Program-made: the position numbers and the translations under genes
Notes under the pieces: generated by a model
What the model saw: only the letters and a program-made list of their open reading frames with translations
The model's database searches: none
What the model was told of the DNA's origin: nothing
Part shown: positions 1 through 51,422 of the stretch, one piece after another
How the letters are laid out: each line of letters starts with the position of its first letter
Position numbering within the stretch: position 1 is the stretch's first letter
NCBI GenBank assembly: GCA_902771155.1
Contig: CACXVS010000031.1
Span: 1-51,422 of the forward strand
Direction of reading: 5' to 3'
Source of the DNA: an uncultured Prevotellaceae bacterium
GTDB taxonomy: Bacteria; Bacteroidota; Bacteroidia; Bacteroidales; Bacteroidaceae
DNA length: 51,422 nt

Positions 1-546
1 CCATACCTCATCATAGGTGCTGTTGGGAACATACATACCAGTAAGAGACTCATAGACGCTATAGTCGGTAATCAACATAGGATTCTGATAATAGCCTGCT
101 AGCATATAGTATGACAAGCCACGGATAAAGAGAGCCTGGCCCTTGATACGCTTGATAGACTCTGTCTCCTCGTATCCTCTCTTTTCAATCTGGTCGGTGA
201 TATAGTTACAAACCTTGATGGTGTAATACCAGTCACGCCAAGGCCACTGGGCAATCTCGTCGGTGAATGCCACATTCAGATCATCAAATGGCAAATACCA
301 TACCTGAGAAGAGTTCCAAACCTCATCACCACGGCAAACATCAAGCATATAACCTACACGTGCGAATGTTCCTTCCATACGGATGTGATTATAGCAAGCA
401 ATCACGCTTTCTTCCAAATCAGATATATCATTGCCGAAGATATCTGTAGTCTGCTGGTTGGGGTTGTCCACATCCAACTTACTGTCGCATGATGTGAGAG
501 CACCAAGACCCAGCACTATTGCTAAAGAAATTTTGTATAGTTTCAT
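1..546 (-). CDS. SusD-like outer-membrane lipoprotein, N-terminal part (cut by window edge)
   Basis: SusD-family proteins are surface lipoproteins that bind glycans and form the lid on a SusC transporter. The ATG is at 546-544 and the frame stays open to base 1, so 182 N-terminal residues are present. They start with a lipoprotein signal (MKLYKIS..., lipobox ALTSC) followed by an Asp-rich stretch typical of surface export, then NPNQQTTDIFGNDISDLEE and helical repeats with WPWRDWYY and KGQALFIRGLSYY, the usual SusD N-terminal pattern. It lies 44 bp downstream of the broken susC on the same strand, as in normal susC-susD pairs. The partner SusC is disrupted, so this pair may be non-functional. 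The family call is secure; the substrate is not visible. Confidence 0.93.
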   Translation of the reverse strand, partial: MKLYKISLAIVLGLGALTSCDSKLDVDNPNQQTTDIFGNDISDLEESVIACYNHIRMEGTFARVGYMLDVCRGDEVWNSSQVWYLPFDDLNVAFTDEIAQWPWRDWYYTIKVCNYITDQIEKRGYEETESIKRIKGQALFIRGLSYYMLAGYYQNPMLITDYSVYESLTGMYVPNSTYDEVW

Positions 547-590
547 ATTCTTTGTCCTTTTTACTTTTTAACTAATTAACCTTTTCACCA

Positions 591-3500
591 TTAGAATGTG
601 AAATTTATACCAGCCATGAAGCTTCGTGGAGTAGGATATGAACAGTAGTTGTAACCTGGGGTAAATGTACCACCGGCATAGTCTACGTTATAGCCATGAT
701 AGCCAGTAAATGTGTAGAGGTTCTGAGCCGATACATAGATGCGGACACCGCTGACATAGTCGGCAAACCACTTGTTAGGCAGGTTGCAGCCGAGTTCAAC
801 GTTGGCAATCTTCCAATATGCGGCATTCTGAATCTGACGCTCGCTGAACAAGTCGTTCCATGCCAAAGAGGCATTGTTCGACAGATAGGTGCGGGGAACA
901 TCTGAGATATAGGTGTCACCATTCCACTGGTTAGCGTCGAGGACAGCAACATCGTGGTTGCCATAACCATAGCTGGAGTTCAGTGTGTTATAGAGGTAGT
1001 CGGTCACATGATAGCCGAGGGCACCGAAGGTAGAGATAATAACAGTCACCCACCTGTGCACCTGCCTGATACTCATCGAAGCCCTTAGACTTCGCATAGG
1101 TGTTCAGCTCGTCGAGCTGGGCCTGTGTGCGGATGATGCCCTGATAGTCCCATCCATAGAACTTACCGACTTCCTCACCTACCTGAGTGATATAGGCACC
1201 TGCGATGTACTTCTCCTCACCGAAACCGAGAGAGGTCACCTTATTATTCAGAGTACTCAGGTTAGCACTGATCTCATGCTTCAGGGCGTGGTCACGGTTA
1301 CGATAGGTAGCCGAGAACTCAAGTCCGCTGTTCTCCAGAGAAGCGGCATTCATGGTTACTGTGGTGTTGGATACACCAGCGCTTGCAGGAACGGGAACAT
1401 TATAAAGCCAGGAACGGGAACATTATAAAGCAGATCTACCGACTTATTCTTGTACCACTCGGCAGTGAACTCGATACGGTTGTTGAAGAAAGCAAGGTCA
1501 AGACCGATGTTATAGGTCTTTCTCTTCTCCCAAGAAAGATCCGGGTTTGTAAATACAGATACGGCAGAACCGGTAATAGGATTGTTGCCGAAGCTGTAAG
1601 TCATGTTATTACGGCTCATCGTAGCCTGGATGGCATAGTCGGCAACAGAGGCCTCGTTACCAAGCTCACCATAGCTGGCGCGGAGCTTGAACATATTGAC
1701 GATGTCGCGATCGATGGGGAAGAACTTCTCCTTATCAAAACGCCAACCGAGAGATACAGAGGTGAAGGTATCCCAACGCTTATCCGGTGACAGACGAGAA
1801 CTACCGTCACGACGTACGATACCAGAGATGAGGTACTTACCATCGAAGTCATAGTTCAGACGGGCAAGATAAGATGCCAATGTGTGCTTAGCCTCATAGC
1901 TGCTGGCATTACGAGTGCCTGCATTCTGAAGCTGCAGATAATAAGGCTCAGAGAGGTTCACGCCCTCACCTGTCAGCGTAGCGGTGTTCTCCTCCTCGTA
2001 AGTCTGACCTACCACAAGGTTCACATGATGCAGACCGATGGTACCGTCATAGGTCAAGGTGTTCTCAATCAAGGCATCGGTATATTTACGATGTGCCTTG
2101 GTCAAACGCTCATTCTCCTTGGCGAGATATACACGGTTACTCTGAATCCAAGCAGGAGTCCATGTCCTATCATTAGCACTGGTCGTACTATAAGAAAGGT
2201 TTATCTTGTAAGTCAGACTATGGTTCTTGCTCTCAATACCCACCATCTTCAGCAGGTCAACATCAGCAGAGCCTGTACCTACGAAACGGTCAACAATAGT
2301 CTTTTGACTCAGAAGATTATTGACGAGCAGCGGGTTCATGGCAGAGATATCTCCATGTACGGTATCATAATACACACCATAGCCGTATGCATCGTATTTC
2401 CAACCGCTGGCAGAACCTACAAGGTCGTCAAGCACCCATGTAGATTCGTCGTAAGCCTTAATGGTCGGCTGCATGCTAAGAACACCACGAAGCACATTAC
2501 CCAGATTACCATACAGACCCTGAATATATCGGTCATCATTACCGATTGAAAGTTGATTCTGATCTGAATGTGAATATACAAGGCTAGTACGGAATTTGAT
2601 GAACTTCGTCTCCATCGTATTGTTCACACGGGCTGTATAACGCTTGAAGTCAGGACCTGTACCTTCGATTGTACCCCTCTGGTCGTAGTAGTCCAATCCT
2701 ATATTATAAGTATTGTGTGCACCACCACCGCTAAGGTTTACATTGTGGTTCTGACGGATACCCGTCTTGAATGCCTCCTTGAACCAGTCGGTATCGGTAT
2801 TGTCACGGAACTGATAAACACCATCGGAAACCTTGCTGTATCCACCGGGAAGAGGAGTGCCAGAATTCTGGGCAGCAATACCGAGATAGTTGCTGTACTG
2901 GGCAGCATTCATCAGGTCATACTTATCGTTAGAAACGACATCCACACCGAAGTAACCCTTATAGTCGACCTTCAGCGGCTGATCCTTCTTACCGCCCTTG
3001 GTGGTGATGATAACCACACCGTTAGCAGCACGAGAACCGTAGATAGCACCAGCAGAAGCATCCTTCAACACCTGGATGGTCTCGATATCGTTAGGAGAGA
3101 AATCTCGAATAGAAGTACCCATGGGCACACCGTCGATCACGTAAAGAGGTGCCTGGTTACCATTCAATGTACCGATACCACGAATACGTACTGTCGGATC
3201 TGCACCTGGCTGACCGTCGGAAGTGATGGATACACCTGCCACCTTACCTTCGAGCATGGTAGAGATGTTCGAATTAGAAACGCGCTTCAGTTCGTCGGCA
3301 TTCACAATAGACACAGAACCTGTCAGGTCGGCCTTCTTCTGAACACCATAACCCACAACAACCACCTGCTCAAGCATCATGGCGTCGGATTCCATCTGAA
3401 TAGCTTCAAGAATTGCGCGTCCGCGTACTGCGATCTCGCGATCCTTATAACCAACATAGCTCACCACGAGGGTAGCATTAGCGGGAGCATCGATAGAGAA

Positions 3501-3713
3501 ATTACCATCAAAATCGGTAATCACACCCGTTTGTGCACCTTTGATTTTAACAGTTGCACCAATGAGGGCTTCTCCATCCTGGTCAACAACCTGACCACTA
3601 ACCTTGATGGTCTGGTCCTGCTGTACTGATGCTTTTGCCTCTACCGGACAGAATGTCATTCCGCCCAGAATGCCGAGACTTAGCATCACAGAAAATACTA
3701 GTTGTTTTCTCAT
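591..3713 (-). pseudogene. SusC-like TonB-dependent transporter, disrupted by a 23-bp duplication and an internal deletion
   Basis: This was a SusC-type outer-membrane importer: signal peptide, carboxypeptidase-regulatory-like domain (about residues 35-110), plug (VVVGYGVQKKADLTGSVSIV) and a long beta-barrel ending in GINFTF. It is now in three pieces. The first (3713-1356) runs to a stop after residue 785. The second (from 1353) continues in another frame across a 23-bp tandem duplication at 1386-1431. Near 1045-1055 the frame changes again and about 45 codons seem missing, because the usual NGDG segment before the barrel strands is absent (text jumps from AGAQVGD to STFGALGYHVTDY). The net frame is restored, but the stop at 1356-1358 lies between. 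It could be a true pseudogene, an on/off variant, or an assembly fault. Confidence 0.88.
1386..1431. repeat. 23-bp tandem duplication inside susC
   Basis: Two perfect 23-bp copies lie head to tail at 1386-1408 and 1409-1431 (each CAGGAACGGGAACATTATAA followed by AGC). Removing one copy rejoins the reading frame as DLLYNVPVP-ASAGVSNTTVTMNAAS, the normal SusC barrel text, so one copy is a recent insertion. Confidence 0.95.
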
Positions 3714-3765
3714 TGTTAATTACTTTTGGTTTGTAAAAATTGAATTATATTAGTGAAATTTTCCG

Positions 3766-3792
3766 CAAAGTTAGCATATAATAAAATTGCAA
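3766..3792 (-). promoter_or_regulatory. Promoter of the disrupted susC
   Basis: Reading on the minus strand, a -7 box TAACTTTG lies at 3773-3766 and a possible -33 TTG at 3792-3790. The spacing is 16 nt, shorter than the usual 19-21. The weak spacing would suit an activated promoter. Confidence 0.6.
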
Positions 3793-3793
3793 T

Positions 3794-3831
3794 GGTGGAT
3801 AAAACGATTTATAAGGTGGACAAAACGATTT
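3794..3831 (-). promoter_or_regulatory. Pair of 17-bp direct repeats, likely AraC-type activator site
   Basis: GGTGGATAAAACGATTT (3794-3810) is repeated as GGTGGACAAAACGATTT (3815-3831), one mismatch, with a 21-bp period (two helical turns). The pair sits directly upstream of the susC -33 region. AraC-family proteins usually bind such spaced direct repeats, and the propeller-AraC regulator is the next gene upstream. The binding itself is inferred. Confidence 0.6.
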
Positions 3832-3860
3832 TGGCTTTTTTGCGCTCGTTTTTTCCACCT

Positions 3861-3899
3861 CTTGAGGTAAATCAAGACTTATTCTTGAGATAAATCAAG
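3861..3899. repeat. Two copies of a CTTGAG..TCAAG hairpin repeat at the regulator's 3' end
   Basis: CTTGAGGTAAATCAAG (3861-3876) and CTTGAGATAAATCAAG (3884-3899) differ at one base. Each can fold on itself (CTTGA/TCAAG). The second overlaps the stop codon of the regulator gene. They could protect the 3' end of that transcript or be a protein-binding pair; nothing in the sequence decides between these. Confidence 0.45.
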
Positions 3900-6846
3900 G
3901 ATTTGGCTTTTTCCCGTCAAAGGCACTTGGACTTACACCGAACATCTTGGTGAAGCAGCGCGTGAAGTATTTGGGATCATTAAAACCAACAGCATATGCA
4001 ATCTCTGTAACATTACGGTTACCTGTCTTGGAAGAGAAAAGTTCTTTGGCCATATTCAAACGGTAATTCCGAATAAACTGTCCAGCAGGGATACCCACTT
4101 CAGAGTTCAGGTGTTTGCTAACAACCGTACGACTCATACCAAGCGCATCGCAAAACTCCTGCACTCCAAACTCCGAATCCATATAGTTGGCCTCCATAAT
4201 CTCCATAACCCGTTCCATAAAGGGTTTTGTGCTCTTCAATACTTCCTCCTTGTCGGCCTCAACACTTTTCGTAACACTCTGTTTGTAACGTTGCTGGTTA
4301 TCAAGGATATTCTGGATACGCCCCTGGAGCTGTCGGGGGTCATCGGATTCTTCGAGCACCTTGCGTATCGGACTAAGAAGCTGTTCTGCCTCTAAACGCT
4401 TCAACCTTGCAGCCCACCTATTATATATATATATGACAAGCACCACAAAGAGAATACTCAACAACAGGCGGAACCACCAACTATTCCAAAACGCCGGACT
4501 AACTATAACTTCGATGGAGGCTGTATCGGATTGGTCGGCAGATAAAGTCGACATATATTTCACCTCAAAGACATAACGTCCTGCTGGCAAAGCACTATAA
4601 CGGACGGAATGCTCTCCTAGTTTGAGAGGCGTCCATTCTTTATCGAGGCCCTTCATCCTATAACTGAACATGGTCTGTTCCTCATAACCATAATCCAAAG
4701 CAGAGAAGGAGATAGAGAAAGATCGATTGCCTTCACGCAAATGAATCGTAGAAGCAATGGAGATATCCTCGGTCAGATACTCACTGCCTGCTGTGGCATC
4801 TTGATTATCAACCATCAGATGGGTAAAGACCAGCCTACCATAAGGTTTGGCTTCGTTATTCTGACCAAGCACCTCTATCAGGCCACCTTCACTGCCCAGA
4901 TAGATGACACCAGCATTGTCTCTTGTCGCAGAGTTCCAATAAAAATGGTGATTAACCAGACCTTCATTCTCATAATAATTGGAGAACATGCGAGTCTCGG
5001 GGACATAAACCGAGAGACCATTCTGGGTCGTTACCCACAGATGACCATTCAGGTCCTCAACAATTCCCTTGACACCTCCAAAGGCCAAACCGTTTTCTGT
5101 TGTCAAGGCTTCAAATTGTCTGCTACCTTCTTTATCCTTTATTAACTTATATAGACCATAACCATTGCTACCCAGCCATAGGGTACCATCCTTGGACTGA
5201 TAGAAAGAGGATATCTTATCTACAATCCGGGAACCAGGCTCGTCGAGTTTATGGGCAATACCCTCCGTCTTAAATGGTCTGTGCCCTTGACGGCCGGAAT
5301 TAAGATCCACCAATCTCAAGCCTTGCATACAACCCATCCACAAGATTCCATCACGATCAACGATAGTACCAATGCAACCTGTCACACTGCGGCAGCCCTC
5401 AAACGGTTCTTCTATCTTCTGGGTCTTGTAGTCATAATAATACAATCCAGCATTACTACCTATCCACAATCCGTCGTTAATGGTATCGTTGGCAAGAGCG
5501 CCAACAAAACTGGTACGTATACCATACTCCCTGGGGAGTTCGAGAATGGATATCTTTTGAGGACTCATTCTGTCAACCACGCAGACACCTCCCCCCCAGG
5601 TGCCTATCCAGAGACGACCATGATGGTCGGCTGCAATGGCAGAGACACTATTATGTGATAAACCAGAATTAGAGGTCGTAAAATGAATAAACTCAGTAGT
5701 GCCTTTCTCTCTGAGATTAAGACCGCCCTCCACTGTTCCTACCCACAGGCGCCCATCGGGTTCTACATACATGGCATTGACAGGGTTGGGTGACAGCGAA
5801 CGGGAATCTGTTGTATGAACAGAGTTGCGCAGAAGCAGTCGGCGAGGGGCCAGACAAGCTATTCCTCCCGACTCGGTGCAAACCCAGATATGTCCATGAT
5901 AAATACGGATGCTGTGTACGAAATCACTTTGCAGCGGAGGGTTGCTCTCAGAGTTCCATAGCGTAAAACTATCCGTTTGATCATCATAGATATTGACACC
6001 ATTCAAGGAACCTACCAGCAAATGATTGTCTGGAGTAACTGCAAGACTCGATAGGAAAACGTGTGAGAGTGAACCAGGTACACTGGAATGATGGTAGGCA
6101 TCAAGTTTCTGTTTATAAGGATCATAGCGAAAAAGTCCCATGTTAGTGGCAATCCACACCACGTTATTACGTTTCAGGATATCGGTAATGTAATAGTCCT
6201 CTAATGGCTTGAGCAGAGGAGATATCTCCTCACGCACCAATTTGCCATCTCTTTCTACTAATCTGTAAAGGCAGCTATCAATACCTATCCAGGGCTTGCC
6301 ATTTTCATCCACATCGCTAATGGCCATGTCGAGCATGCGCCAATTATGAGGATACGAACAGATCTTATCGATCTCTCCATCCTCTTTGAATTTCACCAAG
6401 CTCACTTGCTGGTTGTTGATGACCCAGATACGGCCCATTGCATCACGAAAGCACCTGATAGAAGGTTGAACGAGCAACTTCTTAAGCTCAGGATGATCAG
6501 GTACCACTGCATTCATCGTCCTAAGGTCGATGATGTTGATACCCTCGTCGAAGGCCACCCAAAGCCTACGGAAATCATCTTCCGTAATACTTCTACAAGA
6601 CTTACTGTTCAGGTCAAGCCTGGGCTCCATCACGCCATAGCCGTCATAGCGTACCAATCCACCTCCATAGGTGGAAATCCAAAGAAAACCGTTTGAATCC
6701 TTGAAAATGTCTCTTACGTTATTATGGGGAAGACCGTTGTTCAGGTCCAGATATGTGAGGTTATAGCGCTCCGTCAACAGATTCTCACTGGCATGGCACG
6801 CCAATGGGAATAACAGTATGAATAGAACGGCCCTAAGACAACGCAT
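3895..6846 (-). CDS. Membrane-spanning propeller / Y_Y_Y / AraC transcription regulator without kinase domains
   Basis: The 983-residue protein has a signal peptide (MRCLRAVLFILLFPLACHAS), a periplasmic region of two-component-regulator propeller blades (many 'D..G.LWI.T..GGL' motifs, residues about 30-680), a Y_Y_Y domain (about 700-775), one membrane helix (about 787-807), a short coiled linker and a C-terminal AraC helix-turn-helix (about 880-980, VTEIAYAVGFNDPKYFTRCFTK). Classical hybrid two-component sensors of Bacteroidetes have HisKA, HATPase and receiver domains between membrane and AraC parts and run to 1300-1400 residues; here none is present. It should sense a periplasmic glycan and act directly on DNA. 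Its gene is 13 bp after the MFS gene, in the lacI operon, and next to the susC that carries the direct repeats. Confidence 0.9.
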   Translation of the reverse strand: MRCLRAVLFILLFPLACHASENLLTERYNLTYLDLNNGLPHNNVRDIFKDSNGFLWISTYGGGLVRYDGYGVMEPRLDLNSKSCRSITEDDFRRLWVAFDEGINIIDLRTMNAVVPDHPELKKLLVQPSIRCFRDAMGRIWVINNQQVSLVKFKEDGEIDKICSYPHNWRMLDMAISDVDENGKPWIGIDSCLYRLVERDGKLVREEISPLLKPLEDYYITDILKRNNVVWIATNMGLFRYDPYKQKLDAYHHSSVPGSLSHVFLSSLAVTPDNHLLVGSLNGVNIYDDQTDSFTLWNSESNPPLQSDFVHSIRIYHGHIWVCTESGGIACLAPRRLLLRNSVHTTDSRSLSPNPVNAMYVEPDGRLWVGTVEGGLNLREKGTTEFIHFTTSNSGLSHNSVSAIAADHHGRLWIGTWGGGVCVVDRMSPQKISILELPREYGIRTSFVGALANDTINDGLWIGSNAGLYYYDYKTQKIEEPFEGCRSVTGCIGTIVDRDGILWMGCMQGLRLVDLNSGRQGHRPFKTEGIAHKLDEPGSRIVDKISSFYQSKDGTLWLGSNGYGLYKLIKDKEGSRQFEALTTENGLAFGGVKGIVEDLNGHLWVTTQNGLSVYVPETRMFSNYYENEGLVNHHFYWNSATRDNAGVIYLGSEGGLIEVLGQNNEAKPYGRLVFTHLMVDNQDATAGSEYLTEDISIASTIHLREGNRSFSISFSALDYGYEEQTMFSYRMKGLDKEWTPLKLGEHSVRYSALPAGRYVFEVKYMSTLSADQSDTASIEVIVSPAFWNSWWFRLLLSILFVVLVIYIYNRWAARLKRLEAEQLLSPIRKVLEESDDPRQLQGRIQNILDNQQRYKQSVTKSVEADKEEVLKSTKPFMERVMEIMEANYMDSEFGVQEFCDALGMSRTVVSKHLNSEVGIPAGQFIRNYRLNMAKELFSSKTGNRNVTEIAYAVGFNDPKYFTRCFTKMFGVSPSAFDGKKPNP

Positions 6847-6859
6847 CGAATACGATTTG

Positions 6860-8158
6860 TTACTTTTCCTTAATCACATAGACACAGACGGCGCCAATCA
6901 GGAAACTGACGCCTGCAACGATCATCATCGATGACTGATGATGTCCCACCATTGAGAGGATAGTACCACCACAGAGAGCCGCTATAATCTGTGGAATGCA
7001 GATCGTACCGTTGAATAGGCCAAGGTAAGCGCCCATGTGACCATAGCCCTGCAAAGCATTTGTCACGAAAGTAAACGGCATGGCCAGCATTGCTGCCCAG
7101 GCACAACCTATTAATATAAATGGTACAAACAAGGTGTACTGGTCATGAATGAAAGGGATGATGGTAAAACCTATGCCACCGAGGACAAGACTGGCAGCAT
7201 AAGCCCACTTCGTGTTCTTGAACTGAGGAAGAAGAGCAGCCCATGCGACACTACCTACAGCTTGAACTGCAAAGAGGATACCAGTCCAGTTGCCGGCCTC
7301 CTGGAAGGCCTCACTGGAGGCATCTGTCGTATTCCACACAACCTCCGCAATAGCACCAGTGGTATAGTTCCACATATAGAGCATTGCCACCCAAGAGAAG
7401 AACTGCACCAACCCCACTTTCCAGAAAGTCGAGGGTGCATTCTTCAGCAACGTAATCCAGTTTGCACTATTCTCTTTTTCCTCCGAGACGGGATTATATT
7501 CCTTATACTCCTGGGGATTCCACTCTTTAACCTTCGAGGTCGTATAAATGACACAAAGAATCAGGATAGCAGCACCGATATAAAACGACCAAATGACAGA
7601 ATCGGGAACAACGCCTTTCTCCGCTACATTACTTATTCCAATGAACGTGAAGACAAAAGGAAACACATAACCCATCACAGAGCCTGCATTACAGAGGAAC
7701 GACTGGATAGAATAAGCCTTGGCTTTCTGCTTTTCATTGACCATGTCGCCCACAAGCATCTTGAACGGCTGCATAGCCATGTTGATACTTGTATCGAGGA
7801 ACATCAACGCCACCAGACCGAATAGCATGGCCGCACCGATAGTCAAGCCCAAAGAACCTGAGTTTGGCAACAAGCACATGACAAGCACGGCCACAGCGGC
7901 ACCAACAAACAGGTAGGGAATGCGACGGCCAAAACGTGTCCATGTCTTGTCGGAAAGGGTCCCGACGATTGGTTGTACCAGGATTCCCATCAATGGCGGC
8001 AGAATCCAAAAATAACTCAGGTTATGCGGATCAGCGCCTAATGTAGCGAAGATACGCGAAATGTTTGCACTTTGCAAGGCGTAAGCTATCTGTACGCCAA
8101 AGAATCCAAAACTCAGATTCCATAACTTCCAAAAGGAAAGATCAGGTTTTTGTTTCAT
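6860..8158 (-). CDS. MFS sugar transporter (GPH/SLC45 type), probable maltose/maltodextrin importer
   Basis: The 432-residue protein has about twelve hydrophobic helices. The N-terminal segment LPPLMGILVQPIVGTLSDKT followed by WTRFGRRIPY matches the loop 2-3 signature of GPH and SLC45/plant sucrose-type carriers. In Bacteroidetes such carriers bring maltose or short maltooligosaccharides from periplasm to cytoplasm after SusC/D import. It lies 4 bp after lacI and 13 bp before the propeller regulator, so the three form one operon. Substrate is inferred from the starch-type genes opposite and is not proven by sequence. Confidence 0.85.
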   Translation of the reverse strand: MKQKPDLSFWKLWNLSFGFFGVQIAYALQSANISRIFATLGADPHNLSYFWILPPLMGILVQPIVGTLSDKTWTRFGRRIPYLFVGAAVAVLVMCLLPNSGSLGLTIGAAMLFGLVALMFLDTSINMAMQPFKMLVGDMVNEKQKAKAYSIQSFLCNAGSVMGYVFPFVFTFIGISNVAEKGVVPDSVIWSFYIGAAILILCVIYTTSKVKEWNPQEYKEYNPVSEEKENSANWITLLKNAPSTFWKVGLVQFFSWVAMLYMWNYTTGAIAEVVWNTTDASSEAFQEAGNWTGILFAVQAVGSVAWAALLPQFKNTKWAYAASLVLGGIGFTIIPFIHDQYTLFVPFILIGCAWAAMLAMPFTFVTNALQGYGHMGAYLGLFNGTICIPQIIAALCGGTILSMVGHHQSSMMIVAGVSFLIGAVCVYVIKEK

Positions 8159-8162
8159 ATCA

Positions 8163-9191
8163 TTATTCTTTTGTTGTTCCTCTAGTTACAAGGCGGGTAC
8201 GCACAACACGTTTCTCCACCTTGTCGAATGGACAGCGGCCCTCCACCTTATCTAATAAAACATCTACAGCCTCCTCGCCTACCTTGTGACCGCGCTGCTC
8301 CACCGTCGTCAGCATAGGATCACAAGCTATGGCTCGCTGACCATTCGTAAAACCACAGATAGATATATCCTCTGGCACACGATAACCTGCATGTTTGACA
8401 GTATAGAGGATTCCGATGGCCGTATCATCGTTCACTGCAAAGAATGCGTCGGGTGGTGTTTCAAGCGCCATAATCTCTGGTGTCACCGTTTCGGCATCGA
8501 TACGGTTATCACAGACACAGACAATCTTTTTATCTATTTCAATGCCATATTTGCCAAGAGCATCCCTATAGCCATTGTATCGGTTCTTTGAAATCTCCAA
8601 ATTCATCGGGCTACCATAAAACGCGATACGCTTGCACCCAGTATTTATCAGATGTGTTACCGCAGTAAAAGCGCCCATATAGTCATCTACTACAACGCGA
8701 CTGGCATTCACACCTGTACATACACGATCATAAAACACTATTGGAATACCTGAGTCGAGTAACTTTTGAAAGTGGTCATAGTTTTGCGTGTCCTTCGCTT
8801 GAGAAACAATCACTCCACAGACCATCAATTGCTGGAATTTATCGCAGATGCTAACTTCACGCTCATATTCCTCACCGCTAAGCGCCACCATAATACTAAA
8901 GCCACGCGCGGCAGCAGTTTCCTCTATTCCCGTTAGGATGGAGGAGAAATAATAATGGGTAAACTCTGGAACGATGACACCGATTACTTTTGAATTAAGC
9001 TCACGCTTGTGACGCAAGGCAATACCGAGGGCGTCTGGAAAGAAATGGTGATCACGCGCATATTGTTGAATAGCTCTCCGTCGCTCCTCACTGATGTGGG
9101 GATGATCCTTAAGTGCACGGGAAACCGTTGTCACGGAGATTCCAAACTCCCTGGCAATGTCCTTCATCGTCAATGGAAAAAGCTTTTTCAT
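8163..9191 (-). CDS. LacI/GalR-family transcription regulator
   Basis: The 342-residue protein starts with a LacI helix-turn-helix (residues about 8-30, TMKDIAREFGISVTTVSRAL) and hinge, then a periplasmic-binding-protein-like sensor domain (VIGVIVPEFTHYYFSSILTG ... DDTAIGILYTV ... ISICGFTNG). It is divergent from susC and first in an operon with the MFS importer and the AraC-type sensor. A 20-bp perfect palindrome of LacI-operator form lies between the two divergent promoters and recurs before the amylase and the gene at 50937, always at the same distance from the -7 box. It is therefore the likely regulator of alpha-glucan use, possibly as an activator. The effector is probably a maltooligosaccharide or its product. 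Confidence 0.93.
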   Translation of the reverse strand: MKKLFPLTMKDIAREFGISVTTVSRALKDHPHISEERRRAIQQYARDHHFFPDALGIALRHKRELNSKVIGVIVPEFTHYYFSSILTGIEETAAARGFSIMVALSGEEYEREVSICDKFQQLMVCGVIVSQAKDTQNYDHFQKLLDSGIPIVFYDRVCTGVNASRVVVDDYMGAFTAVTHLINTGCKRIAFYGSPMNLEISKNRYNGYRDALGKYGIEIDKKIVCVCDNRIDAETVTPEIMALETPPDAFFAVNDDTAIGILYTVKHAGYRVPEDISICGFTNGQRAIACDPMLTTVEQRGHKVGEEAVDVLLDKVEGRCPFDKVEKRVVRTRLVTRGTTKE

Positions 9192-9214
9192 CCGACTTCA
9201 AATATTCAACGATG

Positions 9215-9248
9215 CAAAGATACTAAAAAAAACAAATAAATGACCAAA
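9215..9248 (-). promoter_or_regulatory. lacI-MFS-regulator operon promoter
   Basis: On the minus strand a -7 box TATCTTTG lies at 9222-9215 with TTTG at 9248-9245, 22 nt apart. The lacI ATG is at 9191, giving a leader of roughly 20 nt. The palindromic operator at 9278-9297 is centred 65.5 bp upstream of this -7 box. Confidence 0.65.
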
Positions 9249-9277
9249 TCTCTTAAAAAAATCGCGTTTTTATGTGT

Positions 9278-9297
9278 TTATGCAATCGATTGCATAA
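9278..9297. promoter_or_regulatory. LacI-type operator, copy 1 (between lacI and susC)
   Basis: TTATGCAATCGATTGCATAA is a perfect 20-bp palindrome with the central CG usual in LacI-family operators. Its centre is 62.5 bp before the first base of the susC -7 box (9350). The same spacing holds for copies at 19719 and 50809. Confidence 0.85.
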
Positions 9298-9349
9298 CTA
9301 ATTTGTATCTTTTTTGGGTAAAAAGTGTACAACATATCAAAAAGTATTC

Positions 9350-9357
9350 TATCTTTG
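9350..9357 (+). promoter_or_regulatory. -7 box of the susC-susD-susE-susF operon
   Basis: TATCTTTG with the common following C. No good TTTG is found at the -33 distance (9326-9329 reads TGTA), as expected for a promoter that needs an activator. The leader to the ATG at 9427 is about 65 nt. Confidence 0.75.
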
Positions 9358-9426
9358 CACCGTGAAACCAAAGCCTTAGAAGCTTAAACGATATAACAAA
9401 TAAACAATTAACTCTAATTAAATGTA

Positions 9427-12400
9427 ATGATGAAGCAGGTAAACATTCAATTTCCGCTTAGGATGCTCGGCCTTCTCTTTGGGCTGTTCCTATCGGTGGG
9501 TGCCTTTGCACAGATCGACGTCAAAGGCCATGTGAAAGATGCTACAGGCGAACCCATTATCGGCGCAACAGTTCGTGTTGACGGCACACAGACCGCCACC
9601 GTGACTGATTTCGACGGTAATTTCGTGCTGAAAGCTAATCAAGGTGCAGACATTACCGTTTCCTACATTGGCTACCAGTCAGTGACGGTAAAGGCTGCTC
9701 CTACTTTGGAAGTAACACTGCAAGACGATGCCGCTGTGCTCAACGAAGTGGTGGTCATCGGTTACGGTGCAGTGAAGAAAAGCGACTTGACCGGTTCGGT
9801 CACCGCCCTGAAACCCGACACCAAGAATAAGGGTCTGGTGGTGAACCCACAGGACATGATGCAAGGTAAGATTGCCGGTGTAAGTGTCACCAGCAGTGGT
9901 GGTGCTCCTGGCGGTGGTGCCAGCATCCGTATCCGTGGCGGTTCATCTTTGAACGCCTCAAACGACCCTCTGATTGTGATCGATGGTGTACCTATGGATA
10001 ATAATGGTGTGAAAGGTCTTTCTAACCCCCTCGCCATGGTAAACCCACAGGATATCGAGTCATTCAACGTGCTGAAGGATGCTTCTGCTACCGCTATTTA
10101 TGGTAGCCGTGGATCTAATGGTGTTATTATCATCACCACAAAGAAAGGTCGTAAGGGCGCTGCCCCACAGGTATCCTACTCAGGAAGCGTGACGATGAGC
10201 CATAAGAAGAAGACGGTTGATGTGCTCGATGGCGACCAGTACCGCGACCTCGTAAAAAGGCTCTACACAGGTCATTCCCGCGAGGAAGAGGCTTTTGCAG
10301 CCCTCGGTGATGCCAATACTGATTGGCAAGACGAAATCTACCGCACGGCATGGAGCCATGACCACAACGTGACTGTCGCCGGTTCTGTTGGTAATGTCCC
10401 CTACCGCGTTTCTCTTGGTTTCACCGACCAGCAGGGTATCTTGAAGACCTCAGATTTCAAGCGTTATACAGCTGCCCTGAATCTGAACCCATCTCTACTT
10501 GATGACCACCTGACCCTAAACCTTAATGCAAAGGGCATGTGGGCCAAGACACAGTATGCCAACACCGGAGCCATCGGCGCAGCCGTGGCCTTTGATCCTA
10601 CCAAGCCCGTCTATGACGACAATGCCACGAACTTTGGTGGCTATTGGGAGTGGCAGATTCCTGGCTCTTCACTGAATGACCCCGCCTGGGAAACCACTAC
10701 CAACCGTAATGCAACCAGCAACCCTGTTGCTCTGTTAGAGCTGAACGACGATCGCGCCATCAGCCGTTCGTTCATCGGCAATGCTGATATCGACTACAAG
10801 ATTCATGGTTTCGAGGACCTGCGCCTCCACCTGACATTAGGTGGCGACTTCTCTGAAGGTAAGCAGTGGCTGGATGTGGACCGCATGTCTCCCGCAGCTA
10901 TTTATTATGGTAATCACGGATGGGATCGCATCAAGAAGCAGAACCTGACACTATCGGGCTATGCACAGTACTATAAGGATTTCGCCAAGATCCACCATTT
11001 CGACATCATGGGTGGTTATGAGTGGCAGCACTTCTGGCGCGAACAGAAGAACAGCTATTGGGGCGCATATCCCAGCACCAATCTGGAGAAACCTGGTCAG
11101 TATCACGACTGGTCAATGTACAACTTTAAGACCGAGAATTATCTTGTGTCTTTCTTTGGACGTTTGAACTATATCCTTGCAGAGCGCTACTACCTGACAG
11201 CCACCCTTCGTGACGACGGTTCCTCTCGTTTCAAGGATCACTGGTCTCTCTTCCCATCTGCAGCCCTCGCATGGAAGATCAGCGAAGAAAAGCCCCTGAA
11301 GGATCTCGGTTGGCTTTCTGACCTGAAACTCCGTCTCAGCTATGGTAAGACCGGTCAGCAGGAACTGCCATCTAATATTGGCGACTATCCTTACTTTGCT
11401 ATCTATGGCATGAACACTGGTGTTGGTAGCTACTACAATGTCAGTGCTGACGGTACTCTGGCTCGCCCAGAAGCATATAACCCAGAACTGAAATGGGAGA
11501 CCACCGACACCTATAACGTAGGTCTTGACTTCGGATTCCTGAACCAGCGCATTACCATCGGTATCGATGCTTACTATCGTAAGACCACCGACCTGTTGAA
11601 CATAGCAGATGTAGCCGCAGGTTCAAACTTTAAGAACAGTGTGATTTCTAACATTGGATCGATGGAGAACAAAGGTATCGAGGTAACCCTCGGTCTGAAG
11701 CCTATCCAGACTGACGATTGGTACTGGACCATCGACTACAACTTCACTTACAACCACAATGAGATTACAGAACTGGTTGGCGACGATCCCAACTACTTCG
11801 TACCCACTGGTGGTATTGGTGGTGGTACTGGTGTAAACGCACAAGCTCATGCCGTAGGCCATCCCATGAGATCATACTATGTTTATCAGCAGGTCTATGA
11901 TACCAATGGCAAACCCATCGAGGGACTGGTTGTTGACCGCAATGGTGACGGTACGATTACTGAGGCCGACAAATACTTCTACAAGAGCCCCTTCGCTCCT
12001 GTCACCATGGGTCTGAGCTCACGCTTAGAATATAAGAGCTGGGACCTCGGCTTCACCCTTCGCGCCAACATCGGCAATTATGTGTTCAACAACCTGATGT
12101 CGGGTAATGTGAACATGAGTGCTGGCGAGATCTACTCTAGCGGTAACAACTTCTTCGGCAACCGTCCAGTTGATGCTCTCGACTACAACTGGCAGACCTA
12201 CGATCTGGAGGCTAAGCTCTCTGACCACTGGGTACAGAACGGTTCATTCCTGAAGTGCGACAATATCACTCTTGGCTACAGCTTTGCTGACCTGCTCAAG
12301 TGTGGTAACTATAAGGGTATTAACGGACGTATCTATGCCACTGCTTCGAATGTGTTCTGCATCACGAAGTATAAGGGTATCGACCCAGAAGTGTTCGAGG

Positions 12401-12465
12401 GTATCGACAACAACCTCTACCCCCGTCCTATCTCATTCATTCTCGGTTTGAATCTGAACTTCTAA
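9427..12465 (+). CDS. susC: SusC-like TonB-dependent outer-membrane transporter (starch/maltooligosaccharide)
   Basis: The 1012-residue protein imports glycan oligomers across the outer membrane with TonB energy. It has a signal peptide (cleavage after AFAQ), a carboxypeptidase-regulatory-like domain (residues about 28-100, GEPIIGATVRVDGT...DFDGNF), a plug (VVIGYGAVKKSDLTGSVTAL ... VLKDASATAIYGSRGSNGVI) and a barrel ending in LGLNLNF, the final aromatic needed for BAM assembly. Length is normal for the family. susD follows after 19 bp, then two SusE/F-like starch-binding lipoproteins, which supports the susC label in a starch locus. ATG 9427 and ATG 9430 are both possible starts. Confidence 0.95.
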   Translation: MMKQVNIQFPLRMLGLLFGLFLSVGAFAQIDVKGHVKDATGEPIIGATVRVDGTQTATVTDFDGNFVLKANQGADITVSYIGYQSVTVKAAPTLEVTLQDDAAVLNEVVVIGYGAVKKSDLTGSVTALKPDTKNKGLVVNPQDMMQGKIAGVSVTSSGGAPGGGASIRIRGGSSLNASNDPLIVIDGVPMDNNGVKGLSNPLAMVNPQDIESFNVLKDASATAIYGSRGSNGVIIITTKKGRKGAAPQVSYSGSVTMSHKKKTVDVLDGDQYRDLVKRLYTGHSREEEAFAALGDANTDWQDEIYRTAWSHDHNVTVAGSVGNVPYRVSLGFTDQQGILKTSDFKRYTAALNLNPSLLDDHLTLNLNAKGMWAKTQYANTGAIGAAVAFDPTKPVYDDNATNFGGYWEWQIPGSSLNDPAWETTTNRNATSNPVALLELNDDRAISRSFIGNADIDYKIHGFEDLRLHLTLGGDFSEGKQWLDVDRMSPAAIYYGNHGWDRIKKQNLTLSGYAQYYKDFAKIHHFDIMGGYEWQHFWREQKNSYWGAYPSTNLEKPGQYHDWSMYNFKTENYLVSFFGRLNYILAERYYLTATLRDDGSSRFKDHWSLFPSAALAWKISEEKPLKDLGWLSDLKLRLSYGKTGQQELPSNIGDYPYFAIYGMNTGVGSYYNVSADGTLARPEAYNPELKWETTDTYNVGLDFGFLNQRITIGIDAYYRKTTDLLNIADVAAGSNFKNSVISNIGSMENKGIEVTLGLKPIQTDDWYWTIDYNFTYNHNEITELVGDDPNYFVPTGGIGGGTGVNAQAHAVGHPMRSYYVYQQVYDTNGKPIEGLVVDRNGDGTITEADKYFYKSPFAPVTMGLSSRLEYKSWDLGFTLRANIGNYVFNNLMSGNVNMSAGEIYSSGNNFFGNRPVDALDYNWQTYDLEAKLSDHWVQNGSFLKCDNITLGYSFADLLKCGNYKGINGRIYATASNVFCITKYKGIDPEVFEGIDNNLYPRPISFILGLNLNF

Positions 12466-12484
12466 CATATAAATATAGATAACA

Positions 12485-14074
12485 ATGAAAACATATATCA
12501 AGAATATCATTCCGGCAGCTGCCCTCCTGATGGCAGTAGGATTTACCTCTTGTACGAAGGATCTGGACGTAACGCCTATCGACCCGAACCTGAATACAGA
12601 GATCCAGCCGGAGGCACTCTTCAACAAGTGCTATGCCAATATTGCCGTGGCAGGTAATGGCGGCGCCAACGGCGACTGCGACGTTGACGGTATCGACGGC
12701 GGTACTTCAGGTTACGTGCGCCAGATGTGGAACGCTCAGGAGCTGACCTCTGATGAGGCCATCTGCGGATGGGGTGATGAGGGTATCGCCAACTTCTGCT
12801 ACAACACTTACGACGCCTCTCACCCAATGCTTCGTGGTTATTATTACCGACTCTATACAGGCATCTCTTTCTGTAACCAGTATCTGCAGGAGTTCGGCGG
12901 TTACAACGCAGCCATGACAGCAGAGATCCGTTTCATCCGTGCCCTGAACTATTTCTTCCTGATGGATGGTTGGGGAAATGTTCCTTTCGTCACAGCGATC
13001 TCCTCTGACAAGCCCGTGCAATACAGCCGCCAGCAGGTCTTTGAGTTTGTTGAGAGCGAATTGCTTGAGATCGAGCCACAACTGAACACTGCCACAGCGA
13101 AGAAATCTTCCGATGCCGGCTATGGTCGTGTCGATAAAGCCGCTTGCTGGTTGTTGCTCGCCCGCCTCTATCTGAATGCCGAGGTCTATACTGGCTCAGC
13201 TCAGTGGCAGAAGGCTGCTGACTATGCCAGGAAGGTAATGGACTCCAGCTATAAGCTGAACACCACAGGTGCTGGCAAGTGGAGTGCTTATCAGATGCTG
13301 TTCATGGGTGACAACGGCGAGACCAGTGCAGCCTACGAGGCTGTGTTCCCGATCCTGCAGGATGGTGTCCGCACCACCTCTTGGGGTACTTCACTCTTCC
13401 TGATTGCTTCTACCCATGATACAGACATGGACGACACTTGCGGTACAACTGAGTACTGGGGTGGTAACCGTGCACGTCCTAATCTCGTTCAGAAATTCTT
13501 CCCGAATAATGATGCACCGGAAGCTTCTCCTGCCGATGTGGCAAAAGCAGCAGGCGACGACCGTGCTATCCTTGACACTAGGGGCCGTACACTTAACAAT
13601 AGTGACGTCAGCACCTTCAAGAGTGGCTTTGCTGTGGCAAAGTTCACAAACATAACCTCTTCCGGTTCAGCTACCAGCAGTGGTCAGTTCCCCGATACCG
13701 ACTTCTTCATGATGCGTGTTGCTGAGGCTTATCTGACCTTCGCAGAGGCACAGGCTCGTCTGAATGGTGGTGCTACCAACGCAGAGGCTGCCGATGCCAT
13801 CAACGCTCTGCGCACACGCGCCAACGCCGCTACACAGACCACCTACTCTCTCGATGAAATTTGTGATGAGTGGTGCCGTGAGTTCTACTTCGAAGGTCGC
13901 CGCCGTATGGACCTCGTCCGCTTCGGCAAGTTCGGTGGCAGCAACGACTATGTCTGGCAGTGGAAGGGCGGTTCATACAACGGCCGTAACTTCGAAGAGA
14001 CGAAAAACCTCTTTGCTATTCCGACTACGGATCTGACAGCCAATCCAAACCTGACTCAGAATCCTGGCTATTGA
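12485..14074 (+). CDS. susD: SusD-like starch-binding outer-membrane lipoprotein
   Basis: The 529-residue lipoprotein has a signal peptide with lipobox (FTSC, Cys23) and an acidic CTKDLD start for surface export. The body shows SusD/RagB features: helical TPR-like repeats, EIRFIRALNYFFLMDGWGNVPF, the family signature EAYLTFAEAQARLNG and the late DEWCREFYFEGRRRMDLVRFG. It closes the SusC barrel and helps bind glycan. It is 19 bp after susC. The Asp/Asn/Gly-rich composition is typical of surface lipoproteins. Its place before SusE/F-like genes makes starch or another alpha-glucan the likely ligand. Confidence 0.94.
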   Translation: MKTYIKNIIPAAALLMAVGFTSCTKDLDVTPIDPNLNTEIQPEALFNKCYANIAVAGNGGANGDCDVDGIDGGTSGYVRQMWNAQELTSDEAICGWGDEGIANFCYNTYDASHPMLRGYYYRLYTGISFCNQYLQEFGGYNAAMTAEIRFIRALNYFFLMDGWGNVPFVTAISSDKPVQYSRQQVFEFVESELLEIEPQLNTATAKKSSDAGYGRVDKAACWLLLARLYLNAEVYTGSAQWQKAADYARKVMDSSYKLNTTGAGKWSAYQMLFMGDNGETSAAYEAVFPILQDGVRTTSWGTSLFLIASTHDTDMDDTCGTTEYWGGNRARPNLVQKFFPNNDAPEASPADVAKAAGDDRAILDTRGRTLNNSDVSTFKSGFAVAKFTNITSSGSATSSGQFPDTDFFMMRVAEAYLTFAEAQARLNGGATNAEAADAINALRTRANAATQTTYSLDEICDEWCREFYFEGRRRMDLVRFGKFGGSNDYVWQWKGGSYNGRNFEETKNLFAIPTTDLTANPNLTQNPGY

Positions 14075-14140
14075 TTAATTGAAAATTGATAATTCTTGCT
14101 AAGCAAGCGTACTAAAGAAACGATTAGAAAATTGATAATT

Positions 14141-15202
14141 ATGAAAACAATATTGAAGTCAACAATGCTGCTGATGCTCAGCGTAGGATTGTTTGCCGCC
14201 TGTGCCGACGACAACGACTCCAACCCTGTAATCGGATCGCCTTCTACGTTCAATTTGAACACGCCATCCTATGCAGCCATCCCCGTCGATCTGGCCACAT
14301 CGACCGAGCTTCCCTTTACCTGGTCACAGCCCGACTACGGTTTCCCCGTAGCTGCCGATTACCAGTTAGAAGCATCTATCGACGGTAACTTTACCATCTC
14401 TGTGGATGAAGCGGCCCTCGACGAGAGCGGTTCTACCATTCCAAATTACGTCACACTGCCCGCCAGTTTCCAGGGCGGCTATGGCACTATTGCAGCCAGC
14501 GCACTTGCTGCTGCCGTCAATCAGATGGGTAACTACGGTGAGAATGTGCCTGCTACACAGGCACTCACCATCCGCGCCAGTGCTACCGCCGGTGGACGTA
14601 CGATATACTCTAACACGGTTAACATCATTGTTGTTCCTACGGCTGAAGTAGCTCCCGCATTCCCCGAATTCATCTATGAGATCGGTAATGAGAGTGGATG
14701 GTCTACACCTCACGCCCTACGCAGTCCTGCACAGGACGGTGTATACGTTGGTTTCTACTGGCTCGACGGTGAGTTCAAGTTCAAGCCTAACGAGGGCAAC
14801 TGGGACGGTGACTGGGAGAACGATGGCGACGGTAAGATCGCTGACAACGGCGGTGCCAACATGCCTGGTGTGGATCCCGGCTTCTATAAGATTACGGTCG
14901 ATCTCAATGAGATGACCTATAGTGTTGAGCCTATCACGAATATCAGTATCATTGGCGGCTTCAACGACTGGGCTGGCGATGTGGAGATGGAATACAACAT
15001 CGAAGGCGGTTACTGGCAGTGCACCACCGATGAAGTGACTGGCGAATACAAGTTCCGCGCTAACCACGACTGGGCTATCAACTGGGGTGGTACAGAGGAC
15101 AACCTGACGCAGGACGGTGCAAACCTGAACAGCGATGGTGGTACCCATACCTATAAGCTCTATATCACATACGAAGGTGCTAGCCACGTAGTCATTGAGT
15201 AA
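14141..15202 (+). CDS. susE: SusE-like surface starch-binding lipoprotein
   Basis: Start is set at ATG 14141 because it gives a clean lipoprotein signal (MKTILKSTMLLM, lipobox FAAC, Cys21) with an acidic CADDND export signal; the frame extends upstream only with a non-ATG codon. The 353-residue protein has an N-terminal SusE domain (NPVIGSPSTFNLNTPSYAAI ... PFTWSQPDYGFPVAADYQLE) and two C-terminal starch-binding-like modules, each with a 'GF(Y/N)...' and 'FKF/YKFRAN..W..NWGG' pattern. In the Sus system SusE/F bind starch on the surface. The 66-bp gap after susD contains two copies of GAAAATTGATAATT (14081, 14127) around a small CTTGC/GCAAG hairpin. Confidence 0.88.
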   Translation: MKTILKSTMLLMLSVGLFAACADDNDSNPVIGSPSTFNLNTPSYAAIPVDLATSTELPFTWSQPDYGFPVAADYQLEASIDGNFTISVDEAALDESGSTIPNYVTLPASFQGGYGTIAASALAAAVNQMGNYGENVPATQALTIRASATAGGRTIYSNTVNIIVVPTAEVAPAFPEFIYEIGNESGWSTPHALRSPAQDGVYVGFYWLDGEFKFKPNEGNWDGDWENDGDGKIADNGGANMPGVDPGFYKITVDLNEMTYSVEPITNISIIGGFNDWAGDVEMEYNIEGGYWQCTTDEVTGEYKFRANHDWAINWGGTEDNLTQDGANLNSDGGTHTYKLYITYEGASHVVIE

Positions 15203-15217
15203 TTCATGAACTGTAAA

Positions 15218-16627
15218 ATGAAAAGAAGTATGAAAAAGTTATTGTCAATCATGGGTGCCGCTCTGCTGATGGCAAGTTGTACCGAAGATTATAAGGACTG
15301 GGCCAATCCCTTCAGCAACGGCCCGGAAGATCCCGTCACCGTGAGCCTCAGCGCAGCACCTGCTGCACCGATAGACTTCGCTACTGCAGGTAGTCAGGTT
15401 CAGGCTTTCGTTCCTACGCTCACCGCACCTGAAGGAACTACGGCCACCTATAATATCTTTCCCTATCAGGATGATATTCTTGGATCAGACGTAGAAGAAT
15501 ATCTCACAGCCGATGAGAATGGTAATGTCAATGCCGAGCAGCTGGAGGTTACACTCAACAAAATGTTCGGCCGTCGCCCTGTGAGTCACACGACGAACCT
15601 TCTTGTTGTCGGTTATATCACTTACAACGGTATGTCCTTCAAGAACGAAACAGAAACCACTATCACCTTCACGCCGAATGCTCCTGAGATCGAGGATGCC
15701 TACTACATTACCGGCAGTGTGAACGGTTGGGATAACAACAACACCGACTTGGAGCTCTCTAACGGTGGTGCTGATCCCTATGAGAATCCCGTATTCACAT
15801 GCCTGATTCCCGCTCCCGAAGATGGTGGTAATGTGGAGTTCAAGGTGACACCGAAGTCTGGCCTCGGCGGTGACTGGAGCAAATGTCTTACCGCTTCCGA
15901 CGTCGAGGGTAAGTTCGCTACCGACAATGCTGGTGGTAACCTCGTTATCGAGGCTGTGGAAGGCGCCAAGTTCTACCGTGTCACCTTCGACATGATGGAG
16001 CAGACCTGGAGCAGCGATGCCCTGAGCTTCGACGAGTTTGTCTATTTCATTGGTGCTACTGACGGATGGACTAACGCAGAACAGAAACTGGCATCACCTA
16101 ACTTCGACGGTATCTACACAGGCTTCGTGTATTGTGCAGATCCTAATGGATGGGGCAACCAGTTCAAGTTCCAGAGAGTACCTGGTGACTGGGGTACTGA
16201 GCTTAACAGCGAGACCTTCTCTGCAGGTATTAGCGGCGACTTCGCACCCCATGACGGCGATACCAACATCGAGGCAACAGCTGGAGAGGGCGTTTATTTC
16301 GTGAAACTCGACCTGGCTAATCTGACACTCCATGCCACTTTCATTAACAACATGAACCTCGTGGGCGACTTCAACGGCTGGAATGCTGCCGATGATGCCC
16401 AGCAGATGACATGGGATGCTGAGAATTTCTGCTTCGTTATTGAGGGAGCTGGTGTGACAGCCAATGGCTGGAAGTTCACCGCCAACAACGACTGGGGCAT
16501 CAACCTCGGTGGCGATGACCTCGGTGTGCTGACACAGGATGGTCCTAACATCACGGCAGAGGGTACGACGATTAAACTCTACCCGACACGTAAGGACAAC
16601 AACAACATCTATTGCACTGTTGAGTAA
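15218..16627 (+). CDS. SusE/SusF-like multi-module starch-binding lipoprotein
   Basis: Three ATGs are close (15206, 15218, 15230). 15218 is chosen because it gives a 20-residue signal with lipobox MASC. The 469-residue protein has an N-terminal Ig-like SusE domain and three starch-binding-type modules, marked by 'YYITGSVNGWDNNN', 'VYFIGATDGWTNAEQK' and 'MNLVGDFNGWNAADD', each followed by 'FKF..N..WG' strands and, in the last, 'NWGG/NLGGDD' loops. SusF of the classical system also has three such modules. It is the last gene of the susC operon: a strong terminator starts 27 bp after the stop. Confidence 0.86.
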   Translation: MKRSMKKLLSIMGAALLMASCTEDYKDWANPFSNGPEDPVTVSLSAAPAAPIDFATAGSQVQAFVPTLTAPEGTTATYNIFPYQDDILGSDVEEYLTADENGNVNAEQLEVTLNKMFGRRPVSHTTNLLVVGYITYNGMSFKNETETTITFTPNAPEIEDAYYITGSVNGWDNNNTDLELSNGGADPYENPVFTCLIPAPEDGGNVEFKVTPKSGLGGDWSKCLTASDVEGKFATDNAGGNLVIEAVEGAKFYRVTFDMMEQTWSSDALSFDEFVYFIGATDGWTNAEQKLASPNFDGIYTGFVYCADPNGWGNQFKFQRVPGDWGTELNSETFSAGISGDFAPHDGDTNIEATAGEGVYFVKLDLANLTLHATFINNMNLVGDFNGWNAADDAQQMTWDAENFCFVIEGAGVTANGWKFTANNDWGINLGGDDLGVLTQDGPNITAEGTTIKLYPTRKDNNNIYCTVE

Positions 16628-16654
16628 TCCACCATTTGCATAGCGCAGATTTTC

Positions 16655-16690
16655 AAAAGAGCCGTTTGGAAAAGTCTAAACGGCTCTTTT
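16655..16690 (+). terminator. Terminator of the susC-susF operon
   Basis: A 13-bp perfect stem (AAAAGAGCCGTTT / AAACGGCTCTTTT) with a 10-nt loop, ending in a T-rich stretch. It ends the sus structural operon before the phosphatase genes. Confidence 0.92.
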
Positions 16691-16714
16691 CTTATTTATA
16701 AATAGTGTTTAATT

Positions 16715-16746
16715 CTTGGTCATTTCAAGGAAAAGTCGTACCTTTG
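16715..16746 (+). promoter_or_regulatory. Promoter of the double-PAP2 gene pair
   Basis: CTTG at 16715-16718, then 20 nt, then -7 box TACCTTTG at 16739-16746. No LacI-type palindrome is near, so this pair does not share the regulon's operator. Confidence 0.8.
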
Positions 16747-16785
16747 CACCCAATATTTTTATAACTTGACTCAAAAGATTATCTA

Positions 16786-18237
16786 ATGAAGAAAAAGCTC
16801 TGGATTCTACTGGCCATTTTCAACATGACCATTCTGACCTCTTGTGAAGACCTGCTCGACGGTCTTCTGGATGCCATCGATGACAATCCCGTTCCCTCCA
16901 CCCCCAGCTACAATAACAATGCGACGATACCCGATGATGTCTATGTGGCTTCCGTCAATCAGCCCAATGCCACTAACTATATGCCCAAACCTCCCTCGAC
17001 AGACGATGTTGACTTCATCGACGACAAGGTACAGTGGGAGTGGGGTAAGTATCAGCGTGGTACGGAACGAGGTGCAACAGCCAAAGAACACATGGGCAGA
17101 AGCTCAAAGGTCATGTGCAAAGTGATGGCACAGGTATTGGGACTCAGCACCATCAGCAAGGAGACTACACCTGCCTTGGAGCGTCTGTTGAGCAGAGCTT
17201 ACCACACAGGAGAACAATCGGCTGCAACGGCAAAGATGTACTACAAACGACAGCGCCCATTCGTTGTAATGGGAGAGTCTGCCTGGTATGACGCTGATGC
17301 CCAGGACGCCACAGGCTCCTATATTTCAGCCACTTCAGCTGCAGGATGGGCAGTAGGTCTTGCCTTCGCAGAGATGTGGCCTCCCTTGCAGAACAAAATC
17401 CTAAAAAAGGCTTTCCTATTCGGAGAAGACCGTGTCATTAGCGGTTCCAATTTCCAAAGCGATGTCGATGGTGGCTACAGCTCAGGCGCAGCATCCATTG
17501 CCCAAGCCCACAACGACCCCAAACTGAAAGAAGATATCCTTGCTGCCCGTGAGGAGTATAAGCGCCTGATAGGACAGTCCTCCTACTACGATCCTATAGC
17601 CTCAGCAGGCACGCTCAATGGTGAGAAGATCATTAATGCTCCAACACCCTGCTCCAACAGCGAGCCCCGTTATGAGGCAGACCTGAAGCGCTATCAGGAT
17701 GCCAAGAGATATCGCAATACGACCCGTGGAGAGCAGGCCGTCATGGATGCAGATGCCAGCAGTGATCGTATGGCTGCCGTTTTTGGCGAGATCCTCGGCT
17801 TCAGCATTTCACCTTCTAATGCCCCTAATATTTATACACTGATTAAAAGCATCAGATATAAGAGTGTGGATCTTGTGAACAGGACAAAGATTAACTATTT
17901 CCGCCTTCGTCCTTTCGCTCAGTTGCACGAATCAACACCCGTCCCATCCAAGGAGAACACCTATAGGGAAAACAGCAGCTACCCCTCTGGTCACACCTGC
18001 TATGCCTGGTCGCTTGGTCTTGTACTGGCAGAAGTAGCACCGGCCCGTCAGAACAAAATACTGCACCGTGCATACGATTTCGGCTTCAACCGTGTCATTG
18101 TAGGCTATCACTGGCCTACTGATATCGATGCTGGTCGTGTACTCGCTGCCTCACTCGTCGCCCAATTGCACAGCGATGAAGAATTCTGTAACCAGCTTAA
18201 ACAAGCTAAGGCTGAATACCAAAAGCTCGCAAAATGA
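16786..18237 (+). CDS. Lipoprotein with two PAP2/haloperoxidase modules, first degenerate
   Basis: The 483-residue protein has a lipoprotein signal (ILTSC). The C-terminal half carries all three acid-phosphatase/vanadium-haloperoxidase motifs: KX6RP (KINYFRLRP), PSGH, and RX5HX3D (RVIVGYHWPTD). The N-terminal half repeats the layout, but only KX6RP (KMYYKRQRP) is intact: PSGH reads ISAT and the histidine of the last motif is Asn (RVISGSNFQSD). It is thus a fusion of a pseudo-phosphatase and a phosphatase. It probably removes phosphate from a small ester outside the inner membrane. The next gene overlaps its stop by 4 bp and is a paralogue. Confidence 0.86.
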   Translation: MKKKLWILLAIFNMTILTSCEDLLDGLLDAIDDNPVPSTPSYNNNATIPDDVYVASVNQPNATNYMPKPPSTDDVDFIDDKVQWEWGKYQRGTERGATAKEHMGRSSKVMCKVMAQVLGLSTISKETTPALERLLSRAYHTGEQSAATAKMYYKRQRPFVVMGESAWYDADAQDATGSYISATSAAGWAVGLAFAEMWPPLQNKILKKAFLFGEDRVISGSNFQSDVDGGYSSGAASIAQAHNDPKLKEDILAAREEYKRLIGQSSYYDPIASAGTLNGEKIINAPTPCSNSEPRYEADLKRYQDAKRYRNTTRGEQAVMDADASSDRMAAVFGEILGFSISPSNAPNIYTLIKSIRYKSVDLVNRTKINYFRLRPFAQLHESTPVPSKENTYRENSSYPSGHTCYAWSLGLVLAEVAPARQNKILHRAYDFGFNRVIVGYHWPTDIDAGRVLAASLVAQLHSDEEFCNQLKQAKAEYQKLAK

Positions 18238-19709
18238 CAGGAAGACGTTTATTTCTAAGACCGGCAACCATCTGCAGGCTATTTGTGCCTGCCTTTCTCT
18301 GCTTGACGATTCTTGGTTCGTGTAGTGACTCTAATAGCCCTGAGCCGGAGCCCATACCACAACCAGAGCCAGAACCGGAGCCACAACCAGAGCCGGAGCC
18401 ACAAGATACTATCTATGTGGAGCCGAACAGACATGCAGATGCCACCTATTACATGTTTGCTCCACCTACGCCTGAAGATGGTGATTTTACCGATGATAAA
18501 CTGCAATGGGAATGGGGTAAAACCCAGCGTGCCACTACTCGTGGAGAACTGGCGCGAATCCGTATGGGCAGAACACCTGCCCCCGTACGTCTCATGTTAG
18601 CAGGAGCCCTCGGACTGGAAGTTATCAGTGATGAAGCCACTCCTGCCTTGTCACGCCTGCTGACCCGCTCCTATTGGACAGGTTATCAATCTACTTTTTC
18701 TGCAAAGTCTAAATACCAGCGTCAGCGCCCTTTTGTAGAGTTTGGTGAAACACCCTGGTATGCCGATGACGCACACGACACCTCTGGTTCCTTTACCTCC
18801 GCCACCACAGCTGGAGGATGGGCTGCCACTCTGGCTTTTGCCGAGATGTGGCCACCCTTGCAGAACCCCATTCTTCGCTTAGGTTTCCTCTTTGGCGAAG
18901 ACCGTGTTATCAGCGGCTCCAACTACCAAAGCGATGTTAATGGAGGTTACCTTTGCGGGTCTGCCGCTATGGCATTGGCCCATAACAACGCCGACTTTGA
19001 ACAAGACTTAACAGCTGCTCGTGAAGAATACAAGCGGCTCAAGGGCCTTACTATCGAGTTCGACGACTTCATTGACGTTGACGATCCCATGGGAATAAGC
19101 ATACTCAATCCGCCAGTCTTTACCTACGATTATCGTTTCGAAGGTGACCTGGCACGGTATTATTATGCCAAGAGCCTTCGTCCCTCCATACAAGGAAAGC
19201 AAGCCGTTCAGGATATGAATGCCTACTCTGACAACATGACGAAGATCTTTGGCGAGATACTGCTCATCGAAGCTACAGAGGAGAAGACACCTGGCATCTA
19301 TGCATTGGTGGAAATGATCCGCCCACGTAGTATTGACATGATTAATCAGGTAAAATACACCTATTTCCGTAAACGTCCCTATGTAGAGCTCGAAGATCCG
19401 ACACCTGTTCCCGAGAAAGAATACTGGGCAAGCATGGAGAGCAGTTACCCTTCTGGCCATTCTTGTTTGGCCTGGTCGGTAGCGCTGGCTCTGGCAGAGG
19501 CCATTCCAGAGCGAGGTCAGCAGCTTCTTCGCCGCGGCTTTGAGTTTGGCTATAATCGCCAGATTGTAGGTTTCCATTGGGCCACTGATATTGAGGCAGC
19601 CCGTCTGCTGGCCTGCGGCCTGATTGCCCGTCTTCATGCAGAAGAAGAATTCCGCAATCTCATCCAACAAGCCCGTGCCGACTACCTGAAAGCCATCAGC
19701 GAACAGTAA
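18234..19709 (+). CDS. Second lipoprotein with degenerate plus intact PAP2 modules
   Basis: Start ATG 18234 overlaps the previous stop (ATGA), so the two are translated together. The 491-residue protein has a lipoprotein signal (ILGSC), then a Pro-Glu/Pro-Gln spacer (residues about 34-58) lifting it off the membrane. The N-terminal module has KX6RP (KSKYQRQRP) but TSAT for PSGH and Asn for His (RVISGSNYQSD); the C-terminal module is intact (KYTYFRKRP, PSGH, RQIVGFHWATD). The same substitutions in both paralogues show that the double-module form arose before the gene duplicated. Substrate is unknown; nonspecific acid phosphatase is the nearest family activity. Confidence 0.86.
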   Translation: MTGRRLFLRPATICRLFVPAFLCLTILGSCSDSNSPEPEPIPQPEPEPEPQPEPEPQDTIYVEPNRHADATYYMFAPPTPEDGDFTDDKLQWEWGKTQRATTRGELARIRMGRTPAPVRLMLAGALGLEVISDEATPALSRLLTRSYWTGYQSTFSAKSKYQRQRPFVEFGETPWYADDAHDTSGSFTSATTAGGWAATLAFAEMWPPLQNPILRLGFLFGEDRVISGSNYQSDVNGGYLCGSAAMALAHNNADFEQDLTAAREEYKRLKGLTIEFDDFIDVDDPMGISILNPPVFTYDYRFEGDLARYYYAKSLRPSIQGKQAVQDMNAYSDNMTKIFGEILLIEATEEKTPGIYALVEMIRPRSIDMINQVKYTYFRKRPYVELEDPTPVPEKEYWASMESSYPSGHSCLAWSVALALAEAIPERGQQLLRRGFEFGYNRQIVGFHWATDIEAARLLACGLIARLHAEEEFRNLIQQARADYLKAISEQ

Positions 19710-19718
19710 GATATCATT

Positions 19719-19738
19719 TTATGCAATCGTTTGCATAA
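19719..19738. promoter_or_regulatory. LacI-type operator, copy 2 (before the amylase)
   Basis: TTATGCAATCGTTTGCATAA differs at one base from the perfect palindrome at 9278. Its centre is 62.5 bp before the amylase -7 box at 19791. It starts 10 bp after the stop of the upstream phosphatase gene. Confidence 0.83.
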
Positions 19739-19757
19739 CACAAACTGCACATTTTTA

Positions 19758-19789
19758 GTCGATTGGAGAACAACCAATCGACTTTTTTT
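19758..19789 (+). terminator. Terminator placed between operator and -7 box
   Basis: A 9-bp perfect stem GTCGATTGG / CCAATCGAC with 7-nt loop, followed by seven T. It ends transcripts from the phosphatase pair just before the amylase -7 box at 19791. It occupies the -33 region of that promoter, where no TTTG is present. Confidence 0.85.
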
Positions 19790-19790
19790 G

Positions 19791-19798
19791 TACTTTTG
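19791..19798 (+). promoter_or_regulatory. -7 box of the alpha-amylase gene
   Basis: TACTTTTG followed by CACC. The leader to ATG 19847 is about 45 nt. A start further upstream in the same frame would lie before this promoter and is excluded. Confidence 0.8.
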
Positions 19799-19846
19799 CA
19801 CCAAGAATCACAAATTTTAGTTATTTACTCAAATATAAGGCACGAT

Positions 19847-21889
19847 ATGAAAAGACTATTCTCCTCATTCATTCTCCTCGTTGCAACACTTGCGACTATG
19901 GCGCAGGGCTGGCCTAACGATTACAAAGGTGTGATGTTGCAAGGATTTTACTGGGACTCGTACAAGGACAGTCGTTGGGCGAAACTGGAGACAGAAGCAC
20001 CCTACCTGGCAGGGACTTTCGATTTGGTATGGATACCTCAGAGTGGGAAGGGAGCCTATAACCCCTCCATGGGATACGACCCCCTCTACTGGTTTGAGGA
20101 TTATTATAGTTCCTTCGGATCAAAAGAGCAACTACTGTCTCTTATCAAGACTTTCAAGGATAATGGCATCGGCACCATTGGCGATGTGGTCATCAACCAC
20201 CGAGGCAACCTCTCTACATGGAATGACTTTCCTTCTGAGACGTATAATGGTGAGACTTATGCCCTGACATACAAGGACATCTGCTCCGACGACGAAGCAG
20301 CCAGCAAAGGCTATGACGTGGGACCGAACAAGGACACCGGCGAGAACTGGGACGGCATGAGGGACCTTGACCACAAGAGTGAGAACGTACAAAGATGCGT
20401 GAAAGCCTACCTGAAAATGCTGCTCGATGAATTCGGATATGCCGGATTCAGATACGATATGGTGAAAGGCTATGCCGCTGAATATACAAAGATGTATAAC
20501 GAGGATAGCAAACCTACTTTCTCTGTGGGTGAGTGCTGGGACGGCACACCAACCATACGCCGTTGGATCGATGGTACGGGAAAGACCAGTGCTGCCTTCG
20601 ACTTCCAGTTCCGCTATACCGTCCGCAATGCCATCAATAAGGGCGACTGGAGTTATCTGGGCAAGCAGAACGATGGCAACTGGCCACTCATCAGCAATGA
20701 CTATGAGGGCGGCAGCTACCGCCAGTGGGCTATAACTTTCGTAGAGAACCACGACACAGAGAAGCGCTCCAATGCTGCACAGGATCCCATCAAGAAAGAC
20801 ACCCTCGCTGCTAATGCTTATCTTCTGGCCATGCCAGGCACTCCCTGCATCTTCCTTAAGCACTGGAACGGAGCCTACCAGCTAGAGATCAAGGCCATGG
20901 TGGAAGCACGTAAACTGGCTGGCATCAAAAACACCTCGTCGTACAGCAACTTCAGGAGCAGCAAGGATTATTATGCCAACACCATCGACGACAAACTGAT
21001 GGTGGTGGTAGGCAATGAACAGCAACTGACAGTGGATGCTGCCAAGTGGACAAAGATTCTAGCTGGCTATCACTATGCCTACTACCTAGCCAACACGATG
21101 GAGACAGCCTGGGTGCCCGCACCTTCTGGCACCTACGAACATCTGCTCCTGACACTGATGGCAGCCACTACTGACAACGAGGCTAAGCTCGTCTATACCC
21201 TCGACGGCTCGGAGCCATCGGCTACAAACGGCACACAAGTTGAGAAGGGCTCCCAGCTGGATTTGAATGAATTCGGTAGTTATACGCTGAAAGTGGGTTT
21301 GCTATCAGGTGGGACTGTGAAGGGTATCGTCACCCGCCACTATACTCTCGAAAACACCGATCCTGAGGACTATCCCGTTCCTGAGTTCTGCACCTTCGAA
21401 GAGGGTGAGGTATGTGCCTTCTTCGAGGCCCCGACATGGTGGGAGAAGACCATCTACTGCTGGGCATGGACAAGCTCTCCCGCAGAGAACTTTACATCAA
21501 AGACTGGCACTTGGCCCGGTATCGCCTGTGAAAAGATAGGCACCACCGACGAGGGCAACAGTGTGTGGAAATGGACCTGGGACGGTACCAAAGAGAAAGA
21601 TACGTCGCTCACCCAACCCGAAATGATTATCTTCAGCAGTGAGGGCTCACCCCAGACGGAGGATATGTCATTCGTAAATGGAGGTTACTACACAGACTAC
21701 GGTCTGGTAGGTATGGGCCATTCAGTCCAAACGGCTATTCGCACAGCAAAGACTGAAAGCGATGGATTTGTGAAAGTATATAGTCTGGACGGACGACTGC
21801 TGCGCACAGCCATGAGCAGTCATGAAGCAACGGCAGGACTGCCCAAAGGCATCTACATCGTCAACAAGAAGAAATTAATACTTAAATAA
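19847..21889 (+). CDS. Secreted GH13 alpha-amylase with CBM26-like starch-binding module
   Basis: The 680-residue enzyme has a signal peptide (cleavage near TMAQG). The GH13 barrel (about 25-360) shows region I (GDVVINHR), the nucleophile Asp (GFRYDMVKGY), the acid/base Glu (VGECWDG) and the transition-state Asp (FVENHDTE). Then come a barrel-capping domain, a chitobiase-like segment (LVYTLDGSEPSATNG), a CBM26-like module (about 530-625: FFEAPTWWEKTIYCWAW, TWPGIACEK, IIFSSEG) and a C-terminal VKVYSLDGRLL...KGIYIVNKKKLILK tail of the type IX secretion kind. It hydrolyses alpha-1,4-glucan at or outside the cell surface. Operator and terminator upstream place it in the LacI-type regulon as a single-gene unit. 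Confidence 0.93.
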   Translation: MKRLFSSFILLVATLATMAQGWPNDYKGVMLQGFYWDSYKDSRWAKLETEAPYLAGTFDLVWIPQSGKGAYNPSMGYDPLYWFEDYYSSFGSKEQLLSLIKTFKDNGIGTIGDVVINHRGNLSTWNDFPSETYNGETYALTYKDICSDDEAASKGYDVGPNKDTGENWDGMRDLDHKSENVQRCVKAYLKMLLDEFGYAGFRYDMVKGYAAEYTKMYNEDSKPTFSVGECWDGTPTIRRWIDGTGKTSAAFDFQFRYTVRNAINKGDWSYLGKQNDGNWPLISNDYEGGSYRQWAITFVENHDTEKRSNAAQDPIKKDTLAANAYLLAMPGTPCIFLKHWNGAYQLEIKAMVEARKLAGIKNTSSYSNFRSSKDYYANTIDDKLMVVVGNEQQLTVDAAKWTKILAGYHYAYYLANTMETAWVPAPSGTYEHLLLTLMAATTDNEAKLVYTLDGSEPSATNGTQVEKGSQLDLNEFGSYTLKVGLLSGGTVKGIVTRHYTLENTDPEDYPVPEFCTFEEGEVCAFFEAPTWWEKTIYCWAWTSSPAENFTSKTGTWPGIACEKIGTTDEGNSVWKWTWDGTKEKDTSLTQPEMIIFSSEGSPQTEDMSFVNGGYYTDYGLVGMGHSVQTAIRTAKTESDGFVKVYSLDGRLLRTAMSSHEATAGLPKGIYIVNKKKLILK

Positions 21890-21895
21890 TTATAG

Positions 21896-22672
21896 TTAAT
21901 GATTGGTTAGCAGGGCGCGCACCACAAACCAGCAGTGAAGCATAATGGTTTGCACACGCCCGTAATGACTCTCCATCACGTGATAGCGCTCCCAAAGCGA
22001 CTCACGATGGTGGAGCGTTGTCTGTCCCTCCTCAGTATAGTAGGCCACTACCATGTGCAGATTCTGCAAAGGCACATTTTCCTTTTCTGCCGCCTTCATG
22101 ATCCGGATGCACCAGTCCACATCGGCAGAATAACGGTAGTTCAGGTCGTAGGGCGTGGCAATGGCAAAGTCGGTGCGGGCATAGAAAGCCTGATGACACA
22201 CGAGCATGCCCTGCCGGAACGATTTCCAGGTAAGATGTTCTGGAGGTGAAAGGCGACGGTGGTGCAGGAACCGTCCTTCACCGTCAACGATATCCGTATC
22301 ACCATAGAGCACAGCCGGAAGACAGTCTGCCTCGGAAACCTGCTCAACAATTTTACTGACTGTCTCGGGTGTAGGCAGAAAATCTCCTGCATTAAGAAAA
22401 CATACGTAATCACCGCAAACAGAGCGAAGCCCTTTGTTCATCGCGTCGTAGATACCCTTATCGGGCTCGGAAATCACCTGTACACGATGCCCGCAATCGC
22501 TGGCGTTAGAGCGTTCGATATAGCTGTTGACGAGATCGAGCGTATCATCAGTAGAAGCCCCATCGATAATCAGATGGACGATATCAGGATAATCCTGTGC
22601 CAAGACACTGTCGAGGGTACGCTGAAGCACAGCCGAAGCGTTATAGGTGATGGTAACGTAAGTGATCGTCAT
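21896..22672 (-). CDS. Family 2 glycosyltransferase
   Basis: The 258-residue protein has the GT-A start of family 2 (MTITYVTITYNASAVLQRTL, DSVLAQDYPDIVHLIIDGAS) and EPDKGIYDAMNKGL, CFLNAGD, then ILYGDTDIVDG with a DxD-type metal site. It adds a sugar from a nucleotide donor, probably to a surface glycan precursor. It is 8 bp after the family 4 enzyme gene, in the same operon, and its stop is 6 bp from that of the convergent amylase. No terminator is visible between them. Confidence 0.9.
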   Translation of the reverse strand: MTITYVTITYNASAVLQRTLDSVLAQDYPDIVHLIIDGASTDDTLDLVNSYIERSNASDCGHRVQVISEPDKGIYDAMNKGLRSVCGDYVCFLNAGDFLPTPETVSKIVEQVSEADCLPAVLYGDTDIVDGEGRFLHHRRLSPPEHLTWKSFRQGMLVCHQAFYARTDFAIATPYDLNYRYSADVDWCIRIMKAAEKENVPLQNLHMVVAYYTEEGQTTLHHRESLWERYHVMESHYGRVQTIMLHCWFVVRALLTNH

Positions 22673-22680
22673 ACCTCTGG

Positions 22681-23970
22681 TTACAATTTATAGTGTTTAA
22701 AGGCCAGCGCTTGGTCATATACATCGAGGTATTTCATCGCTACACTCTGCTGAGAATAGTGCTGAACCACCTTTCGGACGGCCTCCCGACTCAACGCCTC
22801 ATAATCAGCCTCAGTAAGAATCCAACGGATGCCCTTTGAGAGATCCTCGGCACTACGGTAATCGGCAACATAGCCATTGCGGCGATGATCAATCTCCTCT
22901 GGGATGCCTCCTACCTTGAATCCAACACAGGGCACACCACAGGCCATCGCCTCCATAATGGTGTTTGGCAGGTTTTCAGAAAGCGAGGGCAACACAAACA
23001 CGTCGGCAGCATTATAGGCATCAACGATGCGCTGCTCGTCGTTGATATAGCCAAGTGGCCAGGCATCTATCGGCAACTGTTCCACCACCTCCTCGGCATG
23101 ACCACCCAGTATGACCACACCCAACTGAGGGATATCCACCAACTGACGACAGGCCTCTATCAGGTAGCTCATGCCTTTGTTCTCGTTGGTGACCCGTTGC
23201 GAGGCGAAGAGGATCAGTTTCTTGTCTTGTGGCAGGCCTAAACGCTGGCGCGCATCTTGTTTATCACCTTTTTTATATATATGGGTATCTATCGGATTAG
23301 GAATGCTTGTTATCTTCTGACCTTTGAGGAGGGCACTCTTCTTGGCCTCCGACTCCAGCCAGCGGCTGCATGCCACGAAGTAGATGTTTTCCTCATTCAG
23401 TATCTGCTGTTTCTTTTGCCAAACACTGGCTGAGAGATCGCGATCAGAGCCCCCGCCAGGCAACAGCCTACAACGACGGCATTGCGTAGTGAACGATCTG
23501 CAGTCGAGTGTCAGATGACAGATGGCGGTGGCTGGCCAGATATCATGCATGGTCCAGATTACCGGTTTACCACTACGTAGTATCTTACGGATGTCGCTGA
23601 GGGAGAGCATCCCCTGATTAATCCAGTGAAGATGAATGACATCAGCCTCCTGAAACTCACGCAGACGGGTGATATCAGAGCCACTATTGGCGATATCGAT
23701 CTCAAAAAGGCGGGTACGTGAGAAATGGAGATGGCAGAAGATGACAAACCGCTCCCACAGGAAATGCCAACGGAGGCGCCAGGAGGGAGGAAGGTCAACA
23801 ACAGTCAGCGAATCCGTCAGTCCGGCTATGGCCCCTACCCGTTGTCTTTCCTTATCGCGCACCAGCATCTTCGCCTTTACGCCGTTGTTATTCAGCGCCT
23901 TCATCAAACGGTTGGCAGCTACCGCAGCACCACCCGTCCGCTCACTTGTATTGACAATCAATACCCTCAT
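22681..23970 (-). CDS. Family 4 glycosyltransferase
   Basis: The 429-residue GT-B enzyme starts MRVLIVNTSERTGGAAVAANR (acceptor domain) and has the donor-site pattern SLSENLPNTIMEAMACGVP with the EX7E motif, then VGGIPEEI. A frame extending to 24051 uses a non-ATG start and would begin before the promoter, so ATG 23970 is used. SCRX(8)C-type cysteines (CRSFTTQCRRCRL) occur mid-protein, a pattern seen in some Bacteroidetes glycan enzymes. It is co-transcribed with the family 2 enzyme. Confidence 0.9.
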   Translation of the reverse strand: MRVLIVNTSERTGGAAVAANRLMKALNNNGVKAKMLVRDKERQRVGAIAGLTDSLTVVDLPPSWRLRWHFLWERFVIFCHLHFSRTRLFEIDIANSGSDITRLREFQEADVIHLHWINQGMLSLSDIRKILRSGKPVIWTMHDIWPATAICHLTLDCRSFTTQCRRCRLLPGGGSDRDLSASVWQKKQQILNEENIYFVACSRWLESEAKKSALLKGQKITSIPNPIDTHIYKKGDKQDARQRLGLPQDKKLILFASQRVTNENKGMSYLIEACRQLVDIPQLGVVILGGHAEEVVEQLPIDAWPLGYINDEQRIVDAYNAADVFVLPSLSENLPNTIMEAMACGVPCVGFKVGGIPEEIDHRRNGYVADYRSAEDLSKGIRWILTEADYEALSREAVRKVVQHYSQQSVAMKYLDVYDQALAFKHYKL

Positions 23971-23984
23971 ACCAATATATGGTG

Positions 23985-24016
23985 CAAAGGTAGTATAAAA
24001 TGAGTGAAACACCAAA
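23985..24016 (-). promoter_or_regulatory. Promoter of the glycosyltransferase pair
   Basis: On the minus strand TTTG (24016-24013), 20 nt, TACCTTTG (23992-23985): a consensus Bacteroidetes promoter. The ATG at 23970 follows 14 nt after the -7 box, so the leader is under 12 nt. Confidence 0.85.
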
Positions 24017-24130
24017 AGAAAACACACATTTTCGAATGTCTGCGTACACAAACAATTGATTTACGTCAAGAATAATGGGATTTTATACACTAATTATACT
24101 AAAAGTATTGCAGGAATGAAAAATTCAAAG

Positions 24131-24380
24131 TAACTTTGCATCGTCAAAAGGTTAATAGATTGTTTTAGGTTAGTAGTAATATTTATAGTTTTAGGTTTTT
24201 AGTTATTGGTAAGAGAAAGTTTTCAACTGTGGGATAACAGGAGGTCGCTGCGAAGCTCCCTTTTAAACTTTCAAATTTTTGGCCCTTGAGGCTGAAAATT
24301 TCTTTTAGAGAAAAGGATTTTTAGTTAAACATAGGCTTTTTGTGATGCTGCTGCTCGAGAGAGTTGCAGCATCATTCTTT
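24131..24380 (+). ncRNA. Possible structured small RNA with its own promoter
   Basis: A -7 box TAACTTTG (24131-24138) leads into a stretch without a credible reading frame but with nested stems: GAAAGTTT (24215-24222) with AAACTTTC (24265-24272), enclosing GGAG/CTCC; AAATTTT (24273-24279) with AAAATTT (24295-24301), enclosing GCC/GGC; and GATGCTGC (24344-24351) with GCAGCATC (24366-24373) followed by T-rich bases, which could end the transcript. Size would be about 235 nt. I do not recognise the family; a 6S-like RNA is one option. Upstream bases 23993-24130 hold only the glycosyltransferase promoter. Confidence 0.45.
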
Positions 24381-24408
24381 TGATACTGTTCTTTTTTTAT
24401 GGAAATCT

Positions 24409-24524
24409 TTTGTTTTGCGCTCGACTTTTCGTAACTTTGCCGATAAAACCTCGGCGAGGTTACTCTGTCTCGGCAAAAAAGAAATAAGTTTCTTTGTTTT
24501 GCGCTCGACTTTTCGTAACTTTGC
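24409..24524 (+). promoter_or_regulatory. Duplicated 32-bp promoter repeat before the barrel protein gene
   Basis: A 32-bp sequence is repeated exactly at 24409-24440 and 24493-24524. Each copy holds TTTG, 19 nt, TAACTTTG, so each is a complete promoter (-7 boxes at 24432-24439 and 24516-24523). The spacer has a small AACCTC/GAGGTT hairpin. The second copy is 19 bp before the ATG at 24543. Confidence 0.75.
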
Positions 24525-24542
24525 ACCCAAATTACGAATATA

Positions 24543-26270
24543 ATGCGAACAAACAGACTTACAGCCTTATTATTAGTGGGACTCATGGCCTGCTATTCAC
24601 TTACGTCAAGTGGCCAGGAGGAAGGATCAATTATCGAGCATGAGGGCAATAAATACACTATCCATGTAGAGCAACTGAATCCCGATTCCGAGATGACGCT
24701 GCTCGACATACTTCACATCTGTCCGGAACTGATGTCGAGTGATGGCAAGACACTCACGGCCAACTATCTGCTGAGTGTGGACGACATTATGCTGAGCGTG
24801 GACTTCACCCCACTGCTTGAAGGTATCAAGGCCTGCGACCTTAAAGAAGTGATCGTGTGCACTTATGGAGCCGTAAACAACGCCATGGATAGCACCCAGG
24901 GCAGCATCGACCTTCAGTTCAAGGAAGGTGAAGGGTTAACGGGCAAAATAGGTCTGAACGGCAGCACCTACGGCAACGGACGGTTGTATGCCGATATGGC
25001 CAGCAGGGGCAAGAACGTGACGGTACGCTCCTTTGTTCAGACGAATCTGCAGTATGGCAACGTTGATGCGAAGTCAGGAAACAACATCACCTCCCGTAAC
25101 GGTGTGGAGAACGCAATGCTCTTTATAGACTGGCAGGCAACAGAGAATGATCTACTGAAACTGAAGCTCTCACAAGGCTATGGAGAGCATAATGACCGTA
25201 CGCATGGTCATGACATGGATGTGGAACTGTTCAAAAGACTACGATGGGGCGAGCTTGTTGCCACCTACGAGCGCACCCTTAATGAGCAGGAAGCCGGCCT
25301 CTATATCGAGACAGGCATGAACTATGAGAATGACTATAGTGAGGGTACGGGAATCAAGACTGCCATACCCTGGTGGATTGTAGAGTTCGGCATCCCCTTC
25401 CTGAACCATGCACTCCAGTTGACCGCTGGCTATGAGGGCGACTACACAAACCAATGGTTCCAAGGTATCAGACGCGAGCAGAACCTCTTTAACGACCTGT
25501 ATGTGCAGCTGGACTATAAGAAGGGACCATGGGTCATCAGCCTTGGCGACCGTCTCAGGCACAATAGTTTCTGGGAGAAACGCTACGATATGGGCGACGG
25601 GAGCCTATGGTCTTACAACCGCATCGACCATGCCTACCATGCCAGCGTGGGATACCGTCAGGGGCGCCACTTCCTGCAGGGTATCTTCAGTCGCACGTTC
25701 TTTAACCCCGTAGCCAGCGACTTCCTGGAATATACTGAAGAGGGTCTTATCCGTTACAATACGAGCTATAAGACCAACCTCGCCTGGCGGTCAGAGGCCC
25801 GTTATACCTATCAAACAGAGTGCCTCGTCGCAACGGGCAGCTTGACACACACTCGACTCACAGACAGGCTGACTCCCAACGAGTCGCTGACGGGACTGGG
25901 AACCTCCGTCACCTGGCATCAGGGTACATTAAGACTGACGGCTGGGGCGAACGTGTACCACAGTCATGTCAGCTATGACAATCCCATCGACAACACGTTC
26001 TTCACCCTGAAACTCGCCCCCACTCTGCTCTTGGGCAACGGTTTCAGACTCTCGTCGGTATTACTCTACAACAGTAAGAGAGGAGACTACGAGCAAGACG
26101 GTCATCTCTACGCTTCAATCAAGATGAACAAGGACTTAGGGAAACACTGTAACGTATATGCCGACTTCCACGACATCGCCGGACAACCGAAAGGAGAAAC
26201 GTATAACCTGATGCAGTCGTTTAATAACCGCGCCCTGACCATAGGCGTGACATTCTATCCGTTCAGGTAA
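24543..26270 (+). CDS. Outer-membrane beta-barrel protein with plug-like N-terminus
   Basis: The 575-residue protein has a signal peptide (cleavage near SSGQ). Residues about 45-115 resemble a small TonB-receptor plug (LLDILHICPELMSSDGKT ... VDDIMLSVDFTPLLEG ... LKEVIVCTYGAVNNAMDS). The rest alternates aromatic-rich strands typical of an outer-membrane barrel and ends in TIGVTFYPFR. At under 600 residues it is short for a TonB-dependent receptor. Substrate unknown. It is convergent with ispF (14 bp between) and driven by the duplicated promoter. Confidence 0.75.
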   Translation: MRTNRLTALLLVGLMACYSLTSSGQEEGSIIEHEGNKYTIHVEQLNPDSEMTLLDILHICPELMSSDGKTLTANYLLSVDDIMLSVDFTPLLEGIKACDLKEVIVCTYGAVNNAMDSTQGSIDLQFKEGEGLTGKIGLNGSTYGNGRLYADMASRGKNVTVRSFVQTNLQYGNVDAKSGNNITSRNGVENAMLFIDWQATENDLLKLKLSQGYGEHNDRTHGHDMDVELFKRLRWGELVATYERTLNEQEAGLYIETGMNYENDYSEGTGIKTAIPWWIVEFGIPFLNHALQLTAGYEGDYTNQWFQGIRREQNLFNDLYVQLDYKKGPWVISLGDRLRHNSFWEKRYDMGDGSLWSYNRIDHAYHASVGYRQGRHFLQGIFSRTFFNPVASDFLEYTEEGLIRYNTSYKTNLAWRSEARYTYQTECLVATGSLTHTRLTDRLTPNESLTGLGTSVTWHQGTLRLTAGANVYHSHVSYDNPIDNTFFTLKLAPTLLLGNGFRLSSVLLYNSKRGDYEQDGHLYASIKMNKDLGKHCNVYADFHDIAGQPKGETYNLMQSFNNRALTIGVTFYPFR

Positions 26271-26284
26271 GGCGATATCGCTGT

Positions 26285-26761
26285 TTATTTTTCTATCAGA
26301 CAGACAGCATAGGCAGAGATGCCCTCCTCACGGCCTGTGAAACCCAGTTTCTCGGTAGTGGTGGCCTTGATGGAGATGTCGTCCTCATCGCAACCGCAGA
26401 TCTGTGCCATACAGGCCTTCATCTCAGGGATGTGAGGGTTCATCTTCGGGCGCTCAGCGCAGATAGTGGCATCGATATTCACCAGATGGTAACCCTTCGT
26501 AGCTATCAGCTCGATGGTCTTCTTCAGAATCACCTTACTGTCCATGCCATCGGTAAACTCTGCCGTATCAGGGAAATGATAGCCGATGTCGCGCATATTG
26601 GCAGCGCCAAGCAGGGCATCGCAGATGGCGTGCAACAGCACGTCGGCATCGCTATGGCCCAGCAATCCTTTACTATGATCGATCTTGATGCCGCCCATCC
26701 AGAGGTCGCGGCCTTCCACTAACTGATGGACATCGTAGCCCATTCCCACACGTATCTTCAT
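26285..26761 (-). CDS. ispF: 2-C-methyl-D-erythritol 2,4-cyclodiphosphate synthase
   Basis: The 158-residue protein makes the cyclic diphosphate in the MEP isoprenoid pathway in the cytoplasm. The family signature is clear: RVGMGYDVHQLVEGRDLWMG with the metal-binding Asp and His, LLGHSDADVLLHAICDALLGA, DIGYHFPDT, and the C-terminal ISIKATTTEKLGFTGREEG. ATG 26761 is chosen because the protein starts two residues before the conserved RVGMGYD; the frame open to 26821 adds no conserved text. It is last in the minus-strand run with porU and porV, preceded by a period-8 repeat tract. Confidence 0.97.
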   Translation of the reverse strand: MKIRVGMGYDVHQLVEGRDLWMGGIKIDHSKGLLGHSDADVLLHAICDALLGAANMRDIGYHFPDTAEFTDGMDSKVILKKTIELIATKGYHLVNIDATICAERPKMNPHIPEMKACMAQICGCDEDDISIKATTTEKLGFTGREEGISAYAVCLIEK

Positions 26762-26821
26762 ATTAACTTCAATCCTTGATGTTTCACATCGAGTCTGCTC
26801 TCGCTTAATCGCAGACTTCAA

Positions 26822-26866
26822 TCCTTCAATTTTTCAATCCTTCAATTCTTCAATTCTTCAATCCTA
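26822..26866 (-). repeat. Period-8 tract (TTGAAGAA type) between porV and ispF
   Basis: In the transcribed direction the tract reads as about five 8-bp units of the form TTGAAGAA/TTGAAGGA/TTGAAAAA. The same kind of tract occurs before tsf and before the second carrier protein, always between two genes of one operon and on the sense strand. Confidence 0.8.
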
Positions 26867-28057
26867 CCTCCTAAAGAGGTCCTTGATGCCGTCCATATCG
26901 AAGGCAAGGGTAAAGCGCAACGTCTGGTCGAGAGGGTTCGAACGAGCCGTTGAAATCACATAGCCCACATCGAGCGAGAAGACACTCATGCGGAAGCCAC
27001 CACCCACAGTGAAGTACTTCATGTTACCCTTCGACTCAGCCTGATGGTGGTAACCGGCACGGATTGAGAACTGGTCGTGATAGACATACTCAGCACCCAC
27101 GCTCCACTGAATCTCCTCCAACTCCTCCTTAAAGCCTCCAGGAGCATCGCCAAAACTCTTGAAGATACCACTGATGGCACTCACATCAGCATACTCACGA
27201 CGCACACGGTCCTGATAGTCGCTATTCGACTCTCCTTCCTCCTGACGGGGCACCGTTGGCACCAACAGTTTATTCAGGTCGGCAGAGATCGAGAAACGGT
27301 TATACTCATCAACAGGCACCATCAGTGAGGTTCCAAGTCGCAGGTTGGCAGGCAGGAACTGACTCTCGTCGTCGCCATAGAAGGAAATCTTAGAACCGAT
27401 ATTCGACATGTTCATTCCGATGCCAAGCTGGCACTCCCTACTGCCCAGCATCACATAATTATTATAATACATCGCCAGGTCGGCAGCAAAGGCCGAGGCT
27501 GGCTTGGAGTCCTCGCTGTAGTCATAACGCAGGTCGCTGTAGAGCCATCGGATAGCTGCTGCCAGAGAGAACTTCTCACTGAGCATCAGCGAGTAGGCCA
27601 AGTCGATCGACATCTCGTAAGGCTTCACCGACATACCGTCGTCAGCAAATACCTCACCCAGAGAGAAATAGCGCAACGAACCCGAGATAGCCGAATAATC
27701 ACCAATACGGTAATAACCAGCCACATAGGCCAAATCGATATCGTTGACGAGCTGACGGAGCCAAGGGGTGTAGTTCAGGGCTATACCCGAACGACTGATG
27801 CAGAAAGGATACTTAGCTGGATTCCAGTACTGGGAGTTCACATCCGGATCAGTGGCCACACCCACATCACCCATACCTGCGCCTCTGGCGTCAGGGGCTA
27901 TCGTCTGCGAGATGACGGCATGTTCCACTGGGTTGAACATCGTGGTCTTGTCATCATCCTGCGCCATCAAAGACAAAGGTAAAAAGGTAAAAAGGTAAAA
28001 AGGTAAAAGCCTTCTTACCCCACTTCCTACCTGATATGCTATTTTCATTATTTCCAT
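26864..28057 (-). CDS. porV: Type IX secretion outer-membrane protein PorV
   Basis: The 397-residue barrel matches PorV/LptO: after the signal peptide comes PDARGAGMGDVGVATDPDVN and SQYWNPAKYPF, then repeated amphipathic strands ('FSLAAAIRWLYSDLRYDYSE', 'FSIRAGYHHQAESKGNMKYF') ending in FTLAFDMDGIKDLFRR. PorV carries cargo from the translocon to the PorU sortase. It is directly downstream of porU, the usual order. Its signal peptide core (LLPFYLFTFLPLSL) is encoded by four tandem 8-bp units (27971-28008), so gain or loss of one unit would shift the frame. ATG 28057 or 28048 may be used. Confidence 0.9.
   Translation of the reverse strand: MEIMKIAYQVGSGVRRLLPFYLFTFLPLSLMAQDDDKTTMFNPVEHAVISQTIAPDARGAGMGDVGVATDPDVNSQYWNPAKYPFCISRSGIALNYTPWLRQLVNDIDLAYVAGYYRIGDYSAISGSLRYFSLGEVFADDGMSVKPYEMSIDLAYSLMLSEKFSLAAAIRWLYSDLRYDYSEDSKPASAFAADLAMYYNNYVMLGSRECQLGIGMNMSNIGSKISFYGDDESQFLPANLRLGTSLMVPVDEYNRFSISADLNKLLVPTVPRQEEGESNSDYQDRVRREYADVSAISGIFKSFGDAPGGFKEELEEIQWSVGAEYVYHDQFSIRAGYHHQAESKGNMKYFTVGGGFRMSVFSLDVGYVISTARSNPLDQTLRFTLAFDMDGIKDLFRR
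27974..28008 (-). repeat. Four tandem 8-bp units inside the porV signal-peptide codons
   Basis: GGT recurs at 27978, 27986, 27994 and 28002, giving four near-identical units of TTTTTACC on the sense strand. A degenerate tract of the same period lies upstream of the start (28073-28103). Confidence 0.85.
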
Positions 28058-28072
28058 TATATATTATTTCTT

Positions 28073-28103
28073 ACTTTCTTACCTTTTTACTTTTTCACCT
28101 TTA
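28073..28103 (-). repeat. Degenerate period-8 tract in the porU-porV gap
   Basis: On the sense strand the units read roughly AAAGGTGA, AAAAGTAA, AAAGGTAA, GAAAGTAA, just before the porV start. It is related to the repeat inside the gene. Confidence 0.65.
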
Positions 28104-28120
28104 AATAACGTCTTCGCTCT

Positions 28121-31100
28121 TTAATTATTGCCTAAGATAATCAATTTGTTAGCGTAGGAGCCACTACCGCCATTGCCATTCATCTGGATGCGATAGATAT
28201 AGACACCAGTACGCAGACGACTTCCACCACTCACGTTGAGGTCCCAATCCAAAATGATGGTTCCATCAGTAGCTACGCCCTTCTCCGTTCGTTTGTAAAG
28301 CTGTCGCCCTGATGTGTCGAAGATCTCCACTACCACATCAGCCTCCGTTGTACCACGATCGTGGGTAACCACAAACGAGGTGGTGGTTGAGGCAGGATTC
28401 TTGGTACAGATCACATGGATGTCGCCATCTCCGCCACCCTTCACGACGTTGAAAGCCAGCTCAGCAGTCGATGAGTTATTCATCACGTCCCACGCTCTGA
28501 AGAGCAGTTTATGAGGACCCTCGCTAAGTTCTGGGATGGTGAAGCCCACACTACCACTACGATATTCGCCAAAGTCGAAGGTGAAGTAGTCGTTGAGGTT
28601 GTAGGTCCTTGAGAGTTCCCCATCGATAATCAGTTCCAGGTCATGACCTACACTACTGCCTGCTGCGTTGATACCACTATCGTCGTAGAGTTCTGCAGCA
28701 AAGAAGGGCGTGGGATTGACGCTACCCCCATTGACGAACGACTTCGAGTTCAGATAACAGAATATCGAAGGACCGATCGAGTCATTCTGGCTGATGGCCC
28801 CGGCATCGAGCACGAGACTGCTGTTCTCGCCATGCAAGGTCATCGTACGGTCGTTGTTCACCGCATAGAGCGTCATCAGTCCGTTGCCGTCGGCATAGCT
28901 CACATCCTTGGGCACAGCGAAGGTGAAGCGGAAGCTGCCGTTCCTGACGCTGTCCGACCCCTGATAAAGCATCTTCGTATGGTCCTTATAGGTAAAGGCC
29001 ACCTCAGAGCCTTCAGCCGAGTCGTCGTTCTGTTGGCAGACGATGGTCTCCTCTGCATCCCTGACCATCGCTGTAACAACCCCGTTGAAGGTGTTGGCAC
29101 GAGCCTGATTCTGTTCCACATGACCTTGCAAGGTCACCACCGAACCAGCCGAGAGGCTAACCGCCGATGAGGCAGGCTTACCGTTGATACTGTCGATGAC
29201 CACCGAGGGCGAAGGACAGGCCAAGTGCAGGGCCGGATCGCCCAACAGTGTGTATTGCAGTTTGTTAGGCGACGTATCGCGCCCATCATTGACCAGATCG
29301 ACCTTTGCCTGGCGCACAGCCTCACCGATGGTGAAGTCGGGGTCAAGCACATATTTGGTAAACAAGAGGTTCATTTGCTCGTTATAGGAGGCATAAACCG
29401 TTCGCGTGGTACCAAAGAAGGCCACGCCCCCACCCCGTTTGCTTAGCATCACCGTTTCGCCAATGTTCTCCTCTTGTCCGTCGAAGGGCATGATGTCGCA
29501 CGATGCGGTAATCCACAATGGCAGATAGTTTGTCGTAGAGGCCTCAAAGTCGGGCAGTTTCATCACCAGCTCATGCGACAATGCATAGGCAGCTCCATGA
29601 CCTGAGTAGTTCATCATCAGTGCCCCACTGGTCAGCTGTTGTTTAATGAGTTGCGTCACGTCAGGATAACTGTATCCCGTCGATGACGATGTGCGCTGGT
29701 AGGCGTCCCAGTATATCTTCTTGATGTCATAGCCCGGATACGTGTTTTCCACGAGGGTGGCCACCTTGTCTGCTGTGGCCATGTGGACATTGGCATTACC
29801 GTCGTCGCCCATCACGCAGATCACGTTCTGCCACGATCCTGCATATTTGTTCACTGCATAGTCAAGTGTCTTGTTCACCAGCACCTCGGCTTCCTCAGCC
29901 GACCTGGCCGGATAGCGCCCCACAGCCACGTCGGGCTTACCTAAGTAAGTATAGGTATTACCTGATTTCTTCTGGATCTCCTCTTCATCGTCGAGCAGAC
30001 AGAAGAAGTCGTCGCTCACATAGCAGTTCACATGACTGAAGGAGTTCTCGCTCTCAAAGCACAACAGGAAGTCGTCAGGGTCACATCCCGTCCAGTCGGC
30101 CCCATTCATGCGGTTATCCCAGGCTCCATCGCCAAAGAGCAACAGATAGCGGGGTATATCCTGATCAGTCTGGGCCCTATCGTAGAACATCTTCAGATAG
30201 CGACGATAGGCCGTAGCGTCAGGGGTGCCGCTCGAGAACTCGTTATACAGTTCATCGGCAGGCACTATCCTCGTGCGCAGTCCGTCGTTCTCCTCATGCC
30301 AGGTCTTGATGCGCTCAGCCTGGGCCAGCACCTGCTGATTGGTGGGGATGATAATGATCATATCCACAGGCTCGTCGGCATGATGGTCCTGGTTCATGAT
30401 GTTATACACGTATTCCGGTATAGGAAGGGCACCTTGCAGATCAGGCATTGCCATAGGCGTATCAAACCGTAGCGACAGATAGTCGAGACGCAGGTTCCCA
30501 CCCGATTTCTGGGTAATCTTCACCGTATTCTCTGCTTTGAGCATGCCCTGCATCTCATAGTCCCATACACTCTCTTCGGCCTCGGTATAGCTGTCGAGTC
30601 TTACGGTTCTGGTGATGGTGCCCACCAGCGAGTCGTTCACCTCGACGGTAGCCTCAAAACTGGCGTCACAGGTAAGGGCCACCGATAGTGTCCCCGATGT
30701 GCCTGAACCCTTCAGCTTGTAGGTCAGGGGCGTACCAATGGTGTAGAGCGTCTTGTCAAAGAGGTTCCTTCCTCCATGAAACCACGAGAAGTCGTCCACC
30801 TCGTAGAGCGTGTGATAGTCATTGGGCATCGGGTAATAGGCCGTTGCCATCTCCTCGCTGCTGATGGTCAGGGGCTCCTCGTCGTTCGACGTCAGGAAAT
30901 AATAGCCGTCATCAGAATAAGGATTACGGGTGCGCAAGGTAGCCTCAGCCGATTCCCACGTCACTGGTCCTACCGCATAGAACACACGATGACCATTCAC
31001 CATGCAGGTGGGCACCTCCTTCAGATCGTCTGTCGAGGCCAGATAGTCGCCCGTCAGCTTCTCTGGCTGCAAGGCACCACCATAGCCATACACCTTCACC

Positions 31101-31657
31101 TTATTCATATCCGAGAAACCGGCCTTCTTGATGAGGGCGTCCGACAACTGGTAGAAGCCGCTCTCCGGCACCCTGATCTTGGCCCAGGTGCCTTCACGCA
31201 GCACGGAGTGCCCGGCATAGCGCTCCACTTCACCGTCAGCCCTTGTACGAGCCTTGGCTTTCGGAGATGAATTCACCTTCAGCTTGAAACTGACCAGTTT
31301 ACGATATTTCCCGTCCCTGAACACCAGCGGCACCAGCGACACATCGAGTACACCTTGTTTCCTGGCCACACCGATCGTCTGTGTCACCATAGGCAACTCT
31401 GGCAGGGGCTCTCCGCTAATCGCCTGATAACGAGCCACATCGGCCTTGCTCATCTCAATAAACTCGGGATACTCGATGCTGACGGTATAGACGGAGTCGG
31501 CATAGCGAGGCCCCAGTTGCTTCTGCCAGGTATAGACGGGCAGTAACGAGTCGATCCTGACCTGACCAGCAGTCAAGTTCACCCACTCCTGCGCCTCAGC
31601 ATGGACACTGAAAAACAGAAGGGCACAAGCCACTATGAATCGAATTGCAGCTTTCAC
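28121..31657 (-). CDS. porU: Type IX secretion sortase PorU (C25 cysteine peptidase family)
   Basis: The 1178-residue protein has a signal peptide, an N-terminal PorU domain, a gingipain-like C25 catalytic domain (about 425-790) and a C-terminal Ig/CTD part (VVEIFDTSGRQLYKR...TGVYIYRIQM...KLIIL). The catalytic pair is visible: His687 in NYSGHGAA and Cys720 in LWITASCDIMPFDG. PorU cuts the type IX C-terminal signal and attaches cargo to anionic LPS at the cell surface. The start codon is GTG at 31657; no ATG gives a signal peptide. porV follows 63 bp later. Confidence 0.93.
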   Translation of the reverse strand: MKAAIRFIVACALLFFSVHAEAQEWVNLTAGQVRIDSLLPVYTWQKQLGPRYADSVYTVSIEYPEFIEMSKADVARYQAISGEPLPELPMVTQTIGVARKQGVLDVSLVPLVFRDGKYRKLVSFKLKVNSSPKAKARTRADGEVERYAGHSVLREGTWAKIRVPESGFYQLSDALIKKAGFSDMNKVKVYGYGGALQPEKLTGDYLASTDDLKEVPTCMVNGHRVFYAVGPVTWESAEATLRTRNPYSDDGYYFLTSNDEEPLTISSEEMATAYYPMPNDYHTLYEVDDFSWFHGGRNLFDKTLYTIGTPLTYKLKGSGTSGTLSVALTCDASFEATVEVNDSLVGTITRTVRLDSYTEAEESVWDYEMQGMLKAENTVKITQKSGGNLRLDYLSLRFDTPMAMPDLQGALPIPEYVYNIMNQDHHADEPVDMIIIIPTNQQVLAQAERIKTWHEENDGLRTRIVPADELYNEFSSGTPDATAYRRYLKMFYDRAQTDQDIPRYLLLFGDGAWDNRMNGADWTGCDPDDFLLCFESENSFSHVNCYVSDDFFCLLDDEEEIQKKSGNTYTYLGKPDVAVGRYPARSAEEAEVLVNKTLDYAVNKYAGSWQNVICVMGDDGNANVHMATADKVATLVENTYPGYDIKKIYWDAYQRTSSSTGYSYPDVTQLIKQQLTSGALMMNYSGHGAAYALSHELVMKLPDFEASTTNYLPLWITASCDIMPFDGQEENIGETVMLSKRGGGVAFFGTTRTVYASYNEQMNLLFTKYVLDPDFTIGEAVRQAKVDLVNDGRDTSPNKLQYTLLGDPALHLACPSPSVVIDSINGKPASSAVSLSAGSVVTLQGHVEQNQARANTFNGVVTAMVRDAEETIVCQQNDDSAEGSEVAFTYKDHTKMLYQGSDSVRNGSFRFTFAVPKDVSYADGNGLMTLYAVNNDRTMTLHGENSSLVLDAGAISQNDSIGPSIFCYLNSKSFVNGGSVNPTPFFAAELYDDSGINAAGSSVGHDLELIIDGELSRTYNLNDYFTFDFGEYRSGSVGFTIPELSEGPHKLLFRAWDVMNNSSTAELAFNVVKGGGDGDIHVICTKNPASTTTSFVVTHDRGTTEADVVVEIFDTSGRQLYKRTEKGVATDGTIILDWDLNVSGGSRLRTGVYIYRIQMNGNGGSGSYANKLIILGNN

Positions 31658-31693
31658 TCACCTTATAAACGTGAAAGCCCCTTGTTTATTGCA

Positions 31694-32374
31694 TTACTTG
31701 CAGTTAAACTCCAATACCTTGCGCTCTTCGAGCCAGCCTTCCAGGTGGTCGTCGATGTTAACGGGCCCCACTCCGGCTGGTGTGCCGGTATAAAGGATGT
31801 CGCCCGTCTTCAGCGTAAAGAACTGCGAGATATAGGCAATGATTTCGTCAACGGTATAGAGCATATCCGAGGTACGCCCCTCCTGTACGGTCTTTCCATT
31901 GATGTCGAGATGGAAATGCAGCCGCTGCAGCCCCGATTCGCCACAAGGAGCCTCGGGATTCGTGAGCAACTTCTCCTTGGCCACCCACTCACCAATGGCC
32001 GCAGAGCCGTCAAAACCTTTGCAGATGGTCCAGGGCTGTCCTGCCTCCGAAGCCTTCCTCTGCAGGTCGCGGGCCGTAAAGTCGATGCCCAGTGTCAGGG
32101 CGTCGTAATAGCGGTGGGCAAAGCGCTGAGGGATGTTCTTGCCCAGGCGACAGATCCTCACCACCACCTCCGTCTCGTAGTCGATGCGCCCCAGATGGTC
32201 GGGGATAAAGAAAGGCTTTCCCTGATTCAGAATCGCAGAATCAGCCTTCGTAAAAATCACAGGCGCGTCTGGTCTCTTCAGCGTCCCAATTCCCGAACTT
32301 TGTTCGCCTACCCGTAGCCTTTGAAGCTCCTGATTATGTGCGGCATAGTTCATGCCAATCGCAAATATCTTCAT
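31694..32374 (-). CDS. Fumarylacetoacetate hydrolase-family protein
   Basis: The 226-residue protein begins MKIFAIGMNYAAHNQEL and has the FAH fold motifs: the metal-ligand E-x-E (DYETEVVVRI), GIDFTARDLQ, KGFDGSAAIGEW, and YTGTPAGVGPV. Family members act on small beta-keto or hydroxy-muconate type acids, as oxaloacetate decarboxylase, acylpyruvase or isomerase; the exact substrate cannot be read. It is first in the run FAH-porU-porV-ispF. The ATG lies only 7 nt after the -7 box, so the message may be almost leaderless. Confidence 0.9.
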   Translation of the reverse strand: MKIFAIGMNYAAHNQELQRLRVGEQSSGIGTLKRPDAPVIFTKADSAILNQGKPFFIPDHLGRIDYETEVVVRICRLGKNIPQRFAHRYYDALTLGIDFTARDLQRKASEAGQPWTICKGFDGSAAIGEWVAKEKLLTNPEAPCGESGLQRLHFHLDINGKTVQEGRTSDMLYTVDEIIAYISQFFTLKTGDILYTGTPAGVGPVNIDDHLEGWLEERKVLEFNCK

Positions 32375-32381
32375 ACGACTG

Positions 32382-32413
32382 CAAAGGTACGACTAAGTGA
32401 GCAAAAAACCAAA
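32382..32413 (-). promoter_or_regulatory. Promoter of the FAH-porU-porV-ispF run
   Basis: Minus strand: TTTG (32413-32410), 20 nt, TACCTTTG (32389-32382), a full consensus. The ATG starts at 32374. Confidence 0.87.
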
Positions 32414-32432
32414 ATATTACGCCACAAAAACC

Positions 32433-32462
32433 AAAAAAAGTGTCGCCAACCACAGGCGACAC
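32433..32462 (-). terminator. Hairpin with minus-strand T-tract
   Basis: GTGTCGCC / GGCGACAC stem (32440-32462, 7-nt loop) with seven A on the left, so it reads as a terminator for minus-strand transcripts. No minus-strand gene lies to its right before the serpin, so it looks like a leftover of a lost gene. Confidence 0.7.
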
Positions 32463-32497
32463 TCCCAAATAAAATGTAATTCAGTGTGTTAATCATG

Positions 32498-32628
32498 GGG
32501 GCAATTACTAACAATGTCTTTATGTTATCCTGATTGTTTATCTGTACTACTTATATAACCCGCAAACATCAAAAACACTGCATGGAAACTCGATTATTTA
32601 TGATTCTTTAACTCAGAACGCCCCTTCT
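32498..32628. repeat. 131-bp direct repeat, copy A
   Basis: Matches 34720-34850 over 131 bp with one mismatch (at 32585). It starts GGGGCAATTACTAACAATGT. The rest of the gap before the serpin (32629-32823) shows no other feature I can support. Confidence 0.93.
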
Positions 32629-32823
32629 TTATACCTTGTGAACACAATTCACATGGTTTTTCAGCCAAAAACTTGGCCAATGCATATAATACTAATGGAG
32701 AGTATTACGATAAACATGAGATTTTACAGCGAAGTTGTGTTAAAAAAACACAAATGTCACACTTCCCATGCAGTGTTTTCGTGTTTATGAGGTTATATAT
32801 ATAGAACCATAGAACAGAAGTAT

Positions 32824-34131
32824 ATGAAGCAAGTTATTTTAAAAAAAGGATTAGTGCTGTTGGCAATGGGTTTGCTGACGGCTTGTAGCAATGGTGATGA
32901 ACAAGATTCTCTTGTCACAAAACCAGAAGCCCCCCAAATAGAGAATCCGTCAAACACCCCCACCGTTGTGGTAGCGAAGGAACGCCAAGACATCATTCTT
33001 ACTGCAGAAGGGAGCAAAATCAACGATGCTGTCAATCAGTTCTCGTTGAAGTTCTTCAAGGAGTTGTATAATCATCAGAAGAGCTCCGCAAATACGATGG
33101 TGTCACCGTTCAGCGCCCAGGTTGCTTTATCGATGGCTGCCAATGGCGCCAAAGGTCAGACCCTTGAAGAGATCCTGACGGCGATGAACTTGAAAGGCTT
33201 TGGCTTAGACGATGTCAACCTGTACAACCAAACCATCGTGAAGGCTCTGACAGAACTTGACAACACCTCGTTCGTGTCATCGGCTAACGGTATCTGGACG
33301 AAAGTCAAGTTGCTAGAATCGTACATCAACCAGATGCGTGACGTCTTTAATGCCAATGTGAAGACGACAGACTTCAGCGCGGAGGATATCAGGGCCATCA
33401 ACGATTGGGCGAAGGAGCAGACGCACGGTATGATACCTTCACTGTATGATGAGGGCGAGGATGTCGATTGTCTGGTGTTGTTAGCCAATGCTCTGTATTT
33501 TGAAGCTATTTGGGAGGATCCCTTCGACCCAGATTTCAAGGTAAAGGACAAATTCACCAATACTGACAAGAGTCAGGGAGATATCGAACTGATGAGGGAG
33601 GGAGGTTTTAGGAACTATCTGAGCTGTTCATCGTTTGACCTCTGTGAAAAGAGATACGGCAACAGCGCTTTCTCTATGGTATTCTTGCTGCCGCACAGTA
33701 ACATCTCTCTCGAAAAGAGTATCAACGACTTCTGTCAGATGGACTGGAAGGAACTGAACGCAAAACTTGCGGAGAATTACAATTTTGTAATGCTAAGCGT
33801 TCCAAAGTTCCAGATAGAGAACCAGAAGTACGACCTGATTCCGTCTCTGAAGGATATGGGCATACAGACAGCCTTCACTGGACTTGCGGATTTCAGTAAC
33901 ATGACAGGAGATATAGGTCTTTTCATTACCAAAGTAGAGCAGAAGACAGCCCTCATCCTCAATGAAAGCGGAACGAGTGCAGCTGCAACAACTATAATAG
34001 AGGAGACCGTTACCTCTAATGGAAACGAACCAGAGCCTCTTGACTTCAAACTCAACAGGCCTTTCGCCTTTATCATTAAGGAGAAGAGCACAGGGGCCAT
34101 CCTTTTCGCTGGAGCAATCAACAAACTATAA
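32824..34131 (+). CDS. Serpin-family protease inhibitor, lipoprotein
   Basis: The 435-residue protein has a lipoprotein signal (LLTACSN) and a full serpin fold: NTMVSPFSAQVALSMAANGA (helix B region), VSSANGIWTK, INDWAKEQTHGMI, VLLANALYFEAIW, and the C-terminal LNRPFAFIIKEKSTGAILFAG. The hinge of the reactive loop (GTSAAATT, from Gly383 = P15) keeps small residues, so it should inhibit by loop insertion. Counting from the hinge puts P1-P1' at Thr397-Ser398 with Val at P2, fitting elastase-like targets. It would protect the cell surface from host or rival proteases. Genes on both sides are separated by repeats, which suggests a mobile or accessory locus. Confidence 0.93.
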   Translation: MKQVILKKGLVLLAMGLLTACSNGDEQDSLVTKPEAPQIENPSNTPTVVVAKERQDIILTAEGSKINDAVNQFSLKFFKELYNHQKSSANTMVSPFSAQVALSMAANGAKGQTLEEILTAMNLKGFGLDDVNLYNQTIVKALTELDNTSFVSSANGIWTKVKLLESYINQMRDVFNANVKTTDFSAEDIRAINDWAKEQTHGMIPSLYDEGEDVDCLVLLANALYFEAIWEDPFDPDFKVKDKFTNTDKSQGDIELMREGGFRNYLSCSSFDLCEKRYGNSAFSMVFLLPHSNISLEKSINDFCQMDWKELNAKLAENYNFVMLSVPKFQIENQKYDLIPSLKDMGIQTAFTGLADFSNMTGDIGLFITKVEQKTALILNESGTSAAATTIIEETVTSNGNEPEPLDFKLNRPFAFIIKEKSTGAILFAGAINKL

Positions 34132-34165
34132 GCAACATTACGCACAGATATTAGATTAGTTTAGA

Positions 34166-34204
34166 GATAGCCACCCTGCGACGGGGTGGCAATCTTGTTT
34201 TTTT
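34166..34204 (+). terminator. Serpin gene terminator
   Basis: GCCACCC / GGGTGGC stem with 7-nt loop, extended by AGAT/ATCT, followed by TTGTTTTTTT. It is part of the left inverted repeat of the fold-back element. Confidence 0.88.
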
Positions 34205-34648
34205 CCGTGAAAAGTTGGAGTTTTTCCATCAAGCTCTACTAAATAAGACGTTTCTTGCAGATTATCAAATGATTAGATGGAAATCAAGTTCTACTAAAGT
34301 TCTACTTATCCTCTACTAAAGTTCTACCTAAGTTCTACTAAATAATTCTCTAGAGAATTGAAGCGTTTCATAGGGAGAGAACAAATGCTAGTACTAGTAC
34401 TAAGCCCCGAATTCTCTAGAGAATTCAACAACAAGGCTTAGGAAGAAAAGTTGAAATCCTTAGGAAAAGAAATTGCGAGGTAGGGATAGAGATGTCATCA
34501 GGCCTCGAATTGGTAGAGGTTTGGTAGAGGATTAGTAGAACTTTAGTAGAGGGTTAGTAGAACTTAAAATAAGCATAAAGTCCTAAATTACAATAACATA
34601 AGCCTGTTTTAGTAGAGGTTGATGGCAAAACACCAACTTTTCACAGAA

Positions 34649-34690
34649 AAAAAACAAGATTGCCACCCCGTCGCAGGGTGGCTATCTTCC
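34649..34690 (-). terminator. Mirror copy of the serpin terminator
   Basis: The same hairpin in the opposite sense, in the right inverted repeat, with its T-tract pointing leftwards. There is no minus-strand gene just to its right. Confidence 0.75.
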
Positions 34691-34719
34691 AAACTAATCT
34701 AATACCGTGTATTCTTCAC

Positions 34720-34850
34720 GGGGCAATTACTAACAATGTCTTTATGTTATCCTGATTGTTTATCTGTACTACTTATATAACCCGCAAACATCAAAAACAC
34801 TGCATGAAAACTCGATTATTTATGATTCTTTAACTCAGAACGCCCCTTCT
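34720..34850. repeat. 131-bp direct repeat, copy B
   Basis: 130 of 131 bases match copy A at 32498-32628. The distance between copies is 2222 bp and covers the serpin and the fold-back element. Confidence 0.93.
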
Positions 34851-34884
34851 GTAACTACTCAGCACCCGTGCCATGAGTAGTTAC
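34851..34884. repeat. Nested hairpin after repeat copy B
   Basis: GTAACTACTC (34851-34860) pairs with GAGTAGTTAC (34875-34884), and GCAC/GTGC pair inside the loop. It begins at the exact end of copy B and resembles a REP-type hairpin. Confidence 0.6.
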
Positions 34885-34989
34885 GAAATAAGAATCAACA
34901 GTTAAAAAAAACTAAAACGCGCATTCCTGATGCAAGTTTTTGGAAGAGTTGGGGTTATAATAGTAGAATCCCTTCAAAAAATAATAAAG

Positions 34990-35379
34990 ATGATTACCAA
35001 ATTTCTTAATAGATGGATCTGCATATCTCTGTTAATGACAGGGGTATGTATGATAGTTACAAGTTGTAGTAGCGATGATGAGAAAGATAAAGAACCAGTC
35101 TCAGAAGTTTCCTATTGCTTTTCCGGGATGGTTCTTGGCTCCGACGATGTACAGGGTTTCGCCCTTGTGCAGATTGAGTCTGTTCCATCAACTACAGACT
35201 ATAATAATATCAATGTTGGAATGGGCATTGTTGCCGTTTTCCCAGCAGGTTCATCTGCAACATATAAGTATGGTGATATAATAGATTTCCAAATACTCAC
35301 TTGTGAGAATTATACAAGTGGGGTAACAGACGACCGACTGCCTCCCTCATATATATGCAATATCAAATTATGTGAATAG
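34990..35379 (+). CDS. Small lipoprotein of unknown function
   Basis: The 129-residue protein is not recognised. ATG 34990 is chosen because it gives a signal peptide with lipobox (IVTSCSSDDEKDKE); a start at 34930 would put 20 extra residues before it. The acidic residues after the Cys suggest surface export. The rest (YCFSGMVLGSDDVQGFALVQ ... GDIIDFQILTCENYTSG ... YICNIKLCE) looks like a small beta-barrel, and three cysteines remain after the lipid-modified one. It lies between repeat copy B and a perfect 12-bp terminator stem. Confidence 0.72.
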   Translation: MITKFLNRWICISLLMTGVCMIVTSCSSDDEKDKEPVSEVSYCFSGMVLGSDDVQGFALVQIESVPSTTDYNNINVGMGIVAVFPAGSSATYKYGDIIDFQILTCENYTSGVTDDRLPPSYICNIKLCE

Positions 35380-35390
35380 AACCTAAAAAC

Positions 35391-35423
35391 GAGATAGCCA
35401 CCCCGTCGCAAGGTGGCTATCTC
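35391..35423. terminator. Terminator after the small lipoprotein gene
   Basis: Perfect 12-bp stem GAGATAGCCACC / GGTGGCTATCTC with 9-nt loop, 11 bp after the stop. Its core is the same sequence as the hairpins of the fold-back element. Confidence 0.85.
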
Positions 35424-35516
35424 GTTTATGCAAATCCTGGTGAGTAATAACGTCATTCCAAGGGCTTTAGGGGCAAAAGCGATAGGGCTGTTTGGGAAGG
35501 AAGCGGCATCTCTTAA

Positions 35517-35602
35517 AGTAAAACAACTTGTTTTACTGTCGAAGGAGGCATCTATTTCACCCGTTTAGACGTCATCTTTGAAGGTAAAACAACTTGTTTT
35601 AC
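35517..35602. repeat. Two copies of a 19-bp palindrome
   Basis: GTAAAACAACTTGTTTTAC occurs at 35518-35536 and 35584-35602, 66 bp apart. Each is a palindrome with a single central base. No promoter is seen close by. The remaining bases from 35424 to 35770 hold only these, the next hairpin and repeat copy C. Confidence 0.7.
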
Positions 35603-35604
35603 TT

Positions 35605-35643
35605 TTAAAAAGCGTGCCACCCTATCACAAGGCGGCACGCTTT
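35605..35643 (-). terminator. Terminator of the secreted-protein gene at 35771
   Basis: AAAGCGTGCC / GGCACGCTTT, 10-bp stem, with a T-tract on the minus strand. It lies 128 bp after the gene's stop. Confidence 0.75.
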
Positions 35644-35655
35644 CATACTAATCAA

Positions 35656-35699
35656 ATTCAGTGTGTCAATTCACGGGGGCAATTACTAACAATGTCTTT
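35656..35699. repeat. Partial copy C of the repeat module
   Basis: GGGGCAATTACTAACAATGT plus CTTT (35676-35699) matches the first 24 bases of copies A and B. The preceding ATTCAGTGTGT...GGGG text matches the bases just before copy A (32479-32501). Confidence 0.75.
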
Positions 35700-35770
35700 T
35701 ATTTTTGGATCATCTTGAACTTCGTTCGAGCTCGTTCACGCTCGGAAATGCGAGCAAGCTCTCATTTCTC

Positions 35771-37597
35771 TCACTTAATCACGACCTTTTTGCCGTTCTT
35801 GATGACGAGGCCCTTGTAAGAGGCGTTAACCCTCTGACCATTGAGGTTGTAAATGGCGTCGTCGGCCTTTGTGGCCTTCACAGCATTGATGGCTGTTTCA
35901 TCGCCACCCTTCAGCTTATCTATCAGACTTTCTCCTTCTCCGTACATAGTGAATGAAAGATTATACATTTCCGGCTCGAAATACCTGATACCCCCGCTTT
36001 CAATGAAGCCGGAAATGATCCGAACAGCCTCAAGCACTTCTTCAGATGAATTCATCTGACAAGCCAGATAATACCTGATACCTCCCTCATAAGCAGTTTC
36101 GCTGCGCTCAACGGTCACCTTACTGCCAAGTTGCTCCAATAGGCCGTCTATCTCGTAACCTTCTTTCAATGAGACAACGATTCTCGGACAAATAACGATT
36201 GGTACTCCTTCTTCCGAAGAAATATAAATTGGCGACTCGAAATATTTGCCTTCAGGCAGGCGAATGTCATTCTTAACAAAATACCTGTTCTCAATGAATT
36301 TGAGTATCGCTTCGTCTGCTGCATCTGCCATCAGGTCATCGAGGGTATTCTCACTCTCCTCGTCCAAGGTCTGGACATACCTGTAATTATTAGCATCTTC
36401 AGGAGTCAGTTCGATAAAGAGAAACTTTTCCCCTGCCCAATATCCTAATTTGGCTGTTTCATCGCCTCTCGATTTCCAATTTATGATCTCGAAGACCTCA
36501 ACCTTCTTAACGACAGTGGTTCCCTTGACCCAGCCGCAGCAAAGGTTGATATGGGCATCTTCCTCTATGGGTTCAAACGCCCTGTCTTCTATTTCGCCCC
36601 AGAAATTAGGGAACGGGATTTCAACCACCTGGAACTCGTCGCTGGCGCTGACAGACACCTCATGGGAATAATTAGTGGTCCAACTGCCCATATTTACCGT
36701 ATATGTACCATCAGAAGGAACCTTCATGGTGAGGCGGACAACGTAATCATGACCTTCCTCAAGACTGAAGCCGCCCGCATTAATAAGGGCCCAGAGTTGA
36801 CCAGAATACTCCTGCGGCTGTGGATTGACAAGGGCCAGTCCTTCGGCTGTTGACTCCCATGGGTCATACTCTGGGAATTCAGAAATCACAGGATACTCCA
36901 CGCCTTCCCAATTCATCGAATAGACCAGATTCTCTTCCTCGTTTGATCCCGTCATTACACTAATCAAATGACTATAGTAGGTATTGTCAATCGTAAAAAA
37001 CATGGGAGTGAAGTGATGCAAACCTTCAAATCCATGGTTATAGACATCCAGACATAGCTTCAGCCATTCCTCTGAGGTCTTCAGGTTGCTTATAAACCGG
37101 AAATCGGTTCTTTTATAGTCTTCATAGCCTTCAATGACATCCTCTTTAATCAAGTCAACAGTCACCCTGTCTCCAAGATATTCCAAGAGGTCTTCAATCC
37201 GTCCAAGAGAATTCATAGAGTTTTGGACTATGGGGAGTACAACTAATAATTTATTCTCACCATCTAGTTTATTCTCATCATCATCACCTATCTTGTAATT
37301 GTAGAAATCCGATTCGAAATAATTGCCCTCAGGCAGAGGATAGTCCTTTTTCACATACCATCCACCCAAACCGGTCTCGTTACACTTGATGAGAGACTTG
37401 TCTCCCACCGCTTTCAAACTGGCATACAAGTCATTGAGGGCCTCCCGACTTTCATCGTCCATTGCCAAAACAAGCTTATAGAGAATCGACTCGTCGGGGG
37501 TCAGTTCAACAAACCCCATTCGTACCCAATACCCCAGCTGTGCATTTGCACATAAGCAACTGACAGCAAACAGCAAAGTAAACAAACTCTTTTTCAT
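35771..37597 (-). CDS. Secreted modular protein with type IX-like C-terminal tail, unknown function
   Basis: The 608-residue protein starts with a signal peptide (SCLCANAQ). Two related modules, about 20-200 (LGYWVRMGFVELTPDES, VKKDYPLPEGNYFES, LGDRVTVDLI) and about 385-560 (LGYWAGEKFLFIELTPEDA, VKNDIRLPEGKYFES, LGSKVTVERS), flank a beta-sandwich module (about 275-375, HDYVVRLTMKVPSDGTYTVN ... CCGWVKGTTVVKKVEVFEI). The end YNLNGQRVNASYKGLVIKNG plus KKVVIK is the Prevotella tail tied to type IX secretion. Function unknown; the sandwich may bind sugar or protein. The next gene upstream shares that sandwich and tail. Confidence 0.82.
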   Translation of the reverse strand: MKKSLFTLLFAVSCLCANAQLGYWVRMGFVELTPDESILYKLVLAMDDESREALNDLYASLKAVGDKSLIKCNETGLGGWYVKKDYPLPEGNYFESDFYNYKIGDDDENKLDGENKLLVVLPIVQNSMNSLGRIEDLLEYLGDRVTVDLIKEDVIEGYEDYKRTDFRFISNLKTSEEWLKLCLDVYNHGFEGLHHFTPMFFTIDNTYYSHLISVMTGSNEEENLVYSMNWEGVEYPVISEFPEYDPWESTAEGLALVNPQPQEYSGQLWALINAGGFSLEEGHDYVVRLTMKVPSDGTYTVNMGSWTTNYSHEVSVSASDEFQVVEIPFPNFWGEIEDRAFEPIEEDAHINLCCGWVKGTTVVKKVEVFEIINWKSRGDETAKLGYWAGEKFLFIELTPEDANNYRYVQTLDEESENTLDDLMADAADEAILKFIENRYFVKNDIRLPEGKYFESPIYISSEEGVPIVICPRIVVSLKEGYEIDGLLEQLGSKVTVERSETAYEGGIRYYLACQMNSSEEVLEAVRIISGFIESGGIRYFEPEMYNLSFTMYGEGESLIDKLKGGDETAINAVKATKADDAIYNLNGQRVNASYKGLVIKNGKKVVIK

Positions 37598-37633
37598 AAC
37601 CTTTTGTTTTTAGTGAATGAATGAATTTTGCTG

Positions 37634-37668
37634 CAAAGATAGAGAGAATTTGTATTGCTTGGTTCAAA
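37634..37668 (-). promoter_or_regulatory. Promoter of the secreted-protein gene at 35771
   Basis: Minus strand: TTTG (37668-37665), 23 nt, TATCTTTG (37641-37634). The leader to ATG 37597 is about 32 nt. Confidence 0.7.
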
Positions 37669-37704
37669 AATGCATGATAAATATATTCACAATGTGGAGT
37701 GAAA

Positions 37705-38340
37705 CTACTTCACGACCTTTCGCCCATTCTGGATAACTATACCCCTATAGGGTGGGCTAACCCTCTGGCCATTAAGGTTGTAGATGACGTTATGACGATC
37801 TGCCTTTATGCCCTGGATGCCAGTTGCATTTGTTTTCTCAAGGATTTCCACCTCCTTGATAATGGTAGTACCTACAACCCAACCGCAACCTATCAGTACA
37901 TGACCATTCCCAATTATGTTGTCACCATATTCAGGATATTCTACATCAATCACTTGGAAGTCATCACTTTTTCTTACTGGTAGTTGAAGCGAATAATTCG
38001 TTTCCCAATCACCCATATTCACATGATAAGTTCCATCTGATGGAACCCTGACTATCAAACGAACGATATAATTGTGCCCCTTTTCGAGTGTGAAACCTTC
38101 GATAACAATTATCTGGGGGGTATAGATCGCATCATACTTCTGAGGATTATTAATGGCAATACCATCATCAACAAATTCTAGTGAAGTATCATTATCCCCC
38201 GATAAATAACACCACGAAGGGAGCTCGCTAACTCCCACCCAGTTCATTTTGGCAATTGACACCAATGCCCCATTCTCATCTTGAGCCTGTATGCTCAGAC
38301 AACTGAGGAATAAAACGACAAATAACAGATACTTCTTCAT
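37705..38340 (-). CDS. Secreted protein with beta-sandwich module and type IX-like tail
   Basis: The 211-residue protein has a signal peptide (SCLSIQAQ), the same sandwich module as its neighbour (HNYIVRLIVRVPSDGTYHVN, MGDWETNYSLQLPVRKSDDF, GCGWVVGTTIIKEVEILEK) and the tail YNLNGQRVSPPYRGIVIQNG. It lacks the flanking repeat modules, so it looks like a minimal form of the larger neighbour. The start codon overlaps the stop of the TPR regulator gene by 4 bp (ATGA), so the two are co-translated, suggesting the regulator and this protein act together. Confidence 0.82.
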   Translation of the reverse strand: MKKYLLFVVLFLSCLSIQAQDENGALVSIAKMNWVGVSELPSWCYLSGDNDTSLEFVDDGIAINNPQKYDAIYTPQIIVIEGFTLEKGHNYIVRLIVRVPSDGTYHVNMGDWETNYSLQLPVRKSDDFQVIDVEYPEYGDNIIGNGHVLIGCGWVVGTTIIKEVEILEKTNATGIQGIKADRHNVIYNLNGQRVSPPYRGIVIQNGRKVVK

Positions 38341-39818
38341 AGAGATAGGTCTTTGTTACCGATTTTGCTGATTTCTTCGTCAAATTCATCTGCATTGCCC
38401 TCTTTTGCGAAGACTTTCTTCAGGAGGCTTTTGCGGATATTCGAGACGTATGAGGGCACACACTTCTTCAGTTTGGCCATCTCGTTGGGCAAGATGTGGA
38501 CTCGCGACATGAGGCAGATGTCGTACTCCATCTCCGTCAAGGGCGATTCGTCGGGATTCATGATGCGATGGAAGGCAGGAATCTCATGCTCCACCAGCTG
38601 GCGCAACTGCTTCCAGTCGTCGTTGGTGGGATATTGCTGTGGGTTACTTTTGGCCAACGACCTGAAGCGCTTGGTGATCTCGGCATTCTTCAGGCGATAA
38701 TCCAGAGCTGCATGCTTGAAAAGACGATAGCGCTTGAAAAAGAAACCCAACAGGATAGCTGCAACCAGTATCACGATGATGGCTGTGAGCCAGGCTATCT
38801 TGGCTTCCGACTCTTTCTCCTTGGCCAGGAACCTCTGATGGTTGTAGTTATAGGATGCCTGATACTTCTGGATATTGTCCATCTCGGAAAGGGAGTAGGC
38901 AGAATCGTTCAGTTCGTAGGCAAGGGTGGCGTATTTAGCGATGGAATCGGAGTTTTTCTTCTTCTCGAATACCTCCTGCAGACCTTTGCTGCCTGCTATC
39001 TGATTACGGATATCCTTGCCGTCGCGTAGTTCCTTACGGAACCAATACTCGGCAGAATCAAACTGGTGGGTGGCCAGATAGCACTCTCCTTTTATATAAT
39101 AATAGATCTCAAAGCCTTTGGCGATATTCTTGAGGCTATCAAACAAGCCCGACTCCTGTTCATAGAGACGACTGTATTCGAGGGCTTTCGAGATATCGCC
39201 TTTCTTCAATAAAGATGTGATGGTACTGCCTCCCAATGTTCGGGCAGCTCTGTCGGGCTTGCCAATCTCGCGGAACAGTTGTGCAGCCCGTTCCTTGACG
39301 AACAAGACGGAATCGGGCATCTTCAGGAAATCGTAGGCTCCACTCTGTTGGGAATAGCGCTTGATGGCCTGAAGGGTGTCGTTGTCTCTCCAAGCATAAT
39401 ACTCAGAGAGCCTCAGTTCCTGCAACTCGCTACGAGGCTGTACCTGGGTATGATAAATCATGGCACACTGTCCATGGATGAGACTCAGAACCTTATAATT
39501 ACAGTCGGCTAGCATGGTATCAGCACAGCCTGCTGCCTCATAGAAGGTGATGAGTGCACGGGGCAGTTCGTTGAGGGCAGAATAGGTACATCCGAGGATG
39601 TACTTGGCGCGCATCTGTTCGTTGGCATCACCGTGGCGGTCGAAATAATCTACTAAGGACTCTGCAAGCGAGTCGTCAAGCAACTTCTCTCCGTTAACAT
39701 TCTGCTGTTCAAGGGCTTCGAGCTGTTGGCGCATCTGTGCGCCGTTGCCTGAGCACCCCAGCATCAGCCCCAGGGCGCATAAGCAAAAAAGCGTATAGGA
39801 AAACCGTTTCTTCGTCAT
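38337..39818 (-). CDS. TPR lipoprotein-like membrane regulator with C-terminal DNA-binding-type domain
   Basis: The 493-residue protein starts at ATG 39818; a TTG nine bases upstream overlaps the -7 box. It has an N-terminal signal with lipobox-like LGCSGNG, TPR-type helical repeats (about 30-310; AKYILGCTYSALNELPRALI), one membrane helix (about 335-355, WLTAIIVILVAAILLGFFF) and a cytoplasmic C-terminal part (about 390-480, TEMEYDICLMSRVHILPNEM ... SYVSNIRKSLLKKVF) that looks like a LuxR/winged-helix type domain of Bacteroidetes TPR regulators. It may couple surface or periplasmic signals to expression of the secreted proteins that follow. A lipobox and an inner-membrane helix in one protein are uneasy together, so the signal could be an uncleaved anchor. 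Confidence 0.8.
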   Translation of the reverse strand: MTKKRFSYTLFCLCALGLMLGCSGNGAQMRQQLEALEQQNVNGEKLLDDSLAESLVDYFDRHGDANEQMRAKYILGCTYSALNELPRALITFYEAAGCADTMLADCNYKVLSLIHGQCAMIYHTQVQPRSELQELRLSEYYAWRDNDTLQAIKRYSQQSGAYDFLKMPDSVLFVKERAAQLFREIGKPDRAARTLGGSTITSLLKKGDISKALEYSRLYEQESGLFDSLKNIAKGFEIYYYIKGECYLATHQFDSAEYWFRKELRDGKDIRNQIAGSKGLQEVFEKKKNSDSIAKYATLAYELNDSAYSLSEMDNIQKYQASYNYNHQRFLAKEKESEAKIAWLTAIIVILVAAILLGFFFKRYRLFKHAALDYRLKNAEITKRFRSLAKSNPQQYPTNDDWKQLRQLVEHEIPAFHRIMNPDESPLTEMEYDICLMSRVHILPNEMAKLKKCVPSYVSNIRKSLLKKVFAKEGNADEFDEEISKIGNKDLSL

Positions 39819-39824
39819 ATCTTG

Positions 39825-39855
39825 CAAAGTTAGTTATTATTCTGATTCCTTCCAA
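39825..39855 (-). promoter_or_regulatory. Promoter of the TPR regulator gene
   Basis: Minus strand: TTG (39855-39853), 20 nt, TAACTTTG (39832-39825). The ATG starts 6 nt after the -7 box, so the message should have almost no leader. Confidence 0.85.
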
Positions 39856-39916
39856 CTTTTTAGACGAAAAAAGCTTGTGAACTGATTTCACAAACCGTTT
39901 TTTGCCTCTATGGGAC

Positions 39917-39947
39917 AAAAAAACGGCACTGCGATGAGGCAGTGCCG
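39917..39947 (-). terminator. Terminator of the rplM-rpsI-rpsB-tsf operon
   Basis: CGGCACTGC / GCAGTGCCG stem (39924-39947, 6-nt loop) followed on the minus strand by seven T, 25 bp after the tsf stop. Confidence 0.93.
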
Positions 39948-39971
39948 ATTTCGATATAGGATAAATGGGGA

Positions 39972-40967
39972 TTACTCTGCAACGAGCGTGAAGCGCTTGA
40001 AGGCAGCGATCTTCAGGTCCTTGTTCTGAGCGGCGAGCCACTGGGTAACAGTCTGCTTGTCGCCATCACCGAACTGGAACTCCTGGTCAACGAGACAGTT
40101 CTCCTTCAAGAACTTGCTGACGCGACCCTTGGCGATGTTCTCGATCATCTGCATCTTCAGCTGAGCCTCGCCCTCTACCTTGGCATCGGCAATGACCTTG
40201 CGAGCCTCATCGGCCTGAGCCTGAGTGAGCCAGCCCTTGGCCATGTTGCTCTCGATGTGATCCTCGGAGTCAACGAGGTTGGGGTTGATACCAGCCTTCT
40301 TCAGCTTCATCTCTACGAACTTCTCTACCTGCTCGAGCTTGGTCTTCTCAACAGCAGTCTTGTACTCCTCGTCGAGGATTGACTGAGGCATGCTAGCTGA
40401 GTCGAGGGCCACGGGCTTCATGGCAGCTACCTGCATAGCGAGCTTGTGGCCCACCTCAGGAGCGTTCAGGTTGGTCTGAACCATCGTGCAAAGCATGTGC
40501 TTGCCCATGTGGTCGTAAACCTCTACGTTGTCACCCTCGAGCACGAGGTAACCGTCGAGCTCCATCTTCTCACCAGTGATACCAGAGCGCTGAGTCACAG
40601 CGTCCTGAGCACTCTGACCATTGATGTCGAGAGCCTTTACAGCCTCGAGGTCCTTGGCCTTGGCAGCGATGGCGGCGTCGAGGATGCTCTGAGTCAGAGC
40701 GATGAAGTCGGCACCATTAGCCACGAAGTCGGTCTCGCACTTCAGGGCGATCATAGCAGCGAAGCCATCAACGCTCTTTACGAGTACACAACCATTAGAT
40801 GTCTCACGGTCGCTACGCTTGGCAGCGATAGCGAGGCCACGCTCACGGAGGAGCTCCTTGGCCTTGTCGAAGTCGCCCTCAGCCTCGGTCAGAGCCTTCT
40901 TCACGTCGGCCAGACCAGCACCGGTCATTGCGCGGAGCTTCTTAATATCGTCAATTGAAATTGCCAT
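39972..40967 (-). CDS. tsf: Translation elongation factor Ts
   Basis: The 331-residue protein is the nucleotide exchange factor for EF-Tu. It has the UBA-like start (ISIDDIKKLRAMTGAGLADV), the TDFVAN motif (ALKCETDFVANGADF) and the core and C-terminal subdomains ending in KRFTLVAE. Its length is at the long end of the family, as usual in Bacteroidetes. It follows rpsB by 42 bp; this gap is filled with a period-8 repeat reaching almost to the ATG. Confidence 0.97.
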   Translation of the reverse strand: MAISIDDIKKLRAMTGAGLADVKKALTEAEGDFDKAKELLRERGLAIAAKRSDRETSNGCVLVKSVDGFAAMIALKCETDFVANGADFIALTQSILDAAIAAKAKDLEAVKALDINGQSAQDAVTQRSGITGEKMELDGYLVLEGDNVEVYDHMGKHMLCTMVQTNLNAPEVGHKLAMQVAAMKPVALDSASMPQSILDEEYKTAVEKTKLEQVEKFVEMKLKKAGINPNLVDSEDHIESNMAKGWLTQAQADEARKVIADAKVEGEAQLKMQMIENIAKGRVSKFLKENCLVDQEFQFGDGDKQTVTQWLAAQNKDLKIAAFKRFTLVAE

Positions 40968-40974
40968 AACTTTA

Positions 40975-41009
40975 ATTTTTCAATTTTTCAATTCTTCAAT
41001 CCTTCAATT
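40975..41009 (-). repeat. Period-8 tract between rpsB and tsf
   Basis: On the sense strand the units read TTGAAGGA, TTGAAGAA, TTGAAAAA, TTGAAAAA and end 8 bp before the tsf ATG. Confidence 0.8.
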
Positions 41010-41870
41010 TTATTCAGCGGCGGGAGCCTCTTCCTCAGCGGGAGCGGTAGCCTCTTCTGCTACGGGAGCCTCTTCTGCAGGAGCAGCCTCCTTGCGGGGC
41101 TTGCGGGCAGCGCGCTTGGGCTTTACTTCCTCACCGTCAGCCTCGGCCTGAGCCTCAGCAGCCTTATCGTCGGCCTTCTCTGCCTTGCGCTCCTCGATAC
41201 CCTCAGAGATAGCAGCGCAGCAAGCGTTGAGGATAACCTCTACGCTGTCCTTAGCGTCGTCGTTAGCGGGAATCACGAAGTCCACATTGTTAGGATCAGA
41301 GTTGGTGTCAACGATACCGAATACGGGGATACCCAGACGGTTAGCCTCGCGAACGGCAATCTGCTCCTTCAGCACGTCAACCACGAAGAGGGCACTGGGC
41401 AGACGGGTCAGGTCGGCGATAGAACCGAGGTTCTTCTCCAACTTGGCACGCTGACGGGTCACCTGCAGCAGCTCGCGCTTTGAGAGGTTTGAATAGGTAC
41501 CGTCCTGCATCAGCTTATCGATGTTCGCCATTTTCTTTACGGCCTTACGGATAGTCGGGAAGTTGGTGAGCATACCACCAGGCCAGCGCTCAATAACATA
41601 AGGCATGTTGATGCTGGTAGCCTTCTCGGCGATCACGTCCTTTGTCTGTTTCTTAGTAGCGACGAACAGGATCTTCTTGCCACTCTTGGCAATCTGCTTC
41701 AAAGCGTCGGCAGCCTCGTCGATCTTGGCTGCGGTCTTGTGCAGGTCGATAATATGGATACCGTTACGCTCGGTATAGATGTAGGGAGCCATTGCGGGGT
41801 TCCACTTACGCTTCAGGTGGCCGAAGTGACAGCCTGCCTGCAGCAACTGGTCAAAATTTGTTCTTGCCAT
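41010..41870 (-). CDS. rpsB: 30S ribosomal protein S2
   Basis: The 286-residue protein has the S2 core (LLQAGCHFGHLKRKWNPAM, GIHIIDLHKTAAKIDEA, FVATKKQTKDVIAEKA, RWPGGMLTNFPTIRK, PVFGIVDTNSDPNNVDFVIP). After residue about 235 it carries a 50-residue Ala/Glu-rich tail with a basic patch (KPKRAARKPRKE) that is not part of the conserved core; such tails are seen in Bacteroidetes S2. It is third in the operon. Confidence 0.97.
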   Translation of the reverse strand: MARTNFDQLLQAGCHFGHLKRKWNPAMAPYIYTERNGIHIIDLHKTAAKIDEAADALKQIAKSGKKILFVATKKQTKDVIAEKATSINMPYVIERWPGGMLTNFPTIRKAVKKMANIDKLMQDGTYSNLSKRELLQVTRQRAKLEKNLGSIADLTRLPSALFVVDVLKEQIAVREANRLGIPVFGIVDTNSDPNNVDFVIPANDDAKDSVEVILNACCAAISEGIEERKAEKADDKAAEAQAEADGEEVKPKRAARKPRKEAAPAEEAPVAEEATAPAEEEAPAAE

Positions 41871-41936
41871 TTTGTTGTTTTGCTTTTAATTTGTTTACTT
41901 TCTTTTTAATTCTTTTGTCCAGAATCAGCCGGTAGG

Positions 41937-42143
41937 TAGTTGATAGTGGATAGTGAATAGTGGATAGTTATGATTACCTTTATCCGCTGATGGTCACTAT
42001 GACTACAAATCCTAAGGGTTTAGATACTAAACTATATTCAGTTATATTTCAGCTGCTAACAGATGGAACAGTGAAGGTAATCATCGCTCGGCTTTACCGC
42101 TTGGCTCGTCCAAGAACTATCAACTATCCACTATCAACTATCA
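41937..42143. mobile_element. 207-bp inverted-repeat element between rpsI and rpsB
   Basis: Left arm units of TAGTTGATAGTGGATAGTG (41937 on) face right arm units AACTATCAACTATCCACTAT (42116 on). Inside them ATGATTACCTT (41970-41980) pairs exactly with AAGGTAATCAT (42074-42084). No gene is inside. It looks like a MITE-type insertion that left the operon intact. Confidence 0.65.
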
Positions 42144-42151
42144 GCTGAATA

Positions 42152-42538
42152 TTAACGCTTACTGAACTGGAAGCGACGACGAGCCTTGGGCTGTCCTGGC
42201 TTCTTACGCTCAACCTCACGGCTATCGCGTGTCAGGAATCCCTGGTCCTTCAGCTTCTTCTTATCCTCTTCGTTGATCTTCACCAGTGCACGAGCGATAG
42301 CAAGGCGGAGAGCCTGGCTCTGACCTGTGAAGCCACCACCGTCGAGGTTGGCCTTGATGTCATACTTCTCAGCGACCTCCAGCAGGTTCAGCGGCTGCTT
42401 CACCACATACTGCAGGATGGCTGACGGGAAATAAACTTCTAAATCCTTCTTGTTGATCGTGATCTTGCCTGTACCCTCAGAAACATATACGCGGGCTACA
42501 GAACTCTTGCGACGACCTATTGCGTTAATTACTTCCAT
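42152..42538 (-). CDS. rpsI: 30S ribosomal protein S9
   Basis: The 128-residue protein has the S9 pattern: NAIGRRKSSVARVYVSEGTG, ITINKKDLEVYFP, and the conserved basic end DSREVERKKPGQPKARRRFQ followed by FSKR, whose tail reaches the P-site tRNA. It follows rplM by 9 bp. Confidence 0.98.
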   Translation of the reverse strand: MEVINAIGRRKSSVARVYVSEGTGKITINKKDLEVYFPSAILQYVVKQPLNLLEVAEKYDIKANLDGGGFTGQSQALRLAIARALVKINEEDKKKLKDQGFLTRDSREVERKKPGQPKARRRFQFSKR

Positions 42539-42547
42539 CTTTCCTTA

Positions 42548-43009
42548 TTATTTATACTGGTTAATATCAATTGCCTTTGGCTTCTGGGCCTCGTGCGGAT
42601 GTTCTGTACCCTCATAGATGTAGAGGTTGTTCAGCAGGCTGCGTCCGAGAGGACCCTTTGGCAGCATACCCTTCACAGCGTGACGGAGGAACTTCTCCAC
42701 ACCACCATTGCGCTTGCGCAGCTCGGCAGGTGTCTGGAAACGCTGACCACCAGGATAACCAGTGTAACGGGTATAGACCTTGTCGGTCTCTTTCTTACCA
42801 GTGAATACCACCTTATCGGCATTGATAAGGATAACATTGTCACCGCAATCAACGTGCGGAGTGAAAGTTGGCTTGTACTTTCCGCGAATCAGCTTTGCTA
42901 CCTTTGAAGCGAGACGACCAACAACCTGGTCGGTGGCATCGATCACCACCCACTCCTTCTTTGCTGTTTCCTTGTTCACGGAAAGAGTCTTGTAACTTAA
43001 AGTGTTCAT
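42548..43009 (-). CDS. rplM: 50S ribosomal protein L13
   Basis: The 153-residue protein has the L13 core: WVVIDATDQVVGRLASKVAK, RGKYKPTFTPHVDCGDNVIL, YTRYTGYPGGQR, and AVKGMLPKGPLGRSLLNNLY. It is the first gene of the operon, with a leader of about 250 nt. Confidence 0.98.
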   Translation of the reverse strand: MNTLSYKTLSVNKETAKKEWVVIDATDQVVGRLASKVAKLIRGKYKPTFTPHVDCGDNVILINADKVVFTGKKETDKVYTRYTGYPGGQRFQTPAELRKRNGGVEKFLRHAVKGMLPKGPLGRSLLNNLYIYEGTEHPHEAQKPKAIDINQYK

Positions 43010-43258
43010 TTTCTCTTTTAATTTTACTACTAAAAAACAGTTTACTTAATTGCGCACACAAACTCACATCCGAGGTCTCGCTCGGCCCTAAGGCCGCTTG
43101 CTTCTTGCAAGAACTCCCGGCTGCAAGTCTAACGAACGCGCAGGAACCTTACGATTCCATTGCTGGACTGACGATTCACGAACCACTGCGCCCGGCCAAA
43201 GACGCCGCTATTCACACCTCAATCCACGGGGATTCTAAGTCTCTCCCCAATAATCGGA
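43010..43258 (-). promoter_or_regulatory. Long structured 5' leader of rplM (possible r-protein autoregulatory leader)
   Basis: The transcript from the promoter at 43262 runs about 245 nt before the rplM ATG without a reading frame. On the sense strand it has a CGGCC-TTAG-GGCCG tetraloop hairpin, a self-complementary TTCTTGCAAGAA, and a GCGCAG/CTGCGC stem closing a larger domain. Such leaders often bind an r-protein of the operon to repress it. I recall L13 leaders being described in Bacteroidia but cannot check the match here. Bases 43292-43372 on the far side hold nothing I can name. Confidence 0.6.
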
Positions 43259-43261
43259 CTG

Positions 43262-43291
43262 CAAAGGTACGACTCTTTCCCCTTTTACAAA
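43262..43291 (-). promoter_or_regulatory. Promoter of the rplM operon
   Basis: Minus strand: TTTG (43291-43288), 18 nt, TACCTTTG (43269-43262). Confidence 0.8.
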
Positions 43292-43372
43292 CACGCTAGA
43301 GCAGAAAAAAGCACATATTTATTGTTTTTTAACTCTTTTAAGAAAGTTTTTAGGCAAAAGTTAGGGAAAAGA

Positions 43373-43403
43373 TTGGCCGTTACATAAAAATGTTGTACTT
43401 TTG
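43373..43403 (+). promoter_or_regulatory. Promoter of the eight-gene acyl/glycan operon
   Basis: TTG (43373-43375), 20 nt, TACTTTTG (43396-43403). The ATG at 43434 follows after about 25 nt. It is divergent from the rplM promoter. Confidence 0.82.
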
Positions 43404-43433
43404 CAGCCTAAAATAAAAAGGTACGCAACACGT

Positions 43434-44948
43434 ATGCAGAAAAGTGTCATTGAATATTTGGTTCACACTGCTGCCAAGCATCCTCAGAAGACAGCAGTTC
43501 AGGATACAACAGGCAGCATCACTTTTACGGAACTTCTCCAGTCGGCTTTTGTGATAGCCGATGCCATCAGGGCTAAGGGTCTGTGGCGTTCGCCCATCGG
43601 GGTGTATATCCCCAAGGGATGCACCATGGTACAGGCGTTTGCCGGCATCAACATGAGCGGTAACTTCTATGTGCCCCTCGACACAAAGTCGCCCGATACG
43701 AGAATCAGTTCCATTCTGAACGTACTGGAGTCGGAAGCCGTCATCACAGACAAGGCCCACGAACAGCAGGTGAAAGGGATGTTTGGCAAAGCGGTCTTTG
43801 TGATGGAGGACGTGCTGGAGCATCAGCCCCGGGCAGGTGCCAATGCCGAGGACTACCTGGCCGACCAGATCGACACCGACCCCGTTTACTCCATCTTCAC
43901 CTCGGGTTCCACGGGTACACCGAAGGGGGTGGTCATTGCCCATAGAGGTGTGATTGACTATATCGACTGGGCCGTCAGCACGTTCGGCGTCACCAGTGAG
44001 GCTGTCATCGGAAACCAGGCACCCTTCTACTTCGACAACTCCACGCTCGACATCTACCTGATGTATGCCACCGGCGCCACCCTCGACATTATTCCCGATA
44101 TGCACTTCTCGTTCCCGGCCAAACTGGTCGATTACATGAACGAGCGACAGATCACGTTTGTGTTCTGGGTACCCTTTGCACTCATCAACGTGGCCAATTT
44201 CGACATCCTGAAAGACAAGAAACCACAGTATCTGAAAGATGTGCTTTTTGCAGGAGAGGTGATGCCCAACAAGCATCTGAACTACTGGCGCAAGCACCTG
44301 CCCCACTGCCGTTATGCCAATCTCTACGGCCCGACGGAGATTACCGTTGATTGCACCTTCTATGAGGTTGACAGGGAATTTGCCGACGACGAGCCGTTGC
44401 CCATCGGCATTGAATGCCGCAACAGCGACGTCCTGATTCTGGTAGATCAGCAGCGCGAGGCCGCCGTTGGGGAAGAGGGTGAGTTGTGCGTCAGAGGCTC
44501 TTCACTGGCCTTAGGCTATTACAATGACCCGGAAAAGACACAGAAAGCCTTTATCCAGAACCCGCTGAACAAGCACTACCCGGAGACCATCTACTGTACA
44601 GGCGACATCGTCTATAAGAACGAGCGCGGCGAGATTATGTACGTGGGCCGTAAGGACTCACAGATCAAGCACAACGGCTATCGCATCGAACTGGGCGAGA
44701 TTGAGAATGCTGTGCTGGCCAGTAAGATGGTGGACAACTGCTGCGCTGTCTATGATTTCAACAACAAGAAGATCGTGCTCTATTATCAGGCGCCTGAGGA
44801 ACTGAACCTGAGTGCCTTCCGTAAAGCCGTCTCCGACAAGATTCCCCGCTATATGATACCCTCAGCCTACTACCGCGAGGAGGCACTCAAGCAGAACAGC
44901 AGCGGCAAGATCGACCGTTCGTACTACAAAAAACAGATTAATGGATAA
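43434..44948 (+). CDS. AMP-forming adenylation enzyme, amino-acid (DltA/NRPS A-domain) type
   Basis: The 504-residue enzyme activates an acid with ATP and passes it to a carrier-protein thiol. The motifs are complete: P-loop FTSGSTGTPKGVVIAHRG, A4 'APFYFDNSTLD' with the Asp that holds the alpha-amine of amino acids, YGPTEITVDCTFY, YCTGDIVYKNERGEIMYVGR and the catalytic Lys in NSSGKIDRS. The overall pattern is closest to D-alanine:carrier ligase DltA. No Dlt partner is present (no DltB-type MBOAT); instead two carrier proteins, a KAS III and a reductase follow. ATG 43434 is used because an upstream TTG lies inside the -7 box. The next gene overlaps its end by 8 bp. Confidence 0.9.
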   Translation: MQKSVIEYLVHTAAKHPQKTAVQDTTGSITFTELLQSAFVIADAIRAKGLWRSPIGVYIPKGCTMVQAFAGINMSGNFYVPLDTKSPDTRISSILNVLESEAVITDKAHEQQVKGMFGKAVFVMEDVLEHQPRAGANAEDYLADQIDTDPVYSIFTSGSTGTPKGVVIAHRGVIDYIDWAVSTFGVTSEAVIGNQAPFYFDNSTLDIYLMYATGATLDIIPDMHFSFPAKLVDYMNERQITFVFWVPFALINVANFDILKDKKPQYLKDVLFAGEVMPNKHLNYWRKHLPHCRYANLYGPTEITVDCTFYEVDREFADDEPLPIGIECRNSDVLILVDQQREAAVGEEGELCVRGSSLALGYYNDPEKTQKAFIQNPLNKHYPETIYCTGDIVYKNERGEIMYVGRKDSQIKHNGYRIELGEIENAVLASKMVDNCCAVYDFNNKKIVLYYQAPEELNLSAFRKAVSDKIPRYMIPSAYYREEALKQNSSGKIDRSYYKKQING

Positions 44949-45747
44949 GGTCATCACGTCATTCGAGCAGTTGAACGGCTTGTTCGCCAAGGTCAGGGAG
45001 ACGGGGGAGAGACCTCTCACCAACTTCTTCTGGGACGAGAACAAGCACCCCTTCTGGCTGGAAGCCGGCACACTGCGCTATCAGACGACGCCTGGCTGTG
45101 TGCTGCTCACCAACGACAATGGCGAATTCCTGAACCTCTTCTATTTCGCATCAGGTGCCGACACCCTGAAAGAGGCGTTAAGTGCGACGGCTTTACAGAA
45201 GCAGACCTCGTTGGATATCGTCAGCAAGGCAGAGGCGCCCGTAGAGATGGCAGTGTTTCAGGAGCAAGGCTTCGAAAGCTATAAGCGGCTGTATCGGATG
45301 AGTCATATCGGACAGCTGCCCTTCGACCCCAGTCTGGCCAACGAGACGCCGAAGGCCGACGACAGGGAACTCGAGATCGTGAGGAACATGCTCTACACGA
45401 ACTTCGACCCCCTGAGTGAACAGATTCCAACCCTCTACGAGATCAACCAGATCAACCAGAAGGGCGGGGTGATCGTCTATAAGGAGGGTCAGGAGGTATG
45501 CGGATTCAGCATCTTCGAGGACAAGGGTCTGACCTGGTACTGGAGATACTGGTTCGTCTCAGAGCAGCACAGGAACAAGGGCATCGGCTCCAAGCTCTAC
45601 AACGGTTCCGTGAAGACCTCCCTGCAGTCGAAACGACAGATCCTGTGGGTGATCGACGATAATGAAAATGCAATCAAAAGACATACTCACTTCGGATTCC
45701 GGCAAGAGAATCTGTTTGACTATGTGCTTCTAAATAATAAATTGTGA
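44941..45747 (+). CDS. GNAT-family N-acyltransferase
   Basis: The 268-residue protein has an N-terminal half of unknown type (FEQLNGLFAKVRETGERPLT NFFWD) and a C-terminal GNAT domain (about 135-268) with the acyl-CoA pyrophosphate loop in VSEQHRNKGIGSKLYNG and the family end WVIDDNENAIKRHTHFGF. It transfers an acyl group to an amine. Translational overlap with the adenylation gene (8 bp) and 1 bp to the carrier protein gene suggest that its substrate is the amino acid activated by gene 1, perhaps while bound to the carrier. Confidence 0.82.
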   Translation: MDKVITSFEQLNGLFAKVRETGERPLTNFFWDENKHPFWLEAGTLRYQTTPGCVLLTNDNGEFLNLFYFASGADTLKEALSATALQKQTSLDIVSKAEAPVEMAVFQEQGFESYKRLYRMSHIGQLPFDPSLANETPKADDRELEIVRNMLYTNFDPLSEQIPTLYEINQINQKGGVIVYKEGQEVCGFSIFEDKGLTWYWRYWFVSEQHRNKGIGSKLYNGSVKTSLQSKRQILWVIDDNENAIKRHTHFGFRQENLFDYVLLNNKL

Positions 45748-45748
45748 T

Positions 45749-45979
45749 ATGAAAGAAAAGATTATTGAAATCCTGACTGAGCTCAGACCGGAGTTCGACT
45801 TTACTGAGGAGGTAGATTTCATCGAGGAAGGTATGCTCGACTCGTTTGATATCGTCTCACTGGTTGACGAGCTGGAGTCACATTTCGGCATTAAGATCCA
45901 AGGTATCGATGTCATCCCTGAGAATTTCTCTACACTCGATAAGATTGAGACCCTACTGAAGAAAAGCGGAGCAGCATGA
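45749..45979 (+). CDS. Acyl carrier protein, first copy
   Basis: The 76-residue acidic helical protein has the phosphopantetheine site Ser32 in EEGMLDSFDIVSLVDELE, and helix III/IV text GIDVIPENFSTLDKIETLLK. The DSFD form (rather than DSLD) and the position next to a DltA-like enzyme resemble DltC-type carriers. The start of the next gene overlaps its stop by 4 bp. Confidence 0.92.
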   Translation: MKEKIIEILTELRPEFDFTEEVDFIEEGMLDSFDIVSLVDELESHFGIKIQGIDVIPENFSTLDKIETLLKKSGAA

Positions 45980-47040
45980 ACCTGAAGTTTAAGAACAAGC
46001 GGATCGCAGGCATCCTGACCATCCTCCCCAAGCGTGTCGTCACCTTCGAGGAGGAGATGGGAAACTATAATTTCCCTGAGAAGAAATCCCTTCGTCTGAA
46101 AAAGATCATGGGCTATAACACCCACCGCGTAGCAGCCGAAGGACAGTGCTCGTCTGACTTCTGCATCCACGGATTGCAGTACCTCTTCGACAACGGTCTG
46201 CTCCAGAAGGACGAGATCGACGCCCTGCTCTTCGTGTCGCAGTCGCCCGACTACTTCATGCCTCCCACCAGCAACCTCATCCAAGGTCATTTCGGTCTGA
46301 AGCACGACACAATCTGTATGGACATCAACCAAGGATGTGCCGGCTTCGAACTCGGACTGATGCAGGCTTTCATGCTGCTCGAACAAGAGCATGTCAACAA
46401 GGTGGTGCTGATGAATGCCGACGTGCTCAGTCCGAAGGTGTCGATCCACGACCGCAACAGCAAACCCCTCATCGGCGATGCTGCTGCCATCACCATCGTG
46501 GAGAAGACCGACGACCAAGAGGAAATCCACATGGCCGTGAAGATGGACGGCACCGGTGCCAAGGCCCTGATCATCCCCGCAGGCGGTTTCCGCATGCCCT
46601 GCAGTGAAGAGACGGCCATCGAGCACGAAGACGAGGCCGGCAACTTCCGCTCGCTCAACAATCTGGTGATGCAGGGCGACGACGTGTTCAACTTCGTTCA
46701 GCGCGAGGTGCCCCCCATGATCCACGAACTGTTGGAACGCGCTGGTATGACGGCTGACGATATCGACTGGTATATGTTCCACCAGCCCAACAAGTTCATG
46801 CTCAACAAACTGGCCGACGCCATCGGAGTGCCCTACGAGAAGATGCCCAGCAACATCGTCGAGAACTTCGGCAATGCCAGTGGCGTCACCGTTCCCACCT
46901 GTATCTCGTACAACCTGGGAGAGAAACTCGAACAACAGTCCTATCAGATGTGTCTGGCAGGCTTCGGTGTCGGACTCACCTGGGCCTCGATCATCATGAA
47001 GGTGGGCAATCTGACGTTTAATAGAATTATTGAATATTGA
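45976..47040 (+). CDS. 3-ketoacyl-ACP synthase III family enzyme
   Basis: The 354-residue thiolase-fold protein has the KAS III triad: Cys121 (DINQGCAGFELG), His269 (WYMFHQPNKFML) and Asn300 (ENFGNASGVTVPTC). KAS III proteins join an acyl-CoA primer to malonyl-ACP, or, in some natural-product and O-antigen loci, act as acyltransferases. It is 4 bp into the first ACP gene. It is not the housekeeping fabH by context, since it sits in a glycan-type operon with two dedicated carriers. Confidence 0.92.
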   Translation: MNLKFKNKRIAGILTILPKRVVTFEEEMGNYNFPEKKSLRLKKIMGYNTHRVAAEGQCSSDFCIHGLQYLFDNGLLQKDEIDALLFVSQSPDYFMPPTSNLIQGHFGLKHDTICMDINQGCAGFELGLMQAFMLLEQEHVNKVVLMNADVLSPKVSIHDRNSKPLIGDAAAITIVEKTDDQEEIHMAVKMDGTGAKALIIPAGGFRMPCSEETAIEHEDEAGNFRSLNNLVMQGDDVFNFVQREVPPMIHELLERAGMTADDIDWYMFHQPNKFMLNKLADAIGVPYEKMPSNIVENFGNASGVTVPTCISYNLGEKLEQQSYQMCLAGFGVGLTWASIIMKVGNLTFNRIIEY

Positions 47041-47093
47041 AGAATTGAAGAATTGAAAAATTGAAGAATTGAAAGATTGAAGAATTGAAGAAT
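47041..47093 (+). repeat. Period-8 tract (TTGAAGAA)n before the second ACP
   Basis: About seven units of the form TTGAAGAA, TTGAAAAA, TTGAAAGA fill the whole gap between the KAS III stop and the ATG at 47094. A TTG in the tract keeps an open frame but is not the likely start. Confidence 0.88.
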
Positions 47094-47303
47094 ATGGAAG
47101 AATTAAAAAGCAAACTGGCTGAGGTCCTGGAGGAAGAGACCGTCAACGATACCGACGTGCTCGAGGATTTCGAGTACTGGGACTCCCTGGCCATCCTCGG
47201 CATCATCTCGATGGTGTCGGAGAACTACAAGAAGACCTTCAAGGCCGCTGATATCAGGGCTTGCAAAACCGTTGGTGATCTCTGCAAACTGATTCTGGGC
47301 TGA
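47094..47303 (+). CDS. Acyl carrier protein, second copy
   Basis: The 69-residue protein has the phosphopantetheine Ser31 in EYWDSLAILGIISMV and helix text VSENYKKTFKAADIRACKTV GDLCKLIL. It differs strongly from the first carrier, so the two probably serve different steps. The stop overlaps the SDR start by one base (TGATG). Confidence 0.88.
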   Translation: MEELKSKLAEVLEEETVNDTDVLEDFEYWDSLAILGIISMVSENYKKTFKAADIRACKTVGDLCKLILG

Positions 47304-48034
47304 TGGATACCTATACACTTATCACAGGCGCCACCTCTGGCATCGGACTCGATCTGGCCGTCCGCCTTTCAGGCGAGCGCAACCTGATCCTCGTCGGACG
47401 GAATGAAGCCCGACTCGATGAACTCATCAATCAGACGGGCGGGTCAAACAAGGTCTTGAAACTCGTCATCGACCTCGATGCCGACAGGCGTCAGGCGGCC
47501 TCTCGTCTTACAGAGCTCATCCAGAGCGAGGGCCTGCAGATAGAAGCCCTGGTGCACTGTGCCGGAACCAGTAAGGTGATGCCCCTCCGTCAGGCCGATA
47601 CCGACAGCATCGACACCATCTTCAACGTCAACATCCTCTCCGCCATGGAGCTGATACGCCCCCTGCTGAAAAAAGAGAACAAGGGATCGCTGAAGAACAT
47701 CGTGCTCATCTCCTCGCTGGCCTCCATCCGGGGCGAGAAGGGTAATGCCGTCTATGCCGCGTCGAAAGGGGCCCTGAACGCCCTCACCATCTCGCTGGCC
47801 AAGGAACTGGCACCAAAGGTACGCGTCAACAGCATCTCACCCGGTACGGTGGAGACACCCATGACACAGGACTTCCTGAAGACAGAGTCGGGAGTGGCCC
47901 ACCTGCAGACCTATCCCCTGGGTGTTGGCCACCCCGAGGATATTACGAACCTGGCGTGTTTCCTGCTGTCCGACGAAGCCCGTTGGATTACCGGCCAGAA
48001 CATCGTCATCGACGGTGGACGCTCAACTTATTAA
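47303..48034 (+). CDS. Short-chain dehydrogenase/reductase, FabG-like
   Basis: The 243-residue SDR has the cofactor loop GATSGIG (residues 9-15), HCAGTS, the catalytic Ser-Tyr-Lys (LISSLAS, Tyr151, Lys155 in AVYAASKGAL) and the SPGTVETPMTQDF and ITGQNIVIDGG segments. It should reduce a 3-ketoacyl carrier thioester to a 3-hydroxy form using NAD(P)H, the step after KAS III. The ATG overlaps the ACP stop. Confidence 0.92.
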   Translation: MDTYTLITGATSGIGLDLAVRLSGERNLILVGRNEARLDELINQTGGSNKVLKLVIDLDADRRQAASRLTELIQSEGLQIEALVHCAGTSKVMPLRQADTDSIDTIFNVNILSAMELIRPLLKKENKGSLKNIVLISSLASIRGEKGNAVYAASKGALNALTISLAKELAPKVRVNSISPGTVETPMTQDFLKTESGVAHLQTYPLGVGHPEDITNLACFLLSDEARWITGQNIVIDGGRSTY

Positions 48035-48044
48035 TCGCTCAAGC

Positions 48045-48824
48045 ATGTCAGAATACGTCAGCTATCAGATGATTCCCTCGGTGATAGGGATTGAGAAAGG
48101 CGATGTCGTCCTCCTCACGTCCGACATTACCGACCTGTTCCTGCAATGCCAGGAACACGGTGAGCACTTCGACCCGAACGTGCTGCTGGACAAGTTCCAG
48201 GAGGCTGTCGGGACAGAGGGCACGCTCCTGATCCCGACCTACAACTGGGGATTCTGTCAGGGTAAGACCTTCGACTACAGGAAGACCCCCAGCAAGACGG
48301 GAGCCATCGGCAATGCCGCCCTTCGGAGGAAGGACTTCGTGCGCACCAAGCATCCCATCTACTCTTTTGCTGTATGGGGGAAGGATACCGACTATCTCTG
48401 TGCCCTGGAGAATGTGGAGTCGTTTGGAGCCGACTCGCCCTTCGCCTATCTAGAGAAGGTCAACGCCAAGAATGTGTTCATCGGCAGCGCATCCATGCGC
48501 AACAGCTTCACCTATATCCACTATATAGAACAAAAGACGGGCGCCTCCTACCGTTTCTCCAAGACCTTCAGAAGTCACTATGTCGATCAGGACGGTCAGG
48601 AGTCGGAAAAGGCTTACTCCATGTATGTCAGGGATCTTGACCTCGACGTGGTCTGCACGCCCGATCCGTTTGTCGATGAGCTCTATGCCAACCAGGCCAT
48701 CCGCAGCGGACAGATCGGCAGCGTTCCCTATGAAGTCATCCGCTTTGGCGAGGTCACCCCATTCATCATCAAGGATATCCTGCACAACCGCAGTCGGAAA
48801 CTGTGCAGGTATAAAGGACAATAA
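48045..48824 (+). CDS. AAC(3)-family N-acyltransferase (aminoglycoside acetyltransferase fold)
   Basis: The 259-residue protein matches the antibiotic_NAT family: GDVVLLTSDITDLFL, TLLIPTYNWGFCQGKTFDYR, TGAIGNAALRRKDFVRTKHP, YSFAVWGKD, and TYIHYIEQKTGASYRF with the catalytic His. In resistance genes this fold acetylates aminoglycosides; many homologues sit in polysaccharide loci and acylate amino sugars. Here, 10 bp after the reductase and 9 bp before a capsule-type gene, the second role is far more likely. ATG 48045 follows the SDR stop. Confidence 0.88.
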   Translation: MSEYVSYQMIPSVIGIEKGDVVLLTSDITDLFLQCQEHGEHFDPNVLLDKFQEAVGTEGTLLIPTYNWGFCQGKTFDYRKTPSKTGAIGNAALRRKDFVRTKHPIYSFAVWGKDTDYLCALENVESFGADSPFAYLEKVNAKNVFIGSASMRNSFTYIHYIEQKTGASYRFSKTFRSHYVDQDGQESEKAYSMYVRDLDLDVVCTPDPFVDELYANQAIRSGQIGSVPYEVIRFGEVTPFIIKDILHNRSRKLCRYKGQ

Positions 48825-48833
48825 CGGCTAATC

Positions 48834-50333
48834 ATGAGTAAAAGACTATATTATAGTTCCAGTGCCCTTGCCGCCCCACATATCGGCGTCATTATCGACG
48901 ATATTCTTGACGGTAGGCAGAAAGGCGACGATATCTACTGGGCATACTGCCATTGTGGACTCTCAACCTGTTTTATGAATCTCGACGGCTACCCCTGCAT
49001 CTGTCAGTTCTGTCATCGCATGTACCGCGAGTACCGGCGGGCCTACGGGGCCGGTGTCCACATGATTCCCATCAAGAGCGAGGATGTAAAGCACCGTGAA
49101 CAGCAGTTCGACTTCCGCGAGGCCGACGAACTCGAAGATTTCACCTATCGCGACGTCAAGGTGGGCAGGTCGGTCCTCTCCCTATATTATACGACGACGC
49201 GCGACCTCGACCTGGCCCGTTTCCACGAGTTCCACACGTATGCCATTCCACTGGTCAACGAACTCTGCAACCTGGTGGATAAAGCCTACGAACTGATAGA
49301 CCAGATCAAGCCCGACGTGGTCATCGTTCATAACGGACGCCTCTATGAGAACCGCCTCTTCTTCGACATCGCCCAAAAGTTGGGCGTCAAGTTCAAGGCT
49401 GTCGAGACCGTAGGCGGTCATGGTGAGCCCTATGCGAAGATGAGCTATCCCGACGCCCTGCCACATAATATCGAGAAGTGGAACCAGCTGGCCATCACCA
49501 CCTGGGAGAAGAGCGACGAACCCGAGGAAGAGAAGATCCGCATCGGCTCATCGTTCTTCGAGCGCCGTCGCAAAGGCGAGGTGGTGGTCGATGTCAAGGC
49601 CTACGTCACCGAACAGAAGAAAGGTCTGTTGCCCGAGGGTTTCGACCCCAGCCAGCGTAATATCGTGCTCTTCACCTCGTCACAAGACGAGCTGGTGGCT
49701 CTCGGCGACGACTGGAGCGTCAACCGCGTGTTCCCCAGCCAGTGCGAGGCCATCGGCTATATCCTCAACCACTCCGCGGGCGACGTACATTATTATATAA
49801 GGATACACCCCAACCTGAAGGGCATCAACCACCGCGACCATCTGGGTCTCTATCAGTATGACGCTCTTCCCAACGTCACCGTCATCCCGCCCGAGAGCAA
49901 GGTGAGCAGCTACGACCTGATGGATGCCTGTGAGAAGGTGGTCACGTTCGGTTCCACCACGGGCCTCGAAGCCTGCTACTGGGGCAAGCCCTCACTCCTA
50001 ATAGGCCATTGTGGGTTTGAGCGCTGCGGTGCACTTTATCATATCCAGAAGTTAGAGGATGTCATGCCCTCCGTCGAGGGCAACCTTCCCCCCAAGCCCC
50101 GCATGGCCGCCATCAGGTTTGCCTATTTCCTGCTCGACCGGAAATACAAGGTCGATCAGACGCATATCGACATCGACGTGCAGATCAAGCGCCACCTCAA
50201 GTGGGACTTCACCTACGCCTCCTACTTCAAACTGCATGGCTCCACGCTCCTCTATCAGCTGGCCTTCTTCTGGCACTGCATCTTCCGCCGCCACTTCGCC
50301 ACCCCCAAGTTCCAGTTCCCCTGGAAGCTATAA
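48834..50333 (+). CDS. Capsule-polysaccharide-type glycosyltransferase-like protein with N-terminal Cys cluster
   Basis: The 499-residue protein has no membrane segment and resembles capsule synthesis proteins of GT-B layout: the second half shows VLFTSSQDELVALGDDW, YYIRIHPNLKGINHRDHLGL and VVTFGSTTGLEACYWGKPSLL, the donor-site pattern of KpsC/KpsS and related Kdo-type enzymes. The N-terminal part contains CHCGLSTC and CICQFC within residues 39-63, five to six cysteines that could hold a metal. It would add or elongate the sugar modified by the upstream genes. It is last in the operon; no terminator is obvious directly after it. Confidence 0.78.
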   Translation: MSKRLYYSSSALAAPHIGVIIDDILDGRQKGDDIYWAYCHCGLSTCFMNLDGYPCICQFCHRMYREYRRAYGAGVHMIPIKSEDVKHREQQFDFREADELEDFTYRDVKVGRSVLSLYYTTTRDLDLARFHEFHTYAIPLVNELCNLVDKAYELIDQIKPDVVIVHNGRLYENRLFFDIAQKLGVKFKAVETVGGHGEPYAKMSYPDALPHNIEKWNQLAITTWEKSDEPEEEKIRIGSSFFERRRKGEVVVDVKAYVTEQKKGLLPEGFDPSQRNIVLFTSSQDELVALGDDWSVNRVFPSQCEAIGYILNHSAGDVHYYIRIHPNLKGINHRDHLGLYQYDALPNVTVIPPESKVSSYDLMDACEKVVTFGSTTGLEACYWGKPSLLIGHCGFERCGALYHIQKLEDVMPSVEGNLPPKPRMAAIRFAYFLLDRKYKVDQTHIDIDVQIKRHLKWDFTYASYFKLHGSTLLYQLAFFWHCIFRRHFATPKFQFPWKL

Positions 50334-50388
50334 ATGTACTGGCCTTTGCGGAGGCGTAAAAAAAGGAATATAATGACTAACATTGTCT

Positions 50389-50773
50389 TTATCTCACAAC
50401 GACTTTCTTGCTATTCTGGATATATATACCCATCTTGGGCTGATCCACGCGGACACCATTGAGGTTATAATAGGGGGCATCAGAGGTTTGGGCATCAATG
50501 CTGCCAATGCTTGTATCTGTTAAAGCCTTGATTTTACCAAACTCACTCCAAAGGAGTCAGTACCACGCGGTTATTACCCAAGTGATCCTTGAGGTAATAG
50601 AAGTAATTGGGCGTCGTACCGCTGAAGGTGACATACCCTCCATCTACCAGTACCTGTTTCAACACTCCGTTCTCATATATCATATTTCCGCAATAGTCTG
50701 TCGGCAAATTTAGGAAATTATATTGAATTGACGAAATATATTTGTTAGAATCGTTCTTCAGGTTGCCATTTTT
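50389..50773 (-). pseudogene. Decayed RHS-repeat protein fragment joined to a type IX-like tail
   Basis: On the minus strand bases 50773-50546 encode KNGNLKNDSNKYISSIQYNF ... DYCGNMIYENGVLKQVLVDG ... YYLKDHLGNNRVVLTPLE and then a stop. YYLKDHLGN is the hallmark of the RHS-associated core. In another frame, 50556-50389 encodes ALTDTSIGSIDAQTSDAPYY, NLNGVRVDQPKMGIYIQNSK and KVVVR, the Prevotella secreted tail, followed by a stop. No start codon or N-terminus is present. A 20-base motif after the stop resembles repeats A-C. The rest of 50334-50936 holds the operator and promoter of the next gene. Confidence 0.82.
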
Positions 50774-50808
50774 AACAAAAATGTATTTTGCTGCCCTAAA
50801 AATCGGAT

Positions 50809-50828
50809 TTATGCAATCGATTGCATAA
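50809..50828. promoter_or_regulatory. LacI-type operator, copy 3
   Basis: TTATGCAATCGATTGCATAA, identical to the copy at 9278. Its centre is 62.5 bp before the -7 box at 50881. Confidence 0.85.
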
Positions 50829-50856
50829 TGTTATTGTGCAGATTCTGAGCGATTTA

Positions 50857-50888
50857 TTTGGAGGACTTATAAAATAGCATTACTTTTG
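50857..50888 (+). promoter_or_regulatory. Promoter of the gene at 50937
   Basis: TTTG (50857-50860), 20 nt, TACTTTTG (50881-50888). Unlike the other two operator-linked promoters it has a good -33 box. Confidence 0.85.
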
Positions 50889-50936
50889 CACCCCCGTTGA
50901 AAAAGCGGGCTAAGTTAATCAACAAACAAGCAAGAA

Positions 50937-51422
50937 ATGAAAATAATACAAGAAACGAATTCTTTAAGAGAGAGACTCATGCGTTTGAATCAGTGTCTTT
51001 CAGAGTATAACCATTTAGACAAGGACGACAAGGATTCCCAGATACACTTGGCCATGTTGATATTTGTCACATCGGTCAGGTGCAGACAACTGGCTCGCGT
51101 GTATAACGACAACCTCGACAGAGGTGAATGCCGTGAACCGCTCTGTCTCGACCTCGACGAGATGGGAAACGAGGACTATTGGATGGAGAAACTCGCCAAG
51201 TTGCGGAGCGACATGACGGAACTGGAAGAACTGTCCCTGTTGCAGCGCGACCTGGTGTGGGGTTACAAGGGTTTCTTCCCAAAATCGACGGCGGAGTTCT
51301 ACCAGGGCGTTGAGGAGAAGGTCTTGGAGGTCGCAAGGCAGATCAGACTGGTGCAGCAGAAGATAGCTGAAAAGCCGCTTTCATTTTACAACAAGTTCTA
51401 CCACGACCAGCGGGCGCAGTAC
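50937..51422 (+). CDS. Unrecognised protein, N-terminal part (cut by window edge), in the LacI-type regulon
   Basis: From ATG 50937 the frame is open to the window end (162 residues). There is no signal peptide or membrane segment. The text is helical and charged (SLRERLMRLNQCLSEYNHLD, LDEMGNEDYWMEKLAKLRSD, LQRDLVWGYKGFFPKSTAEF, VLEVARQIRLVQQKIAEKPL), consistent with a cytoplasmic helical-bundle protein. I do not recognise the family. The operator upstream, with the same geometry as at susC and the amylase, suggests a role linked to alpha-glucan use. Confidence 0.72.
   Translation, partial: MKIIQETNSLRERLMRLNQCLSEYNHLDKDDKDSQIHLAMLIFVTSVRCRQLARVYNDNLDRGECREPLCLDLDEMGNEDYWMEKLAKLRSDMTELEELSLLQRDLVWGYKGFFPKSTAEFYQGVEEKVLEVARQIRLVQQKIAEKPLSFYNKFYHDQRAQY

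What the first reader, a model, noticed from the sequence alone, without database searches (positions are those of the whole stretch)
43373..50333. Compact operon for building an unusual carrier-bound acyl or aminoacyl group and placing it on a surface glycan
Seen: eight genes with overlaps or gaps of at most about 50 bp under one promoter: DltA-like adenylation enzyme, GNAT, ACP, KAS III (intact triad), second ACP, SDR, AAC(3)-fold acyltransferase, capsule-type protein. Established: related sets (KAS III, ACP, reductase, N-acyltransferase) make hydroxyacyl groups on amino sugars such as viosamine and anthrose. Inference: this set activates an amino acid, may acylate or extend it on two carriers, reduces it, and transfers it to an amino sugar. 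No sugar-nucleotide, flippase or polymerase genes are present, so it acts on a glycan made elsewhere. The mix of amino-acid activation with KAS III and two different carriers is not a pathway I know.
Basis: partly seen in the sequence, partly recalled or inferred. Interest (0 to 1): 0.82.

Follow-up and report, generated by a model that had tools for sequence, protein, structure and literature searches.

The report
Amino-acid-derived glycan decoration operon
A rare eight-gene operon in a rumen-type Prevotella, with relatives in other bacteria, appears to turn an amino acid into an unusual modified acyl group on small carrier proteins and to attach it to an amino sugar of the cell surface; no product is known for it yet.

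Summary
The operon is real: eight intact, tightly packed genes behind a Bacteroides-type promoter, under purifying selection. Its core (A domain, N-acylating enzyme, ACP1, KAS III, ACP2, SDR, acyltransferase) recurs in other Bacteroidales, a Paenibacillus plasmid and, shorter, in Planctomycetes. ACP1 and KAS overlap or lie within 12 bp in 30 of 32 loci. Outside Prevotella, 15 of 19 Bacteroidales-type loci carry amino-sugar genes nearby, against 1 of 20 random regions; three have a VioA-like aminotransferase. The slot between A and ACP1 mostly holds a tandem GNAT, but in one genome a formyltransferase, with KAS, ACP2 and SDR kept. I therefore favour: A loads an amino acid on ACP1, the slot enzyme caps its nitrogen, KAS extends it with malonyl-ACP2, SDR reduces it, and the AAC(3)-fold enzyme moves the N-acyl beta-hydroxy-gamma-amino acyl group to an amino sugar. 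E. coli O123 makes N-(3-hydroxybutyryl)-alanyl-Qui4N, isomeric with my prediction if the amino acid is alanine, with unrelated genes. A new variant of a known kind.

The parts
43373..43403 (+). Bacteroides-type promoter (TTGG, then TACTTTTG)
   Evidence: read by eye; consensus recalled; not tested
43434..44948 (+). A: stand-alone amino-acid adenylation enzyme (DltA-like, not DltA)
   Evidence: PF00501 209.6 bits; TIGR01733 338.4 bits over cut-off 317.4; DltA equivalog 296.8 under 559.85; pocket code DNLFLALVDK
44941..45747 (+). GNAT: tandem-GNAT N-acyltransferase, proposed N-cap of the ACP1-bound amino acid
   Evidence: PF00583 41.5 bits; model pLDDT 93.4; PDB hits include VipF, mycothiol synthase, bovine glycine N-acyltransferase
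45749..45979 (+). ACP1: carrier with weak DltC likeness, proposed aminoacyl carrier
   Evidence: PF00550 25.2 bits; DltC model 37.6 bits under cut-off 68; Ser32 conserved 33 of 33
45976..47040 (+). KAS: beta-ketoacyl-ACP synthase III-like condensing enzyme
   Evidence: PF08541/PF08545; triad Cys121, His269, Asn300 conserved; FabH models not reached
47036..47104 (+). 8-bp imperfect tandem repeat (ATTGAAGA, 8.4 copies) between KAS and ACP2
47094..47303 (+). ACP2: second carrier, proposed malonyl/extended-acyl carrier
   Evidence: PF00550 29.4 bits; Ser conserved 30 of 30
47303..48034 (+). SDR: proposed beta-keto reductase
   Evidence: PF13561 153.1 bits; Tyr and Lys 26 of 26, Ser 25 of 26
48045..48824 (+). 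AAC(3)-fold acyltransferase, proposed transfer to the sugar amine
   Evidence: PF02522 100.6 bits; resistance equivalog 36.2 under cut-off 270; His159/Glu162 in 11 of 12 sequences, the twelfth has a gap there
48834..50333 (+). CAP: GT-B-like glycosyltransferase of the capsule-synthesis family, Cys-rich N terminus
   Evidence: PF05159 21.2 bits over 20; BFO_1060 family 38.6 under 200; model pLDDT 91.6; KpsC and WbbB among PDB hits, low TM-scores

Best explanation
A discrete, amino-acid-initiated, type II hybrid pathway for decorating a surface amino sugar. (1) A activates an amino acid and loads it on ACP1. (2) The GNAT acylates the amino group on ACP1, which would stop the later gamma-amino beta-keto thioester from cyclising. 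(3) KAS condenses this starter with malonyl-ACP2. (4) SDR reduces the beta-keto group. (5) The AAC(3)-fold enzyme moves the N-acyl beta-hydroxy-gamma-amino acyl group from ACP2 to the 3- or 4-amino group of a dideoxyhexose. (6) The capsule-type glycosyltransferase helps to put that sugar into a surface glycan. Shown: enzyme classes, intact sites, gene order, context of relatives. Inferred: all substrates and the order of steps. Predicted substituent: amino-acid residue + C4H6O2 (86.037 Da) if the cap is acetyl.
For: Families and intact sites. ACP1 stop and KAS start overlap by 4 or 1 bp in 24 of 32 loci and lie within 12 bp in 30 of 32, over several phyla; for comparison, such overlaps are 0 of 28 for KAS-ACP2, 10 of 26 for ACP2-SDR, 5 of 23 for A-GNAT, 0 of 23 for GNAT-ACP1. 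Four planctomycete loci keep A-ACP1-KAS-ACP2; in three a small gene follows, in two of which it was tested and matched GNAT families. In one genome (G064: L037, L045) a formyltransferase (PF00551, E 1.9e-33) fills the GNAT slot between A and ACP1 while KAS, ACP2 and two SDRs remain, an arrangement like the formyltransferase-A-PCP of LgrA (recalled). In L018 GNAT and ACP1 are read in one frame. Amino-sugar context 15 of 19 against 1 of 20; without the two loci that supplied those references 13 of 17, Fisher p 1.4e-5. A VioA-like gene stands beside the module in L008, L018 and L044 (100, 83 and 86% to that of L008); the L008 protein is 52-60% identical to eight E. coli aminotransferases, four of them annotated VioA (a ninth is frameshifted).
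Against: Nothing biochemical. The pocket code matches no specificity that I recall, and codes differ among clades (DNLF[FL]ALVDK; DI[YF]FWA..LDK; planctomycetes DVQCT[L]T[IV]AK), so one product for all is unlikely. Co-variation of ACP1 with KAS exceeds that of ACP2 with KAS over all common loci (0.79 against 0.40) but not within Bacteroidales (0.44 against 0.43), so it does not assign the starter to ACP1. ACP2-SDR overlaps too (10 of 26), as the rival route would also predict. The formyltransferase case is one genome. The GNAT-ACP1 joint frame may be a lost stop in a MAG. Four of the 19 loci (L010, L011, L016, L026) lack amino-sugar matches, and the Prevotella loci have none beside the operon (0 of 4). 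KAS could take acyl-CoA, with ACP1 as malonyl carrier.
Confidence: 0.5

Rival explanations
1. Convergent two-carrier route: A loads an amino acid on ACP1; KAS, ACP2 and SDR separately make 3-hydroxybutyryl-ACP2; the GNAT joins this acyl to the amino group on ACP1; AAC(3) moves the N-(3-hydroxybutyryl)-aminoacyl group to the amino sugar.
For: Uses all seven enzymes and both carriers. The end group is known on Qui4N: N-[(S)-3-hydroxybutyryl]-D-alanyl in E. coli O123 (PMC10609480, passages) and N-[(R)-3-hydroxybutyryl]-L-alanyl in Proteus vulgaris O4 (title in a reference list). ACP2 and SDR overlap by 4 or 1 bp in 10 of 26 loci.
Against: Where a formyltransferase replaces the GNAT, KAS, ACP2 and SDR stay, which leaves them without an acceptor. 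KAS overlaps ACP1 by 4 or 1 bp in 24 of 32 loci but ACP2 in 0 of 28, though it lies within 12 bp of ACP2 in 19 of 28. E. coli O123 makes this group with WbqC, a hypothetical protein, GNAT and MaoC genes in its cluster, and none of the eight window proteins matches there.
Confidence: 0.22
2. Two separate decorations: A, ACP1 and GNAT make an (N-acetyl) aminoacyl group, and KAS, ACP2, SDR and AAC(3) a 3-hydroxyacyl group, on different positions or sugars.
For: N-acetyl-aminoacyl and 3-hydroxybutyryl groups are both known on amino sugars (PMC10609480, PMC3210612, passages); two N-acyltransferases are present.
Against: A and KAS occur together in 31 of 34 rows, and ACP1 and KAS, one from each half, are the pair with the most start-stop overlaps of the five pairs counted.
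Confidence: 0.13
3. A diffusible small molecule (NRPS/PKS-like metabolite), not a glycan decoration; the glycosyltransferase glycosylates it.
For: Stand-alone A and ACP with a protected amino starter are known in macrolactam pathways (PMC11284099, passages). The four planctomycete module loci show no glycan genes in the held DNA apart from one weak PglD match in L023.
Against: Amino-sugar genes beside the module in 15 of 19 Bacteroidales-type loci against 1 of 20 random regions; KpsC among the structural matches of CAP.
Confidence: 0.1

Closest known systems
Flavobacterium psychrophilum O-polysaccharide wfpC-G module (3,5-dihydroxyhexanoyl on Qui2NAc4N)
   Same: Two ketoacyl-ACP synthases, a dedicated ACP, a ketoreductase and an N-acyltransferase predicted to make a hydroxyacyl group for a 4-amino sugar in a Bacteroidota surface glycan (PMC6519341, abstract and passages)
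   Different: In the passages read no amino-acid adenylation enzyme, second aminoacyl carrier or GNAT is named; its acyltransferase is PglD-like; sequence homology not tested
E. coli O123/O186 O-antigen cluster (N-[(S)-3-hydroxybutyryl]-D-alanyl-Qui4N)
   Same: Aminoacyl plus hydroxyacyl substituent on Qui4N; aminotransferase related to that beside the module in L008 (52%)
   Different: Beside the aminotransferase stand WbqC, a hypothetical protein, GNAT and MaoC; no A, ACP, KAS or SDR in the stretches read (16.7 kb each); none of the eight window proteins matches at E 1e-3
E. coli O121 O-antigen cluster (N-acetylglycyl-Qui4N)
   Same: N-acetylated amino acid on Qui4N, GNAT present (structure listed for Shigella dysenteriae 7 in PMC10609480; that O121 shares it is recalled)
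   Different: WbqC and GNAT; no A or ACP
Linear gramicidin synthetase LgrA initiation module (formyltransferase-A-PCP)
   Same: N-capping of an amino acid on a carrier (mechanism recalled). LgrA heads the PDB list for A and also matches the formyltransferase of L037
   Different: Multidomain NRPS; the window has discrete proteins, a GNAT cap and a KAS. The LgrA rank is partly due to its two A domains (best one 189.6 bits), and the L037 enzyme matches methionyl-tRNA and sugar formyltransferases better (97 against 53 bits), so this is an analogy of layout
Vicenistatin-type beta-aminoacyl-ACP starter loading
   Same: Stand-alone A and ACP, amino group protected before polyketide extension (PMC11284099, passages)
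   Different: Protection by a second A enzyme, extension on a modular PKS, product a macrolactam
Campylobacter jejuni flagellar locus Cj1297-Cj1308
   Same: Recalled to hold an amino-acid-activating enzyme, FabH2-like KAS, several ACPs and an AAC(3)-like gene
   Different: Not compared here; the one passage read (PMC3283744) only names Cj1303 and Cj1307 as PCR anchors

Membership tests
DltA/DltABCD D-alanylation | DltA equivalog score | tested here: not met
   TIGR01734 296.8 bits, cut-off 559.85
DltA/DltABCD D-alanylation | DltB (MBOAT) and DltD partners in the operon | tested here: not met
   no such domain among the eight proteins
Amino-acid adenylation domain | TIGR01733 cut-off; Asp235 and Lys517 equivalents | tested here: met
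   338.4 over 317.4; both residues 31 of 31; GrsA numbering recalled
FabH (housekeeping KAS III) | FabH model score | tested here: not met
   TIGR00747 157.5 under 292.1; best model NF009519 217.2 under 436
KAS III superfamily | both Pfam domains and Cys-His-Asn triad | tested here: met
Aminoglycoside 3-N-acetyltransferase (resistance) | AAC(3) equivalog score | tested here: not met
   NF033082 36.2 under 270
Antibiotic_NAT (AAC(3)) fold family | PF02522 gathering score | tested here: met
   100.6 over 25
BFO_1060 family glycosyltransferase | NF046086 cut-off | tested here: not met
   38.6 under 200
E. coli O121/O123-type aminoacyl-Qui4N genes | WbqC-type gene | tested here: not met
   no WbqC match in the window at E 1e-3; of the module loci only L012 has one
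Carrier-borne hydroxyacyl module for amino sugars (wfp type) | KAS, ACP, ketoreductase and N-acyltransferase in a surface-glycan setting | tested here: met
   the setting is shown for relatives, not for the window itself
Carrier-borne hydroxyacyl module for amino sugars (wfp type) | sequence homology to wfpC-G | not tested
   F. psychrophilum sequences were not fetched
Carrier-borne pathway | both ACPs phosphopantetheinylated | not testable with these tools
   serines conserved 33 of 33 and 30 of 30
C. jejuni Cj1297-Cj1308 locus | homologous gene set | not tested
   recalled only

The most novel reading that the evidence does not exclude
A family of discrete, amino-acid-initiated hybrid NRPS/type II PKS pathways devoted to glycans: an amino acid is capped on its nitrogen while on a carrier (acetyl or formyl by exchange of one gene), extended by a dedicated KAS and reduced to a statine-like acyl group on a surface amino sugar, a class of substituent that I do not know from any bacterial glycan.
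Probability: 0.4. Interest if true: 0.78.

Novelty: new variant of a known kind. Interest (0 to 1): 0.62.

Why it matters
Exotic N-acyl groups shape the antigenicity of many surface glycans. If true, this module shows that bacteria can build them with an exchangeable, amino-acid-primed carrier pathway, and its gene content would help to predict the substituents of uncharacterised Bacteroidales glycans. It would also offer small stand-alone enzymes for making gamma-amino-beta-hydroxy acyl groups and attaching them to sugars.

Tried and rejected
D-alanylation (Dlt) system: A and ACP1 resemble DltA/DltC, but the equivalogs fail and no DltB/DltD is present. Aminoglycoside resistance: equivalog fails. 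Same pathway as E. coli O121/O123: none of the eight window proteins matches those clusters. Co-variation as proof that ACP1 feeds KAS: the signal vanishes within Bacteroidales, so not used. A His at AAC position 103 that I first took for catalytic is kept in only 5 of 12. A DNA search of E. coli genomes with ACP1-KAS found nothing. Literature: ten searches showed no described pathway of this make-up in their listings; the library holds open-licence papers only and listings were capped. In one search the three gamma-amino-beta-hydroxy terms had no occurrence in the eight papers listed, of 861 that held at least 2 of the 6 terms. Plasmid search: 35 records, all below 60% identity; of the 20 listed the Paenibacillus one (54%) was closest, the others 29-35%. 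The rumen-Prevotella origin is inferred from relatives; no own genome was held.

Rows dropped: L029-L041, which repeat or are short versions of other loci, and the two E. coli fabH loci were left out. L027 had no KAS1 and drops out; L018 had no separate ACP1 there. In one search the Prevotella loci were counted apart (four of them: L002, L003, L004, L019), and L001, L013, L020-L025, L027, L028 and L048 were not tested; the references came from L005, L006, L008 and L012, and the 13 of 17 count leaves out L006 and L008, which supplied the amino-sugar references. The 20 random regions come from four module-bearing genomes, 13 of them from one (G001). One search listed 120 of 265 homologues of CAP, of which 50 were aligned; one search gave 37 for GNAT, of which 32 were aligned; one search listed 120 of 4587 for KAS, of which 13 were aligned.


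Full report
Observation. The window holds the eight genes as described, 43434-50333 on the + strand, with overlaps of 8, 4 and 1 bp and gaps of 1, 53, 10 and 9 bp. A Bacteroides-type promoter, read by eye, stands 5' of the first gene, divergent from the rplM-rpsI operon and its L13 leader. Each protein matches a Pfam family above the gathering score. No own genome is held. Close relatives of KAS with a name are from Prevotella (89-91%), and homologous operons sit at the same place beside rplM in L002, L003, L013 and L019, so the source is a Prevotella-type organism.

Selection and sites. Against L002, L003 and L004 dN/dS of the genes other than GNAT, where present, is 0.03-0.15; the GNAT of L002 is a diverged version (39% identity, 0.26). 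Against L001 it is 0.04-0.10 where computable; against L019 most dS values are saturated. Many dS values are near or above 1, so the ratios are rough. The KAS triad (34 of 34, 34 of 34, 32 of 32), the carrier serines (33 of 33, 30 of 30), SDR Tyr/Lys (26 of 26; Ser 25 of 26) and the A-domain Asp/Lys (31 of 31) are conserved. AAC His159/Glu162 are present in 11 of 12, the twelfth having a gap there.

Distribution. The KAS subfamily (E <= 1e-70) occurs in 7 of 295 genomes of the order, 3 of 249 of the genus (one at only 42%) and 1 of 395 of the phylum, each count including the centre genome: a rare accessory trait. A scan of species genomes gave 27 loci, to which a Paenibacillus plasmid and six longer stretches were added. 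In the 34 rows with KAS1 (33 loci and the window) A is present in 31; of the three without, L004 and L049 are near contig ends and L026 lacks it.

The module. The common order is A - N-acylation slot - ACP1 - KAS - ACP2 - SDR (- SDR or AAC), in 11 loci with a metallo-beta-lactamase-fold gene (Pfam tested in L007). Some loci add a second KAS and SDR. The slot holds the tandem GNAT in 18 rows (window included), a diverged relative in seven loci (four tested, no Pfam match), a formyltransferase in one genome; in the other rows none was called. ACP1 and KAS overlap by 4 or 1 bp in 24 of 32 loci with both called and lie within 12 bp in 30 of 32; the exceptions are L014, with a nitroreductase-family gene between, and L025. 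The same count for other neighbours: KAS-ACP2 0 of 28 (within 12 bp 19 of 28), ACP2-SDR 10 of 26 (22 of 26), A-GNAT 5 of 23 (19 of 23), GNAT-ACP1 0 of 23 (11 of 23). All are close, as in any operon, but ACP1-KAS is the tightest. Four planctomycete loci keep A-ACP1-KAS-ACP2.

What the parts say. A passes the amino-acid adenylation model and fails DltA. Its pocket code is DNLFLALVDK; close relatives are identical or differ at one position, a second clade has DI[YF]FWA..LDK, planctomycetes DVQCTLT[IV]AK, so substrates probably differ among clades; I cannot name the amino acid. The GNAT model (pLDDT 93.4) is a tandem GNAT whose PDB neighbours include mycothiol synthase and glycine N-acyltransferase, at TM-scores of about 0.5-0.65. 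CAP is predicted with high confidence; KpsC and WbbB are among its PDB hits at low TM-scores, which supports a GT-B-like fold but no specificity.

Acceptor. In 15 of 19 non-Prevotella Bacteroidales-type loci at least one amino-sugar gene (aminotransferase, PglD/NeuD or FdtA match) lies in the held DNA, against 1 of 20 random 19-kb regions drawn from four module-bearing genomes, 13 of them from G001. Leaving out L006 and L008, which supplied these references, it is 13 of 17 (Fisher p 1.4e-5). Several matches are only 25-30% identical. L008 has rmlA, C, D, B, a flippase and a VioA-like aminotransferase directly before A. L006 has FdtA-type genes, so the amine may sit at C3 or C4. The four Prevotella loci tested have no such neighbours; in ne3005 (G001) an 80% homologue of the L008 aminotransferase lies in a separate cluster, while G002 and G497 have only 32-33% matches. 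Twenty further ORFs of the window were scanned: no sugar-nucleotide, flippase or polymerase gene was recognised, though a GT2 and a GT4 lie at 21896-24051; the remaining ORFs were not scanned.

Order of steps. If the GNAT joined the KAS product to the amino acid, replacing it by a formyltransferase would leave KAS, ACP2 and SDR without use; yet they stay (L045). This one case, the ACP1-KAS coupling and the joint GNAT-ACP1 frame of L018, which may be a lost stop, favour capping on ACP1 and then extension. Co-variation does not decide it: ACP1-KAS 0.79 against ACP2-KAS 0.40 over all common loci, 0.44 against 0.43 within Bacteroidales. The two routes give isomers, so mass alone cannot tell them apart (own arithmetic).

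Known pathways. PMC10609480 (passages) and PMC3210612 (passages) list aminoacyl and hydroxyacyl-aminoacyl groups on Qui4N and Qui3N. The E. coli O121 and O123/O186 clusters contain WbqC, GNAT and, for O123, a hypothetical protein and MaoC, and no annotated A, ACP, KAS or SDR of this kind in the stretches read; none of the eight window proteins matches the nine E. coli loci at E 1e-3. The nearest described system in kind is the F. psychrophilum wfp set (PMC6519341, abstract and passages). Aeromonas and enterobacterial flagellar islands with ACP, reductase and AMP-dependent synthetase or CoA ligase are described (PMC7874193, PMC4875605, passages), with LuxC/LuxE and, in the passages read, no KAS III.

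The control was added at that point; it bears out that ACP1-KAS is the tightest pair, and it removed a claim of mine that KAS is not close to ACP2. The LgrA likeness was toned down after looking at the scores again.

Verdict. New variant of a known kind.

Noticed in passing
window 26816-26865, 40974-41011, 47036-47104: Three 8-bp TTGAAGAA tandem arrays between genes; at the third place the L002 and L003 loci have only about 10 bp. Possible slippage-prone spacers.
   Followed up: partly
window 26867-31657, - strand: PorV and a C25-type (PorU-like) peptidase, parts of the type IX secretion system, which in relatives attaches LPS to secreted proteins (function recalled).
   Followed up: no
window 43173-43248, - strand: L13-Bacteroidia ribosomal leader RNA directly upstream of the divergent operon.
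   Followed up: no
L014 7970-8986: A nitroreductase-family gene sits between ACP1 and KAS, suggesting a redox step on the ACP1-bound group in that variant.
   Followed up: partly
L012 2240-3909: WbqC and a homologue of the E. coli O123 hypothetical protein (28%) stand in the same cluster as the A/ACP/KAS module.
   Followed up: partly
L007 12479-13114 and counterparts in L009, L012, L015, L017, L028, L044-L047, L049: A metallo-beta-lactamase-fold gene accompanies the module in 11 loci but is absent from the window operon; role unknown.
   Followed up: partly
L003, L004, L013, L019: In Prevotella variants a membrane O-acyltransferase (PF01757, tested in L019) lies on the opposite strand upstream of ACP1; L003, L013 and L019 also carry a second KAS and SDR between A and it.
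   Followed up: partly
window 32824-34131: A serpin gene.
   Followed up: no
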